NCBI RefSeq assembly: GCF_029227915.1
Contig: NC_079878.1
Coordinates: forward strand, 13,950,001-14,014,000
Reading direction: 5' to 3'
Source: Hydractinia symbiolongicarpus
Lineage: Eukaryota > Cnidaria > Hydrozoa > Anthoathecata > Hydractiniidae
DNA: 64,000 bases
Of this stretch, positions 1 through 64,000 are shown in pieces. The position numbers were made by a program, and so were the translations under genes. Positions within the stretch are counted from its first letter, which is position 1; each line of letters opens with the position of its first letter. The notes beneath the pieces are model-generated. The model was not told the origin of the DNA. It worked only from the letters and a program-made list of their open reading frames with translations, and searched no databases.

Positions 1-205
1 ATAGAAAAGCTTCGTTAGATCACATTTTAAAAATTTAAGAACAAAAAGCGGCAATAGATATGCTTTTTTAGATCGCATTTTAAAAGTTTAAAAACGACGA
101 ACGGCGATAGAAAGGCTTCGTTAGATTGCATTTTAAAAGCTCAAGAACGAAAAGCTGGGATAGAAATGCTTTTTTAGATCGCAATTTAGAAATTTAAGAA
201 CGAAG
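1..205. repeat. 53-bp tandem array, left duplicate
   Basis: Units start at 1, 54, 107 and 160, each opening with ATAGA; the first three are exactly 53 bp. Two variants alternate, one with GCTTCGTTAGAT and one with GCTTTTTTAGATCG, so the higher-order period is 106 bp. The array probably continues to the left of the window, because the right duplicate has further units before the equivalent position. Confidence 0.85.
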
Positions 206-868
206 TTTTTATTAAATATTTATCTTAAAAAACTTTTTTTTAGCGCAATGAAAAAAATAAATATTTCTGAGAATATATAAATAAAACTTTTTAGCGCGAC
301 AAGGAAAAACACTTGCAAAAAAACTTTTTTATTTTTTATGATTATAAATATCTAAACTTTTGAGCACAGTAAAAAGAGTGTTAATATTATTCTCGAATAT
401 TATAGTTGATATTTTGTGATTGTTAACACATTTAAACAATAACATGTTTTAAATTCGAACAAAAGTTTTTCGTATATATTATTGTTAACACACGCACCTA
501 TAGATAATAATAGAAACATGCAAAATATGTGTGATAACAATAGACACATAAAGTTTTTTTATTTAAACATGACATCGTTACACGTCATCATGAAATGCGT
601 GTGTACATGTAACATTACTACATTCAGGCGGTACTGTATGAAGGTCATAATGGCTACTCTAAAAATACCGACCTGTAATACCAGGAGAATTGTGCCATTA
701 ATAAGGTTTTTTTGATGACAGAAGTTTGCCACTATGACTCTCCAACATTGTGTAAATGGGGGAAGGAAGGGGATAAAAAACAGTAATTCTATATTTAATC
801 CCTTTTAGGTTTTCTCTCCTGACTGTGCAACACAGCCATATTATAGATTCATAACAGAGTAAACTCAC

Positions 869-990
869 TTTTGTTTAACTTCCTTTCTGAGTTCTGCTAT
901 CTTTCTCCTGGCATCAACTAATCCATCTTTTAAACTTTCTTTTAAATTCTCAACCTCGTCGTCTTCAAGATGGAACGCACCAGGAACCAT
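869..990 (-). pseudogene. Duplicate of MIPOL1-like coding exon 1
   Basis: This is an identical copy of the exon at 48740-48861. It has the start ATG (reverse strand, 988-990), 40 codons beginning MVPGAFHLEDDEVENL, and a GT donor next to 869. Any exon 2 would have to lie left of the window. Inside the window it is therefore an orphan first exon with its promoter side. It could start a second complete or chimaeric gene off the left edge, or be a dead fragment. Confidence 0.7.
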
Positions 991-1257
991 TTTGAAATTT
1001 CACCGATTACCCTGGTTGGTCGGGGAACAACGAGAAATAGCGTACGCCCCCCCCCCCCTCCCCTGTTGAAATAGCCCCATCCCTTTAAAAGTTCTTTTTG
1101 CATCTGGTAAATTGGTAAAACCTTAGAAAGTCATCTGATGAATTGGTAAAACCTTTAGTTCAAGGACCTTGTGTACTTTATCGGGTTCCCAAAGTTTTAG
1201 AAGGGCCACTGATTATAAAAAAGTGGGAATTAATCAATGAAGTCACCACATAAGAAA

Positions 1258-1611
1258 TGTGGCGCCGTAGATTAGTGGCTATAGCTCTCGTATTCCGTGT
1301 GGGAAACCGGGGTTCGATTCCTCTTGACGGCGATTCAACATGGGCGAGTGAATGTTACCATAGCCCCGGGTTAACCCAAGCCATGTGAGGGAAATTGGGA
1401 AGATGGCTTCATGTGTGGGCCGTTGGATGTTGCCGAGAATTGTCTAGTAGAGCGCGGCCCCTAATTGGGCCTGCGTAGCCCAAAATGAGCATTAAATACT
1501 CTAGAACTCTCCATCTAAGCCATGGCCCCTCCTGGAAATAATAGACAGGGTATATACCTCGATATTAGTGAGGCTAGCCATGTAAAATATGCACATCTAT
1601 CTATCTCTCAT
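1258..1611 (+). mobile_element. tRNA-derived SINE, copy 1
   Basis: The 5' end folds like a tRNA, with CGCCGT pairing to ACGGCG. It carries a perfect B box (GGTTCGATTCC, 1311-1321) and an A-box-like stretch near 1270. The body is about 280 bp and ends in an (ATCT)n tail. A 9-bp target duplication CATAAGAAA flanks it at 1249-1257 and 1612-1620, which defines the insertion exactly. A second independent copy lies at 11755-12104. Confidence 0.88.
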
Positions 1612-1633
1612 CATAAGAAACAAATTTAATTAC

Positions 1634-1666
1634 CGCAAATGTTGAATAAGTCATTCAACATTTGCG
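1634..1666. repeat. Perfect 14-bp inverted repeat, 5-nt loop
   Basis: The arms CGCAAATGTTGAAT and ATTCAACATTTGCG are separated by AAGTC. A related ATTCAACATT copy follows near 1681. The structure is repeated in the other duplicate at 49506-49538. It may be a folding remnant of a small mobile element; function is unknown. Confidence 0.7.
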
Positions 1667-1868
1667 TTAAATTAGTGGGATATTCAACATTCGAGTCACC
1701 ATGAGATGTAGTTGGTGGTTGACACAGTAAACGATCTTGGTGGGTACAAAGTTGTCACCATTGTCACCAAACGTACGCGTTTCATCCTCATATCAAAAAA
1801 CGCTATAGGCCCTGGGAGCGAGGTTGCGATACCGCCCCAATCAATAATTAATTGTACAAAAATCAGTT

Positions 1869-1930
1869 GTGTTTATATGGAATTTTTTTGTTCTGGAACA
1901 ATTTCGTCCCGTTTTCTTCCATATAAACAC
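1869..1930. repeat. 14-bp inverted repeat, 34-bp spacer
   Basis: GTGTTTATATGGAA at 1869-1882 is the exact reverse complement of TTCCATATAAACAC at 1917-1930. The surrounding 1740-2090 contains a GAGCGAGGTTGCG-like motif that also appears in variant form near 53830. This suggests a miniature inverted-repeat element. Confidence 0.5.
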
Positions 1931-3618
1931 ACCGTCTCGGAAAACGAACAAGATAACTTTGCATATTTCAATTTATGAAAAGAACACCCCGGGACAGTTT
2001 TTCCATAAAAAGTAGGACAAAAGTCGTTCCCGGCAAGCGTCCCGTCTCGGCAATCATGTTGTCCTGCCTCTTATATAAACAACCCCTTAGTTTTATGTTG
2101 TAAGGGAGAGGATCAAAGAAACAACACATTTCTTTACTGCGCATGCATTTCGGCAGTTAGAAATTATAAACAACTTACCACGTTAATTAAAGAAATTCGT
2201 TAAAAAAGAAATATTTGCCTAAAATTGGTGAAACACTTATTTAAAATAAAAGAATGTAAAAAAATATTAATTTCCGATCTTTTGTTCCACTAATAGCCGT
2301 TTACCCTGTGTCCTGCTTTTCTAAATACCAGAATGCGCACGCTACAAAAATTGGCATACTTTTGTTAACATTTGTAACAAACCTTCGTTTTTGAAAATAG
2401 CCTGCAGGTATCGTGATGGCTGTTCCATTGCCTTCTCTCCTATCGACCGAAATTTTTAAGGTACACTACTTTCTTTAGAGGATTTTTGATGTCAATTTTT
2501 ATCACGTTTGTAATATCTATTTCACAGAGACTTTCTTTAACATGGATACAGTTAAAAACTCATCAACAACCAAATATTCATGCAGCTGTGTTTATTTATA
2601 TTGGACATCCCTTTTACATCCCTTTTATGGGAAAATACTGTATATAATGAAATGTTTCTAATCCAGTTTTCTGATGTGAAAATACATTCAAGAAAAAAAA
2701 GACTACTGAAATAACTTTCTCCTGGAACACTTGATTATTTTAAAACTACATCGATACGGACGATCGATCGTATCTTCCACCATTTTTTAAGTAAACAAGT
2801 AATTTATCACAGCAAAGTTGAAAATGCAACAGCGAAGACTAAGCATACGTATGTTACTAATTATTCTTGCATAGAAAGGATTTTGTTAATTAAAATCATA
2901 GTTAATAGACAATTGGGTTTAATTGTTAATTGGACCCTATTGTCCCGATGTTAAGGGGAAAAGATAATCAAAGAGTTGATGTACACTCTTTAGGCTGTGT
3001 ATGACGTTAATCAACAAAAAAATCATCGCATCCTATCCCAAAATCTAGTTTTGTTCCACAGAAACGAAAAAACGAACACTGCGTCGTAAACGCATGAGTG
3101 AATAAACAATTTAAAGTATTGGACATAAAAAACCAAAAGTTTATAACTAAAAACCTTAACTTTTATTTTATGTTAGTTTATGTTATAGGTATACAGTCAA
3201 CAAGCAACAAGTCGAGCTTTTGTGTAAAACACAGCAACTTAGGCACAATTCGTCCTCAAAGCTTTTTTTCTCTTTTCTGACAATCTTACGGGGGGATTGT
3301 TAAAAAGAGAAAAATGACGTGGAGACGAGGTTGACTTTAAGCAGCAAAATTTGAGCCTCAGCCAAAATTTTGTGTTGCCTAAATTAAAAAAATGTACACT
3401 ATATCACGCATTTTCATCCCTATACATTGATGTCTACCTCTATCTTGCAATTTTAATTTAATTTGTTAAAAAACACTGCGTTATAAAGATGTAGGGTTTA
3501 TCCTGGAGGACGGATTTTAAACGCTGTTTCACCTGATGATACGGGGTTAAATTTGGAGGAGGAGAGGGGTGACGTTTCACGATAATTCAAATTGTGTCTT
3601 TTTCAAAGGGCATTAGGA

Positions 3619-3622
3619 GAGG
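3619..3622. repeat. Target-site duplication GAGG, left
   Basis: GAGG precedes the CACGC terminus and is repeated after the GCGTG terminus at 8978-8981. The duplicate locus holds a single GAGG at 51491-51494 with continuous flanks, so this is a true 4-bp target-site duplication. Confidence 0.93.
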
Positions 3623-3673
3623 CACGCTAGTTCTAGCGGTACGCAAATAGCGAATTTAATTATGCGCATGCGC
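3623..3673 (+). repeat. Transposon 5' terminus
   Basis: It begins CACGC. A 24-bp block rich in CGAATTTA and ATGCGCATGCGC occupies element positions 28-51. Twenty of its 24 bases match the inverted block at the 3' end, where it starts at position 17. Outside CACGC and this block the ends do not align well. Confidence 0.82.
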
Positions 3674-4077
3674 GAAAAATTGTTTTTTAAATATAGCGCC
3701 TCAGAGGCGAAAGCCCGATTCTTGGTCAGATTGCCTATCCCAAAATTGATGCTTTTTACGGCGATTTAACCAACAAACTAAGGAAATGTACTATTTTAAT
3801 TGAAGGAAGTGAGGCCAGGTTACGTAACTAAGCGAAAAAAACATCTTACTTGCTTTTGTTTTGAAGTTACGCGGTAAAAAAACAAAACGAAAGTAAACAC
3901 AAAAAATGACCTAGCTACATCATTAAATATCTCGACAACCAAAGTTTTTTTACCAAAGAGGTTTTTACAGCATTTAGTTCAGACCTTAAGCTCTTCAAAA
4001 AACTATGTTTGGAATGCATTTCACTTTTTTCCTAAAAATTTAAAGACTTGAAACAGACCCTACTTTTTGAAAAAAAT

Positions 4078-7000
4078 ATGGCCGCCACAAACCATGAAAA
4101 CATGTTGGCAAAACTTTGTAGAGTTTGTGGAGAATTTTTAACTAAAAGTAAAGGTATTGCAAAACAGAAAATGACATTGGAGAAGGAATTAGAACTACTT
4201 TTTGTTCATATCCAGGAGGATGTGGACAACATTCATCCCAAATATGTTTGCTTTCGGTGTTACAACACACTTAAAAATATTGAAAATAGGAATACAACAA
4301 CACAGTTGAAACCTAAAAATTGGTCTCCCCATACAGAAGTTTGCTCTGTATGTGAAAATGTTCAAGGTATGAAAAAAGGAGGCAGGCCATCAAAAAAGAA
4401 GAAAACAGGACGACCAAGTACTTTTAAGCCGATATGGTCAAGAAAAGCCTTAGAGGAAATTAGTGACAAAAATTTAAATGACATTATTCCACCCGTTGTC
4501 AGTCACCATGGCTTAGAAAAAAATCCACATTACAAGTTTTGTTTGTGCATGCTTTGTGGAAATCTTCTGAGACAACCTTTAATGGTTATCACATGTGAAC
4601 ATGCATTTTGTAAAGAATGCATCCTTATATATCTTGAAGGAAGTTTTCAAGATGAAAGTGAATGCCCTAAGTGCAAACGCGATGACATCATCACTCTTGT
4701 CAACCAATCAAATTTAAAACCAAGTTTGCACCGAAACCACATGGTAAATAGTTTACAAGTTGACTGTGATAACAAATGTGGAGAGAAATTTACATTGGAT
4801 AAATTACATGAGCTTAAATTACACAATATATCGTGCAACACATCCACAAGTTCAAATACAAGTGCAAATTATTCAATAAGAGATGTATTTTTATTGGACG
4901 AGTCATCTCCTGTTCCAAGAGAAATAGAGGATGCCACCTTGCATGTTTTAAAACATAAAATGAAACAATCAACTGATATAAATAACAGCATAGAATTTAA
5001 AAGTGGAGGACCTAGGGTATGTATCTCAGTTAATGGAAAATGCATATATTTACAAAAATAACTGATTTACATATCCAAATTTTTTTACATTATATATATA
5101 TACATATATATCCTTGATATTTTAAAAATTAAATAAAATTAAACTAATGATTTCAAACAAATTTATTTTAGCCCTACATGTTCACCTCAACACCGAAACC
5201 GGTTAAAAATAGTAATGAAGTTTGCAAGCGGACCATAGAAAAAAGGAACAAGTTTTTAAAAAACCAATTACTTTTTTCTTCTGGTGGAAATGAAAGTGGG
5301 TTCAGCGTACAAACTGGCAAATTAGTCAAGAGTCTGAAGGAAAATGAGAGAGTAGAAATACTCAAGAGAGCCAATATAACAACAAAGAGTATAACTCCAG
5401 AGGAATTTGTAGCAATGAAGGCAGACTTGAGTATTCCCTGGTCAAAATTAAAAACAATGTCAAGGTATGGCTGAAAATTGAGTACTAATACATAAATAAT
5501 TATATATATGAAAATTCACAAAAAAGACAGAATAGACATGTTACACCTTTTTAAATAAGACTTTTAAAATCATGAGACTCAAATGAAAAGTATGATTCTT
5601 ATGAAAAAGGTGTTATACATCTACCTGTTTATATATTTATCATAATAGCATTTATGCAAAATTAATACCTTAAGGAAAGAAAGTGTGTCAGCAGTGTTGG
5701 TGGATTAGTGCTCATCAAATTTATTTTATTTAGCATCTGTCAAATTAAATTCTTACCAAAAAAGAAAACTGCAAACTTTATTTTCCTAAGGTATATAGTA
5801 TGCACATTTAAAAAAATAATAATATTCTGCATATAGATGGTTATCAACCTTTAACATATCCATACCATCACAGAGAAAACAAAGAAAAGTGGCTACGGAA
5901 TGGACTGGTGATCAATTGCGTTCAGAACTAGCTCCATTCTCATTCGAAGTTAAAGGGCACAAAGGCAAATTTGAAATAAGAAGTGCAGCATGGGTTTATG
6001 TTGAAAGCCTGGAATCCCAAGTCAAAACAATGTTTCACTGTCTAAGACAGTAGGTTTTTGTGTTTACTTACTCTTAGGAAAAAGATACATATAGTTAAAA
6101 AAAACTTAAAAAATAAATAAAAATAAAAATTTAAGACAGATGCAATTCTACTTCTATTTAGGAATGGACTATTAACTGATTACCCCTTCATGAATAATGA
6201 AATACATGTAAAAATAGGAGGAGATCATGGCGGTGGTTCATTCAAGCTTTCATTTCAAATATGTAACACAAAGAATCCAAACAGCAAGGTAAAAGAAAGT
6301 CCTAGATAACTTTTACTACCTTTTAGAAAAAAAACATTATTTTCCTATGATTTTTATAGTCAAACACTGTGGTCTTCAGTATCTTTGAGGCCAAGGATAG
6401 AAGATCAAATTTGAAAATTGGGACAAGTCGATTTACAGAACAAATTGATAGACTACAGTCCAGCAAATTTGGGTTGGTATTTATCACATTTTTGTTAGAG
6501 TTAACACTTCTATGTTTAAAATTTATACCTATATTCTACATTTAGTGACCAGAGAGTAAGAGTATTTCTTTCGGGTGATTACGAATTTTTAAGCAGTGCA
6601 TATGGCATAACCGGAGCTAACGGTATGTAAAAATAGTACAAAATATAAAAAAAGTACAAAATATAAAATGTATTAGTCAAAATAAAAAATCACATTTTAT
6701 TTTATTTTCATTTAAAATATTCAGGGAGACACCCATGTTTGTATTGCATAGCAACAAAAGAAGAAATACAGAAACCTGTGGATATGCGTGGAAAATTTCC
6801 TGTAAGAACCCTGGAAACTTTGAAGGAGAATTTAGCAAAATTTAGAGACTCTGGTGGCAATTTGAAGAATGCAAAATTCAACTACAATGTAATTGATGAC
6901 CCACTTTTTAACATTCCAATTGACCAGGTAAGTAAAATTCATGCTATACTATACTGTATGTATATTTTTGATCACTGTTGCCTCCAAAACTATTGTTTTA

Positions 7001-8394
7001 AAATACATTTTAGTCATAGTTATATATATTAGTGATAATAAAGTAATATTTAATCAGTCAAGTTTTATTACTCAATTTTAGGCATCTTTACCTGGACTAC
7101 ACATTTCCTTGGGATGTTTTTTAAAATTTTTTACAATGTTTGAAGATAAATGCCACAGTGTGGACATCGCGTTAGCAACCAAGATGGCAAACGCTAATCA
7201 GAAAACCCAAGAAGAGGAATTTAACAAGTTTATTGCTTTAACATCAGAAATAGACTTGTTAGAAAAAAATATTGAAGACTGTGATGAAAAGATCCAATTG
7301 ATTAATGACACCATCATTGCAGCTGTAATGCGAGACCCAAACAATGAGGATAAAATTAAAAACATGTACCAACTAAGAATTGAACACTTTGAAGCAAAAA
7401 AGATTGAAAAGGTATAAATATTAAATTTGAAGACAAATTTTTTCAAAACAAATGCAAAAAAATATTCTCAATTTAATTCAATATTTTAGACCAACCGTAT
7501 TGAGGAGTTAAAAGAAGCAAACAATTTTAAAAAAACTGATGGTCCTTGTGTGCAAGCAGTTGATGCTATCCTCAACAAGCTCAACATTAAACGCCAAGCT
7601 TATTATTGTGGTAGCTTTATTGGAAATCATGTAAATAAAATGCTTGAGGTGAAAAAATAATGTTCTATATTATATATTTTTTAATAAGCAACTTACCATT
7701 AACGAACTAGGGCTTGAATAGTAATTAATAATATTTGCTTATTATTAAAAAAGTGCATTAACAGAAACTGTAATCAACAACATTTGATATTTAGCCTAAC
7801 AACTTTATCCAAATGTGCAATATACTTCCAATCACTGTCACTAAACTTGGATACAATGGATCAGACATACATGCAGATGCTATTTTACATGCTGAAAACT
7901 TTAAACAGCTGTTTTTACATTATTCGAAATGTCACAAAACATTAAATACACGTGAAGTTATGAACCAAGACAAAATTGAAAACTTTGGTAGGTATATTAT
8001 ATAAACACTAATAATTGGTCACATTTTTGCACAAATTACACACATATATAAAAGCCATAACATGTAAACATTTGTTTTAGAACTAAATGTAAAAGAACTG
8101 ATGGTGTTTCTTCGAGATATATTTCCCCTTCAATCGATCACTCCAAAGTTACATCTACTTGAGGATCATGCCGTAAACTTTGTTTCTGCTTGGGGTACAG
8201 GTTTAGGGTTCTATGGAGAACAAGGTGCAGAAAGCATCCATGCTGAATTCAATGGCATTGCACGGCTATACCATGCAGTAAAACCGGACACAAATCGTCT
8301 ACTTTTAATGACAAAGGAGCATTATTTGCGATGTAACCCCGTAGGACAAGGGATGGTTCCTGAAATAAAAAAGAGAAAACTCTCTACTAGCTAG
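4078..8394 (+). CDS. DDE transposase with RAG1-like zinc-finger N-terminus (11 exons)
   Basis: Exons: 4078-5016, 5172-5464, 5837-6049, 6162-6288, 6360-6472, 6546-6622, 6725-6927, 7082-7411, 7490-7648, 7795-7987, 8081-8394. They total 2,961 nt (986 residues) and every junction keeps frame. Residues 14-82 carry CxxC pairs (CRVC 14-17, CFRC 58-61, CSVC 79-82) spaced as in the N-terminal zinc region of RAG1, including DVDNIHP and SPHTEVC. A C3HC4 RING follows at about 147-189, then a C/H finger at 220-243. The catalytic half has GGDHGGGS (D503), SGDYEFL (D573), HPCLYC (C592, C595) and GEQGAESIH (E929 or E933). A Lys/Glu-rich, likely coiled-coil segment lies between D573 and the Glu. The start is the ATG at 4078 in good context. 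It would cut and paste the element in the nucleus. The family assignment is by recognition; splice sites are predicted. Confidence 0.87.
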
Positions 8395-8536
8395 CTCTAG
8401 CTGATGTTTATAGAGCATCCCTTCACAATGTGTATATCATGTATATATAATGTAAATATTTTTATTGGATGTTCATTGAATAGCTAGGCTGACTCACCGT
8501 GGTGTGGAAGGTGCCTTTTTCCTTCGACTTTGTGAT

Positions 8537-8542
8537 AATAAA
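8537..8542 (+). terminator. Poly(A) signal of the transposase gene
   Basis: A canonical AATAAA lies about 145 bp after the transposase stop codon, inside the element. It is consistent with a self-contained transcription unit. Confidence 0.5.
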
Positions 8543-8937
8543 AACACCACAAAAAAAAGTGAAATGGTTTTTAATTTACTAAACTTACCATCAGGATGGT
8601 GTTGATAAGCTAAATCTAAGAGTCTTTCCTACAGAAAACTTTAGTTAAAAAGATATTACAATTTTACTACACCCACTACCAATTTTAATGTTTTGGAAGG
8701 GGACGAAGTCCCACGTCAAATACTGGAGAAAACAATAAACTTTTTTATAACTTACTTATTCCTCCGGCTACATCGCTCCTTCCTCTTCAGAAAAATTCTC
8801 AATGTAGAAAACCGCGCGTACTATAAACTATTTAAAAACTTAAAATCAACGAAGCGTTGCAATCTATTGTCTTTCCCTTGCTCGGCGTAGCTATGGTTAC
8901 CATTTTTAAAAAGTTTAGTTTTCACGAGCGTGATTCA

Positions 8938-8977
8938 GCGCATGCACACAAATAAATTCGTCCCGTAAATATGCGTG
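8938..8977 (-). repeat. Transposon 3' terminus
   Basis: Read inward on the minus strand it begins CACGC and places the shared internal block at positions 17-40. The matching block in the 5' end starts at 28. The two ends therefore differ by 11 bp in the distance from terminus to motif, about one helical turn. Confidence 0.8.
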
Positions 8978-8981
8978 GAGG
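8978..8981. repeat. Target-site duplication GAGG, right
   Basis: This is the partner of 3619-3622. The sequence continues GTGTAG, exactly as at 51495 in the uninserted duplicate. Confidence 0.93.
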
Positions 8982-9450
8982 GTGTAGAAATTTTTCCGTG
9001 CAATTCACACCAAAAACGCGGGGTTAATCATGCGATAAAATCCACCACGTTTTGTAATTATGCAATAATTTTGTCTTAAAATATATGCTATACCTTTAAA
9101 CGACACTTGCACAGGAACAGTGGCTGGAGCAGCTTGAGCATCCAAGTGTAAGTTAAGTGGTCAGGTATCAAATAATAATTCCAATGTGATAATAATACAA
9201 CACCCATTTTATACTTGGTGGCCTATGAGTTACAAGTTTTTTTCTAACCACAAGTGCAACACAGTTTTAACTAGTACAACTAGTTTTAACTAGTTTGTTC
9301 CAAACAGAATGCATGATTTTGAGTAATGAGTCATGAGTAAAAACTAGTTAAATTAAAAAAACTCTGACCATGAAGAGAAGTGAAATTATTTGTTATGTAA
9401 GATTTTGAATATTTACAATTTCATATATTTTAGGACTGAATAAATTGGTA

Positions 9451-11754
9451 CAATTATGCATGAATTTGGTACTAATTTTAAAATTTGCATAAGCAGGACT
9501 ATCAATAAGGGGGAGAGCAATTGCTCTTGCTCACACAAAGGCTGGACCAATTCTGAGAAAGGAGAAACTAGCTGAGCCATTAATTGCTCCCCCAATTCCA
9601 AAAAAAGTTTTTCTAGCTGAGCAATATCAATTCATCTCACATGGAAATCAATGTTCTCTTTCTTATTATTTACAGTAAATAAAAAATATATATATAAAAA
9701 AAGATAAAACAAAATAAATAAAAAAGACTTTGCGATAAAATATGCGTTTATAATCTTATTCTAATTATTTAAATTGCTCGCCCAGTCTAAATTATTGTAA
9801 CCTTGGGGGAGCGATTTATTGCTGTGGTGTTATTTTCTTATTGATGGGCCTGCATAAGTTATATGTCATAGCTATACTGAATCTCCTCTGACAGGGGTGG
9901 AAGAATACAGGGTGTGTTGCAATTTTACCTTAAGTATATATACCAAAAAAACAGTTAAATTTAGAAAACACTACACCCAAGACGAAATTCCTTATCGTAA
10001 CCTAAATTTTAAAAATTGTACCTCCTTTCCACCTAAAATTTCTTATAGAATTCAAAAATTGTGTTAGTTTTTAGGGTTTATATCTAGTCATTTAAAAAAT
10101 GACTATATATATATTTGAACATTTTTAAAAATGTGGGCCAACATTCTTGGGCTTCCAACATGTTGCAGATACCACAAAATGGGACCAACGTGTTTGCCCT
10201 TTGCAACTAGCTCAACAAAAACACACTGGTAAATAAAAATAAAAGTATATTTGTTTAAATGCTTAATATGTATTAAAGTTCGCACAGAAAAAATAGCATT
10301 TAGTTAAATAAATTTTAGCGTTTTCTGCAAACTGTTTTTAATGATGTATATAGTTAAACTGCAAAGAATATCTTTGTTAAATTTGCAGAATAGCAAGTTA
10401 TAACAAATTGTTTGGTCAAAGGCACAAAGGTGAAATATCTTCCTAGGTTTAACTATAATATAATAAGGCGACTCCAACTTAATTAGTTGTTCTACGGACC
10501 CGATCGACCCTAATTTCCACAAAAACAGAAAAATAATACCAAGCAAAAAAGTTTAGAAGAAAAAAAAAGAAAAAAAAACATACATTTCCTCATCACATCT
10601 CGTGAAAATATAATGAGCATAGAAGATAATGATGTTATTTTTTTGTTGCTTTATGCCCATCTACAATTATACTAAACAAGGTGAATCAATAACGTTACTT
10701 TAGGACCACCATTGGTAGGCCACTGGAAGTTGATTCTTTGTTCATGGTAATTTGTTGTGGTTAAACTAAAATGCGCGATACGCTAATTTTTTAATCACAA
10801 AAATAGTTACGTGGTTAAACAAAAGTTGAAATTTTTATGTGATTTATAACAAAAATTAGCTACTTTCGCTAAAATAGTTATAATACGAGTGAAAAACAAG
10901 ACAGATTATTGTTGTAACACCGTCCTTCGTTATAATTAATATTAATTTATATGTTTAATTACGCTAGCTAAATTGTAATACAGCAAGACTTTTAGCCGAT
11001 ACCATTTAGGAAAAATAATAAAAACAATGTAGAATACACTTGTCGTAACACCCTCCTCCAATATGAATTTTAAATAAATGATTTTAACACTGCTAAAGAC
11101 TTTAAATATTGTCAACTAAACCATAGTCAGTAAAAAGAATTTGCACTTAAACTTAGATTTCCTATAAAACAGCGCAAAAACATTAAAAGAACACTAAAAT
11201 TGTTTGTTTTATTGTTTTAAGTAGGAGAAGAATACAAGTATATGCTGTACAACCTTTGAAACACCACAAAAATAATTCTTGCTGTATAACTTTTAAAACA
11301 ACACAAGCAAATTTTCGTTGCATAACTTTTTTATTGAGCATCCAAGTATTTTTAAATTTTACCTTGAGAACTATTTTGTTTTTCCTTCGCAACTAAAAAA
11401 TATAAACCGCGTGTCTTATGCGAAAATACATAGTTTTCTATTATTATGTTTTGTTGTTGTTCACACCATACATTCCTGATAAAAAAATTTTTATTTTGCC
11501 GAACGACTGACCGTAGGCTACCATCGACTTTGCCCATAGAACAACTAATTAAGTTGGAGTTGCCTAAAACATTAATATATATAATACAACTTCCTGAATC
11601 ATACAATGGCAATTGATTTTACACTAAGAGATTTCAATGTTCATGCATAGTCATAGTGGGCAACTAATCCATGCTCTAGAAAAACCTCTTATTGCTATAT
11701 TTTATGCCTTTTTATGCATGTGCGATCACACAAGCTCTGTTGACTTCTTATGCA
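9451..11754. other. Noncoding spacer
   Basis: AT-rich DNA beyond the end of the duplication. The short ORFs at 10103-10546 and 11183-11612 have no recognisable domains, no splice-linked partners and low-complexity composition. I see no gene, RNA or element boundary here. Confidence 0.5.
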
Positions 11755-12104
11755 TGTGGCGTCGTAGATTAGTAGTTATAGCTCTTGTACTCTGTGCGGG
11801 AGACCGGGGTTCGACTCCTCTTGACGGCGATTCAACATGGGCGAGTGAATGCTACCATAGCCCCAGGTTAACCCAAACCATGCGAGGAAAATTGGAAAGA
11901 TGGCACACTGTGTGGGCTGTTGGATGTTGCCAGGAGTTTTCTAGTAGAGCGCGGGCCTTAATTGGGTCTGCGTAGCTCAAAAGGAGATTAAATACTCTAG
12001 GACTCTCCACCTAAGCCATGGCCCCTCCTGGAAATAATAGGCAGGGTATATCCCACAATATTTGTGAGGCTGGCCATTTAAAATATGTACATCTATCTAT
12101 CTAT
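11755..12104 (+). mobile_element. tRNA-derived SINE, copy 2
   Basis: Same family and orientation as 1258-1611, and visibly diverged from it. The B box GGTTCGACTCC (11808-11818) still fits the consensus, and the (ATCT)n tail is present at 12091-12104. I could not find a clear target duplication. An ORF read through 11637-11975 is an accident of the SINE body. Confidence 0.83.
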
Positions 12105-12539
12105 GGTTTTACTGTGGCAAATCTTTGCTGATGCGTCTTATTATTTTATCTATGTCGGCAAATGCTGAGTGCTGGCACGAATCACAAAGGCTGTCTCAAT
12201 TGTGGTTACTTCTTTACAATATGTACAAATAATACATTAGTACAGGTTAAAACTAGCCTTTTACACAAATGCAAAGAAATTAGCTCTATGGGCAACCCAG
12301 GCAATTTTTTTTTACATAGGTTGTTTGGTAAAATAAAAATAACTAAAGGTAAAAATATTAGTATTAAATATTGAAAAATGTGTGGCAAAGTTATTCTTAC
12401 ACTATATCGAAAGTTATTCTCATCCTAATAAGAAGTTTGTTGGAATATAAGATTTTGTTATATTTTATACTTGTGCAAATTATATTTCTCTATAATAATA
12501 CAGAGACTGTGTGTGTCTGTGTGTCTGTAACAGGCAAAG

Positions 12540-13030
12540 TGGATGTGTTCATTTTCCTTTGATCTAGCCGAAAAAAGTTATGTCTGAAATGTTAAATTTT
12601 CTGACGTTACGGCACAATGCCAATAACACTACTTTAACGTCAATATCATATATTAAATTAATGAAGCCATTACAGTGCACTAACTTGGAAACAAGGTGGT
12701 GACGTCAACTGGGTCCCTGAATCCGTTTCGGAATGGACAGGTTGATGACGTCATCAAAAACCTTCAAACCCTAATTTCTCTGCAACCATTTGTCAAAAGT
12801 ACATCATCCTATACATTTCTTAATCACTGTTTCAAGATCTATACGATGAAGGCAACATGTATTATAATTTCTTAAAGCGTTCATCAAAAGCACATCATCA
12901 TATACATCTTCTTGATCAGCAGTTTAAGCTCTACGCAAGAGAGGTAGCATGAAAACAAGGCTCTAATTTTTTTTTGTGGATGGGTTGCTGACGTCATCAA
13001 AATTCAAATGATGCTTCCTTTTTTTATCCT
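12540..13030. repeat. Unclassified interspersed repeat, copy A
   Basis: It shares phrases with 16190-16560: GTTACGGCA, GGTTGATGAC, ACATCATCCTATACATTT and GATGAAGGCAACA, in the same order and direction. Inside this copy the ACATCATC and GACGTCATCAAAA motifs recur near 12890 and 12990, so it may hold two partial copies. No coding potential or termini were found. Confidence 0.6.
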
Positions 13031-14460
13031 GCTACAGGCTTTATCGACTAGTTCTTTATATAATAAGAAAATACACATGCATACAAATCATACATGTGCT
13101 AAACCACTTTAAGAACTATTAGTTTAGTTTTAGTTTTGAAGTCTCCCACAACTTTAAAAAAAGTTAATCATCACAATGAAGGAGGGTGTTACAAATTTTC
13201 TGTATGAATTTTAAAAATAAAGTGGACTATAAGATATGCAGTCTTATCATTAAGAAAAAGCTTGTAATAGGGGAAAGAAATAGAAATCTTTCTAATATAG
13301 AAAGTATTTGTGTGTGTATAATTTAACTACATTGTTCTAATGTTAAATTTTAAGCCAACTTCCCACAAAAACACAAGTTGGATTCATATGGAAGAGCTTA
13401 AAAAGCTTTATAAATCTTTTAATTTTTTGAAAAATCTTGATCTGTTATCAAAATTTTTGGACTTAAAATTTTTGCAAATTTGCTTCTTAATGCATGATGT
13501 CATATAATTGGTATACACAGTACCACTTGAATGTAACATTACATGTACACCAGTTTTACGACATCACATAATGACATCATGTCTACATACTTAATTGCTT
13601 TTCATTGCTATTGCTGTGTGAGAACCATAGATGTAATATAGCAATTTCTGACACTGCATACAGCAATTTTTAAGCTTTGTAGGGTTGTTTTCTTATCATC
13701 TTAGAACAAAATATAGTGGTGTTTAACCTTCAAAGGAACTTTTTTTCATTATTAAAGAATAAAATATGGTGATTTTTATGTTCATTTTCTTGTTGTTATT
13801 GCACAAAGTTATGCTATTTAAGCTTTATATGATTTTTTTTTGTATTATCTAAAATCAATATTTATATACAGTGATTTTATGCTTTATATGATTGTTTCTT
13901 GTCATTTAAAGACGAAATATGGGGATTCTTCAGCTTCTTAGTTTTTTTTTTGTTATTTTAAAGCGAAATACTCATTTTAAGCACCTAAATTCGTTTCCTC
14001 ATTATTTGAAGCTTTGAAGGGTCGTTAGGAAATACAACAATATTAAAGCTTCGTATACAACACATTTTAATAGGACTGTTTGTGTGTTATACACATGTTA
14101 TAGATTATTTTCTTTTGTTGATCCCTTGATGCTAATAATAAATAAATATAACAAACAATAGGCTTCACAAAGTTTACTTGAGCTAATTATGGTTTTTGTC
14201 TGAGACATGAACTCTATGTTTTTTTCCACATCAAGGATAGCTCATGTATTTAACAATAGGTTAAGAATAACAACGAATGTTCTGACACTACCAAAAACTT
14301 GTGTGAAGGTGATTAACTATCATATAAAGTTACATAAGCAGTACTGTAAATGAGGTGCTGTTTTGAGGTGCTGTTTAAAGAAGCCATTGCATTGTAGATT
14401 TTTTAATAAAACAATTTGTGTTATAAGGTCAGATATTATCTTTTGTAGCAAGTTATCAAA
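13031..14460. other. Noncoding upstream of the peptidase gene
   Basis: AT-rich with long T runs and no recognisable coding sequence. It probably includes the promoter and 5' UTR of the gene starting at 14461. I cannot place a TATA box or transcription start with confidence. Confidence 0.4.
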
Positions 14461-17400
14461 ATGAGTAATACCAGAAGAACAAAATTAACAAGTGATTCGG
14501 ATGACAGTACTGAAGATCTGATTATTAAAGATGACCCATCACCTCATGGGATGTTAACTACTGAGCCCAGCCTTAACTATGTTGTTGAAGTTCCTAATTA
14601 TACAAGCAAAAAAAAGTGCCAGTCAGTAAACAAAACTCTTTTTTTAGTTGTACTTTTGTTGTTATTGGTTTGCACGATATTTATCTATCTTTATTTTCAT
14701 GAACGCCACATGAACTCACACATTACGAACAAGTATTGCACCTCCGGAGGGTGTGTCGAATCAGCAGCATTTATCCAATCATCAATTAAAGAAACTGTAA
14801 ATCCTTGCAAAGATTTTTATCAATTTGCATGTGGAGGGTGGTTATCAAAAAATCCAATACCTGACAATAAAATAAGGTGGTCAATTGACTCTGTTCTTCA
14901 TAATAAAAATATGCTAATTCAACGAAGTATTCTAGAGAATGCTTCAGTGCAACAGAATATACTGGGAAGTGTTGCAGAACATAACACATACAAATTGTAC
15001 CAAAGTTGTATGAATATGACACGTATTAACAGAATTGGCACACAACCATTAACTAAGTTGTTAAAAGAAGCAAGACTGAAAATAGATCAATCTGGAGATA
15101 AAAGAAGCAAAATACGAACATTGATGCATAACGTATACAATTCTGCAAGCATAACGTCATTTTTTGATGTCTCAGTGGGGATTGATGATAAAAACTCAAA
15201 AGTGTATGTATTAAAGGTAAAGTGCTTTATTCAAATTCAAATTCTTTATTCAAATTGTTTTTAAACAAATTCTGTGAGAAACTGATAATATCTTGAGAAG
15301 GTGAGAGTTACACAAGCTACATATAGAAAAGTTCCTTTCATATAGACTTTTTGAAACCTATACTTGAAACCTAGGCTTTTTAGCTGTGTATGTTCTTAAC
15401 TTTTATTCTTATTTCGGAAAGAATCAAAAGGAGCGCTATTCTGAAATTTGGATATCTAACTTTATGTTGACTTTTTAGTTTTCTCAAGCTGGCTTGAGTC
15501 TTCCAATGTTTCGATACAAGAACAGCTCTGATATTGTTATCAAGGCATATAAAGCATATTTGATTCAATTATACTCAAGACTTAACCAGGAGTTGACGAC
15601 AGATAAAACAACAACCATTGTTAATGATGTTTTAACTTTCGAAAGACAGTTATATAAGGTAATTTAAGTAAATATTTTTAACACATCACGGACAAGATAA
15701 AAAAGTCAACAGAATTTTTTAATTTACTTTTTTAGTTAAATTTCTGATAAAAAACAGCAATAGTTGATTACATTTCTTAATCTGTAAAGATTTTTTTTTC
15801 ATATTGGAAGTTTGTCATTCCTTGAATTCAAAAAATAGAAAAAACTGAAAAAAAGTTAACACTATTTTGTATGTGTTAGTGTGTTAGAAAATATTTTTTG
15901 TGTTTGAGTATTGCCTATTTTTTTAGCTCATTTGATTCACTTCAACATTTATATTGATTCTCATTGATTTTAGATCTTTGTGCCTATGGAGGAGAGGACT
16001 ACCATCGACAAGACATACCACCGTTCAACATTAGCTAATCTGGATAAAATGGTTCCTATGGTATGTTTTATGTTACAGACTGTTTGTAGCGTCCTGAACA
16101 CCAGTCTATGATTGGTGCTGAAAGTGGGCTCTTATACTAAAATTTCTAAATTTTGGATAATGACATATAATAATACAAAGTTTCTTTGACAGGCATACTT
16201 ATTTTTAACTGCCTATGTTACGGCATGATGTCATTGCATTTAGACTGACATCAATTCATTAAATAAGAATAGTGAAACCATTGCATTGCATTTTTAATTA
16301 TAAGGCTAAAAAAGTTGAAAACAGTTGGAAATAACTGACATCATCTTATTCAGTACCAACTGGGACCAAAAAGGACCAATTTGCTAATGCTAGGTTAATC
16401 CACTCCATTCAAAACAAACAGGTTGATGACAGAATCAAAAAAAATAAACTCCAATATCTCTGTAACTATTCATCAGAAGATACATCATCCTATACATTTT
16501 CTTGGTCAGCGTTTTATGCTCTATATGATGAAGGCAACAGATATTCTGGAAAAAAATACAAAACCAGTTTAACACCACTTATTTATTTAAATACCATTTT
16601 TTGCTGCCTAAAGTTTAATGTTCACATACTTTCAACCTAATATTTAAATAGGCATAAGAGTTTTATTATTGCATCTTGTTTTATATTTTTTTTTTATTAT
16701 AATTTGTAATAATGTTAAAGAAGAAATTTATTAACAGGTAATAACATTTAAAAAAAACACTAAAAAACTAGCTACTTTCTTATCATCATCATCATCATTC
16801 TCGGCTTAACGTCCGTTTTCCATTAGGTTGGACGGGGTGTATTATTGACCCTCTTCCAGTCTGATCTAGACTGTGTTAGATCTAAACTCAACTTCCTCTG
16901 TATAAAGTCTGTCCTTATAATCTCCTGCCAAGTCTTTCTCGGTCTGCCTCTGAGCTTTGCCCCAGGAACTATCAAGTCTCTACACTTTCTTACCCAATTA
17001 TCCTCCTCCATTCTTTCCAAGTGCCCCAGCCAGTTTAATCTTCTTATCTGGATAACATCTTTAATTCTACGGAGACTTAGCCTGCTTCTTAGCTCATTTG
17101 AACTCTTTCTGTCTCTCAGACTGGCGTTACACATCCACCTAACCATTCTCATATCATTCCTTTCTAAACGGTCAAGATCTTCCTGCTTCACTGCCCATGT
17201 CTCACTACCGTACAACATAACACTTCTTACACAGGCCTCATACAACCTACCTTTTACCTCAATTGACAGGACTCTGCTAGTCAACAAAGGAAGTAACTCT
17301 CTGAACTTTTTCCAAGCAGAACCTATCCTGCAAGTAACACTTCTTCCAACACCCCCTTCACTGCCCAACATATCACCTAAGTAACAGAAGCTCTCAACTA

Positions 17401-20400
17401 TCTCTAACAAGCCACTGTTATACATCATTGAAACTGGAAATACTTCATTCTCTATAATCTCACCTTTGCAACGCTTACATATTAACTGAATGTCAGCTCT
17501 TAACCTTCCACCAATACTACTGCACTTCTTATGTACCCAATGCTTGCAAGCAAAGCTTGAGTTACTACCAACCCCTTTCCTGCTTGGCTGCAATGCTACT
17601 AATCATGACTTTAGACTTTGCTGTGTTCACCCTTAGCCCTTTCTCTTCTAGTCCTTTCTTCCACTTCTCAATCTTTTCAACTAATTCTTCCATCGACTCT
17701 GCTATGAGAACTAAATCACCTGCATACAATAACTCCCATGGACAACTTGTTCTGAACTCCACCGACAGCGCTTTTAAGACTAGAATAAACAACAAAGGAC
17801 TAAGTACTGAACCCTGATGTACACCAACATTTACACTAAATTCATCACTAAGTGAATCGTTAATCCTGACACGACTTCTAGCATTGCTGTACATAGACTG
17901 TACCATCGTAACTAGCCACTCACCCCCACCTAATTTTCTCATAGCCCACCAAATAACTTTACGTGGCACTCTATCAAAAGCTTTCTCTAAATCTACAAAG
18001 ACAAAATAAAGATTCTGTCTCTTTCCTAAATACTTTTCATGAACCTGTCTAACTAAAAATATTGCATCTGTAGCGCCACACCCTGGAACAAAACCAAATT
18101 GCATCTTATCTATATCAATTCTTTCTCTAAGTAGCTTATCAATCACTCTTTCAATAACTTTCATTACTTGATCAACCAACTTCAAACCTCTATAGTTACC
18201 TCTTTCTAATGCATCACCCTTGTCCTTGAAACAATTCACTATTACACTCGACTGCCACTCACTCGGAATAGTACCATTCTTTATAATCTGATTAGCAAGA
18301 CTTGTAATAAGCTCAACTCCAATATATCCAGATGCTTTTACCATCTCTGCAGCAATACCTTCCCTTCTTCTACAAATCTGTTTCTCTCTGCTTCTGATTT
18401 TGCCTTATACACTGCTGTACGAGCACGACGCTTAGCTTCTAAGTAAATATTTTTACTATCACCTGACTTTCACTCTTTCCAAAGTTTCCTCTTTTCCTTT
18501 ATACACTGGTCAACCTCATTATTCCACCACCAGGTCTGTCATGTCTAGCTGGTCCTTTCGTCCAACCACAGGTATCATCAGAAGCTTCTAGAAGACAATT
18601 CTTCAAAGTAGTCCAAGTACTTTCAACATTGTCACTATCACACTAACTAACTGCTGAACTTTTGCACTAAATTGTCTTGCTACAATCTCTTCCTTCATCT
18701 TCCAGATTTTGCGACGGGGCCTGTACTTTCCCTTGGCTTCTTTAACACTCTTCAAGATAATATCACAAACCAGAAACCTATGCTGGGAAACACACTCTTC
18801 CCCCCATATAACTTTCACGTTCTTAACGACTTTCTTGTCTGGCTTTCTAACTAAGAAGTAATCTATCTGTGTCTTACAGCCAATCATATGTTATCAACCT
18901 ACTCTGTCTCTTACTGAATGATGTGTTGCAAACCACCATGTTTGTTGCCACTCCAAACTCAAGCAATATCTTGTGTTCTATTTAAAGCTGAGGGAGTACG
19001 TAAATTATAAAAACTCGCATTTCACACACAAATTTTACTAGTGCTAGGCTCTGCAAACATTACTTACTGAGTTTATCTTTATGTTTGGGAAAAAATAATT
19101 TATCAGAATCAAACTTATTTAAAAAATTTCAAGCCTTGTAAGAAGATTTGTAGCAGCCCTAGAAATTAAAAAATTAGGCTTTTGTAACATATTTTACACA
19201 AGTTTTGTTAGACATGGACTGGCATTACGTAATCGACAAGACAGAGCCTAAAGTAGGGTTAGATTTTAACCCTGTTTTACATTCAAAGAAATCTTAAAAA
19301 TGTCTAGATTTTACTTGCGTTGCCATTAATACAAAAAAAATTATGTAATGTTTCTTTATAGGTAGATTGGACAGCGTTTATGAAATTCATATACAAAGAT
19401 ACATCTATAAAAATTAACTCAAGTGAAGTTATTCTTATTCCAACATTGAAGTATTTTCAAAAGCTTCAAGGCGTGTTAGAAAACACATCATTCAGGTAAA
19501 ATACTAAAATTAGGTTATTTTAAAAAGGTATCAATATGCCAATAATTTTTCTTGTGGACCATGTGAAAATAATATCATAACAATTTGAAGTCCTGCATAG
19601 ATAATCAGAAATTTATTGTCTGATATTTTAAATGTAACGCATCATTAATGACACACATTAAGTCATACTCACAGAAGGCATATAATATAATCTTTTTAAG
19701 AACAGGAACATTTTTGACAGTTGCAAAAATATTTAGAAAATAATCAAGTAAGATAAAGAAGAAGGATTAAAGAAAACATTTTTGGAAATCTTCATAAAAA
19801 ATGACAACAAAGTAAGTGTGGTTATGGATGTGCAGAAACAAACATAAAATTCCATACTTTTCATTTCCCTTGTGTCTTTCACTTCTCACTAACTAGTGAA
19901 ATTCTAATGTCTTTCACCTCAAATAACTTTACTTCTTTGGAAACATAACTTTAAATCATATGCTTATCCATTGATTAAAATCGAATTTCACATGTGTCTT
20001 CTGCACCTCTCTTTATACAACTTGCAATTTCTCTACAGCGATAACAGTGATATTCACTTTTCTTATACTTGACAACCTTTGATTTCATTTAACTTAATAT
20101 TGTGTATCATGTTAAAGCTTACATTTTAACTGTAGATATTGCAAATCCACAGAATGAGTTTTCAACTCTTATTGCTTTAATCTTTTGTCAGTCAGTCAGT
20201 CAATTTTAAAAGCCTAGTTTGGTTTTTCCAGCCATATTAATGCTTACTTGTAAAGCACATGGAAAATTCTCTAGTAGGTGAACAGTTTAAAGCAGTTTGA
20301 TCATGTACTCTACTACTTTCCCATAACAACGTTATCAGTTAGTTACAAATTTATCCCACAGGAATCTGGCTTTTCTACAATAAATAATTTTGACCATGTA

Positions 20401-23400
20401 TAGTGTACAAAGTAATCAGCGAATTTTGGTCCTATTTGAACCTTGGTTACACCGGAAAAAAGTTAATCTATTGGTTGTCAAGTTATTTAGCTTCATAATT
20501 ACATTTTTTAAGGAATGGGGGAGGGGGACTGATTACATAGAGAATTTCGGCCCGGAATGCAATTTTAACTCATTTATGTAGCAGAAATTTCATCCCGTCT
20601 TTAACTGACGCACATTAGGATTTGTAATTACATGTAGAGATTTTTAAATTTGACAGATATTCAGTTTGTGTTAAAACTAAAGCTAGGATTATTGCCCTGT
20701 AGCGAAATATCATGTATTCCCAAAAATCATCACATAATGTGTGCATACAAAAATGTAATTTTGGAATAACAATATCGAAAAAAAATTGACTGTTATTTTA
20801 TTTGACATACAAAATACAAAATACAAAATACATAATGCTAAATCACTCCAGGTTTACAAATTTTTTTATCGTTTGAGGATGAGTTGGATGATAGTTATCT
20901 TTTCTCCAAACTTTTAATTTGTTTGTGTCAGCATCGTTTAAGAAATCCCGTGTGGTGTACTGCTACACATCTTTTCTGAAATAGTTTCTGATTGGTGAAA
21001 ATATAAATTCCATCTTAAGAAAAGGATGTTCAGCCAAGGCTGATATCATGCTCAATTGTCCATAGCAAAATATTTTGAAATTTTAAAAGGTGAAATTGTA
21101 GCGAAGACTGAAGATTTCCATGTTATCATCCCCTTAGGCAATTATATATTTACTTTTGTGAATTAAAAATTGCAGAGCTGTTCAATGTTTACATATATGT
21201 AAAATAAATACATTGCATTATATGGAATGTTTTACGTTTAGTGTGATCAAAAACCACGCTTTGCTTCATGTTGCTGCTGCATATGCTGACTTACTGACTG
21301 ATGATATCATTTTGCTGCAAAAGAACTTAAGCATTGCAAAGTTTGGTGTTTATGAAAAACTTCCTCGTTGGAAGAGATGTTTGTTTGCAACAGATAATGG
21401 TCTAGGCATGGCATTAGGTGGTATGTTTGTCAAAAAAGCATTTGCGCAGAAGAGTAAAACAGAGGTAAGAATTTAAAGGTAGAAATTTTAACGGAAACAA
21501 AATTTGGCGAAATTAGCGGTGAACTAAATCCGTGGCAATATCTTCTTTTGCCAGGGATTTAGTTAATAATAATTAACTTGAAATCATTTGTCACCAAAAT
21601 CTTACAATCAAAAGTATTCTGATTAAATCCTGATGCGTAGAAACATTGGAGAATAGCAAAGAAAATAATGCAGAAATTCAAATTTGTTAAGACCGCGATC
21701 CCACCAAAGTTTCTGCAAAATTTTCTTCCCTTAAGGTAAGTTTACACTGTTTCAATAACATGTGACAGATATGGAAGCTTGTTTTGCTACTGCATAAATT
21801 TTTTATTTTGTAGAGAATACCTAAAACTTTGTTTTTGATGGTCAGGAATTATTGCGTTGATTTAGTTGGTAGTCCTGTTAAGTGTCACATATCTTCGTTT
21901 TTACTTTATAGGCAAACAGTATGGTAAAAAGAGTACGTGATGCATTCACAGAAACACTTTCCAACCTCGATTGGATGGACAGTGTTACTCAGAAAGCTGC
22001 TAAAGCAAAAGCGCAAATGATTGCACAAAAAATTGGCTATCCACATTACATTTTGGACCCAAAGAAATTGGATGAACATTATAAGGGGGTAGAAAACCCA
22101 TTTTATATTTATATTGCCGTACATAGCTAGTCTTCATAGGAGTTAAACTTTGCACCGTAACCTGAGATTTGCACGTAACCTAAGATTTGCACTGTAGCCT
22201 GAGATTTGCACCGTAACCTGAGATTTTTAAAAATTTCAGAACTACAAAAGCCTTAGTACTTTTTGATTAAATGCAATTCGTATGTTCATTAGTTGATTGA
22301 CTTAACGCGTCACGAAAATAATGCTCTCCAACTTATTACCCGCAAAAATACATGATGGTAACATATTATATAAGTTTAGGAAACTTACATAACAATCATA
22401 ATGTATTACGAAGTTTTTTTTTACTTTCTTATTTCTTAAATAGAAACATTTCAAATTTGGCTAAAAACAAAAAAACAACGAACAGAAACAACGATTTTTA
22501 CCTAAGTTGAGCTTTCAATTCTCATTGGTTTTGTTATCAATAAGGAAGGTTTAATAGTTATTTTTTCCAATTAAGCATTGGAAGCCCTGCAACCATCACA
22601 TGCTCAGCTAGATAATCGATATACCACCAATTCTATTTACATTACATGTCACAAGGATAAAAATATGTTAGGGGAGAAAGGTGCAAGTAAGGGGCCGACT
22701 ACATTTTTGTGTTTGGGGTGTTCCAAATGAATATCGAAAAGCTTATACTCTAAAGAAACCACCAATTACAAGGTAATTTATTGTCACGGAAGTTTGCGTT
22801 ACGTAATAAAAATTGGCTGGGTGATGACCCTAAAAAATAAATAAATAAATATTCAAATAGCTTTTGTATGTTAGTTTTTTTACGTTTGTTTTCAACATTT
22901 GCTGGCAAGTCCCAATAGATTAGAAACCCATTATTATCTCTTCTCAACGCCTTAGGTGAACTTGAATGCGATGACATATTTTGAGAATGTATTACAACTC
23001 ACGCGACATCATGCAGAAAAAGATTTCTTCGTGCTGCGTGACAAGGTGAACAAGATGAAATGGTTCATGACACCACCGACAATAAATGCATACTACAGTC
23101 CAAGCAACAACCAGATAGGTAAGATAGTGATTCACAAACAGACTTATTGAACATCATTTGTGTATCTCATGGTTGTGTGGTATGGTTACTATGTTTTGAT
23201 TGTTTTTTCTTTGTTTCTTTCTAGTTAACATTTTATAAGTTCTGGTCGTAAGAAAGTTATAACTAAGCCCAAATTAAATCAACTATCCAGATATACTTCT
23301 TTTCAGCAGTTTTTAAGAAATCACGGAATGTATGATAAGGACTGGCAATTTCTCGCTCTTTTTGGAGTACAGTAGTATTTTCGCTGCAAAGGTATGATAC

Positions 23401-25125
23401 TAAAGTTTTGTTTTTAGTATTTCCAGCTGGTATTCTTCAACCACCTTATTTTAAAGCTGATTATCCAAAGGTGGTCAACTACGGAGGCATGGGTTCGGTT
23501 ATTGGTCATGAAATAACTCATGGTTTTGACAATGATGGTGCGTTAATGTTTATTTTATTTTAAATTCATAATAGATGTAGAATTAGATCTTGAAAATAGA
23601 ACTGCAGTAGGATCAGATTATTCTTAAAGAAAGCTTCGTGCTTTTTATACTTTACCATTTTCTTCAATTTTTCAGAATATTTTTCAAAGTGTTCAAAACA
23701 TTAAAGCAACTAACCGGTTTGCAGGCTACAACGTTTTTTTTTTTGTTTTTTTTTTTTTGAGTATCTAAATTAAGATCTGCATGCTGTTTCCAATGTTGAG
23801 CATGCTAAAAAAAAACTCAACCTCAGATACATTGTCAGGTTTCACATCCCACTGTTGTAGGTCGATTGTATGACAAGTTTGGTAATTATCATGGTATAAA
23901 CAATTCTTGGTGGACAAAGTCGTCCGTTGATGGATTCGAAAAGAAGAAGAAATGTTTTGTGGATCAATATCAAAACTTTATTGTTGTTGAGGGAAAACAT
24001 GTATGTGTCGGGTCTGCTACCGTATCAATTGAAAGTTTCAATAATCAATTGGAACTTTTTAGTCTCCCTGTTTTTCATGTGTATCCCACACACTTTTAAC
24101 AATTCAGTTTTTATAGAAGTTTTGGGAGAAAGAAAGGGTTTAGGAGGGGAAGTGTTTGGGATAGGGAGGGTTTGGTATATATCAATTAATGTGAATTCCG
24201 CCAACACTTCACCAAATTTAGATTTAAAACCTCAACCCATCAAAGACAAAAGTCATTGGAATGTTTTTTTATTGTTTTTTATCTTAACGGTAAGCCACTA
24301 AAATGATAGTAGGATCATATTGCTAATTCTTCATAGTTTATCCAGGTATCTTTTTGTGCACGCTACTTATTTAAAAGAGCAAAAGTTACTGTAGTATCGA
24401 AAGAGGTTTTTATTCATCACTAGTTTTCCCAACTTATTTTAGTGGTGCAAGCCCCTCGCCGATCTTTAATTTGTGATTTTTAATTCGAATATTTTCGTGT
24501 ATTTAGTCAAAGCGCCCTCACCTAAGCCCCGTGTATTTGCGCCCTTTGGGGGTACTTTTCAAACTAACCCAACATGACAACAATTTGGTGCAAATTTTTA
24601 TTCTTAATGAGTTTTCATTACTTTAGATTAAAGGTAATGTTACACTTGGGGAGAATATTGCCGACAACGGAGGTTTGAAAGCGTCGTATAAGGTTGGTTT
24701 TTTACTACTTTTAAACAATAGAAATTTTCCTGGGGTTTAAAAATTCACAAAATATAGTGGACGAGATTTCTCGAGCGAAACATTTAAAATAATGAACGCT
24801 GATGGCCTTTTACGAATTGCAGGTTTTAGGAATGTATGAAGGTGGGTGCTAAAATTCCGAATCCAATCCACCCTAAATTTTATTTCAAGAAAGTGAGCCG
24901 TTAAACTCATGCAAATTTTAGAAATTGGTATTTGCCTAAATTAATCTACGTCGATTTTTTTAGCCGGCAAAGGAGAAATATTGTGTTGCACACCATAACG
25001 CTGTTTTTTTATCTGCCTCTATTTTCTAGGCGTATAAAACTTGGGTAAAGGAAAATGGTGAAGAAGCTTTACTTCCTGGTTTGAAGAGGTCAAATGATCA
25101 AGTCTTTTTTATAGCTTTCGCGCAA
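14461..25125 (+). CDS. Neprilysin/ECE-like M13 zinc metallopeptidase (3' end missing)
   Basis: A type II membrane ectopeptidase that would cleave extracellular peptides. Exons: 14461-15216, 15479-15658, 15974-16060, 19362-19495, 21242-21464, 21912-22088, 22956-23118, 23418-23537, 23861-24000, 24627-24692, 25030-25125. All phases agree, giving 714 codons. A cytosolic tail precedes a transmembrane segment at about 59-79. The M13 N-domain follows with [14 protein letters not shown]. Substrate-binding NAYY is at 563-566, the zinc motif HEITH at 604-608 with GFDNDG, and the third ligand is E669 in ENIADNGG. The last exon ends FFIAFAQ at a GT donor. The family's usual final ~50 residues (VWC, conserved Cys, C-terminal CxxW) are not seen before the next gene. 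Intron 3 holds a LINE. Neprilysin and ECE cannot be told apart here. Confidence 0.9.
16190..16560. repeat. Unclassified interspersed repeat, copy B
   Basis: Located in intron 3 of the M13 gene. It matches the order of motifs in 12540-13030 (GTTACGGCA, CAACTGGGACC, GGTTGATGAC, ACATCATCCTATACATTTTC, GATGAAGGCAACA), with substitutions and small gaps. Confidence 0.6.
16784..18990 (-). mobile_element. Decayed non-LTR retrotransposon (LINE), 5' truncated
   Basis: On the minus strand the order is: end of an endonuclease domain (about 18990-18603, with VVCNTSF and TQIDYFLVR), reverse transcriptase (18344-17565, with [13 protein letters not shown] and [11 protein letters not shown]), then a thumb and Cys/His region (17593-16823, CKHWVHKKC). 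A (GAT)n-type tail lies at 16784-16798. The catalytic YADD box reads YAGD (17715-17726). The frame shifts near 17570, and stops break the endonuclease near 18880. It cannot be autonomous. It lies antisense in intron 3 of the M13 gene. The style is RTE-like, but the clade is not settled. Confidence 0.85.
22149..22223 (+). repeat. Four tandem 18-19 bp units
   Basis: Units TTTGCACCGTAACCTGAGA and variants at 22149, 22168, 22186 and 22205. They lie 60 bp after the exon 6 donor of the M13 gene. Intronic; no function is evident. Confidence 0.75.
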
Positions 25126-25976
25126 GTAAGATTTTTACATGTTTTTGTTTATGTAAGTATTTTGTTAGTATTTATCAACTATATTATTTTTGTATGTGTC
25201 ATAACTGATTTCATTTTTATGGACCTTTTGCTGGATTTATTTTGTGATTCAATGCTAAAATATTTTGTGTTTTACGAGATTTATATTCATTATTCTGATA
25301 TTTAACAAAACATTTTGCGATCGTTTCTTTCCGTAAATGAGTGATTTTCAGAAGAGGTAAAGGAATGAAATTGTTTTTATTTTGCGGAATTTTTTTATGA
25401 AAATTTTTGCGAATTGAGCCGAATAATCAAAAATTCTGATTGGCTAGCGTAATAATCAAAGATTCTGATTACCTGGCGTAAATTTCCGCCACTAAAAAGT
25501 AAAAAGTAGCTAAAGTTTCTACCAACGTATCAAAATAGTTAAAATCATGCCAGCTCGAAATATTCCGCCTAGTGTAGATAAGCCTTACAACTATTTATTT
25601 TTATAGTTTGGACCAAAAAATATTTTAGGGGAGTTACACCGTGACACCTTCTTCTAACAAAGCATACCCATTTCTCTTTTAAACGCTCAGTCTCAAAAAG
25701 AGCTATTAGCTGGATTTTTCGAGTTATTGGTACTTCTTTTTCGCTTAAACTAAATAAAAATACTTCTTACTCTTTTACTCTTGGTTGTTAACACAGCATC
25801 GTCTATTCCGCACAAGGGCTTATACAACTACCTCTAACTTCGTATCCTAAGATATTTTACGCCTGAAATTATGATCTTTACATAAAGCAAGCAATAAGTT
25901 TTGAAGGGGTTTATGATGAACAGAAGACACAGTTAAATACTAGTATATACACGTAAGAAATTAATAGATTACACTT
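25126..25976. other. Spacer between M13 gene and globin pair
   Basis: No exon with the expected C-terminal M13 motifs was found on the plus strand here. A pair of near-identical short phrases (AATAATCAAAAATTCTGATT and AATAATCAAAGATTCTGATT) occurs at about 25420-25470. Otherwise I see nothing. Confidence 0.45.
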
Positions 25977-26678
25977 TTAACGACCTAATCCTATAACGTC
26001 CGTCATAGCTTTTCCATTTTCGATATATTTTTGTATGTTCTTTTTATTTTTGGACCATTCAGCGTCGTATTTAGTATAAGGAGGAGCCGTCCTTGTGTAT
26101 ATACCAATATATGTCTTAATAAATGTGATGTACCATTTCCAAAAAGCCTCGTGTTGAGAAATTCCAACTTCTCTTCCAGACCAAAACATTAAACGCATCC
26201 ATATTCTAGAGTCGTCAAGTTTAAAACGTTGGCCTCTCTTTTCATCTTCCCGTTTGTCGCAGTTCCACGCGCGAGAGTGCGATACGTGTCTCATGCCCTC
26301 TCGTCCTGAATCTGTCCAAACATCCCCTTCCCCGCCCATCTTTTCGATGATCCAGTCGCCTAATCGTTGACCGTGCGCCGCTGCTCCGTCTGTATCGAAC
26401 ATAAACTTCGACAACGTTTCGTCTTCAAACGCATGGGCGTAAAATCTAGTTGTCATTTGGCGTATTTTATCACCGCCCCCAACATCTTTTAAAAGATCAG
26501 CTGTATACTTCGAATTTTGTAATTTTTCATGTGGTAAGGATTTTGACGGGAAAGATTTCACTTCTTGCTTACCAGGTAGTGTTTTATGAGTTGTTTTGTG
26601 AAATGGACAAGATGTAAACTTCTCGAACTCTATTTGCTTACTAACATTTTCAATTGGACATTTCAAATGATGCGTCAT
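25977..26678 (-). CDS. Truncated (2/2) haemoglobin-like protein, intact copy
   Basis: A single-exon gene of 233 residues. After a ~60-residue N-terminal extension comes a bacterial-type truncated globin core: VGGGDKIRQMTTRFYAHAFED, AHGQRLGDWIIEKMGG, SGREGMRHVSHSRAWN and FWKWYITFI. His residues in the AHGQR and RHVSH stretches are candidate haem ligands. Such globins bind O2 or NO in the cytosol; the role here is unknown. I chose the ATG at 26676-26678 because it is shared with the right copy; an in-frame ATG exists seven codons upstream (26699). The gene is the left half of a head-to-head inverted pair about 96% identical in protein. The intronless coding region in an intron-rich neighbourhood may hint at horizontal or retro-origin, which is not proven. 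Confidence 0.8.
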   Translation of the reverse strand: MTHHLKCPIENVSKQIEFEKFTSCPFHKTTHKTLPGKQEVKSFPSKSLPHEKLQNSKYTADLLKDVGGGDKIRQMTTRFYAHAFEDETLSKFMFDTDGAAAHGQRLGDWIIEKMGGEGDVWTDSGREGMRHVSHSRAWNCDKREDEKRGQRFKLDDSRIWMRLMFWSGREVGISQHEAFWKWYITFIKTYIGIYTRTAPPYTKYDAEWSKNKKNIQKYIENGKAMTDVIGLGR

Positions 26679-26836
26679 GTTTAACAAAACTTTAAACAAC
26701 TCGTGAAACTATATTTCTTGATGTTTTTATTGTGTATATATTATAAGAATATACTTTGCCAAGCAGTACTAAGATAATTTCAGTACTACAGTTTTTTGTT
26801 TTGAAAAATGAATTATAGATTTTAATTTTCTGTTCA

Positions 26837-26844
26837 CTTTTATA
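26837..26844 (-). promoter_or_regulatory. TATA box of the left globin gene
   Basis: Minus-strand TATAAAAG lies about 160 bp before the start codon. It has the same context (AGTAAACAGAAAATT-like) as the right gene's TATA box at 27231-27238. Confidence 0.65.
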
Positions 26845-26855
26845 CACATCTTGCG

Positions 26856-26922
26856 GAATTTTCTAGATCAATAGAACATTCTAGAACAACGAAATGATCT
26901 AGAACAACTGAATGTTCTAGAA
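26856..26922. promoter_or_regulatory. Heat-shock-element-like array, left arm
   Basis: Two perfect GAAnnTTCnnGAA sites stand at 26874-26886 and 26910-26922. A third site at 26856-26868 has one mismatch (GAAttTTCtaGAT). They lie just upstream of the left gene's TATA box. This spacing is the consensus bound by trimeric heat-shock factor; occupancy is inference. Confidence 0.65.
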
Positions 26923-27168
26923 CTATACAGTTCTTAAAATGTTGTACGCACTCCTATGCAGAGCTTTTGGCTGAAAAATTTTCCTTACAGTCTATGGCTA
27001 TCGTTAGACAAAACAATTTGAAGGAGAACAATCACAATTTAGCAAGGGGCTGCTATGATAACTAACAAGAACGTTTTATTTAATTTAATAAGATCTCCAT
27101 CGTAGTGAGTCTGGACAAAAACATTGATATAATACTACAAGCCAGCATGAGTTAAGAGATTTTATTTG

Positions 27169-27220
27169 TTCTAGAATTGTTTTTTATTCTAGAATTTATT
27201 TCGTTAATCTAGAAAGTTCT
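27169..27220. promoter_or_regulatory. Heat-shock-element-like array, right arm
   Basis: TTCTAGAA pairs stand at 27169-27176 and 27187-27194, and ATCTAGAAAGTTC at 27207-27219 (one mismatch). They are the counterparts of the left array and sit directly upstream of the TATA box at 27231. Confidence 0.6.
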
Positions 27221-27230
27221 ATGCAAGGTA

Positions 27231-27238
27231 TATAAAAG
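27231..27238 (+). promoter_or_regulatory. TATA box of the right globin copy
   Basis: TATAAAAG, in the same context as the left gene. About 450 bp separate it from the ATG because of a likely 5'-UTR intron: donor after ACACAAAG near 27406, acceptor CTAG at about 27675. Confidence 0.6.
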
Positions 27239-27687
27239 TAAACAGAAAATTAGAATCTATAATTCACTCAACATCTTTTCGAAAGAAAAAGTTTTAGTAC
27301 TGAAATTATCTTAGTACTTGGCAAAGTATATTTTTAAATATACGCAATAAAAAAATCCAGTATTGTTTCTCGAGTTTTTCAAAGTTTTGCCGAAACACAA
27401 AGGTAGGTTGATTTTTTGGATCATAAAAAAGAGAAAAATTCTCTACCTAAATAATATGCTTGTAACTATTAAAAAATGATGAAAAAAAAATGATGCTGTT
27501 CGCTTTTTTCTTTGGTATTTCATCTTTTAAGCAATAAATTTAGACGTACAGCCCCTTTCCCGCATTTTTCAGAACTAAATGTGTAACGTAGCTATATACA
27601 TCTTAAAGTGCAGCAGCCTCTTTCATCCATTGTTTTTGTTTTTTACATAAACTTACAACTTATGTGCTTAGCTAGGTTTTGTTAAAC

Positions 27688-28389
27688 ATGGCGCATCATT
27701 TGGAATGTCCAATTGAAAATGTTAGTAAGCAAATAGAGTTCGAGAAGTTTACATCTTGTCCATTTCACAAAACAACTCATAAAACACTACCTGGTAAGCA
27801 AGAAGTGAAATCTTTCCCTACACAATCCTTACCACATGAAAAATTACAAAATTCGAAGTTTACAGCTGATCTTTTAAAAGATGTTGGGGGCGGTGATAAA
27901 ATACGCCAAATGACAACTAGATTTTACGCCCATGCGTTTGAAGACGAAACGTTGTCGAAGTTTATGTTCGATACAGACGGAGCAGCGGCGCACGGTCAAC
28001 GATTAGCCGACTGGATCATCGAAAAGATGGGCGGGGAAGGGGATGTTTACACAGATTCAGGACGAGAGGGCATGAGACACGTATCGCACTCTCGCGCGTG
28101 AAACTGCGACAAACGGGAAGATGAAAAGAGAGGCCAACGTTTTAAACTTGACGACTCTAGAATATGGATGCGTTTAATGTTTTGGTCTGGAAGAGAAGTT
28201 GGACTTTCTCAACACGAAGCCTTTTGGAAATGGTACATCACATTCATAAAGACATATATTGGTATATACACAAGGGCGGCTCCTCCTTATACTAAATACG
28301 ACGCTGAATGGTCTAAAAATAAAAAGAACATACAAAAATATATCGAAAATGGAAAAGCTATGACGGACGTTATAGGATTAGGTCGTTAA
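27688..28389 (+). pseudogene. Truncated haemoglobin-like copy with one nonsense codon
   Basis: It has the same 234-codon span as the left copy, with no indel. The Trp after SRA in RHVSHSRAW is TGA here (28099-28101) instead of TGG. The frame continues open to 28389. About eight further residues differ (for example T to A, G to A, W to Y, I to L). The break falls inside the globin core, so a product would be truncated after 137 residues. It may be a young pseudogene, a segregating allele or a sequencing error. Confidence 0.8.
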
Positions 28390-29595
28390 GACTATAAATT
28401 GTGATGTCAAAAATCATCGCCCTTATTATTTGGTGGTAAATATAGATTGTATGGTGGTGTTCAAAGTGTGCTCAGTTACTGAGATTAAATTGAGACTGAG
28501 ATTTAGTCATAGTCACAAGAGTCTCTCTTTCTTATGACTATGATTTAATTCGTCAGAAGAACTACTAAAGAACTACTAAACACATAAGCCTTTTTTTATA
28601 ACTGACCGGTTTTTATTACGTATTTTTTACAAACAACTAGTTTTTAAGCAACTGTACTCAAATCTACAGGATTGTTAAGCAATTTTAGTAGAAGTGATAA
28701 GCAACAAATTATGTTTTGAGCCGAAGTTTTAAAAGTATAATCGAAGAAGAAAGAGCCTTAAACGCTCAATTATATTATTAAAAGAGATAATTAATAATAT
28801 ATCTATGGATAATTGTATATTCATTACACAGTTTTTTTCCCTGCTTTTAAACAGACTAAGTTATGCCCGTGTGGGCATTATGTGAAAATTTTAAAAAAGA
28901 GTGAATTCGGGCAATTTTAGCAGATCGAGAAACTGTTTAGACACATTTCTATCACTATAGAATTTGTATAGCAACTGTGGTAATAGAACAAAAGTTATGA
29001 TGCTTATATCAAAATACGTCACAATGACGTTTCTGAGTTGATTAAATATCCTATTACGGGTGATTTGGAAAAAAACGAATAAAAAAAAGCGAAATATGTT
29101 TAGTATGTTCAAAATGTAGCTTCTGTTAAAGAACATTGGGTTATTTTTTATTATAGCCATTATTATAACTTATTACGAATATTACTAACACAGGGAATAT
29201 GAATCCTTTTTTTTTCTGAAAGAAAAGGAAAGCCATCAAGGAAGAACATAATTTTGAATTTAATGTACAGTTATATATTTTTGTATAAAATTATGTTTTA
29301 TCTAGGAATATTATATACTTCTACATTTAATAAAAGCTGAGATACAAACTACTTGTTTTAATTAAATTTTTATCTCCTAATATTTTTTTTTTAATAAGGA
29401 AAGATGAGAGGTTATATATAATCACAATGTGGATAAAATTTAAAATCTTTAAACATCTATATTGAAATAAGTAAATATGAACCTATTATATCATATATAT
29501 TACAGTTAGAATCATTTTTAATTTGTTACATGGACAGACATGGATTTTGTCAGCCTGTTGACACTTTTGACAGTCTTAATCTGGAACATGACAAC
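28390..29595. other. Noncoding spacer
   Basis: AT-rich. A minus-strand ORF at 28891-29160 has no recognisable motif. It probably includes the 3' UTR of the claudin-like gene on the right side. Confidence 0.4.
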
Positions 29596-31330
29596 TCATC
29601 TATAGTAATCTGCTTGATACGTTGGGTTAGTGTTTCCAACGTAATGCACAGTTTGTTTACTACCACTTTCAGTAGGTACGACAAACATAAGTATCCAAGA
29701 AATGACTGCTGCAAGTAGTTGTGCTGCAGCACCGATCCATGCTAGTAAAACTGACCAGCCATGATCATTTGTGCTCCATTCACTTTCAAATTCAAATTCT
29801 GCATAGCCGAGTCCAGCAAAAGCTATCAGTGCTAGAAAGGAAAAAGGAAACATGACGAAAATTGTTGTCTTCCCACAACAGATGTATTAATAAAAAGTTT
29901 TAGATTTAATATAACTAAATGAGTGAGCACAGCCTTTCTTAATTCACGGTAGCAATCGGAAATTACCGAGGCAAATACCAACGTGGTTTTCATTTGTAAC
30001 TTGAACTTCCAAATATTTTACTCTCTTTCTACTCTCAATTCTAACTGTCCTTCGTATCTGGGAGTGCAAGATCGCAAAATAAATTATAAATTGCCGACGT
30101 AAAATACAAGAAGCGAAGCAGGCAGATGGCATTCCACGTCGGCAAAACTAAATTCAATTAAAAAAGCTAAAATCGTTGTTACTCGACCTTTTTGTTTATC
30201 CAGTAATTATTTTGACAGTCAGACTTAATTTGTAAATTCTCACATCTTGTTTTCATATCTATAATATAATACCCGTATACGTCTGCCTGTCCGTCCGTCC
30301 GTCTGTCTGTCACGCAAAATGGTAGCTTAGCTGCGACGGACGAACCCGTGGATTTTTCCACGGGCTAACGACTAGTTAAGGTTAAATATTACACATAAAA
30401 CTCGTTGTAACCGTTGTCATTAATAGAAATTTTTAAGCAGTAAATATTTCGAATCCTCAAAAAAACTTTTTTTTTGTTAACAGTCTAACCAAACGCTATA
30501 TACGTACTTCGTCATTCTCCATGACCTCATTTCAATTTATTGGGGTATTTATTCTATATTTATTTACTTTCAAGGCATTTTATTATGTAGTAGTGGCAAA
30601 CAAAAGCCTACCTCCAATTAATGAAACGGAAAATGATACCAATGCTGAACACTTCCATGATCCTTCACGCTTTCTGTAACATATCATTAGAAGAGTTGTT
30701 AGAAATGCTAAGAAGCAAAATACTGCAGCCGCTATCAGAATTATGAGAATGGTGTCTTTTTCTAGAAAAAGATAAAAATAGTTAGATATAGAATTTGAAA
30801 GATTAATAGAAAAATGATTTTGAGCACTTTCTTTTTGCGAAAGCGGTATTTTGATGAATTAAATCGCAAATATTTTTAATGTACTGTGAAGTAAATGAAG
30901 AATGTCAAATTTTGCTGACGATAAAAAATAATATCAATTTTTACGATCGATTTTCTTTGGCAGTAGTGTTCCTAATAGAAAAAAAGTTAACAACAAAACC
31001 TTAGTTCTGCAATGGAAATTTGACTTTAGCGTTTAAGTTTGTAAAACAACTTTTTAAAAGTTAAATTCGAATTCATCGCAGACAAGATGCCAAATATGCA
31101 CCTGCGTTTTGCTTTCCATCAAAGTCAAAAAGATCTTTTCTAGTTGTGCAGACTGTTTCTGCATTCAGCAATCGTTCACAAACTTTCCATAATCCCATTT
31201 CCTTTTTATACGTAGCTGTGTCAAAAATCCACCACGCGTGACCATAGCAACCAATGATAAGTCCAGTTAATCCGAGAATATAGCAAAGTAGACAAATGGC
31301 TAACAATGTGATCGCTGCAGCCGCACCCAT
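29596..31330 (-). CDS. Claudin/PMP22-like four-transmembrane protein (3 exons)
   Basis: Exons in transcript order: 31330-31102, 30761-30612, 29831-29596. They total 615 nt (204 residues) and all junctions are in phase. TM1 spans about 6-28. The first extracellular loop carries GLW (46-48) with C51 and C61, matching the W-GLW-C-C signature of claudins, PMP22 and relatives. TM2 begins at about residue 80 after KDT, TM3 spans SALVSFSVSLIG to AGLGYA, and TM4 LLAWIGAAAQ to ILMFVV. The short tail ends ADYYR. Length is normal for the family. A role in cell contacts or septate-type junctions is the family's usual one. Claudin proper, PMP22/EMP and LHFPL-type cannot be separated here. The exon 1 donor (CAG/GTGCAT) was chosen because it alone keeps TM2 in frame. 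Confidence 0.8.
30262..30372 (+). repeat. Short interspersed repeat (CTGTCTGTC / CCGTGGATT type), copy 1
   Basis: In intron 2 of the claudin-like gene. It opens ATAATACCCGTATACG, runs through CTGTCTGTCACGCAAAA, and closes AACCCGTGGATTTTTCCACGGGCTAACGAC; the end contains the hairpin CCGTGGAttttTCCACGG. Relatives lie at 43277-43475 and 62520-62645, with a fragment near 61600. Confidence 0.65.
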
Positions 31331-34300
31331 TTCTATTTATAGCAATCCTAAATCAAAAAAAATAACTTTAATCATATAAAAATAACAACGCCATCTGGCC
31401 GTCCAAAACGGTTGTATATTCGACATGTCTGTATAACACCAAAGTACGGTGAAGAACACCTTCAAAATTAGGATATTGATACTTTCTTGTTCACTTCCAT
31501 AACCTGGCCGTTGCAATGGCGGATATTTGAAAGCAAGTCATTAATAGAAAAAATTTGTAGACGAAATTCTTCAATCGTAGACACAATATAATATAACAAC
31601 AAAATTGCTGACACTGAACCGTTTTCCTCCCTTCTCCTGCTTGCCAATGTTGGTTTTATGCGGTGCAAATTATTTCTACCAAACTGACAAATTTCTAACA
31701 TCCTGAAAGAACACTGACGTAGGGGAAAAGGTTTGGTTGCGATTCAAAAAAAGGACGACAAAAGCTTCATGCAAATAAACAATCAAAAGGAAGGAAACCA
31801 ATCAAACGAAGAAAATTTTCACCGCCAATCACATATCGCCTCATCAAAAAGAAAATCAATGAAATGTGTAATTCACTAACATGTAGAATCACAACAAAAA
31901 ATTGGTACGTGTTCTCGTTACCGCCAATTTGTTTATGAAAAACATTTTAAAACAATATCTTTACTATGTTGAAAAAGATTAATCAAGGTATGGACACGTT
32001 AGCAATGCCATTTGTTTAAAAATTAAAAAGCGAATGGCAAGGAGATTCTGCCTTCTTCTTCTTCATTTTCGTTTTCTTCATTTTCTTGCAATTCTGTTGC
32101 TACAGTATTTTTCTTCTGAAAATTTTACATTGTAAGGTAAGCTTACATAAGAATAACAACTAGAAATATCATTGTGAATTGATTTCAACATCCCTTCTGT
32201 TGAAAGTTATTTCCCAAATGATTTCCGAATAGAGAATTTGACCACGTGCTTATAAGAAACTTGCAGTTTTAATTGAAAATGCTATACATTGAAGCAAATC
32301 AACATAAACCGAATAACTTGCAAATTAATATTAATGTACTACGACCACGAAAACCTCCACACTTTCTTGTTTACATGGAAATAAAAACTTTTGAATTTTC
32401 ATCATGTTTTTTTATTTTTGGCAGATTTAATCAAATTTCATAAATAATTTAGTCCGACAAATTAAAAAGAACCCTTATCCTTACGTAGTACACTGTTAAT
32501 AAGATGTTTTCGGAGTGGGAGTGTCTACACATTTATTGCGATGAGTTATGACGATGGGAGTATTAGGCGGAGGGGTGCAAAATCCGTTAAATTGCGGTAA
32601 AAATTTAATGAGATATTCGCAGAATTTTGATAGAGACTCAATGTTGCTTAGTTTTCTGTATTTTCTGGGTTTAATTTTTAGTTAGTTGTGAGTCGTTGGT
32701 TAGTCGTTGATTAGTTGTTGATTAGTTGTTGGTAAGGCTAAATTCGCGTGTTGGTTTGCTAAGTTAGGCTGGTGCACCATTCAAAATCAAACCAGTGTTT
32801 TAAAAACACGTTTATGGTTGCGTGAACACCATTAGAACTTACAGAAAAAACACGTTTAATTCTGTCACGAATCTATGTTTGATAATCTGTAGAAAAAGAT
32901 GAAAGCCAAAAAATTAATTATTATTGAAATGAAAGATAAAATATCTAGATTCTAGATAATCCATATAATACCGTATAATTTTTTACTTTTTCCAACCCTA
33001 CGAATCCCCCTAAACAAATCGCGTTTCTTGCTTTTTTAACAACGAGTTTAATAAACCAAGCCTGACGCCGTAATTTATATTACTTCCTCAAACTGGCTGT
33101 TCTATATCTGACACGCCAAACAATGGGTCATAGGAAACAATTCTTGTAAAACATTTGTCTATTTTATGCAAGAAAATTTGATACAAGTTCAAAATATTAA
33201 ATTTTGTGCGTTCGATTTACTATATCTCAACATCCCGGAGCAGGCTTTTGAAACACCATAAGCACATTTGAGAAGCCACTATGTAGCGGACACTTGATGA
33301 CATACCCTGTAGAGGTTGAAATTTGTTGTTGTTGTCGTTGTTGTAGTTTATTTGTCAAAAACTCTCGGTGAAAGATAAAGAAGGTGGAGAGCTCAAAGTG
33401 AAATACAATTCTAAATCGATTGTAAAAATTTAAAATAAACTTAATTGACCGGTAAGTATTTGCAGGGAATTTGTTTCTGCAGTTAGGGGATGTTGACGAT
33501 GCATGGCAGGAGACACCAATATGAATTAGCATTTCTATAAGTGCTTATTACTCAGCGTGGCCACTACAGACATCCTGAGTATGCAGCATTGTCATCGTCA
33601 GCTTAACTATTCTGTCATATCAAGGTAATATCTTGTAATCAACAAGTTACCACAAATTAGAATATGCGAAAGTAAACCAAAATAACAAAATGGGAAAGGA
33701 TAGAACAGTACATCTATGGTCTTTTTAACATCAATTACGTCAAATGTCACAAGTCAGAATTATCTCATTCTTATGAGAAAGGTGCAAAACAGCGAAAATA
33801 TTAAAAAAATAACTGTGAAACTGGAAGGATTTTTGTTACTGTAAAAGTTAAAAAGCGGAAATATAATGGTAGAAATATGCACTATTAGATCTGGTGTTGA
33901 AATAGGATGTTCTGGGAGATGATTCCTGAAACACTACTTTACTGATAAAATTAATTTCCACAGTGTAGACGCTCCTAATAAAGGGATACGAAGTTGGCCT
34001 AAGGGTGTCTAATTAAGTATTTGAAAAGTTTAAATTAGATCTCAATTCGAACAAACATCGTATTTGCCTGTTCGAATTTGAAGATGAGTGCTAGATACGT
34101 TCAAACTTTGTAATGAATAAACACAAAGTGATCACAAAAAAACAGTTTGCAGCTTTTTTAAACTCAGTATTTTATTGTATTTATTGACGTTCAATACCAC
34201 TGTGTTTTTTATTTTAATTAAATAAATAGTAGTGGCCGTTTTTATGATTTAAATGTGGTTGTATCTATTAGAAAAAGAAACGAATATTTACGATTTGTTG

Positions 34301-36039
34301 CAAGTAATTCGAACAGCTGCTTATCAAGGTAAAAACCTACTCCGGTGCAAATATTCAAAAGATATCTTGTTATCCTTCTTAGGTATAATATCTGCGAATC
34401 CAGATATTCTGTAGTGCATGCCCGGTAAAGTAAAAGCATGTTAAAGTTAAACAAAATAAAAATACATACAACTACCATTGATAGAACAACCTGCCGATAG
34501 ATAGAACGACCTGCTGATGTGTAACTGTAGGTTAAAGGTCTAGTACTTATACTGTGTAAATCAAGTGAGACATATAGTAGTGAAATGAAAATGAATAAAC
34601 ATGGTGGCATGCAAACATTTAGTGATAACATAAGACTGTAGAGGTAATGAAACCAACCATACAATGTAACATCTGTATAACTCTTTACGAAGATTGGATA
34701 CACACCGACAGAAACTTGTACATAGAAACCTTATAACCAGATATTCAAACTTTTTTCTTCTCTAGTGTATGCAAATGTTGTTAATAAACACGAAAACATA
34801 TAAGTATACCATTAATAACAAACCACTGTGATACCGCATTCCGTTCCTCAAATCGGAAATTGCATTCAAAAATAAAACATTTTAAATTTTTAATAACTGT
34901 TGCTAATTACAAGATGATGAGTTATTTTAAACGTCGTGAGTCAGCGCTGTACGAATATCAGGTGTATTTTGCATAACAGAATATGAAATGAAGTAAATAT
35001 GAAGTGAACCACCTTCTTCTGATGAAATCTACATCATTGTTGTGCTTTGATAAAAGAAATGATATGACTTTTTTGTGTCGTCTATAACTTTAACTATCCA
35101 AATAAGTTTCTGTAAACTATATTGTCATTTAAAAACAACTTTACGTTGTAACATGATTGTAAAATAATTTATGCCACAAAAATATTCTTATCGTCGTATT
35201 TTCAGCTTTACTCTTTATTAAAAAGTTTACACCAGTTTTGTTTTATTTATCACGTTTATATCTTATTTGCTCACATACATTCTTCGTTTTGTTTTATTTA
35301 TTTATCCACCAGAAGCTAATCTCTGCGGTTTAAGCTTTGGAGGAAACTATTTCAAAATGTCTTCATTGATGATTGTGTTTAACTTGTTGACATGTTTCAT
35401 CGAACTATTTGAATAATTTAATACCTAATACAAAATCACAAACGCAACTCTACAACAGTCCTCTTTTTATTAAATTTGAATGTGTTTAGTAAAGAAAATT
35501 TTCAGTCAGGCTATACACTATCTGTTTTTTGTGAAAGCTTAAAAACACTTTGAACAATATAGGTAAAAGGAAGTTAAAACCACCACAAAAATGTATTGGC
35601 TCTCTTGACCGTATTTTTCTGGGTAAAGTTTAATGAATACAGATTTTATTTACAAATTAAAAGCGGTGTATTTTTGTACCACTGCTAAAGTCTTACATCC
35701 TCAGGTTTCCTTGTTTAATCTGATTTGTCAGCTGTCATTATTCGGCTATCTACCACAAATTTTATGTTCATTGTCTCACATACTCACTTAAATAAACTTG
35801 CTTAAAGTAACACAAAAAATTAATCTTGTGCAATGCTGGTAGCTAGCTATAAACACAATGAAACTGCTTTGATATGTTTTGACAAAATAACTACCTGTAC
35901 ACCACCACAAATGTATTCCTTATTCATCAATATCCTCTACAAAATAATATATTAATAGATTAAAGTTTAGCGATTATTAAAAAGTCTTGTTATAAAGTTC
36001 TTTTTCGCCATAAAAGATTACATCAAATACACACTTGCT
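31331..36039. other. Long spacer, little recognisable
   Basis: Contains the upstream side of the claudin-like gene and the 3' side of the receptor gene. Apart from a possible membrane-protein exon at 34242-34703 I see nothing. There is a loose GTTGGTTAGTCGTTGATTAGTTG tandem near 32690 and general AT-richness. The ORFs at 31468-31701 and 33227-33532 have no family features. Confidence 0.4.
34242..34703 (-). CDS. Possible multi-pass membrane protein exon, unidentified
   Basis: An open frame of about 153 residues ends at 34242 with two or three hydrophobic segments: LMLSLNVCMPPCLFIFISLL, VVLSMVVVCIFILFNFNML and LLNICTGVGFYL. These are separated by a basic loop (SAGRSIYRQ) and a Cys-containing loop. 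The pattern would suit TM5-TM6-TM7 of a rhodopsin-type receptor. The NPxxY motif is absent and I found no upstream exons. It could also be a decayed receptor or chance. Confidence 0.25.
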   Translation of the reverse strand: MYPIFVKSYTDVTLYGWFHYLYSLMLSLNVCMPPCLFIFISLLYVSLDLHSISTRPLTYSYTSAGRSIYRQVVLSMVVVCIFILFNFNMLLLYRACTTEYLDSQILYLRRITRYLLNICTGVGFYLDKQLFELLATNRKYSFLFLIDTTTFKS

Positions 36040-39000
36040 CTACATCCGTCCCAAATATGTCGTGTCGAAAGATAAACAAATTATGATGGGTAACACAATT
36101 GTCAATATCGCCATAAGTGTACATAAAAGTTTATCAAAAAATCTTGCTATGCGCAACCATTGTTCGTTGTAACTATTTTCAGTAGTAGAAATTTCCTTCT
36201 TCGTCGGTTCTTCTTTTGACGTGATGCCTTTCATTTCGATGCTATCTAATTCACCCTCCTCAAAACCAGGATTAATTTTACCCTCCATCTTAGATGTTTT
36301 TTTGTATACATTCCCATTTTTGTCTGGAAATTTTGACTTTCTGCAAATGTAGTTTAAAAACATCTGTGGAGGAGAAGTCATTCTTTGTGAAAATAACACG
36401 GTCATGGCGGAAAACGCCATTCCAAGAGACAACAAAGAAAATAAAGTGATAAAACAAACGCCAAGAACGGATGCTTTATCGGATTTTTCGGGTAACTTTT
36501 CTGACAACATCACAAGGTAGAGCGTGACGTTCAGAAGTATTGTTATGCCGAATCCCATCCGTTCTCCAAGATTAGGCGGTAGATGGAATGTGATGAGGAA
36601 CAACAGAAGTTGTGTGATGAGAGGAAAAATCAAATATAAGAAATAATACAAGGGAAGTCTGTACAAATGGATTTCATAGGTGATCACTGAAAATGGTTTT
36701 TTGCAGCAGGAAAACATCTGATCTTCTTCGTAGGGTATAGTTTTGTCAATATTCCATTCACCGTTTATGATATGAAAGGTACTACCTAAAGGTAAAATCA
36801 TCATTTTAAGTGATACAATTTAAGTTAAGTTATTTGTTGTTGTTGGTAAGATTATCCATGACAGAAGATTAGAAAAGACATCCAAAAACAATCATAACAT
36901 ATCAAAACCAGAAAATGAAAATTGGAAATATTTTTAGAGTTCTTCAAAATTATGAGAAATGCCAGTTGTCCCTTCTTCAAGGTAAAAGACTAATGTATCC
37001 TTTTGGTAAGTTACCCGATATTCCATCCTTTGGTTTTGACCAAAACTTTAAATTCATTTGATGAACGTTGTATGAAAATGAACCGAACGTCATATTGCAA
37101 ATCTAACGAGAAAAAAGTTAGTAAGAATAAAATTTTGTTATACTGAGTTTTTCACAAGTGTACATGATAGAGTTTGGCATTAAATTTTTCTTGATAAAAT
37201 TTTTTCTTACTTGCTTATCTACAGGAAACCACGTGACGTTCACGTGACATGAAGCTTTCCATTTGACAGGTGCAACCCAAATCACATTCCCATCATCCTC
37301 AATGTTGACTTTTGTTCGATATAAATCTGTGTGTGTATATATTTCGTCTTCAGCACTATTAGAAAATTATGAATAAAGTGAAGCCCAGATTATTTTCCAT
37401 GTTGAATGATTGCGTCTGGTGGCTTAGCGACGTAATAGTTGTTGACATTTTTGTGGAGAATTTCAGTATCGAATCAATATGTTAATCTGTTAGATCAAAA
37501 CACAAAAACTCTAGCTGACCATTTTACCCGTCCTTAATTCAGTGTTCCTGATAAATATCGTGATAGTCCGCTCAAACGCGCCATTTTTTATCCTTTAACT
37601 CGCGTTACGCACTGTTTTTTTATAAGAATCCTATCATTTGTTTTGAGCTTCATGACTCTCGGAAAATCAATTGGTTAGGTATGATAAGAATGATTGGTTG
37701 CGCTCTAATTACTTTCACAATCTCAGTTTCTTCGAGAGCAATTTTGTAAAAATGATAATTTCAGATTATATTCGAATTTTACACATTTGATTTTTAACGT
37801 CTGATTATCGAACCTGGTCACCCTTCTTAAAATTTTAAAAATTAAGTTTTATTTAAAGGATTTTTGAAAAAGTTAGGTCAGGTTTTTAGATTCTCTACAA
37901 TAACAACAATTTTTTTGAATTCAAATGACGATTCTTTGCCATATTCATCCCGCCTAAGTGGATCTTTTCCGAGCCTTATCGATTATTGACATCGATAGCA
38001 AAAAAACATCAGGAACAAAACCGCCACAGCAATGAAAGTTATACAAGATAAAATTATTACCGATTGTGGACATGCTTAAAAACTATCAGAAAAAAAAAAA
38101 CGTCACAAATATTCATGACTAGCTAGCCAGTTCTAGAAAACAGAATTGGAAAGATAATTCACAGAAGCATAGACTAGTTAAGATATTGTTTTTGATACTG
38201 ACTCATTATATAGCATAACATCTGGTGTCCAGATCAATGTATTACTCATTGTCACTCTGGCAGTTTCATTCATAAGCGAACTGTTCCATGCCAGATTTTT
38301 GTCTCTCCATCTCTAAAAAAAATGATGCAACAATAGGATTAAACCTCGATCTATAATATAGCTTGCTCGCTTTACAGACATCGTTCAACATGCTAGACAG
38401 TTTGATCAATTCCATTGGCTAATAACTTTAAGTTTTTCTTTCCCAACCCGAGTGAAAGTTAAAACAATTTAACCTTTTTTTACGATCAGGACCAAAGAAA
38501 TAACAAAATGACCAATGAAATTTGAGTACTATTGTTCTTCTTCGTTTTGGTTTGCTCTAGAATCAACATTCGCTCAGAATGAGATTCTGTACAGAAATGT
38601 GATTTTATGGATCAAAAAATGTGTGTTATGTTTTTTTAAATCCTACTTCAAGACAACAAGGAAATCATTTCGTAATTCTTCTATTTAAAGTTCTGTTCTA
38701 TTTTGAAACTTTAAGAAAAAAAAACTGTAAGGATTTCAACAATTCAAGCCATTTCTTAATGATCATCACTCAGTGTATTTTTCCTTCAAATCGAAATATT
38801 CGCAATGAAGGATTTATTGTTCGTAATGACAAAAAGAAAAACTACATACCAACATGGTAAATGTGTTTAGTGTCATAACTTGATTTTTGATATCCTGCAA
38901 AAGAATAAACAGTCCTTAAAAACGTCATAAAGGATAAGCCATTAACCAGTAACACAAAACATAAGAGATAAAGAATGACAAAAAAGCAAAAAAAAACAAA

Positions 39001-39833
39001 TCATGAATTTACGAAAGCTAATAGTTCATCACTAACGTATCCTACAGAGTAAAGTGGAAACCATACCAATCCAGCCAGCTTTGTTATCCTCATATCAAAG
39101 AAGACATCCAACTGACTACTTCGGTTACCATTTGGTTTTACTTCAGCATTGTAGTTCGTCAGTATTAAAGCCTGCACCTCTTTCTCCATTAGACCAAATG
39201 GTTCTCTAGCTAAATATTTAAAATAATTGTTAACTATAAAAAAAATCTTATTTAACTGCTATTAATATGTTCTTTGTAAACCCCATCTTTATATGCATAG
39301 AATAAAAATTAAGTTTTCTGTTTTCACATTAAAGAATCCTCGTTCAAAATTTAGATGACGCAGTGTTTTTTTAAATTACCTGCATAAGCAACCAAAAGGT
39401 AAAAGTCAGTTTAAAAAGATAAATGATTCAAAGAAGAATGTCCGAACCCATATACAATATCAGCACAATTTTTAATTAAGAGGTCTCCAAAATGTACCCC
39501 CACAAAAGCCTACCGGACCACACCATCTAAAGACTGTTATGTTCTATCGAGTCAGCTTTCGTCCTGAAAGCAATTAGCCTTGGAGAAAAGAAATCTGAGA
39601 TAAGTTAATATTGTACAGAAACCTTTTTTATCCACAATACCATGTGCTTTTTTCTTTACAGGAAAAGCAATACAAATCAAAAAATCTTTCTACACGTCTC
39701 TTTTTTTACCTAATTTCTTTCTGGTAATTTATTATAATAAACCCCTACCGATGCAACCAACGGCAAGCCAAAACAACAACAAGTAAGCGAACGAGTGCAT
39801 TATAAACATTTTTCCTCCACAACGAATGTCCAT
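36040..39833 (-). CDS. Nicotinic acetylcholine receptor-like subunit (7 exons)
   Basis: Exons in transcript order: 39833-39749, 39209-39067, 38894-38850, 38312-38203, 37355-37211, 37102-37015, 36785-36040. They give 1,362 nt (453 residues), all in phase. A signal peptide (about 1-28) leads into the ligand-binding domain. The Cys-loop is C164-C178 with exactly 13 residues between. Adjacent C232-C233 in FSCCKKP mark an alpha-type subunit. M1 is about 249-273. M2 follows GER (279-281), whose Glu fits cation selectivity. M3 is about 313-340, then a 70-residue cytoplasmic loop, then M4 at about 418-445. It would form a pentameric channel in the plasma membrane. The ligand is not provable from sequence; some cnidarian and invertebrate relatives are not gated by acetylcholine. 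Confidence 0.88.
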
Positions 39834-42241
39834 GCTCACTGTAAACCTCTTTAAAATTTTGAGTAAAAAAAAATAATCTAACTCATGTTTCTTTTCTCTT
39901 CATTAAATAAAGTTCAAATACTTTTTTAACAACTCTATTTAAAAGCGTATTTCTTTTTCATGTCGTTTACTTATCAATATTTAAACACGTAAGTGTAAAA
40001 TTTATCCTATTGTTACAATAAGATTGTAATTTTAGTGTGAAATTCATAGATTCCTTCTAATCGAAGTTTGAAATATAAAAGTTATATTGTTTTTGTAATC
40101 AATGACATTTATCCATGAGGGTTTAGTTTTAAAATCCCAACCACGTTAATATCAAACTTTTATAATTGCGAAAGATGTGGATTAACTCAACAGTGAATGC
40201 GACCAGTTATATCAACCTCGTTTTTATTTACCATCCTCGTTTTCAGTGCAGGTTGCTATCAAGTTTCCCATAAAAATAAAATGGAATAGAAAAGCTAATG
40301 GCGTGTTTAAGAACTTAAGTATCGTAAGGGCGTTATAACCATACCAGTCATATAATTCTAATTTTTATGACTATGACATCATTGGGCGTGTCTTCATAAA
40401 AGAATCAGTGACATGGCTATTTAAAAATTGACTGCATTTTGTGGCATTGAATGTTAGTTTTACAAGAGTTGTCTATTATTAAACTAAATTCTATTTGGTT
40501 AGATTATTATGTAAAAATTAGCAGTTACCTTTATACAAACACATTTTCTCCAATTTTGTTTTAGAAGCTATTAAATATTGTTAAGAAACCCAGATTTAAT
40601 ATTCTGAATACCGTAAATCGTCTAATAACACCCCTCCCCCTTTTTCCTAAAAACTAAAAAATTTAACAAACGTCTCCATCTAGTAAACGCCCTTCCAATA
40701 GACGCCCCTTAAGAGAGGCGTTTAATAAAGAAATATTAGCAGACTTGTTTTTATGAGTAAAAACAAATGACAAGTTGTTCTCGCTCAAGTTTTTTGATTA
40801 ACAAAAACGAGGAAATCATTTATAAATACTTTTTTACTTTATGATGAAGTTCCAATATTTTATATAGCTATCACATTTTCCAGGAACAGCCAATCCAATC
40901 TCCTGTTTTCGCTTTGACTGTTCTCTTTATAGAATTGGCTGGATCAGCACTTAAAAATAATCTCATAAACTTGATAACTAAAATGGAACATGTCCAGCTA
41001 AGTCACTTCCTCAATCTTATTTTTTCTTGTAAATCCTGACCGAAAATTTATCGTACTCGATAGCTTCAAAAAACTTGCAGCATCAATACCAAACCAAAAT
41101 TTTTAAATCAATGCCTCCCTCTGTTAAGCGCGAACTTCATAGGGATTCATGATTATAACTACCTACACCTTCTTCTGGAGAAGTGGCGCCATGTCACCAT
41201 TGGTAATCACCTGAACTACCCTAATAAACTCTGGAATATTAACAAGCGCAGAGGGGGACGTTTATTTGGCACTCGAGAGTACAATTTTTTTTAGGATTCG
41301 GCACACTCCATTAAAGACGTTTTTTATAAAATCACGTACCTTCTGTATGAGATCTACGATATCTGCATCTGAGAGCCTATTTCAAACGATTTCTAGTATT
41401 TTATACTACCATAAAATTATATAGCCTTCAAGGAAGCAGTTATAACTAAAAAGAGTCTTTAAAATCAAATTGAAACACACACTCAGAACGTCTATATCGC
41501 TAATTTATGTAGAGTCCTATCTTTTCTGCAAGTAGTTGATTTTAACGAAACTTAGTTGCCATGCTTAGTACAATTTCGCTGTTCACCCCTTCCTTTAGTC
41601 TCTCCATCGCTTTTTTATAGTCACATGAAAGTGACGATTCGGTTATAGTACGTAACTGTCGGAACTAAGCTAGAAAAAATACTACTAAGGATAAACTTTT
41701 GATTCTCCCTTCACTTTTCTTTAAAATTCTCCAGCAAGAATTTTTAACATAGCTGGCTTATCGAGTCAAAATTCATACACATAATAGCTGGATTTGTTTT
41801 TGTTATCTCGTTGTCATCATGTTAAATAAAGTACTAGCAGTGTGCTATATGCTTTACTTTGTGCGCTGTGGTCAACAGTGTAAGTGGTGTAATGGATTTT
41901 CAGGCAAATAAAAGGACAGATAAGGTAACACAGTTTTAGTAGTGATAATGAAAGATTCTGTGTGGCTATTCAAACACTTAGCTATATGTATTGCTAGCCC
42001 AGCAGGTTTTGCTTTCTATATTTGGGTTAACTTTTAAATACATTACTTTCGTAGGCTGCCACCTTGGAAGGAATGGAAGTAGATAAAAAACATACTTTTA
42101 GCATTTCATCCTTTTTTCTGTCAAAGAAAAACTGTATCAGCATTATTGTATATATAGATATGTAGTGGATCACTCTTAATAAATTAATATTTACTCAAAT
42201 AAATAACATATATTCTAGTCGGAAAATGAGACCAGTAGAGG
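39834..42241. other. Spacer between receptor and MIPOL1-like genes
   Basis: No gene recognised. A GC-skewed patch at 40612-40760 (CTAATAACACCCCT, AACGCCC, AGACGCCCC, GAGGCGTTTAATAAA) resembles repeat phrases near 54220-54540 and 60320-60860. An isolated 30-codon signal-peptide-like ORF at 41819 has no supported continuation. Confidence 0.4.
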
Positions 42242-45200
42242 TCAATCTATCGTGTCACTTATTGAGATGGTTTTTCTTTTGCGCAATACATCCACGAGAC
42301 GTTCCAATCTAAAAAAGACAATAATACCAACATCTCTCAACAATGTCTTGGTTTACATTACAACCTGCTTCTTTTTCAGTGTTTAAAAACGCCAAAGGAC
42401 GTACTGGAAAAACTCATAAAGTCATCCGCAAAATTTTAGAACGCTGTAGGATCTGTCTTTCTAACAAAATCGAAATCGAAAAAGACTTTTCCTCTAAGAG
42501 ATTTAAGAACACCAAACAAAATAACAATTTTCTTAAAGACTACTACCACACATATTAAAACATCTACGTTGGTGTTTCGACATGTACATAAAAAATGGTA
42601 AAAAAAGTCTACACGTACCTATCCGCTCTTTTTCTCTCTTCCGTTACCTGTTGAATTGAACTTTTTAATTGTTTTTCAATGATATTTTTATCTTGTAAAC
42701 TCTTGGTTAGTTTTGCTAGTAGATCGTCGTACGAATGACGAGCAGTGTTGATTTGAGATTCTTTCTCGTTCAGTTTGGATTCGAATTCATCCATCGTGGT
42801 GGTAAATTGTTCACGCAGCGTTGCTTCGTTTGAGAGGGAATTCTTTAAGCTAGATTACACAATATCCTCAAATAAGCTGTTAACTTACATTTAACTTAAG
42901 GCTGTTGACTTTTCCAGACAAAGTAACGATTAGTAATGGCGAGTTCCTTTGAGATCTTTAAAAATGATTTCTTTGAACTCTTACACCATTACTTTATTTC
43001 GTCCCACAAAGAAAACATTATAGAAAGTTTTTGTTCATATACACTAACACCTTTCCCTATCCTCCGAAGTTTTCCAGATGCTTGTTTAGATAGATATATT
43101 TTCAAATATTTTGTTTCCTTTCTTCTTCTTTGTGATTGTATACATTAAATAATGTATACAATACAAGGAATATTCCGATGTATCAACAAACTAACAAAAA
43201 AAACTGCAGCACAAACTTAACGCATGTATACAACTGAAAGTAGAAAAAGGAAAATTGCAGGTATTTATTAATTTTACCAGCCGACAACCCGGGGGAAAAT
43301 CCACGGAAAAATGTCCGCCTTACATGGCTGCATTTGCTATATCCTGCATAAATATAGTGTTTGCAAACAGCACGGCTTTTTTTCTCGCAGGGAAACAGAC
43401 AGAATTCGGGTACTGGTAATACAGGGAACACAAGTGTATGAACATCTGTGTATGGACCACAAGTTATTAACATACCTGTGTTGTAATTTTAGTGCATCTA
43501 ATTTTTCTTGTAATTGCTGAGAATGTTGAAGTGTTTGATCTCTTTCTTGAATTACACTTTTCATTTGATCCTTAAAAATTGGATAAAATCACTTCAACAA
43601 TTCTTCTTCGACGAATATTTCCATTTAACATAACAAAATATACACGAATAATCTTTTAAAGCAAATGTGCAGAACATACTTGTATGGTTTTCAGTCGATT
43701 TGTTTCGTTTTTGCGATACTGTGTTTCAAGCAATTCTCGTTCATTGTGCAAATCCTTCAGTTCATCGCGAAGGTGTAGAATCTATTTTGAATGAAAGCAA
43801 TTTTGTATGTGCGTCCCTTTAAATTAGTTGAATAACTCACAAACAACTTTTAAAACACTGCATAGAAAAAACTCTCAACATTGATATGTGTTAAAAATGG
43901 CTACCAAAATCACACTATAACACGAATTCATAAAATAACACTGGACAAGAGATCTAAATGATACAATTTGACGAGCTGAGTATCCCGATATTATTACTCG
44001 TCGGATTTTATTTATTTGGTTTCGCGATTATTATTGGATTATTCTTGTTAAGAAGTTGACATAGAATTTATTTATTTTTGTTTTTCAAATGACGGGACAC
44101 AAAACAAACTATGATGAAAGGAGCGACAAAATATAGTTACGTTTCACTCAGCGATTACTTTTATTTGTCTCGAGTTGAGCATTTAGATATTTATATTATT
44201 GTATAGCTAACTTCATTTAAGCCGGAAGAGATTAAACGAAAACTTACTTCTTCTCTCGCTTGATCTCGCTCATCTTTTACTTGCTGATATTCACTGGTGG
44301 ACCTCTTATTTTTGTAGTTTTGAATTTTGTTCAATTGTTCCACAACAAGGTCACCATGAAATTCGATTGTGTCTGAATGCTGAGAAGATTTCATTCGATC
44401 AACTACTTGATTTAAGCTCTAGAAAAACAACAACAAATTATTAGAAAATAATACAAATAAGTTATTATTAAACTGGTATTCAATTTATTTATATTTCGCT
44501 GTAATTAAACTACACAGACAAAGAAACAGAAATAAAAAAATCAGTTAAAATTGCATTTTCTTCCTTTCATTAAGCTCACAAGGTTCAATTTCCTTCCAGT
44601 TACAATACCAAATAAAATGAGTGTGGCGGCTGACAGTACAGTATGAGTAGCTGTACGTCCACGTAAAGTAGTTCATCAGCTGCATTTTTGAAGTAAGGAT
44701 TGTATTATAAATATAACTGCGACAAGATGTTGCCATAGCACTTACTAAATCATTAGGATTTACATGCATGTCATTTTCAAGTAAAGAACCATTTTCAACA
44801 CCAGAGTCAAATCTGTAAACATGCGTGAAAAGAATAAGAAATAATTAAAGGACGAGAATGTTTGGTCCAGTTTAGCATTACAGCACTTTTTTGTATTGTT
44901 GACTTACTTTTGATTCTTTTCAAATGCTTTCAGACGTTGAATTAGCTCTTCATTTTCTGCACTCATAAGTTTTAAACGAGTCATCATAGCATTATCACGT
45001 TCTTTCTGCGCTGTGTAGATTTTATCCACCAACGCTTTAAAAAAGTTTGAAAAAATAATCTACTTTGAAAGATACAACAGGTCAGGGAATTGACAATTTT
45101 CTATGTTAAAAATTGTGTTCCGCTGCAAAGAAAAGAATGCTTTAATTAGAATCCAGAGAATCCAGAAATCTAATGTATGGCTAAATCAGTTGTTTTTAAG

Positions 45201-48200
45201 TTTTTCTCACTCTTAAAACAAATCCTTTCATGTTCATTACTTAGAAATTTTACTTGTTTTATTTTTGTAGGTGTTAATTTTCTGTTACCTTCATTTTAAC
45301 TAGCTTTTGGGAGAGAAATCCTTTATAATAGAAATAAAGACAAAGGGGATAATCACTTAATAAGAGTAACCGCTACCACACACATATTTTTACATGATCA
45401 ACTAAACTGTTAAATGTCGCAGTAATTGTAAATTGTAAAAATTGTAAAAGTAGTCTTAAACAATATGCTATTCCGTCATCACACAATGTAACAAAAAGCA
45501 AAACCATGCTGATTTTTTTTGGTTAATGAATTATTTGGCTTTATAGTTGCTTCGTAAAAATTGTAGGTTAATCAATTCTTCCTACTGACTTTTTTTAGCA
45601 CTTACCAGCTCCTTTGCCACTTACTTACCAGCTCCTTTGCCAGTTAAACTTGCTTCTAGTTCTACTTTTAACTCTTGTTTGCTAATCAGTACTTCTTCTA
45701 ATTCCAACTCAACATGTGATAATTTTTGTGTCAACTAAAAAAACAATCACCAAATATACATGGTACTTATATTTGACTTAAAAAAAACAATGGATTCTTG
45801 GGACAGATTTTGTATGCTAAACATACATTGAAGGAAAAGTGTAGTGGCTATTCATTTTTTAAAATTAATTTTTTTAGAGCTTGTGGGTAACTTTAGATAA
45901 AAAAGGGATAGAAAATATGATTCTACAAAATGTGCTACTTTAAAGAAAGGAATAAATTTTTGCAAAGGAAACTTTCATGATTTATCACGAAAACGAGGCA
46001 CCACAAAAGTTCCTTAAAATATATTGAAATAGGCTATTCACGATGCATATTTTATTCCTTCTGGAATTTCATTTATGAGATAAATAAAATAAATTTTTCT
46101 ATCACTTTTATTTTTATTGTTAAAGGTTTCGTGTAATAAATGTTAACTAACTATTTTTGAGTTTCTATCCTTGATGACTAATTTTACATGAAATCCTTGA
46201 ACATAATAATCAACACCTCCTTTTGTGAAAGTTAATTCTTGTGAAAAGCCATTGAATGGAAAGTTTCTTCATTTAAATTAACACACGAAATAAAATTTTT
46301 ATTTAAAATTAAAGCTAAGAATTTTCTTACAGTTCTATTTAAAGATCTTGCTGCTTTCAGTTCTTCAAGCAATCCCTCATTATATTGTGAATTGCGACTT
46401 TCCATTTTATGTTCAATTCCAGAATTGATTAAAATTGGGGAAGTAGTTTCAGCTCTTGAATAGTTAGATAACTCATGTTCAGCACGTTTACGCAATTCTC
46501 TCTCTCTGTTGATTGTTTGGTTTCTAAAATGGATAAAGAGATGTACAAAGATCAGAAAATTCATGTGACATTTATGTGGCTTTTTGTGAGCAATTTTTTT
46601 CCCATGAAGACAATCGTAAAATTAAATGTTTTTAATATATTGTCTAACATTTTTGTCTAAAGAATTATTTGAAATACGCATACAATAAGAATATTTGAAA
46701 CCTTAAAAAAATGTATTATCAGATGTGAAACAGGCAAATATCTCTAGAAACTCTTTTGGTGGTCTTATTTTACATTTCCCAGATTTTAAAAATTAAAATA
46801 ACAATGAGCAGAGAGCAAAAAACATCTCCTTAATAGTTGTGGAGTGAAGCTTTACATAATGCTTTCTGATTGTACCAATAGATACTTCATTAGGAGGCTT
46901 AATCGTTATGATTTTGATAAAGGCAGCTAGCTCAGTTAAGCATTGGGTTTACCTTATTCCTGGAAATTAACGAGGTACAAAATTAATGATCATGAAATTA
47001 ATAGAATAGTAATTAATGGAAATGCCTATGTAGATACAACTTATAGACAAAAAAGGATTTAATGATTTATTTTAGGTTTTAGGAAAAGCATTAAAATAAC
47101 AGATGCAAATCAGAAAATATATGTTTATCCTGAGATTGGGTATAATGACAACCAGTTTGTTTTGTTTTCTTCAAAACTTTTACAATATCAGTTATCAGGA
47201 TGATTTTTGCCAATCAAGCAGAAAAAGAATATCCATGTGTGAGCTTTCTATTGCGATTGCTAAAAAATTTTTTCATAGTTTAATTATAGGTTTTAAATTA
47301 ACAGGTAAATTTTTTAACGTCACTTTTAAAGTTAGAACAAAAATTCTATGAAAAATCCATCCTCTATTTACAGTACCGCCTGAATGTAATGTTACATGTG
47401 CACAATAGTTATCACCTTTACATGAGCTTTCGGTAGCGTCAGAACTTTCGTTTTAATTATATATCCATTGTTAAATACATGATCTATTTTGCATGTCAAA
47501 AACAATAGAGTTCGTGTCCCACACGTGAAATTTAACAATCGCATGAAATTTTCGTGTGGCGTATTGTTTTTATAATTACCGCAGCTGCTAAGGGATTAAC
47601 ACAAAAAAATGTATAAAAAGTTAATTACCCTTTGTGTCTCTATTGTTTCAGCACACGAACATCTTTTATTCACACATGAATTTATTTGTTAAAGTATATC
47701 CGATTTCGTAAATGCGCAAGCGAATGTTATTGTTCTGCACATGAAAGAAATGTTATATGTTTTGTCTATACATGCAACGAGTTATAAAGATTTAAAAATT
47801 TAAGAACGACGAACGGCGATAGAATTGCTTTTTTAGATCGCATTTTAAAAGTTTAAGAGGGAAGAATAGCGATAGAAAAGCTTCGTTAGATCACATTTTA
47901 AAAATTTAAGAACAAAAAGCGGCAATAGATATGCTTTTTTAGATCGCATTTTAAAAGTTTAAAAACGACGAACGGCGATAGAAAGGCTTCGTTAGATTGC
48001 ATTTTAAAAGCTCAAGAACGAAAAGCTGGGATAGAAATGCTTTTTTAGATCGCAATTTAGAAATTTAAGAACGAAGTTTTTATTAAATATTTATCTTAAA
48101 AAACTTTTTTTTAGCGCAATGAAAAAAATAAATATTTCTGAGAATATATAAATAAAACTTTTTAGCGCGACAAGGAAAAACACTTGCAAAAAAACTTTTT

Positions 48201-48861
48201 TATTTTTTATGATTATAAATATCTAAACTTTTGAGCACAGTAAAAAGAGTGTTAATATTATTCTCGAATATTATAGTTGATATTTTGTGATTGTTAACAC
48301 ATTTAAACAATAACATGTTTTAAATTCGAACAAAAGTTTTTCGTATATATTATTGTTAACACACGCACCTATAGATAATAATAGAAACATGCAAAATATG
48401 TGTGATAACAATAGACACATAAAGTTTTTTTATTTAAACATGACATCGTTACACGTCATCATGAAATGCGTGTGTACATGTAACATTACTACATTCAGGC
48501 GGTACTGTATGAAGGTCATAATGGCTACTCTAAAAATACCGACCTGTAATACCAGGAGAATTGTGCCATTAATAAGGTTTTTTTGATGACAGAAGTTTGC
48601 CACTATGACTCTCCAACATTGTGTAAATGGGGGAAGGAAGGGGATAAAAAACAGTAATTCTATATTTAATCCCTTTTAGGTTTTCTCTCCTGACTGTGCA
48701 ACACAGCCATATTATAGATTCATAACAGAGTAAACTCACTTTTGTTTAACTTCCTTTCTGAGTTCTGCTATCTTTCTCCTGGCATCAACTAATCCATCTT
48801 TTAAACTTTCTTTTAAATTCTCAACCTCGTCGTCTTCAAGATGGAACGCACCAGGAACCAT
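42242..48861 (-). CDS. MIPOL1: MIPOL1-like coiled-coil protein (10 exons)
   Basis: Exons in transcript order: 48861-48740, 46523-46331, 45734-45629, 45034-44908, 44812-44746, 44418-44248, 43781-43680, 43570-43476, 42849-42619, 42308-42242. They give 1,281 nt (426 residues) with every phase consistent; human MIPOL1 is of similar length. Nearly the whole protein is heptad-like coiled coil. Stretches recalling MIPOL1 include VDKIYTAQKERDNAMM, SLSNEATLREQFTTTMDEFE, and the C-terminus LERLVDVLRKR just before the stop. The molecular role of the family is poorly defined. Exon 1 lies inside the right segmental duplicate, and intron 1 carries a 53-bp tandem array. The third coding exon ends in a duplicated splice-donor region. 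The identification is by recognition, not by alignment. Confidence 0.85.
43277..43475 (-). repeat. Short interspersed repeat (CTGTCTGTC / CCGTGGATT type), copy 2
   Basis: Minus orientation, in a MIPOL1-like intron. On that strand it opens ATTACCAGTACCCGAATTC, has CTGTCTGTTTCCCTGCGAGAAAA, and ends CCGTGGATTTTCCCCCGGG. It abuts the splice donor at 43474-43475. It is a longer, diverged relative of 30262-30372. Confidence 0.55.
45601..45650 (-). repeat. Tandem 24-bp duplication of a splice donor
   Basis: CAGCTCCTTTGCCACTTACT is present twice in tandem (plus strand), so the exon end GGCAAAGGAGCTG/GTAAGT occurs twice. The first donor met by the transcript (45627-45628) keeps phase with the next exon. 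The second (45604-45605) would add codons with an in-frame TAA. Confidence 0.8.
47790..48076. repeat. 53-bp tandem array, right duplicate
   Basis: Same alternating two-variant array as at 1-205, with at least one further unit (47819-47871) and a partial one before it. Located in intron 1 of the MIPOL1-like gene. Confidence 0.85.
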
Positions 48862-49129
48862 TTTGAAATTTCACCGATTACCCTGGTTGGTCGGGGAACA
48901 ACGAGAAATAGCGTACGCCCCCCCCCCCCCTCCCCTGTTGAAATAGCCCCATCCCTTTAAAAGTTCTTTTTGCATCTGGTAAATTGGTAAAACCTTAGAA
49001 AGTCATCTGATGAATTGGTAAAACCTTTAGTTCAAGGACCTTGTGTACTTTATCGGGTTCCCAAAGTTTTAGAAGGGCCACTGATTATAAAAAAGTGGGA
49101 ATTAATCAATGAAGTCACCACATAAGAAA

Positions 49130-49483
49130 TGTGGCGCCGTAGATTAGTGGCTATAGCTCTCGTATTCCGTGTGGGAAACCGGGGTTCGATTCCTCTTGAC
49201 GGCGATTCAACATGGGCGAGTGAATGTTACCATAGCCCCGGGTTAACCCAAGCCATGTGAGGGAAATTGGGAAGATGGCTTCATGTGTGGGCCGTTGGAT
49301 GTTGCCGAGAATTGTCTAGTAGAGCGCGGCCCCTAATTGGGCCTGCGTAGCCCAAAATGAGCATTAAATACTCTAGAACTCTCCATCTAAGCCATGGCCC
49401 CTCCTGAAAATAATAGACAGGGTATATACCTCGATATTAGTGAGGCTAGCCATGTAAAATATGCACATCTATCTATCTCTCAT
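49130..49483 (+). mobile_element. tRNA-derived SINE, duplicate of copy 1
   Basis: This copy was carried along by the segmental duplication, not inserted separately. It has the same flanking CATAAGAAA target duplication at 49121-49129 and 49484-49492, and one base differs from copy 1. Confidence 0.88.
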
Positions 49484-51490
49484 CATAAGAAACAAATTTA
49501 ATTACCGCAAATGTTGAATAAGTCATTCAACATTTGCGTTAAATTAGTGGGATATTCAACATTCGAGTCACCATGAGATGTAGTTGGTGGTTGACACAGT
49601 AAACGATCTTGGTGGGTACAAAGTTGTCACCATTGTCACCAAACGTACGCGTTTCATCCTCATATCAAAAAACGCTATAGGCCCTGGGAGCGAGGTTGCG
49701 ATACCGCCCCAATCAATAATTAATTGTACAAAAATCAGTTGTGTTTATATGGAATTTTTTTGTTCTGGAACAATTTCGTCCCGTTTTCTTCCATATAAAC
49801 ACACCGTCTCGGAAAACGAACAAGATAACTTTGCATATTTCAATTTATGAAAAGAACACCCCGGGACAGTTTTTCCATAAAAAGTAGGACAAAAGTCGTT
49901 CCCGGCAAGCGTCCCGTCTCGGCAATCATGTTGTCCTGCCTCTTATATAAACAACCCCTTAGTTTTATGTTGTAAGGGAGAGGATCAAAGAAACAACACA
50001 TTTCTTTACTGCGCATGCATTTCGGCAGTTAGAAATTATAAACAACTTACCACGTTAATTAAAGAAATTCGTTAAAAAAGAAATATTTGCCTAAAATTGG
50101 TGAAACACTTATTTAAAATAAAAGAATGTAAAAAAATATTAATTTCCGATCTTTTGTTCCACTAATAGCCGTTTACCCTGTGTCCTGCTTTTCTAAATAC
50201 CAGAATGCGCACGCTACAAAAATTGGCATACTTTTGTTAACATTTGTAACAAACCTTCGTTTTTGAAAATAGCCTGCAGGTATCGTGATGGCTGTTCCAT
50301 TGCCTTCTCTCCTATCGACCGAAATTTTTAAGGTACACTACTTTCTTTAGAGGATTTTTGATGTCAATTTTTATCACGTTTGTAATATCTATTTCACAGA
50401 GACTTTCTTTAACATGGATACAGTTAAAAACTCATCAACAACCAAATATTCATGCAGCTGTGTTTATTTATATTGGACATCCCTTTTACATCCCTTTTAT
50501 GGGAAAATACTGTATATAATGAAATGTTTCTAATCCAGTTTTCTGATGTGAAAATACATTCAAGAAAAAAAAGACTACTGAAATAACTTTCTCCTGGAAC
50601 ACTTGATTATTTTAAAACTACATCGATACGGACGATCGATCGTATCTTCCACCATTTTTTAAGTAAACAAGTAATTTATCACAGCAAAGTTGAAAATGCA
50701 ACAGCGAAGACTAAGCATACGTATGTTACTAATTATTCTTGCATAGAAAGGATTTTGTTAATTAAAATCATAGTTAATAGACAATTGGGTTTAATTGTTA
50801 ATTGGACCCTATTGTCCCGATGTTAAGGGGAAAAGATAATCAAAGAGTTGATGTACACTCTTTAGGCTGTGTATGACGTTAATCAACAAAAAAATCATCG
50901 CATCCTATCCCAAAATCTAGTTTTGTTCCACAGAAACGAAAAAACGAACACTGCGTCGTAAACGCATGAGTGAATAAACAATTTAAAGTATTGGACATAA
51001 AAAACCAAAAGTTTATAACTAAAAACCTTAACTTTTATTTTATGTTAGTTTATGTTATAGGTATACAGTCAACAAGCAACAAGTCGAGCTTTTGTGTAAA
51101 ACACAGCAACTTAGGCACAATTCGTCCTCAAAGCTTTTTTTCTCTTTTCTGACAATCTTACGGGGGGATTGTTAAAAAGAGAAAAATGACGTGGAGACGA
51201 GGTTGACTTTAAGCAGCAAAATTTGAGCCTCAGCCAAAATTTTGTGTTGCCTAAATTAAAAAAATGTACACTATATCACGCATTTTCATCCCTATACATT
51301 GATGTCTACCTCTATCTTGCAATTTTAATTTAATTTGTTAAAAAACACTGCGTTATAAAGATGTAGGGTTTATCCTGGAGGACGGATTTTAAACGCTGTT
51401 TCACCTGATGATACGGGGTTAAATTTGGAGGAGGAGAGGGGTGACGTTTCACGATAATTCAAATTGTGTCTTTTTCAAAGGGCATTAGGA

Positions 51491-51494
51491 GAGG
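51491..51494. other. Empty transposon target site
   Basis: A single GAGG with uninterrupted flanks ATTAGGA and GTGTAG. This is the uninserted state of the site occupied at 3623-8977. Confidence 0.9.
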
Positions 51495-52129
51495 GTGTAG
51501 AAATTTTTCCGTGCAATTCACACCAAAAACGCGGGGTTAATCATGCGATAAAATCCACCACGTTTTATAATTATGCAATAATTTTGTCTTAAAATATATG
51601 CTATACCTTTAAACGACACTTGCACAGGAACAGTGGCTGGAGCAGCTTGAGCATCCAAGTGTAAGTTAAGTGGTCAGGTATCAAATAATAATTCCAATGT
51701 GATAATAATACAACACCCATTTTATACTTGATGGCCTATGAGTTACAAGTTTTTTTTCCAACCACAAGTGCAACACAGTTTTAACTAGTACAACTAGTTT
51801 TAACTATAGTTTGTTCCAAACAGAATGCATGATTTTGAGAGTAAAAACTAGTTAAATTAAAAAAACTCTGACCATGAAGAGAAGTGAAATTATTTGTTAT
51901 GTAAGATTTTGAATATTTACAATTTCATACATTTTAGGACTGAATAAATTGGTATATCCCCCCCCCCCCCCCCCAGTTGTCTGCAATTTTCATTATTCAT
52001 ATTTTTGATTAGCTTGCCACTGCACCTGAAGCGATATCTCCCATATTCTTGTTGCCATGTAAATCGTTGCATGGAGGTTATTGTAAACACTTTTCTCCCT
52101 TGGCATAACATCTGCCGTGGCATTTTTCT

Positions 52130-55669
<3,540 letters not shown>

Positions 55670-58350
55670 TCAACTTACCTTTCTTTTAGATTTTTTATTT
55701 TTTCTTGTTCTTTCGTAGGACAATCTAGTTCGGATTTGGCTGAAAGAATACTTTTCTAGAAGTCCTGTACCGTGAAAACATTCGTCCACTCTATCTTCAG
55801 TAAGCTTTCCGCCCTTGATTAATTTCTTTCCTCGAGATACCAACACATCTAAGTCAATTTCTGAAAACAAGCAACGACGCTGAGACGGAGACCTTTTCAC
55901 TTTGTTCATCACTCTGAGTTTGACATATACTTGTCTCGGGTAAGCATCTATTGAACTAATTGTCTCACATTTCTACTTAACAAAACCATAACTAATTTCC
56001 TCAATTTTAAAAGCGGTTTCTATTTCACTCACTTCTTTTTCAGACCATAACTTCCGTTTGCTTTGCGAAGTAGGGGTGCATACTGATTGCGGATTTGCTG
56101 TTTTATCAGGTGTAGTAGTTATTGGTCGGTTTTTGTCATGGTAATCACTCTTGTAGAATAGATCTGTAACCACATTCGTCCCAATACTGACTGACTTTCT
56201 CATATTTCTTATGTAATAATGGTCTTCCGCCGTACTCTTACTATGCGCCATCAGGTTGGCAACTTCAGCGGTAAATTTGCTTTTATTTTCTCTTAATCCG
56301 GTGCTTGTGGATTTCCTTATGATGTTCGCAGTTAGATTTTTTGGTACCTCTTTGCTCTCAAAGTTTCCTGCTTTCTTCCATGCTAAATGCAATCTTTTAC
56401 TTACGTCACCAGAGTTAATTTTCTGTCCTGACCAAGTTACAAAAACATTCTCAAATTTTGGGGATGTTTGAGGTCTTGCTCTAATGACGTAGATCTTCAA
56501 CAGTTCGTAGTTCTTTGTTGTTAAAATCACCTTAACCGGACTGTAGTGCTCAACTGTCTTATGATCCCACACTTCTATGAGCCATTTCTCATCTTCTTGC
56601 AACTCTGACCTTTTGAATTCTGCGATTGTCATGTTTGACGTTACGCCTGAGGGTGGTGCACTTGTAAAGTGGATCTTTGTTTACAAGTGACCCTGATGAG
56701 GCAATACTCCCGGTGTTTCATAATGTTTCAAAGACCGCAGCAGCATTTTCACTATTATTATAGCGTTTTACCTGTTCTTCATCAACAAGCATCTTAAAAT
56801 TATCAACAGACTTTTATGTTTTAAAGTATTTTCCTGCCTTTTCTAATGTTTCCTCCACTGTTTAATTTTTTCAATTAATGTGTGCATGTCTCTCCTCTTT
56901 ACATTCGCCATGACTATGTCTTCTGCAAGTAAAAATTCGCAGAAGTCTATCAGCGAGTACAGATATTATTTGATACTTGAGGGGTTAGTTCCTTTGGCAC
57001 CGCAATGTTTGACGATATACAGATCACGGAAATCCGTTTCTAAAAACGATATCTAAGTCATCTTTCACTCCAACGGCAACAAAAATTCGCCGCACGTTAC
57101 CAAAGATAACGGATATTGAACGCTCCTTTCGGTTTTTGTCAGGACCAATCATGTAGTTGAAAAATCTGTCTAATAACTTTTTTACACTTGGTCCCAGACT
57201 CATTGCTAGGCTCCAATCGGTATTTTCGTCAATCTACCAATCGTATTCTTCTTCACTTTCGCTGAATGTGCATTCCTTACCTGAACTCTCATAACTATCG
57301 GGTGAACTCTGTGAAAATATACCTTCTTCATTTCTGGAGTCCTTCTTTTTACCGGGGTTGATCCTCATTTGTTCTTACTTGCAGACAATTATCAATCGGG
57401 CAAATTTTTTTTACATGAAAATTTTACTTTTGTTATCTTTATCTCAGTTTGTAGATGTTTTTCATGATCTGAATAAGATTGGTCGCAAATTTCACAATAC
57501 TTCTTAGGCACAGGGTCACAGCATATTTGAAATTCCTCTTTCTTCTCCTTTTGCATGGAAAATAACTGCTTTACTCTCATCGTCAAAGTTAAAATCTGGA
57601 ATGGCAAAGTTACGATACACCTGCGTTCGATATGCTCTATACTTGTCTTCTATTTTCAAGTACGGTTCTTGAAGCATCTCAGCAGAACTATCGATGGACC
57701 TAAAGAGCTTTCTTTTGGCAACAGGAGAAACAGAGGATTTACTTTAAATATTTCTTTCCCAGCCGTAGATCGGATTGTATCTTCTTGTCTGTAAGGACCT
57801 TCTGAATTCAAAACACCTTTCAATACTTCTCCAGCAGTAACAGTTTTGTTGTTTTAGCTTTAAACGGTTCTTCAGAAGGTTTCATTTTTAGCATGACTAA
57901 TTTAAATGGCTTTTCATATTTGTTGTTATTTCTCCATGGCAGAAACTTTTTCAGTTCACCTTAGTCGTACCTCAGTTCTGTATTCGGTGATATATCTTAA
58001 ACGGCAATCAGGCAAAGATGTGGTCTGTTGTCGCTCAATTTCAGCATCATTTTACAATTTGCGTATTGCGATGGCGAGTCATTCACAAATCTGGCAACAC
58101 AGTCCGATCCAGGACCGTCTATGCGTTTTTCTTTATTACCGATCTTGAAGTAAAACAAATAACTGCCAACGTCGTCTGCGTATGCCATTGCCTTTTCATT
58201 TGCCTCAGTTGCACTTAATAAAGCACTGCGGTATGTTAGGAGGGCATCTCCTTTTCTGTACGTTTGACATGAAAATACACCATGTCCTATAAGTGATGAT
58301 AATGACATTGTTGCTCCTATTGTACAGACATTATTCCTTACAATAAGCAA
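55670..58350 (-). pseudogene. Decayed SET-domain plus tyrosine-recombinase element
   Basis: Minus-strand order: a SET methyltransferase domain (58350-57997: GHGVF, YRKGDALLTYR, IDGPG, ARFVNDSP, then a broken SPNTELRYD), a linker with a C/H finger (about 57545-57440: CCDPVPKKYCEICDQSYSDHEKH), a SAM-like core-binding domain (about 57215-56870: NPSSIKSYLYSL in broken frames), and a recombinase catalytic domain (56632-55973: NIIRKS, MAHSKSTAEDHYY). A basic C-terminal segment follows (55912-55670). The Arg, the His and a Tyr of the tyrosine-recombinase signature are visible. At least four stops or frameshifts separate the parts. Crypton-type elements use such recombinases; the SET fusion is what stands out. 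No terminal repeats were seen. Confidence 0.7.
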
Positions 58351-59931
58351 TGACTACAACTTACAATTACTTAACCCTATTCGCTCCAGGTTTTTTTGTA
58401 CATATGAAAGGGGAGGGGCGGGGTGGATTCCACCCCCTCCAAAACTTTTGATAGGCTTTTCCAAATTAGATCAACTTGGCACACTGAAACATAGCACGTC
58501 ATAAAAGAATCAAAATGGCAGCAATAATTTCTTGCTTATGTCAGCACTTTTTCTGTGACATCACCAGAAGCTTGAAATTTGTCCAAAATACCACTATCTG
58601 CTTAAATGCAATTACTTTACTTTTAGAACAAATTATAATACTCTGTTTCAAATTTCAGGTGAAATCTGAAGTAATCGGAAAATCGGATTAATCACGTGTC
58701 CAAACTTTAAAGAATAATTCCCCTTAATGGAATACAATTGTGTTGCGACTTGTCAGTTCCAGTTTATAAGTATTTAATAGAAATTTAAGGGGTGGGTTCA
58801 AGTAATAACTAATATCTAAAGCTCTAAAAGGTATGGCACCTAAAATTGTGGTATGCAGGTGGTAAATAGATAAATATAACAACTCAGAGGTATCATAACC
58901 TTGTAGCCTAGCAAAAAGAAGTGATTACGAATAAACCAGCAGGAGAGGCGGAATCCGTCGTGCCCTCGGAGATGAAAAAACTGCGGATTTTTGAAACATT
59001 TGCGAGTTTCATGGATCATAAATGCGAAATATTATTTTTCTGTAGGTTAGTTTAATAAAAAAAAGTATTTTTTCGCTCCCTTACCTTACTAAATATTACT
59101 AACAGGATCTCTATTTTTTATTTCTTTTTTTTTGATTTCGTTCATTTTCATTTTAGGCTCTAGTTTTTTCATTTTTTTACGTGGATTTAACTTAATAGAT
59201 CACGCAAATAATTTATGTAACTCACTTAATCCTTTATCAACGAAGGGGGTGGCACATTCCCCGTCCTATGTTACCTTTCTTGCTACCATGGATTGATAAA
59301 GTAAGCTACCTGAGTTTTACTAAAACCTTATTAAACAAGATGCTGTGAATTGATTAGTTCCCAGGCCTTCCTGCCCTTGATTTATTAGCCATTGTTTAGA
59401 ACTATTGATATACTTCTTTGGGAATCCTTGTAAAATAAAAAATCGTATAACTTTTGTTCGTCTCAGTTGAGTGTTTAACTAGAACTTGAAATTTCGATTC
59501 AGAACTCGAGGACTTAAGTGAACACATATATTCTCGTTATTTTTCGGAATCTTGATGACGTCATAGATAAAGTAACATAAGCGTTTTCCGCAATTTTGTT
59601 GCTCCTATAAATTTTAATCATTTCACTAAATTTCATCACATTATTATCCTATCATTAGTTTCCTCTGGAGATAGTTTGATAAAAAAATCCAAATGAATTA
59701 GGGCTAACGTACACTAACGATTGAGAAAAAAGAACTATTCAGTATAATACATAAATACTTCATATGATATAAAAAATATTCTTTATATGAATCGCATCGC
59801 AGTGGAGGGAATTTGCAGTTGGCTGAACTAAGAAGTATTTGACAACAAAAAAACTACATTATTTGCGACGAAGTACAAAGTTTTCCTAAGTATATACAAG
59901 TTTAACAGTAACCATAGTTACAGATTAAATA
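58351..59931. other. Noncoding spacer
   Basis: No gene, RNA or element boundary recognised. It may contain the 5' part of the decayed SET/recombinase element near 58351-58450 and general AT-rich repeats. Confidence 0.4.
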
Positions 59932-60141
59932 CTAATTGTATAAATACAATGGAGTAGATCTAATGTTGTTATTCAACTGGGGACTATCCTGCATTATGAA
60001 CAAAATCTCTTTAATCTCTAGCAAATACCAGTTGTTACGATGACGCGACGTCTCACCTATATAAGTGGCGGTGCAGACACTGCACTTATATTTGTAAATG
60101 ACGCCTGACTTTAATTTAATAAGAAGTATTTCATTATTCAA
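59932..60141 (-). pseudogene. Penelope-like GIY-YIG endonuclease remnant
   Basis: The stretch KSGVIYKYKCSVCTATYIGETSRH carries the GIY (GVIY) and YIG motifs with the Cys pair and Arg typical of the C-terminal nuclease of Penelope-like retroelements. It jumps directly to a terminal NWYLLEIKEILFIMQDSPQLN-type end. About 50 residues normally between these parts are missing, so the domain is internally deleted. No reverse transcriptase is found beside it. Confidence 0.6.
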
Positions 60142-60323
60142 TCATACCTATGAGAGAATCGATTTGATAATGGACAAATCCACTTCCGTCTAAAAACAGT
60201 GTATCCCTCCATGGTCTAATTGCATAATTTCTCACTCAAGAACAAAAAAAAATATACAACAATTAAAATGTTTGCCTTAAAAAACACAAGGTTAAAATAG
60301 CGTAAATGATTTTTTAAGGTTTT

Positions 60324-60748
60324 AAGGGCGCTTATTCGAAAGTATCGGTTATTCGAATAAGGGGGCGCTTATTTAAAAAATTGAAATTTTATTGTTTAAA
60401 TGTTTTTGCTAAAACAAATATCTCTTTTCCAGCCTCTTCTATATCAGAATTTGTAACACCGAAGGGGGACTTTTCGGACACATTCCAATTATCACTTTAG
60501 AATGTCCAATTTCTTGGTGTGGCCAAAGAAAGAGAAATAGGGAGGTTGGACTTGTTGTGCCAGCCATGTACAGTGTTATGACAGAAAACAAAGAAATCAT
60601 TCAAAACAATAAACTCAAAGAAAAAGGAAAAACGTAACCATTTTGAGATGAATTTTGACTATCAAATAGAGATAAAAAAGAGAGCTGTGTACTTATAAAT
60701 GCTATTTTCTGTTTTATAAATTAATAAAAATTTAAAATAAGCGCCCTT
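60324..60748. repeat. MITE-like element with 13-bp inverted ends
   Basis: AAGGGCGCTTATT at 60324-60336 is the exact reverse complement of AATAAGCGCCCTT at 60736-60748. Further GGGGCGCTTATTTAAAA copies lie at about 60362 and 60812, and TTCGAATAAGGGGGCGC phrases nearby, so a larger composite to about 60862 is possible. No ORF and no clear target duplication. Confidence 0.5.
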
Positions 60749-62519
60749 TTTTGTTCCTAATTTCATACTCGAATAACCGCCTGGGGGCGCCTATTCGAGT
60801 AGGGGCGCTTATTTAAAATTTTCGTTTTTAGGGAGGGGTCGCTTTTTCGAACATCTACGGTAAGTAACAAAAAGACACGTACCCTCGTTCTGGAAGAAGT
60901 CATATTTTTGTATTTGCTGAACAAGTTGCAAGCCTAAAAAGAATACATAAAAAATCGACAAACAAGCGAGGTTTTTCAAAGTTGGCGTAAATATTTTATT
61001 AAGTGTTTATTACTAATGTATCAGTATATCTATCACGCAAAAACATATCACACCATTAGCGCGTGAGTAAATTCTTTAGTCAAGAAAAAATTGTAAGAAA
61101 ATCTAGACTGAATTCAGTAACAAAAGTCTACCTACCAGTCCTTCAAAAACGTACACTCAATTTTGGACGGAAAAATTCATGATATAGTTTTTATCTTATT
61201 GCTTATTTTGTGTTATAAACGCAAAATCTCCCATAGCACTAATTTTTTCATTCTAAATGAATTTTTACAAGAACGCACAAAATGGAAAATATTAAATACT
61301 TTAAAAACAGCAAAAACGGGGGAAAATTCGAAAAAAAATGTGGAGCGTAACTAGGAGTAATATTAGGGCACTGTGGGGTAAATGGGTGTTATTAGCAAAA
61401 TGTGTAATGTTTCTGAAGTATTTACACAGTACCATGAATGAAAGCACTGATATATAAAAAAATTAGAAACATTTTGAGATAGTGCTATTAATAACGGGCG
61501 TGTTATACCGTATGCTTGCCGTACCATCTGCTTCCTGCTTTTCTGAAAACATCATTTCGTCCTTTTATTCAAAATTAAAAAATATCGCCTTTGTAAAAGT
61601 CACAGACAGACAGACAAAAGCTCCGTATTAGTATAAGAGATAAAGAGATAGCTATCAGAGGTTTCAGGGCATTAGGTTACCCGTTTTAATGTTCCCTTGG
61701 CCTGAATAGAGTTAACAGGGCAATAATATAATCAGTATCACTCGAGTACTCGAAAACTCGAACATCTCGGTTGGTAGAACAAATTTGTCAGTCTATCGGA
61801 GAATTTTTCTCTATAAGTCTTTTTAACTAGAATTCGAACATTCAAATGTTTTCAAATCGTTCGATTTTGAAAACATTGTCAAAGCAACCAAAACTAAGAC
61901 AAAACAAACAACTCTTGTGTTTAATGCTGTGCAAGATCGCGCCTGCAAAATGGAGATTAAACAAGCTAGGGATTAAAAAACAAGGACGTGGAAGAAAGTA
62001 ATAAATATAAACTGACTACTTTATTGGAAAAGAAGGGAATATCTTCTTCAAGAGAAAGCACACGTTGTGGAAACTTCGATCAGTACACACGGGAGCGAAA
62101 TTCGCTCTCTTATAGTGAAAATGGGAAGCTTGTTATCCCAGGAGCCGGTTGAAAAACTTAAACAAAGCTTTGTACCGGATTTTTCCACAGAAAGTAACAA
62201 AAAAAGTAAAAAGCTTCCAAAGTCAATGTTTTCAAAAACTCGAACTCTGGATAGGTATTTTTTTAAGGTCTCGCATTTTAGCATGAACTAATGAGATTAC
62301 TTTGCGGGGTCAGAAATGCAACAATGCACGACAATTTGCCGGTCGTACATATTTCCAGCATTGGTTTTTTTTGCCTCCTTGTTTGGTTGTTACCACGAAG
62401 TAAGGGATACGAAGCAAAAGTTCTCCCTTCCGTGAAAAATCAACTCTGCGGGGGACCAGGAATGAAGCTGCGCACAGCCATTTTAAACAAACAAATAAGG
62501 CTATTATTAAATAGACTTA

Positions 62520-62645
62520 TTCGGTAAACCGTGAATCAATCCACGGGTTCGCGCATCCTCTATATATCGCCTCAGACATGACTTTCGACTCACGTTCAGA
62601 CAGACAGAGTACGGGTTTTAGTAAGGAGACTAATCTTTAGCCCGT
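62520..62645 (-). repeat. Short interspersed repeat (CTGTCTGTC / CCGTGGATT type), copy 3
   Basis: Read on the minus strand: ACTAAAACCCGTACTCTGTC, then CTGTCTGAACGTGAG, ending GCGCGAACCCGTGGATTGA and a broken hairpin. It has the same end motifs as 30262-30372. A terminal fragment in the same orientation occurs near 61600-61640. Confidence 0.55.
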
Positions 62646-64000
62646 AGAAAATCTAACATAGGATGACATAACATGTAACGATAACCAAAACAAGCCGTTT
62701 ATTTAAGTCTTAAAGTGAGTGAACGTAAACGTCTTTTTATGACCGCGGCAAAAAAAATATTTGAATTATCGGTCGATGTCTTCTGAAAGCGTCCTTTAAG
62801 TATTACTGCGAGGATAGAATTCAATTATTAATTAGACTTTACTGAAAGAATTTAATACTTTGCGTCTACTGGAATAGTCCTTATTGATATCGTCGCGATA
62901 ATACGTTACTTTAGCATTTAATAGATTCTAAAATGTCTCACCGAAATAGCCTGGAATTGAGGTCATTACGATATTATGCTACCATTAAATAGAAATTATT
63001 GTATAACTTCTACTGAAATACGGGTTTCATTCAACTGAAATACGCGTTTTAAGAATAGCACGGCCTTATTTAATTTTCCCAGAAGTGGAGCAAGGCAGCA
63101 CAATGACAGACCGTTCTCGGTAGCAAAGCCTACAAAAAGTGCTAAAATGTAAAGGCTAAAATGTAGAGACTCTTTTTAGAGAATTACAGTTTACCTTGGG
63201 ATGTTTTTTTTTATTCTTATATATCAGCATCTCATTTAAGCCTCTCAAGTCTTGTTTTATAGCAAAATTATATAAGTTCCAAACATGCCAAATCCAAGGT
63301 ATTTCGGAAATTCGCGATTTATAACAGGATACTAGGTCTAGAATTTAATACTGGTGCCCAAATGTAGACGAAAACCTGTCGAGATAAGCAATAAATCTCT
63401 CAAAACTCCTTTTGGGATCTTCTTTTATGCTTCACTACCAAGAACAGTAAGTTAGGCAAAGTCAAACCTGCACCACTTACGAAAAAGATTAAGTATAGCT
63501 GCGCTAATTCCGAAAAGGCTAATAGCATGGAATCGAGGCTGTTAATATATTACGCTAATTATGCCATGACATCTTCAAATATTACTGACGCACACACCTT
63601 GTCGCACCACAAGTCAAAAATTTTTGCCATTTAAGTTCGCAAATCCCGTAAAACAGGAAATCTTAAGATCAAAACACTTTACAATTGCAGGTAAGTGTAC
63701 CACCTAGTTTTTAAGCAGAACCGATTTTCAAATCGATGGTTTCCCTTGAATTACGCCCTTATACTCGTCCTAGAAATTTCGCATCAGGAAGATGATTCAG
63801 CCTTAAAAAATTCGTTTTGCTTAATCCACACACGCGACGCTTGAGAAACATTAAAAGTCGAAAACGCGCCGTGTTATTCAGCTATTTGGTTTGGCGTTGA
63901 GCCTCATATTTTGCCTAGAAAGGAATAACTATTAATATCCTCGTCAATTTTTTTCTCTATAACTTCCTAAACGAATACATTGAGGACTCAGCACATTTGA

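Follow-up and report, generated by a model that had tools for sequence, protein, structure and literature searches.

A complete transposon with a single transposase gene

Positions 3623 to 8977 of the window (the whole 64,000-nucleotide stretch of Hydractinia symbiolongicarpus DNA analyzed here) hold a complete Chapaev-type DNA transposon of 5,355 bp on the plus strand, as established by its ends, its other copies, and an empty site. The original prediction had placed the termini at exactly these positions, next to a 4-bp target duplication, and both assignments were borne out: GAGG stands in the sequence at 3619 to 3622 on the left and again at 8978 to 8981 on the right. The termini read CACGC...GCGTG and thus present the 5'-CAC...GTG-3' ends of the Chapaev type. 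The 5' terminal inverted repeat region (3623 to 3673, plus strand) consists of the outer CACGC, a spacer, and an inner arm (3651 to 3673) with 87% complementarity to positions 8938 to 8960; the 3' terminal inverted repeat region (8938 to 8977, minus strand) carries the terminal GCGTG. Scanning the window for Rfam families and tRNAs gave no matches.

The transposon contains one gene, and no frame of at least 95 codons was found on either of its strands besides this transposase gene and its antisense. As had been proposed from the sequence, 11 predicted exons join in phase into 986 codons plus a stop, each of the ten introns being bounded by GT/AG; a spliced aligner, given the same 986-residue protein as its template, re-derived this structure. 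All exons lie on the plus strand. Exon 1 (4078 to 5016; residues 1 to 313) encodes the Chapa/RAG1-N zinc ligands, a RING, and a following finger, and is succeeded by exons 2 (5172 to 5464) and 3 (5837 to 6049). The putative first catalytic Asp, D503, lies within GGDHGG in exon 4 (6162 to 6288). The intron before exon 5 (6360 to 6472) falls after residue 524 in phase 0. Exon 6 (6546 to 6622) carries GDYEF with the putative second catalytic Asp, D573; exon 7 (6725 to 6927) carries C592-x2-C595, the C(2)C motif; and exon 8 (7082 to 7411) carries L661-H662. Exons 9 (7490 to 7648), in which base 7607 of the window copy is T (Cys805), and 10 (7795 to 7987) lead to exon 11 (8081 to 8394), with H907-x4-H912, GEQGAES, and the terminal stop codon. 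Within GEQGAES, E933 is the predicted catalytic Glu, E929 being the less likely candidate. The motifs named in the original prediction were all found in the translated sequence.

Copies and an empty site indicate recent mobility

Five full-length copies of the transposon were found in the 481-Mb genome, together with a sixth that is split by a later insert. Perfect 4-bp target duplications flank all six near-complete copies (on the strand as fetched: GAGG, TTTC, GCGT, CATG, and GCTG, with ACAG at the sixth copy). Between the window copy and each of the copies L001 to L004, there are 0 to 2 substitutions over 5,355 bp.

When the flanks of the window copy were joined (150 + 150 bases), the resulting sequence was present, uninterrupted and at 100% identity, at C4:14001345-14001644, which corresponds to positions 51345 to 51644 of the window itself. 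This match lies in a duplicate of the insertion region that lacks the transposon (47872 to 51954, plus strand). The left arm of the duplicate (47872 to 51494) differs from positions 1 to 3622 by 1 mismatch and 1 gap, and its right arm (51491 to 51954) is 96% identical to positions 8978 to 9450; GAGG is present there as a single copy, at 51491 to 51494. It is possible, at somewhat less than even probability, that the empty site is not a segmental duplication but the second haplotype, placed in tandem by the assembler, in which case the insertion would be heterozygous in the sequenced animal. The near-identity of the left arm over 3.6 kb, extended by 1,500 further bases leftward at 100%, is consistent with a second haplotype; however, the right arm diverges more and ends at a C-run, followed by unrelated sequence. 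Whether duplicate or haplotype, 51491 to 51494 is the insertion site without the transposon. The near-identical copies and this empty site thus confirm the earlier proposal of recent mobility.

These data also bear on whether the gene could be a nonmobile host gene, either a domesticated Chapaev transposase or a RAG1-like recombinase. An intact frame across 11 exons and conserved zinc ligands would fit such a gene; the terminal repeats, the 4-bp duplications that flank all six near-complete copies at unrelated loci, and the empty site would not. Given the multiple copies and the empty site, which contradict it, we rejected this explanation and regard it as having next to no chance of being correct.

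The mobility of the transposon does not settle the state of the window copy. Residue 805 is Cys in this copy only (base 7607, T), whereas the other near-complete copies (5/5) have G at this position and encode Gly, and all five sibling families described below have the motif Y-H-G around this residue. The original prediction of a gene without any lesion is therefore correct with respect to the reading frame, which is intact, but not with respect to this private missense change. Judging from this conservation, Cys805 may impair the window transposase, and the copy is not clearly functional. There is an almost even chance that the window copy lacks a working transposase and that it already depends, or is coming to depend, on its sister copies as a passenger; however, this is a single change of conservative size in a copy with intact frame and splice sites, and Cys805 could be tolerated.

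The N-terminus resembles RAG1 beyond its RING

Exon 1 contains zinc ligands of the Chapa/RAG1-N type (C14, C17, H53, C58, C61, H85, C89, and C92), RING ligands (C157, C160, C173, H175, C178, C181, C196, and C199), and, after the RING, C230, C234, H249, and C253. Two Pfam families match this part of the protein above the Pfam cutoff: RAG1_imp_bd (residues 42 to 108; E value of 2.5e-9) and the C3HC4 RING (residues 157 to 199; E value of 1.1e-7). The Chapa domain thus precedes the RING, which is the order of the RING-bearing Chapaev subgroups.

In a plain single-sequence search with exon 1, RING2/BMI1, BRCA1, and other RING chains outscored RAG1. RAG1 ranks at the top only with a RING-free piece or a family profile. 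When residues 1 to 139, which exclude the RING, were compared to the PDB, only RAG1 chains scored below an E value of 0.001 (chain 21wb_A, 1.9e-5; next non-RAG1 match, 0.27). With a three-family profile, the top PDB match was RAG1 (E value of 3e-13), profile positions 35 to 248 aligning colinearly with RAG1 residues 152 to 379. The similarity to the RAG1 N-terminus that had been proposed therefore extends well beyond a generic RING. An AlphaFold prediction of exon 1 alone had a mean pLDDT of 36.7.

The catalytic core is that of a Chapaev transposase

The core matches Pfam DUF1280 (PF06918; E value of 1.3e-16; 61.3 bits against a cutoff of 25), a family identified with the Chapaev transposase in PMC3985635, and the Chapaev/CMC-like core of the original prediction thereby holds. 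The D-D-C(2)C-H(4)H-E pattern is present in the window transposase, its catalytic residues being predicted from conserved motifs, and D503, D573, C592/C595, L661-H662, H907/H912, and E933 are invariant across families A (the window transposon), C, and E.

A core-only profile searched against the PDB up to an E value of 10 found neither a RAG1 chain nor a DDE enzyme among its 22 matches, the best of which was an unrelated phosphodiesterase (E value of 0.09). The Pfam search of the window protein detected no RAG1 core family, and the Pfam RAG1 core (PF12940) had no matches in the genome itself, a result that carries no weight, since 0 of the 14 controls were detected either. NCBIfam gave no match to the window protein. 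(One sibling protein had a weak NCBIfam match to rad18, with an E value of 0.0011.) The description of the core as unlike that of RAG1/Transib thus stands at the level of sequence matches, up to an E value of 10 with the core profile. It does not stand for the D, D, C(2)C, H(4)H, E pattern, which is common to Chapaev, Transib, and RAG1 (PMC12730594), nor for the clade in which DUF1280 and RAG1 are placed together (PMC3985635).

This shared pattern, along with the colinear N-terminus, could be taken to mean that the window transposon is a RAG-like element (RAGL/Transib/ProtoRAG) of the RAG1 lineage proper. However, its duplications are 4 bp and not 5 bp, neither Pfam nor the PDB search detected a RAG1 core, and it has a single gene; with no frame of at least 95 codons outside the transposase gene and its antisense, there is no room for a RAG2-like gene. 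Duplication length and core contradict a RAGL/Transib identity, which we rejected and consider very improbable.

Sibling families in the same genome

At least six families (A to F) are present in the genome. DUF1280, RAG1_imp_bd, and the C3HC4 RING were all also detected in siblings C and E. In gene models built with the window 986-residue protein as template, 9 of the 10 introns of family A have counterparts in family C that match in residue and phase, and 9 of 10 do so in family E. Families C, D, E, and F showed no counterpart of the phase 0 intron after residue 524, which sets family A apart from them. Families B and F are sisters, but B, unlike F, no longer has the third zinc pair, the RING, or the finger after it; even so, B is present in at least 15 copies. 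By appearance, family A is recently mobile, and B and F look recently mobile by copy number.

Where one locus per family was searched for ends with a 4-bp duplication, the search recovered those of family A, whereas none were found in the stretches examined for B, C, D, and F. Family E yielded a candidate with a TTTA duplication and 6-bp identical ends (586 to 5593 of L051). Three weaker end candidates were also observed for family E. In family B, one copy whose ends were taken from L047 and L066 gave the duplication TAAG.

As expected for an animal element, no relatives were confirmed outside this setting: viral contigs gave 2 stretches with the single protein and 58 with an alignment (A1), the genome contigs collection gave 76 with the same alignment, 0 being confirmed in each case, and exon 1 had no relatives among phages.

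Discussion

Kapitonov and Jurka reportedly described the Chapaev superfamily, including RING-bearing subgroups, in Repbase Reports in 2007. The window transposon is very probably an autonomous, recently mobile cut-and-paste Chapaev transposon (DDE, CMC group) of the subgroup with a Chapa (RAG1-N-like) zinc domain and a RING. The hallmarks of Chapaev, according to PMC4079192, are a 3- to 4-bp duplication, CAC/GTG ends, C(2)C, LH, and H(4)H; here, we found a 4-bp duplication in all six copies, CAC...GTG ends, the core motifs, and DUF1280. The RING-bearing subgroups share with the window transposon the Chapa domain followed by the RING, a DUF1280 core, CAC/GTG ends, and a 4-bp duplication. The combination of a Chapa domain, a RING, and a Chapaev core has already been published (PMC4411706, citing Repbase reports of 2007 to 2008), and the window transposon, placed by its features, is probably a new family of this known architecture. 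A literature search for a link to Hydractinia found no matching paper.

Other known systems resemble the transposon in part. Chapaev3 belongs to the same superfamily and has CAC/GTG ends, but its duplications are 3-bp TWA (PMC4079192), whereas each of the six near-complete copies of the window transposon has a 4-bp duplication, and these show no TWA pattern. N-RAG-TP of Aplysia californica (Panchin and Moroz 2008) is likewise a mobile element with RAG1 N-terminal-like sequence; as characterized in a passage of PMC8355894, it consists entirely of such sequence, and on that description it is set apart from the window transposon, in which a full Chapaev core follows the RAG1-like part. RAG1, RAGL, and Transib share the colinear N-terminal zinc motifs, the RING and zinc finger, and the order of D, D, C(2)C, H(4)H, and E, but have 5-bp duplications (for Transib, PMC4411706 section 5), a RAG2 partner in RAGL, and cores without a detectable sequence match.

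In the original prediction, the zinc/RING module of RAG1 was combined with a catalytic domain of another type, which suggests a swap that is unneeded. The RAG1-type N-terminal module and the core have been argued to be already together in a common ancestor (PMC4411706), and given this argument, the shared core pattern, and the common clade, no exchange of modules is required.

We propose that the gene would be transcribed and spliced, according to the model, to yield one 986-residue transposase, which would recognize the transposon ends. Its RNase-H-like core, with D503, D573, and E933 predicted from conserved motifs, would cut at the CAC/GTG ends, and insertion with a 4-bp stagger would generate the 4-bp target duplication. 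The parts of this model seen directly are the 4-bp duplications and the empty site. By analogy to RAG1, the RING and flanking zinc finger would most likely serve in dimerization and in self-regulation of the ubiquitin-ligase type. Judged by the genes of family B, which spread without it, the RING is not indispensable for spread.

No other part of the V(D)J recombinase has an origin and use as little settled as those of the RAG1 N-terminus. Several open, near-identical copies, an empty site, and a RING-less sibling family provide material with which to test this module in transposition. Tentatively, and at odds somewhat short of even, the genome may be viewed as a living collection of RAG1-headed Chapaev transposons (A to F, with B lacking the RING) that shows the role of the module, the RING being a tuning device and not a part of the machine. 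If so, the existence of at least 15 copies of B without a RING would mean that the RAG1-type RING tunes transposition, and this would be the reason that RAG1 kept it. As the architecture was already known, the value of these transposons lies in the freshness of the copies and in a natural comparison with and without the module.

A complete element with near-identical copies in the genome

The original prediction described an intact transposon with defined termini, a 4-bp target duplication, and an 11-exon, 986-codon frame, and both the sequence and a spliced aligner bore this out. The complete DNA transposon occupies 3623-8977 on the + strand (5,355 bp; CACGC...GCGTG ends), with inner inverted arms at 3651-3673 and 8938-8960 (87% complementary) and the target duplication GAGG on both flanks. 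Its predicted exons, all on the + strand (exons 1 to 4, 4078-5016, 5172-5464, 5837-6049, and 6162-6288; exons 5 to 8, 6360-6472, 6546-6622, 6725-6927, and 7082-7411; exons 9 to 11, 7490-7648, 7795-7987, and 8081-8394), agree in phase and encode 986 residues plus a stop, with GT/AG borders at 10 of 10 introns. The spliced aligner returned the identical 11-exon chain, the template being the same 986-residue protein.

Further genome copies, a search suggested with the original prediction, were found in the assembly (481 Mb, 76 contigs; the window is C4:13950001-14014000). At least 25 DNA matches to the element were returned, at least 5 of which span query bases 1-5355 at 99-100%, the rest being partial. 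All five full-length copies (L001 to L005) carry a perfect 4-bp duplication (GAGG, TTTC, GCGT, CATG, and GCTG; strand as fetched), and a sixth copy, which lies on contig C8 and is interrupted by a later insertion, is bordered by ACAG on its two outer sides. Relative to the window copy, L002 showed 1 substitution, L003 showed 2, L004 showed 1 along with 20 intronic gap columns, L005 showed 28 along with 27 gap columns, and copy 6, aligned across its first 5,192 bases, showed 21 along with 113 gap columns. Base 7607 is T in the window copy only; with that base set aside, L002 and L004 showed 0 substitutions between them. Five of the six near-complete copies (L001 to L004 and copy 6) retain an open coding frame, and in L005 the acceptor of intron 8 is gone and exon 9 lacks its first 15 bases. 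At residue 805 the window copy has Cys and each of its five near-complete counterparts has Gly; the modelled peptides of all five sibling families read QAYHG[KQ]SF in this region.

The insert in copy 6 measures 55.7 kb and lies 3' of the stop codon (L013/L014, G000:C8:28575296-28630980). Its two ends are inverted repeats of each other (GGGAAGCACTTCATGGAAGGATCCAT...), an 8-bp duplication, AGAAAACC, accompanies them, and the whole is either a single giant element or a nested pile. In a separate fragment (L018, G000:C4:25363305-25363990), element bases 5084-5335 adjoin bases 1-59 and the GGGAAGCACTTC end abuts; this is an internally deleted form, possibly non-autonomous.

An empty site lies within the same window

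The genome was searched with the two 150-base flanks of the window copy, joined so that GAGG appears once. They matched C4:14001345-14001644 (window 51345-51644) at 100% across 300 bases, and GAGG is present once in this empty copy. The left arm aligns window 1-3622 with 47872-51494 (1 mismatch and 1 gap), and the right arm aligns 8978-9450 with 51491-51954 (96%). Identity stays at 100% over the 1,500 bases that precede the window, so the copied segment extends further than is seen here. Right-hand homology ends at a C-run, followed by unrelated sequence. Just past the C-run, at the end of homology, is a reverse-transcriptase-like open frame of 348 codons (51948-52991), perhaps a retroelement inserted into the empty copy.

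This arrangement represents either a true duplication, its copies 47.9 kb apart, or an alternative haplotype that the assembler left in place; under both readings, a filled site is seen next to an empty one. Excision of the element from one copy, if precise, would also leave such a pair but is a less simple explanation. Together with the near-identical copies and the 4-bp duplications, the empty site upholds the predicted recent mobility. We conclude that the family A element, to which the window copy belongs, is a real, recently mobile member of an already known kind of transposon.

Other features in the window include an inverted pair at 25977-26690 and 27676-28389 (97.6% identical across 714 bases); judged by eye, one member carries a globin-like open frame of 243 codons, and the other carries globin-like frames of 141 and 95 codons separated by an in-frame stop. 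Also by eye, we noted the start of a neprilysin-like peptidase (14449-15261), a LINE-type reverse transcriptase (16826-18404), and a piece of a nicotinic-receptor-like channel (36043-36819), all of animal type and perhaps cnidarian.

A RAG1-like N-terminal half precedes a Chapaev core

In the window protein, Pfam placed RAG1_imp_bd (PF12560) at residues 42-108 (E = 2.5e-9) and a C3HC4 RING at 157-199 (E = 1.1e-7), both over cut-off. A plain PDB search with exon 1 cannot by itself carry the RAG1 claim, since RING2/BMI1 (E = 1.1e-8), BRCA1, and many other RING proteins outranked RAG1 (21wb_A; E = 2.5e-4). With the RING left out, residues 1-139 gave four PDB matches, three of them RAG1 (E = 1.9e-5, 5.2e-4, and 5.2e-4) and the fourth a ribosomal protein (E = 0.27). 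In a search with a profile of family A and sibling families C and E, RAG1 took the top two places (E = 3e-13 and 3.3e-13), above every RING protein, with positions 35-248 aligned to RAG1 152-379. Zinc ligands C14, C17, H53, C58, C61, H85, C89, and C92, the eight RING ligands (C157 to C199), and C230, C234, H249, and C253 are invariant across the three families. Their order equals that of RAG1, described as C1, C2, C3, ZDD (PMC7204232). Because the RING-free piece, the profile, and the ligands all point to RAG1, the likeness goes beyond a generic RING, and the RAG1-like N-terminus of the original prediction, also backed by Pfam RAG1_imp_bd, stands.

In the C-terminal half, residues 379-558 match DUF1280 (Pfam; E = 1.3e-16), a domain assigned to Chapaev transposases (PMC3985635). 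This match agrees with the Chapaev-type core predicted earlier, and judged by sequence the core is Chapaev. D503, D573, C592, C595, H907, H912, E929, and E933 are invariant across families A, C, and E; D573 and C592 are 19 residues apart, and C592/C595 and H907/H912 are spaced as C(2)C and H(4)H. The corresponding RAG1 residues are D708, C727, C730, H937, H942, and E962, and the first three spacings equal those of this core. However, RAG1, Transib, or any other DDE chain was absent from the 22 PDB matches (up to E = 10) to a core-only profile; kinship of the core to RAG1 is suggested here by motifs and literature.

Boundaries, 4-bp duplications, the empty site, open frames, and conserved ligands were observed directly. 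In the proposed mechanism, the exons would be spliced into one transposase, D503/D573/E933 would perform catalysis, and the element's own protein would make the 4-bp staggered insertion. By analogy to RAG1, the RING may serve in dimerisation or as a ubiquitin ligase.

Sibling families, one of them without a RING

At least 110 protein matches to the window protein were found in its own genome (46 of 653 first candidates scored). Using the window protein as template, we modelled one locus for each sibling family: C (L049, 971 residues, no stop), E (L051, 968 residues, no stop), D (L052, four stops), B (L066), and F (L067, 964 residues, no stop). Identity to A was 44% for C, 43% for E, 42% for D, 38% for B, and 36% for F, and that between B and F was 50%. 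In an unrooted tree built from the cores of all six families, B grouped with F (support 1.000), A joined the B+F pair (0.990), and D paired with E (0.943). In these template-based models, introns that match those of A in residue and phase number 9 of 10 in C and in E, 7 of 10 in D, and 5 of 10 in F; the intron after residue 524 of A was not found in the modelled loci of C, D, E, and F. The genome is rich in RAG1_imp_bd domains: PF12560 by itself was found at 60 places, all over cut-off, and in none of 14 control genomes. Of the 60, 21 share one score and range and were taken to be family F, one of them having been read. Several single RAG1_imp_bd matches also occur outside families A to F in frames of 230-350 codons (e.g., C13:23152905, C3:33682376, and C3:23442619).

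Family B gave at least 15 matches in the own-genome protein search, and in all 11 fetched loci the match jumps from residues 10-113 to 269-315. In one such locus, L038, exon 1 is uninterrupted; it retains zinc pairs one and two, and the third zinc pair, the RING, and the following finger are absent. Ten of the 11 loci have 3 or fewer differences from L038 over 2,915 ungapped positions; the eleventh, L046, has 559, taken as an indel shift. The 5' flanks of the ten compared loci differ, and all begin at one CACGGGTG boundary. Pfam found DUF1280 (E = 1.3e-15), RAG1_imp_bd under cut-off (E = 0.0035), and no RING in family B, and all three domains in family F. With B grouped next to F, and the RING kept in every other family, the simplest interpretation is that B lost it.

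In the features tested, the element agreed with Chapaev throughout, whereas it lacked those of Chapaev3, Transib, and RAGL. Chapaev hallmarks (PMC4079192) and N-RAG-TP (PMC8355894) have been described, and our findings agree with a reported enrichment of DUF1280 and RAG1 domains in Hydra (PMC7642931). Two Chapaev subgroups are described as having a Chapa domain and then a RING, as in RAG1, which is considered to derive from an ancestor with both (PMC4411706). Nemerteans and Aurelia are known to have RAGL proteins that lack a RING domain (PMC7204232). The combination of Chapa domain, RING, and Chapaev core is already known; the value of the present case lies in the freshness of the copies, the presence of an empty site, and a sibling family that lacks the RING. 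Loss of the RING in family B implies that this domain is dispensable for spread, unless B receives help in trans.
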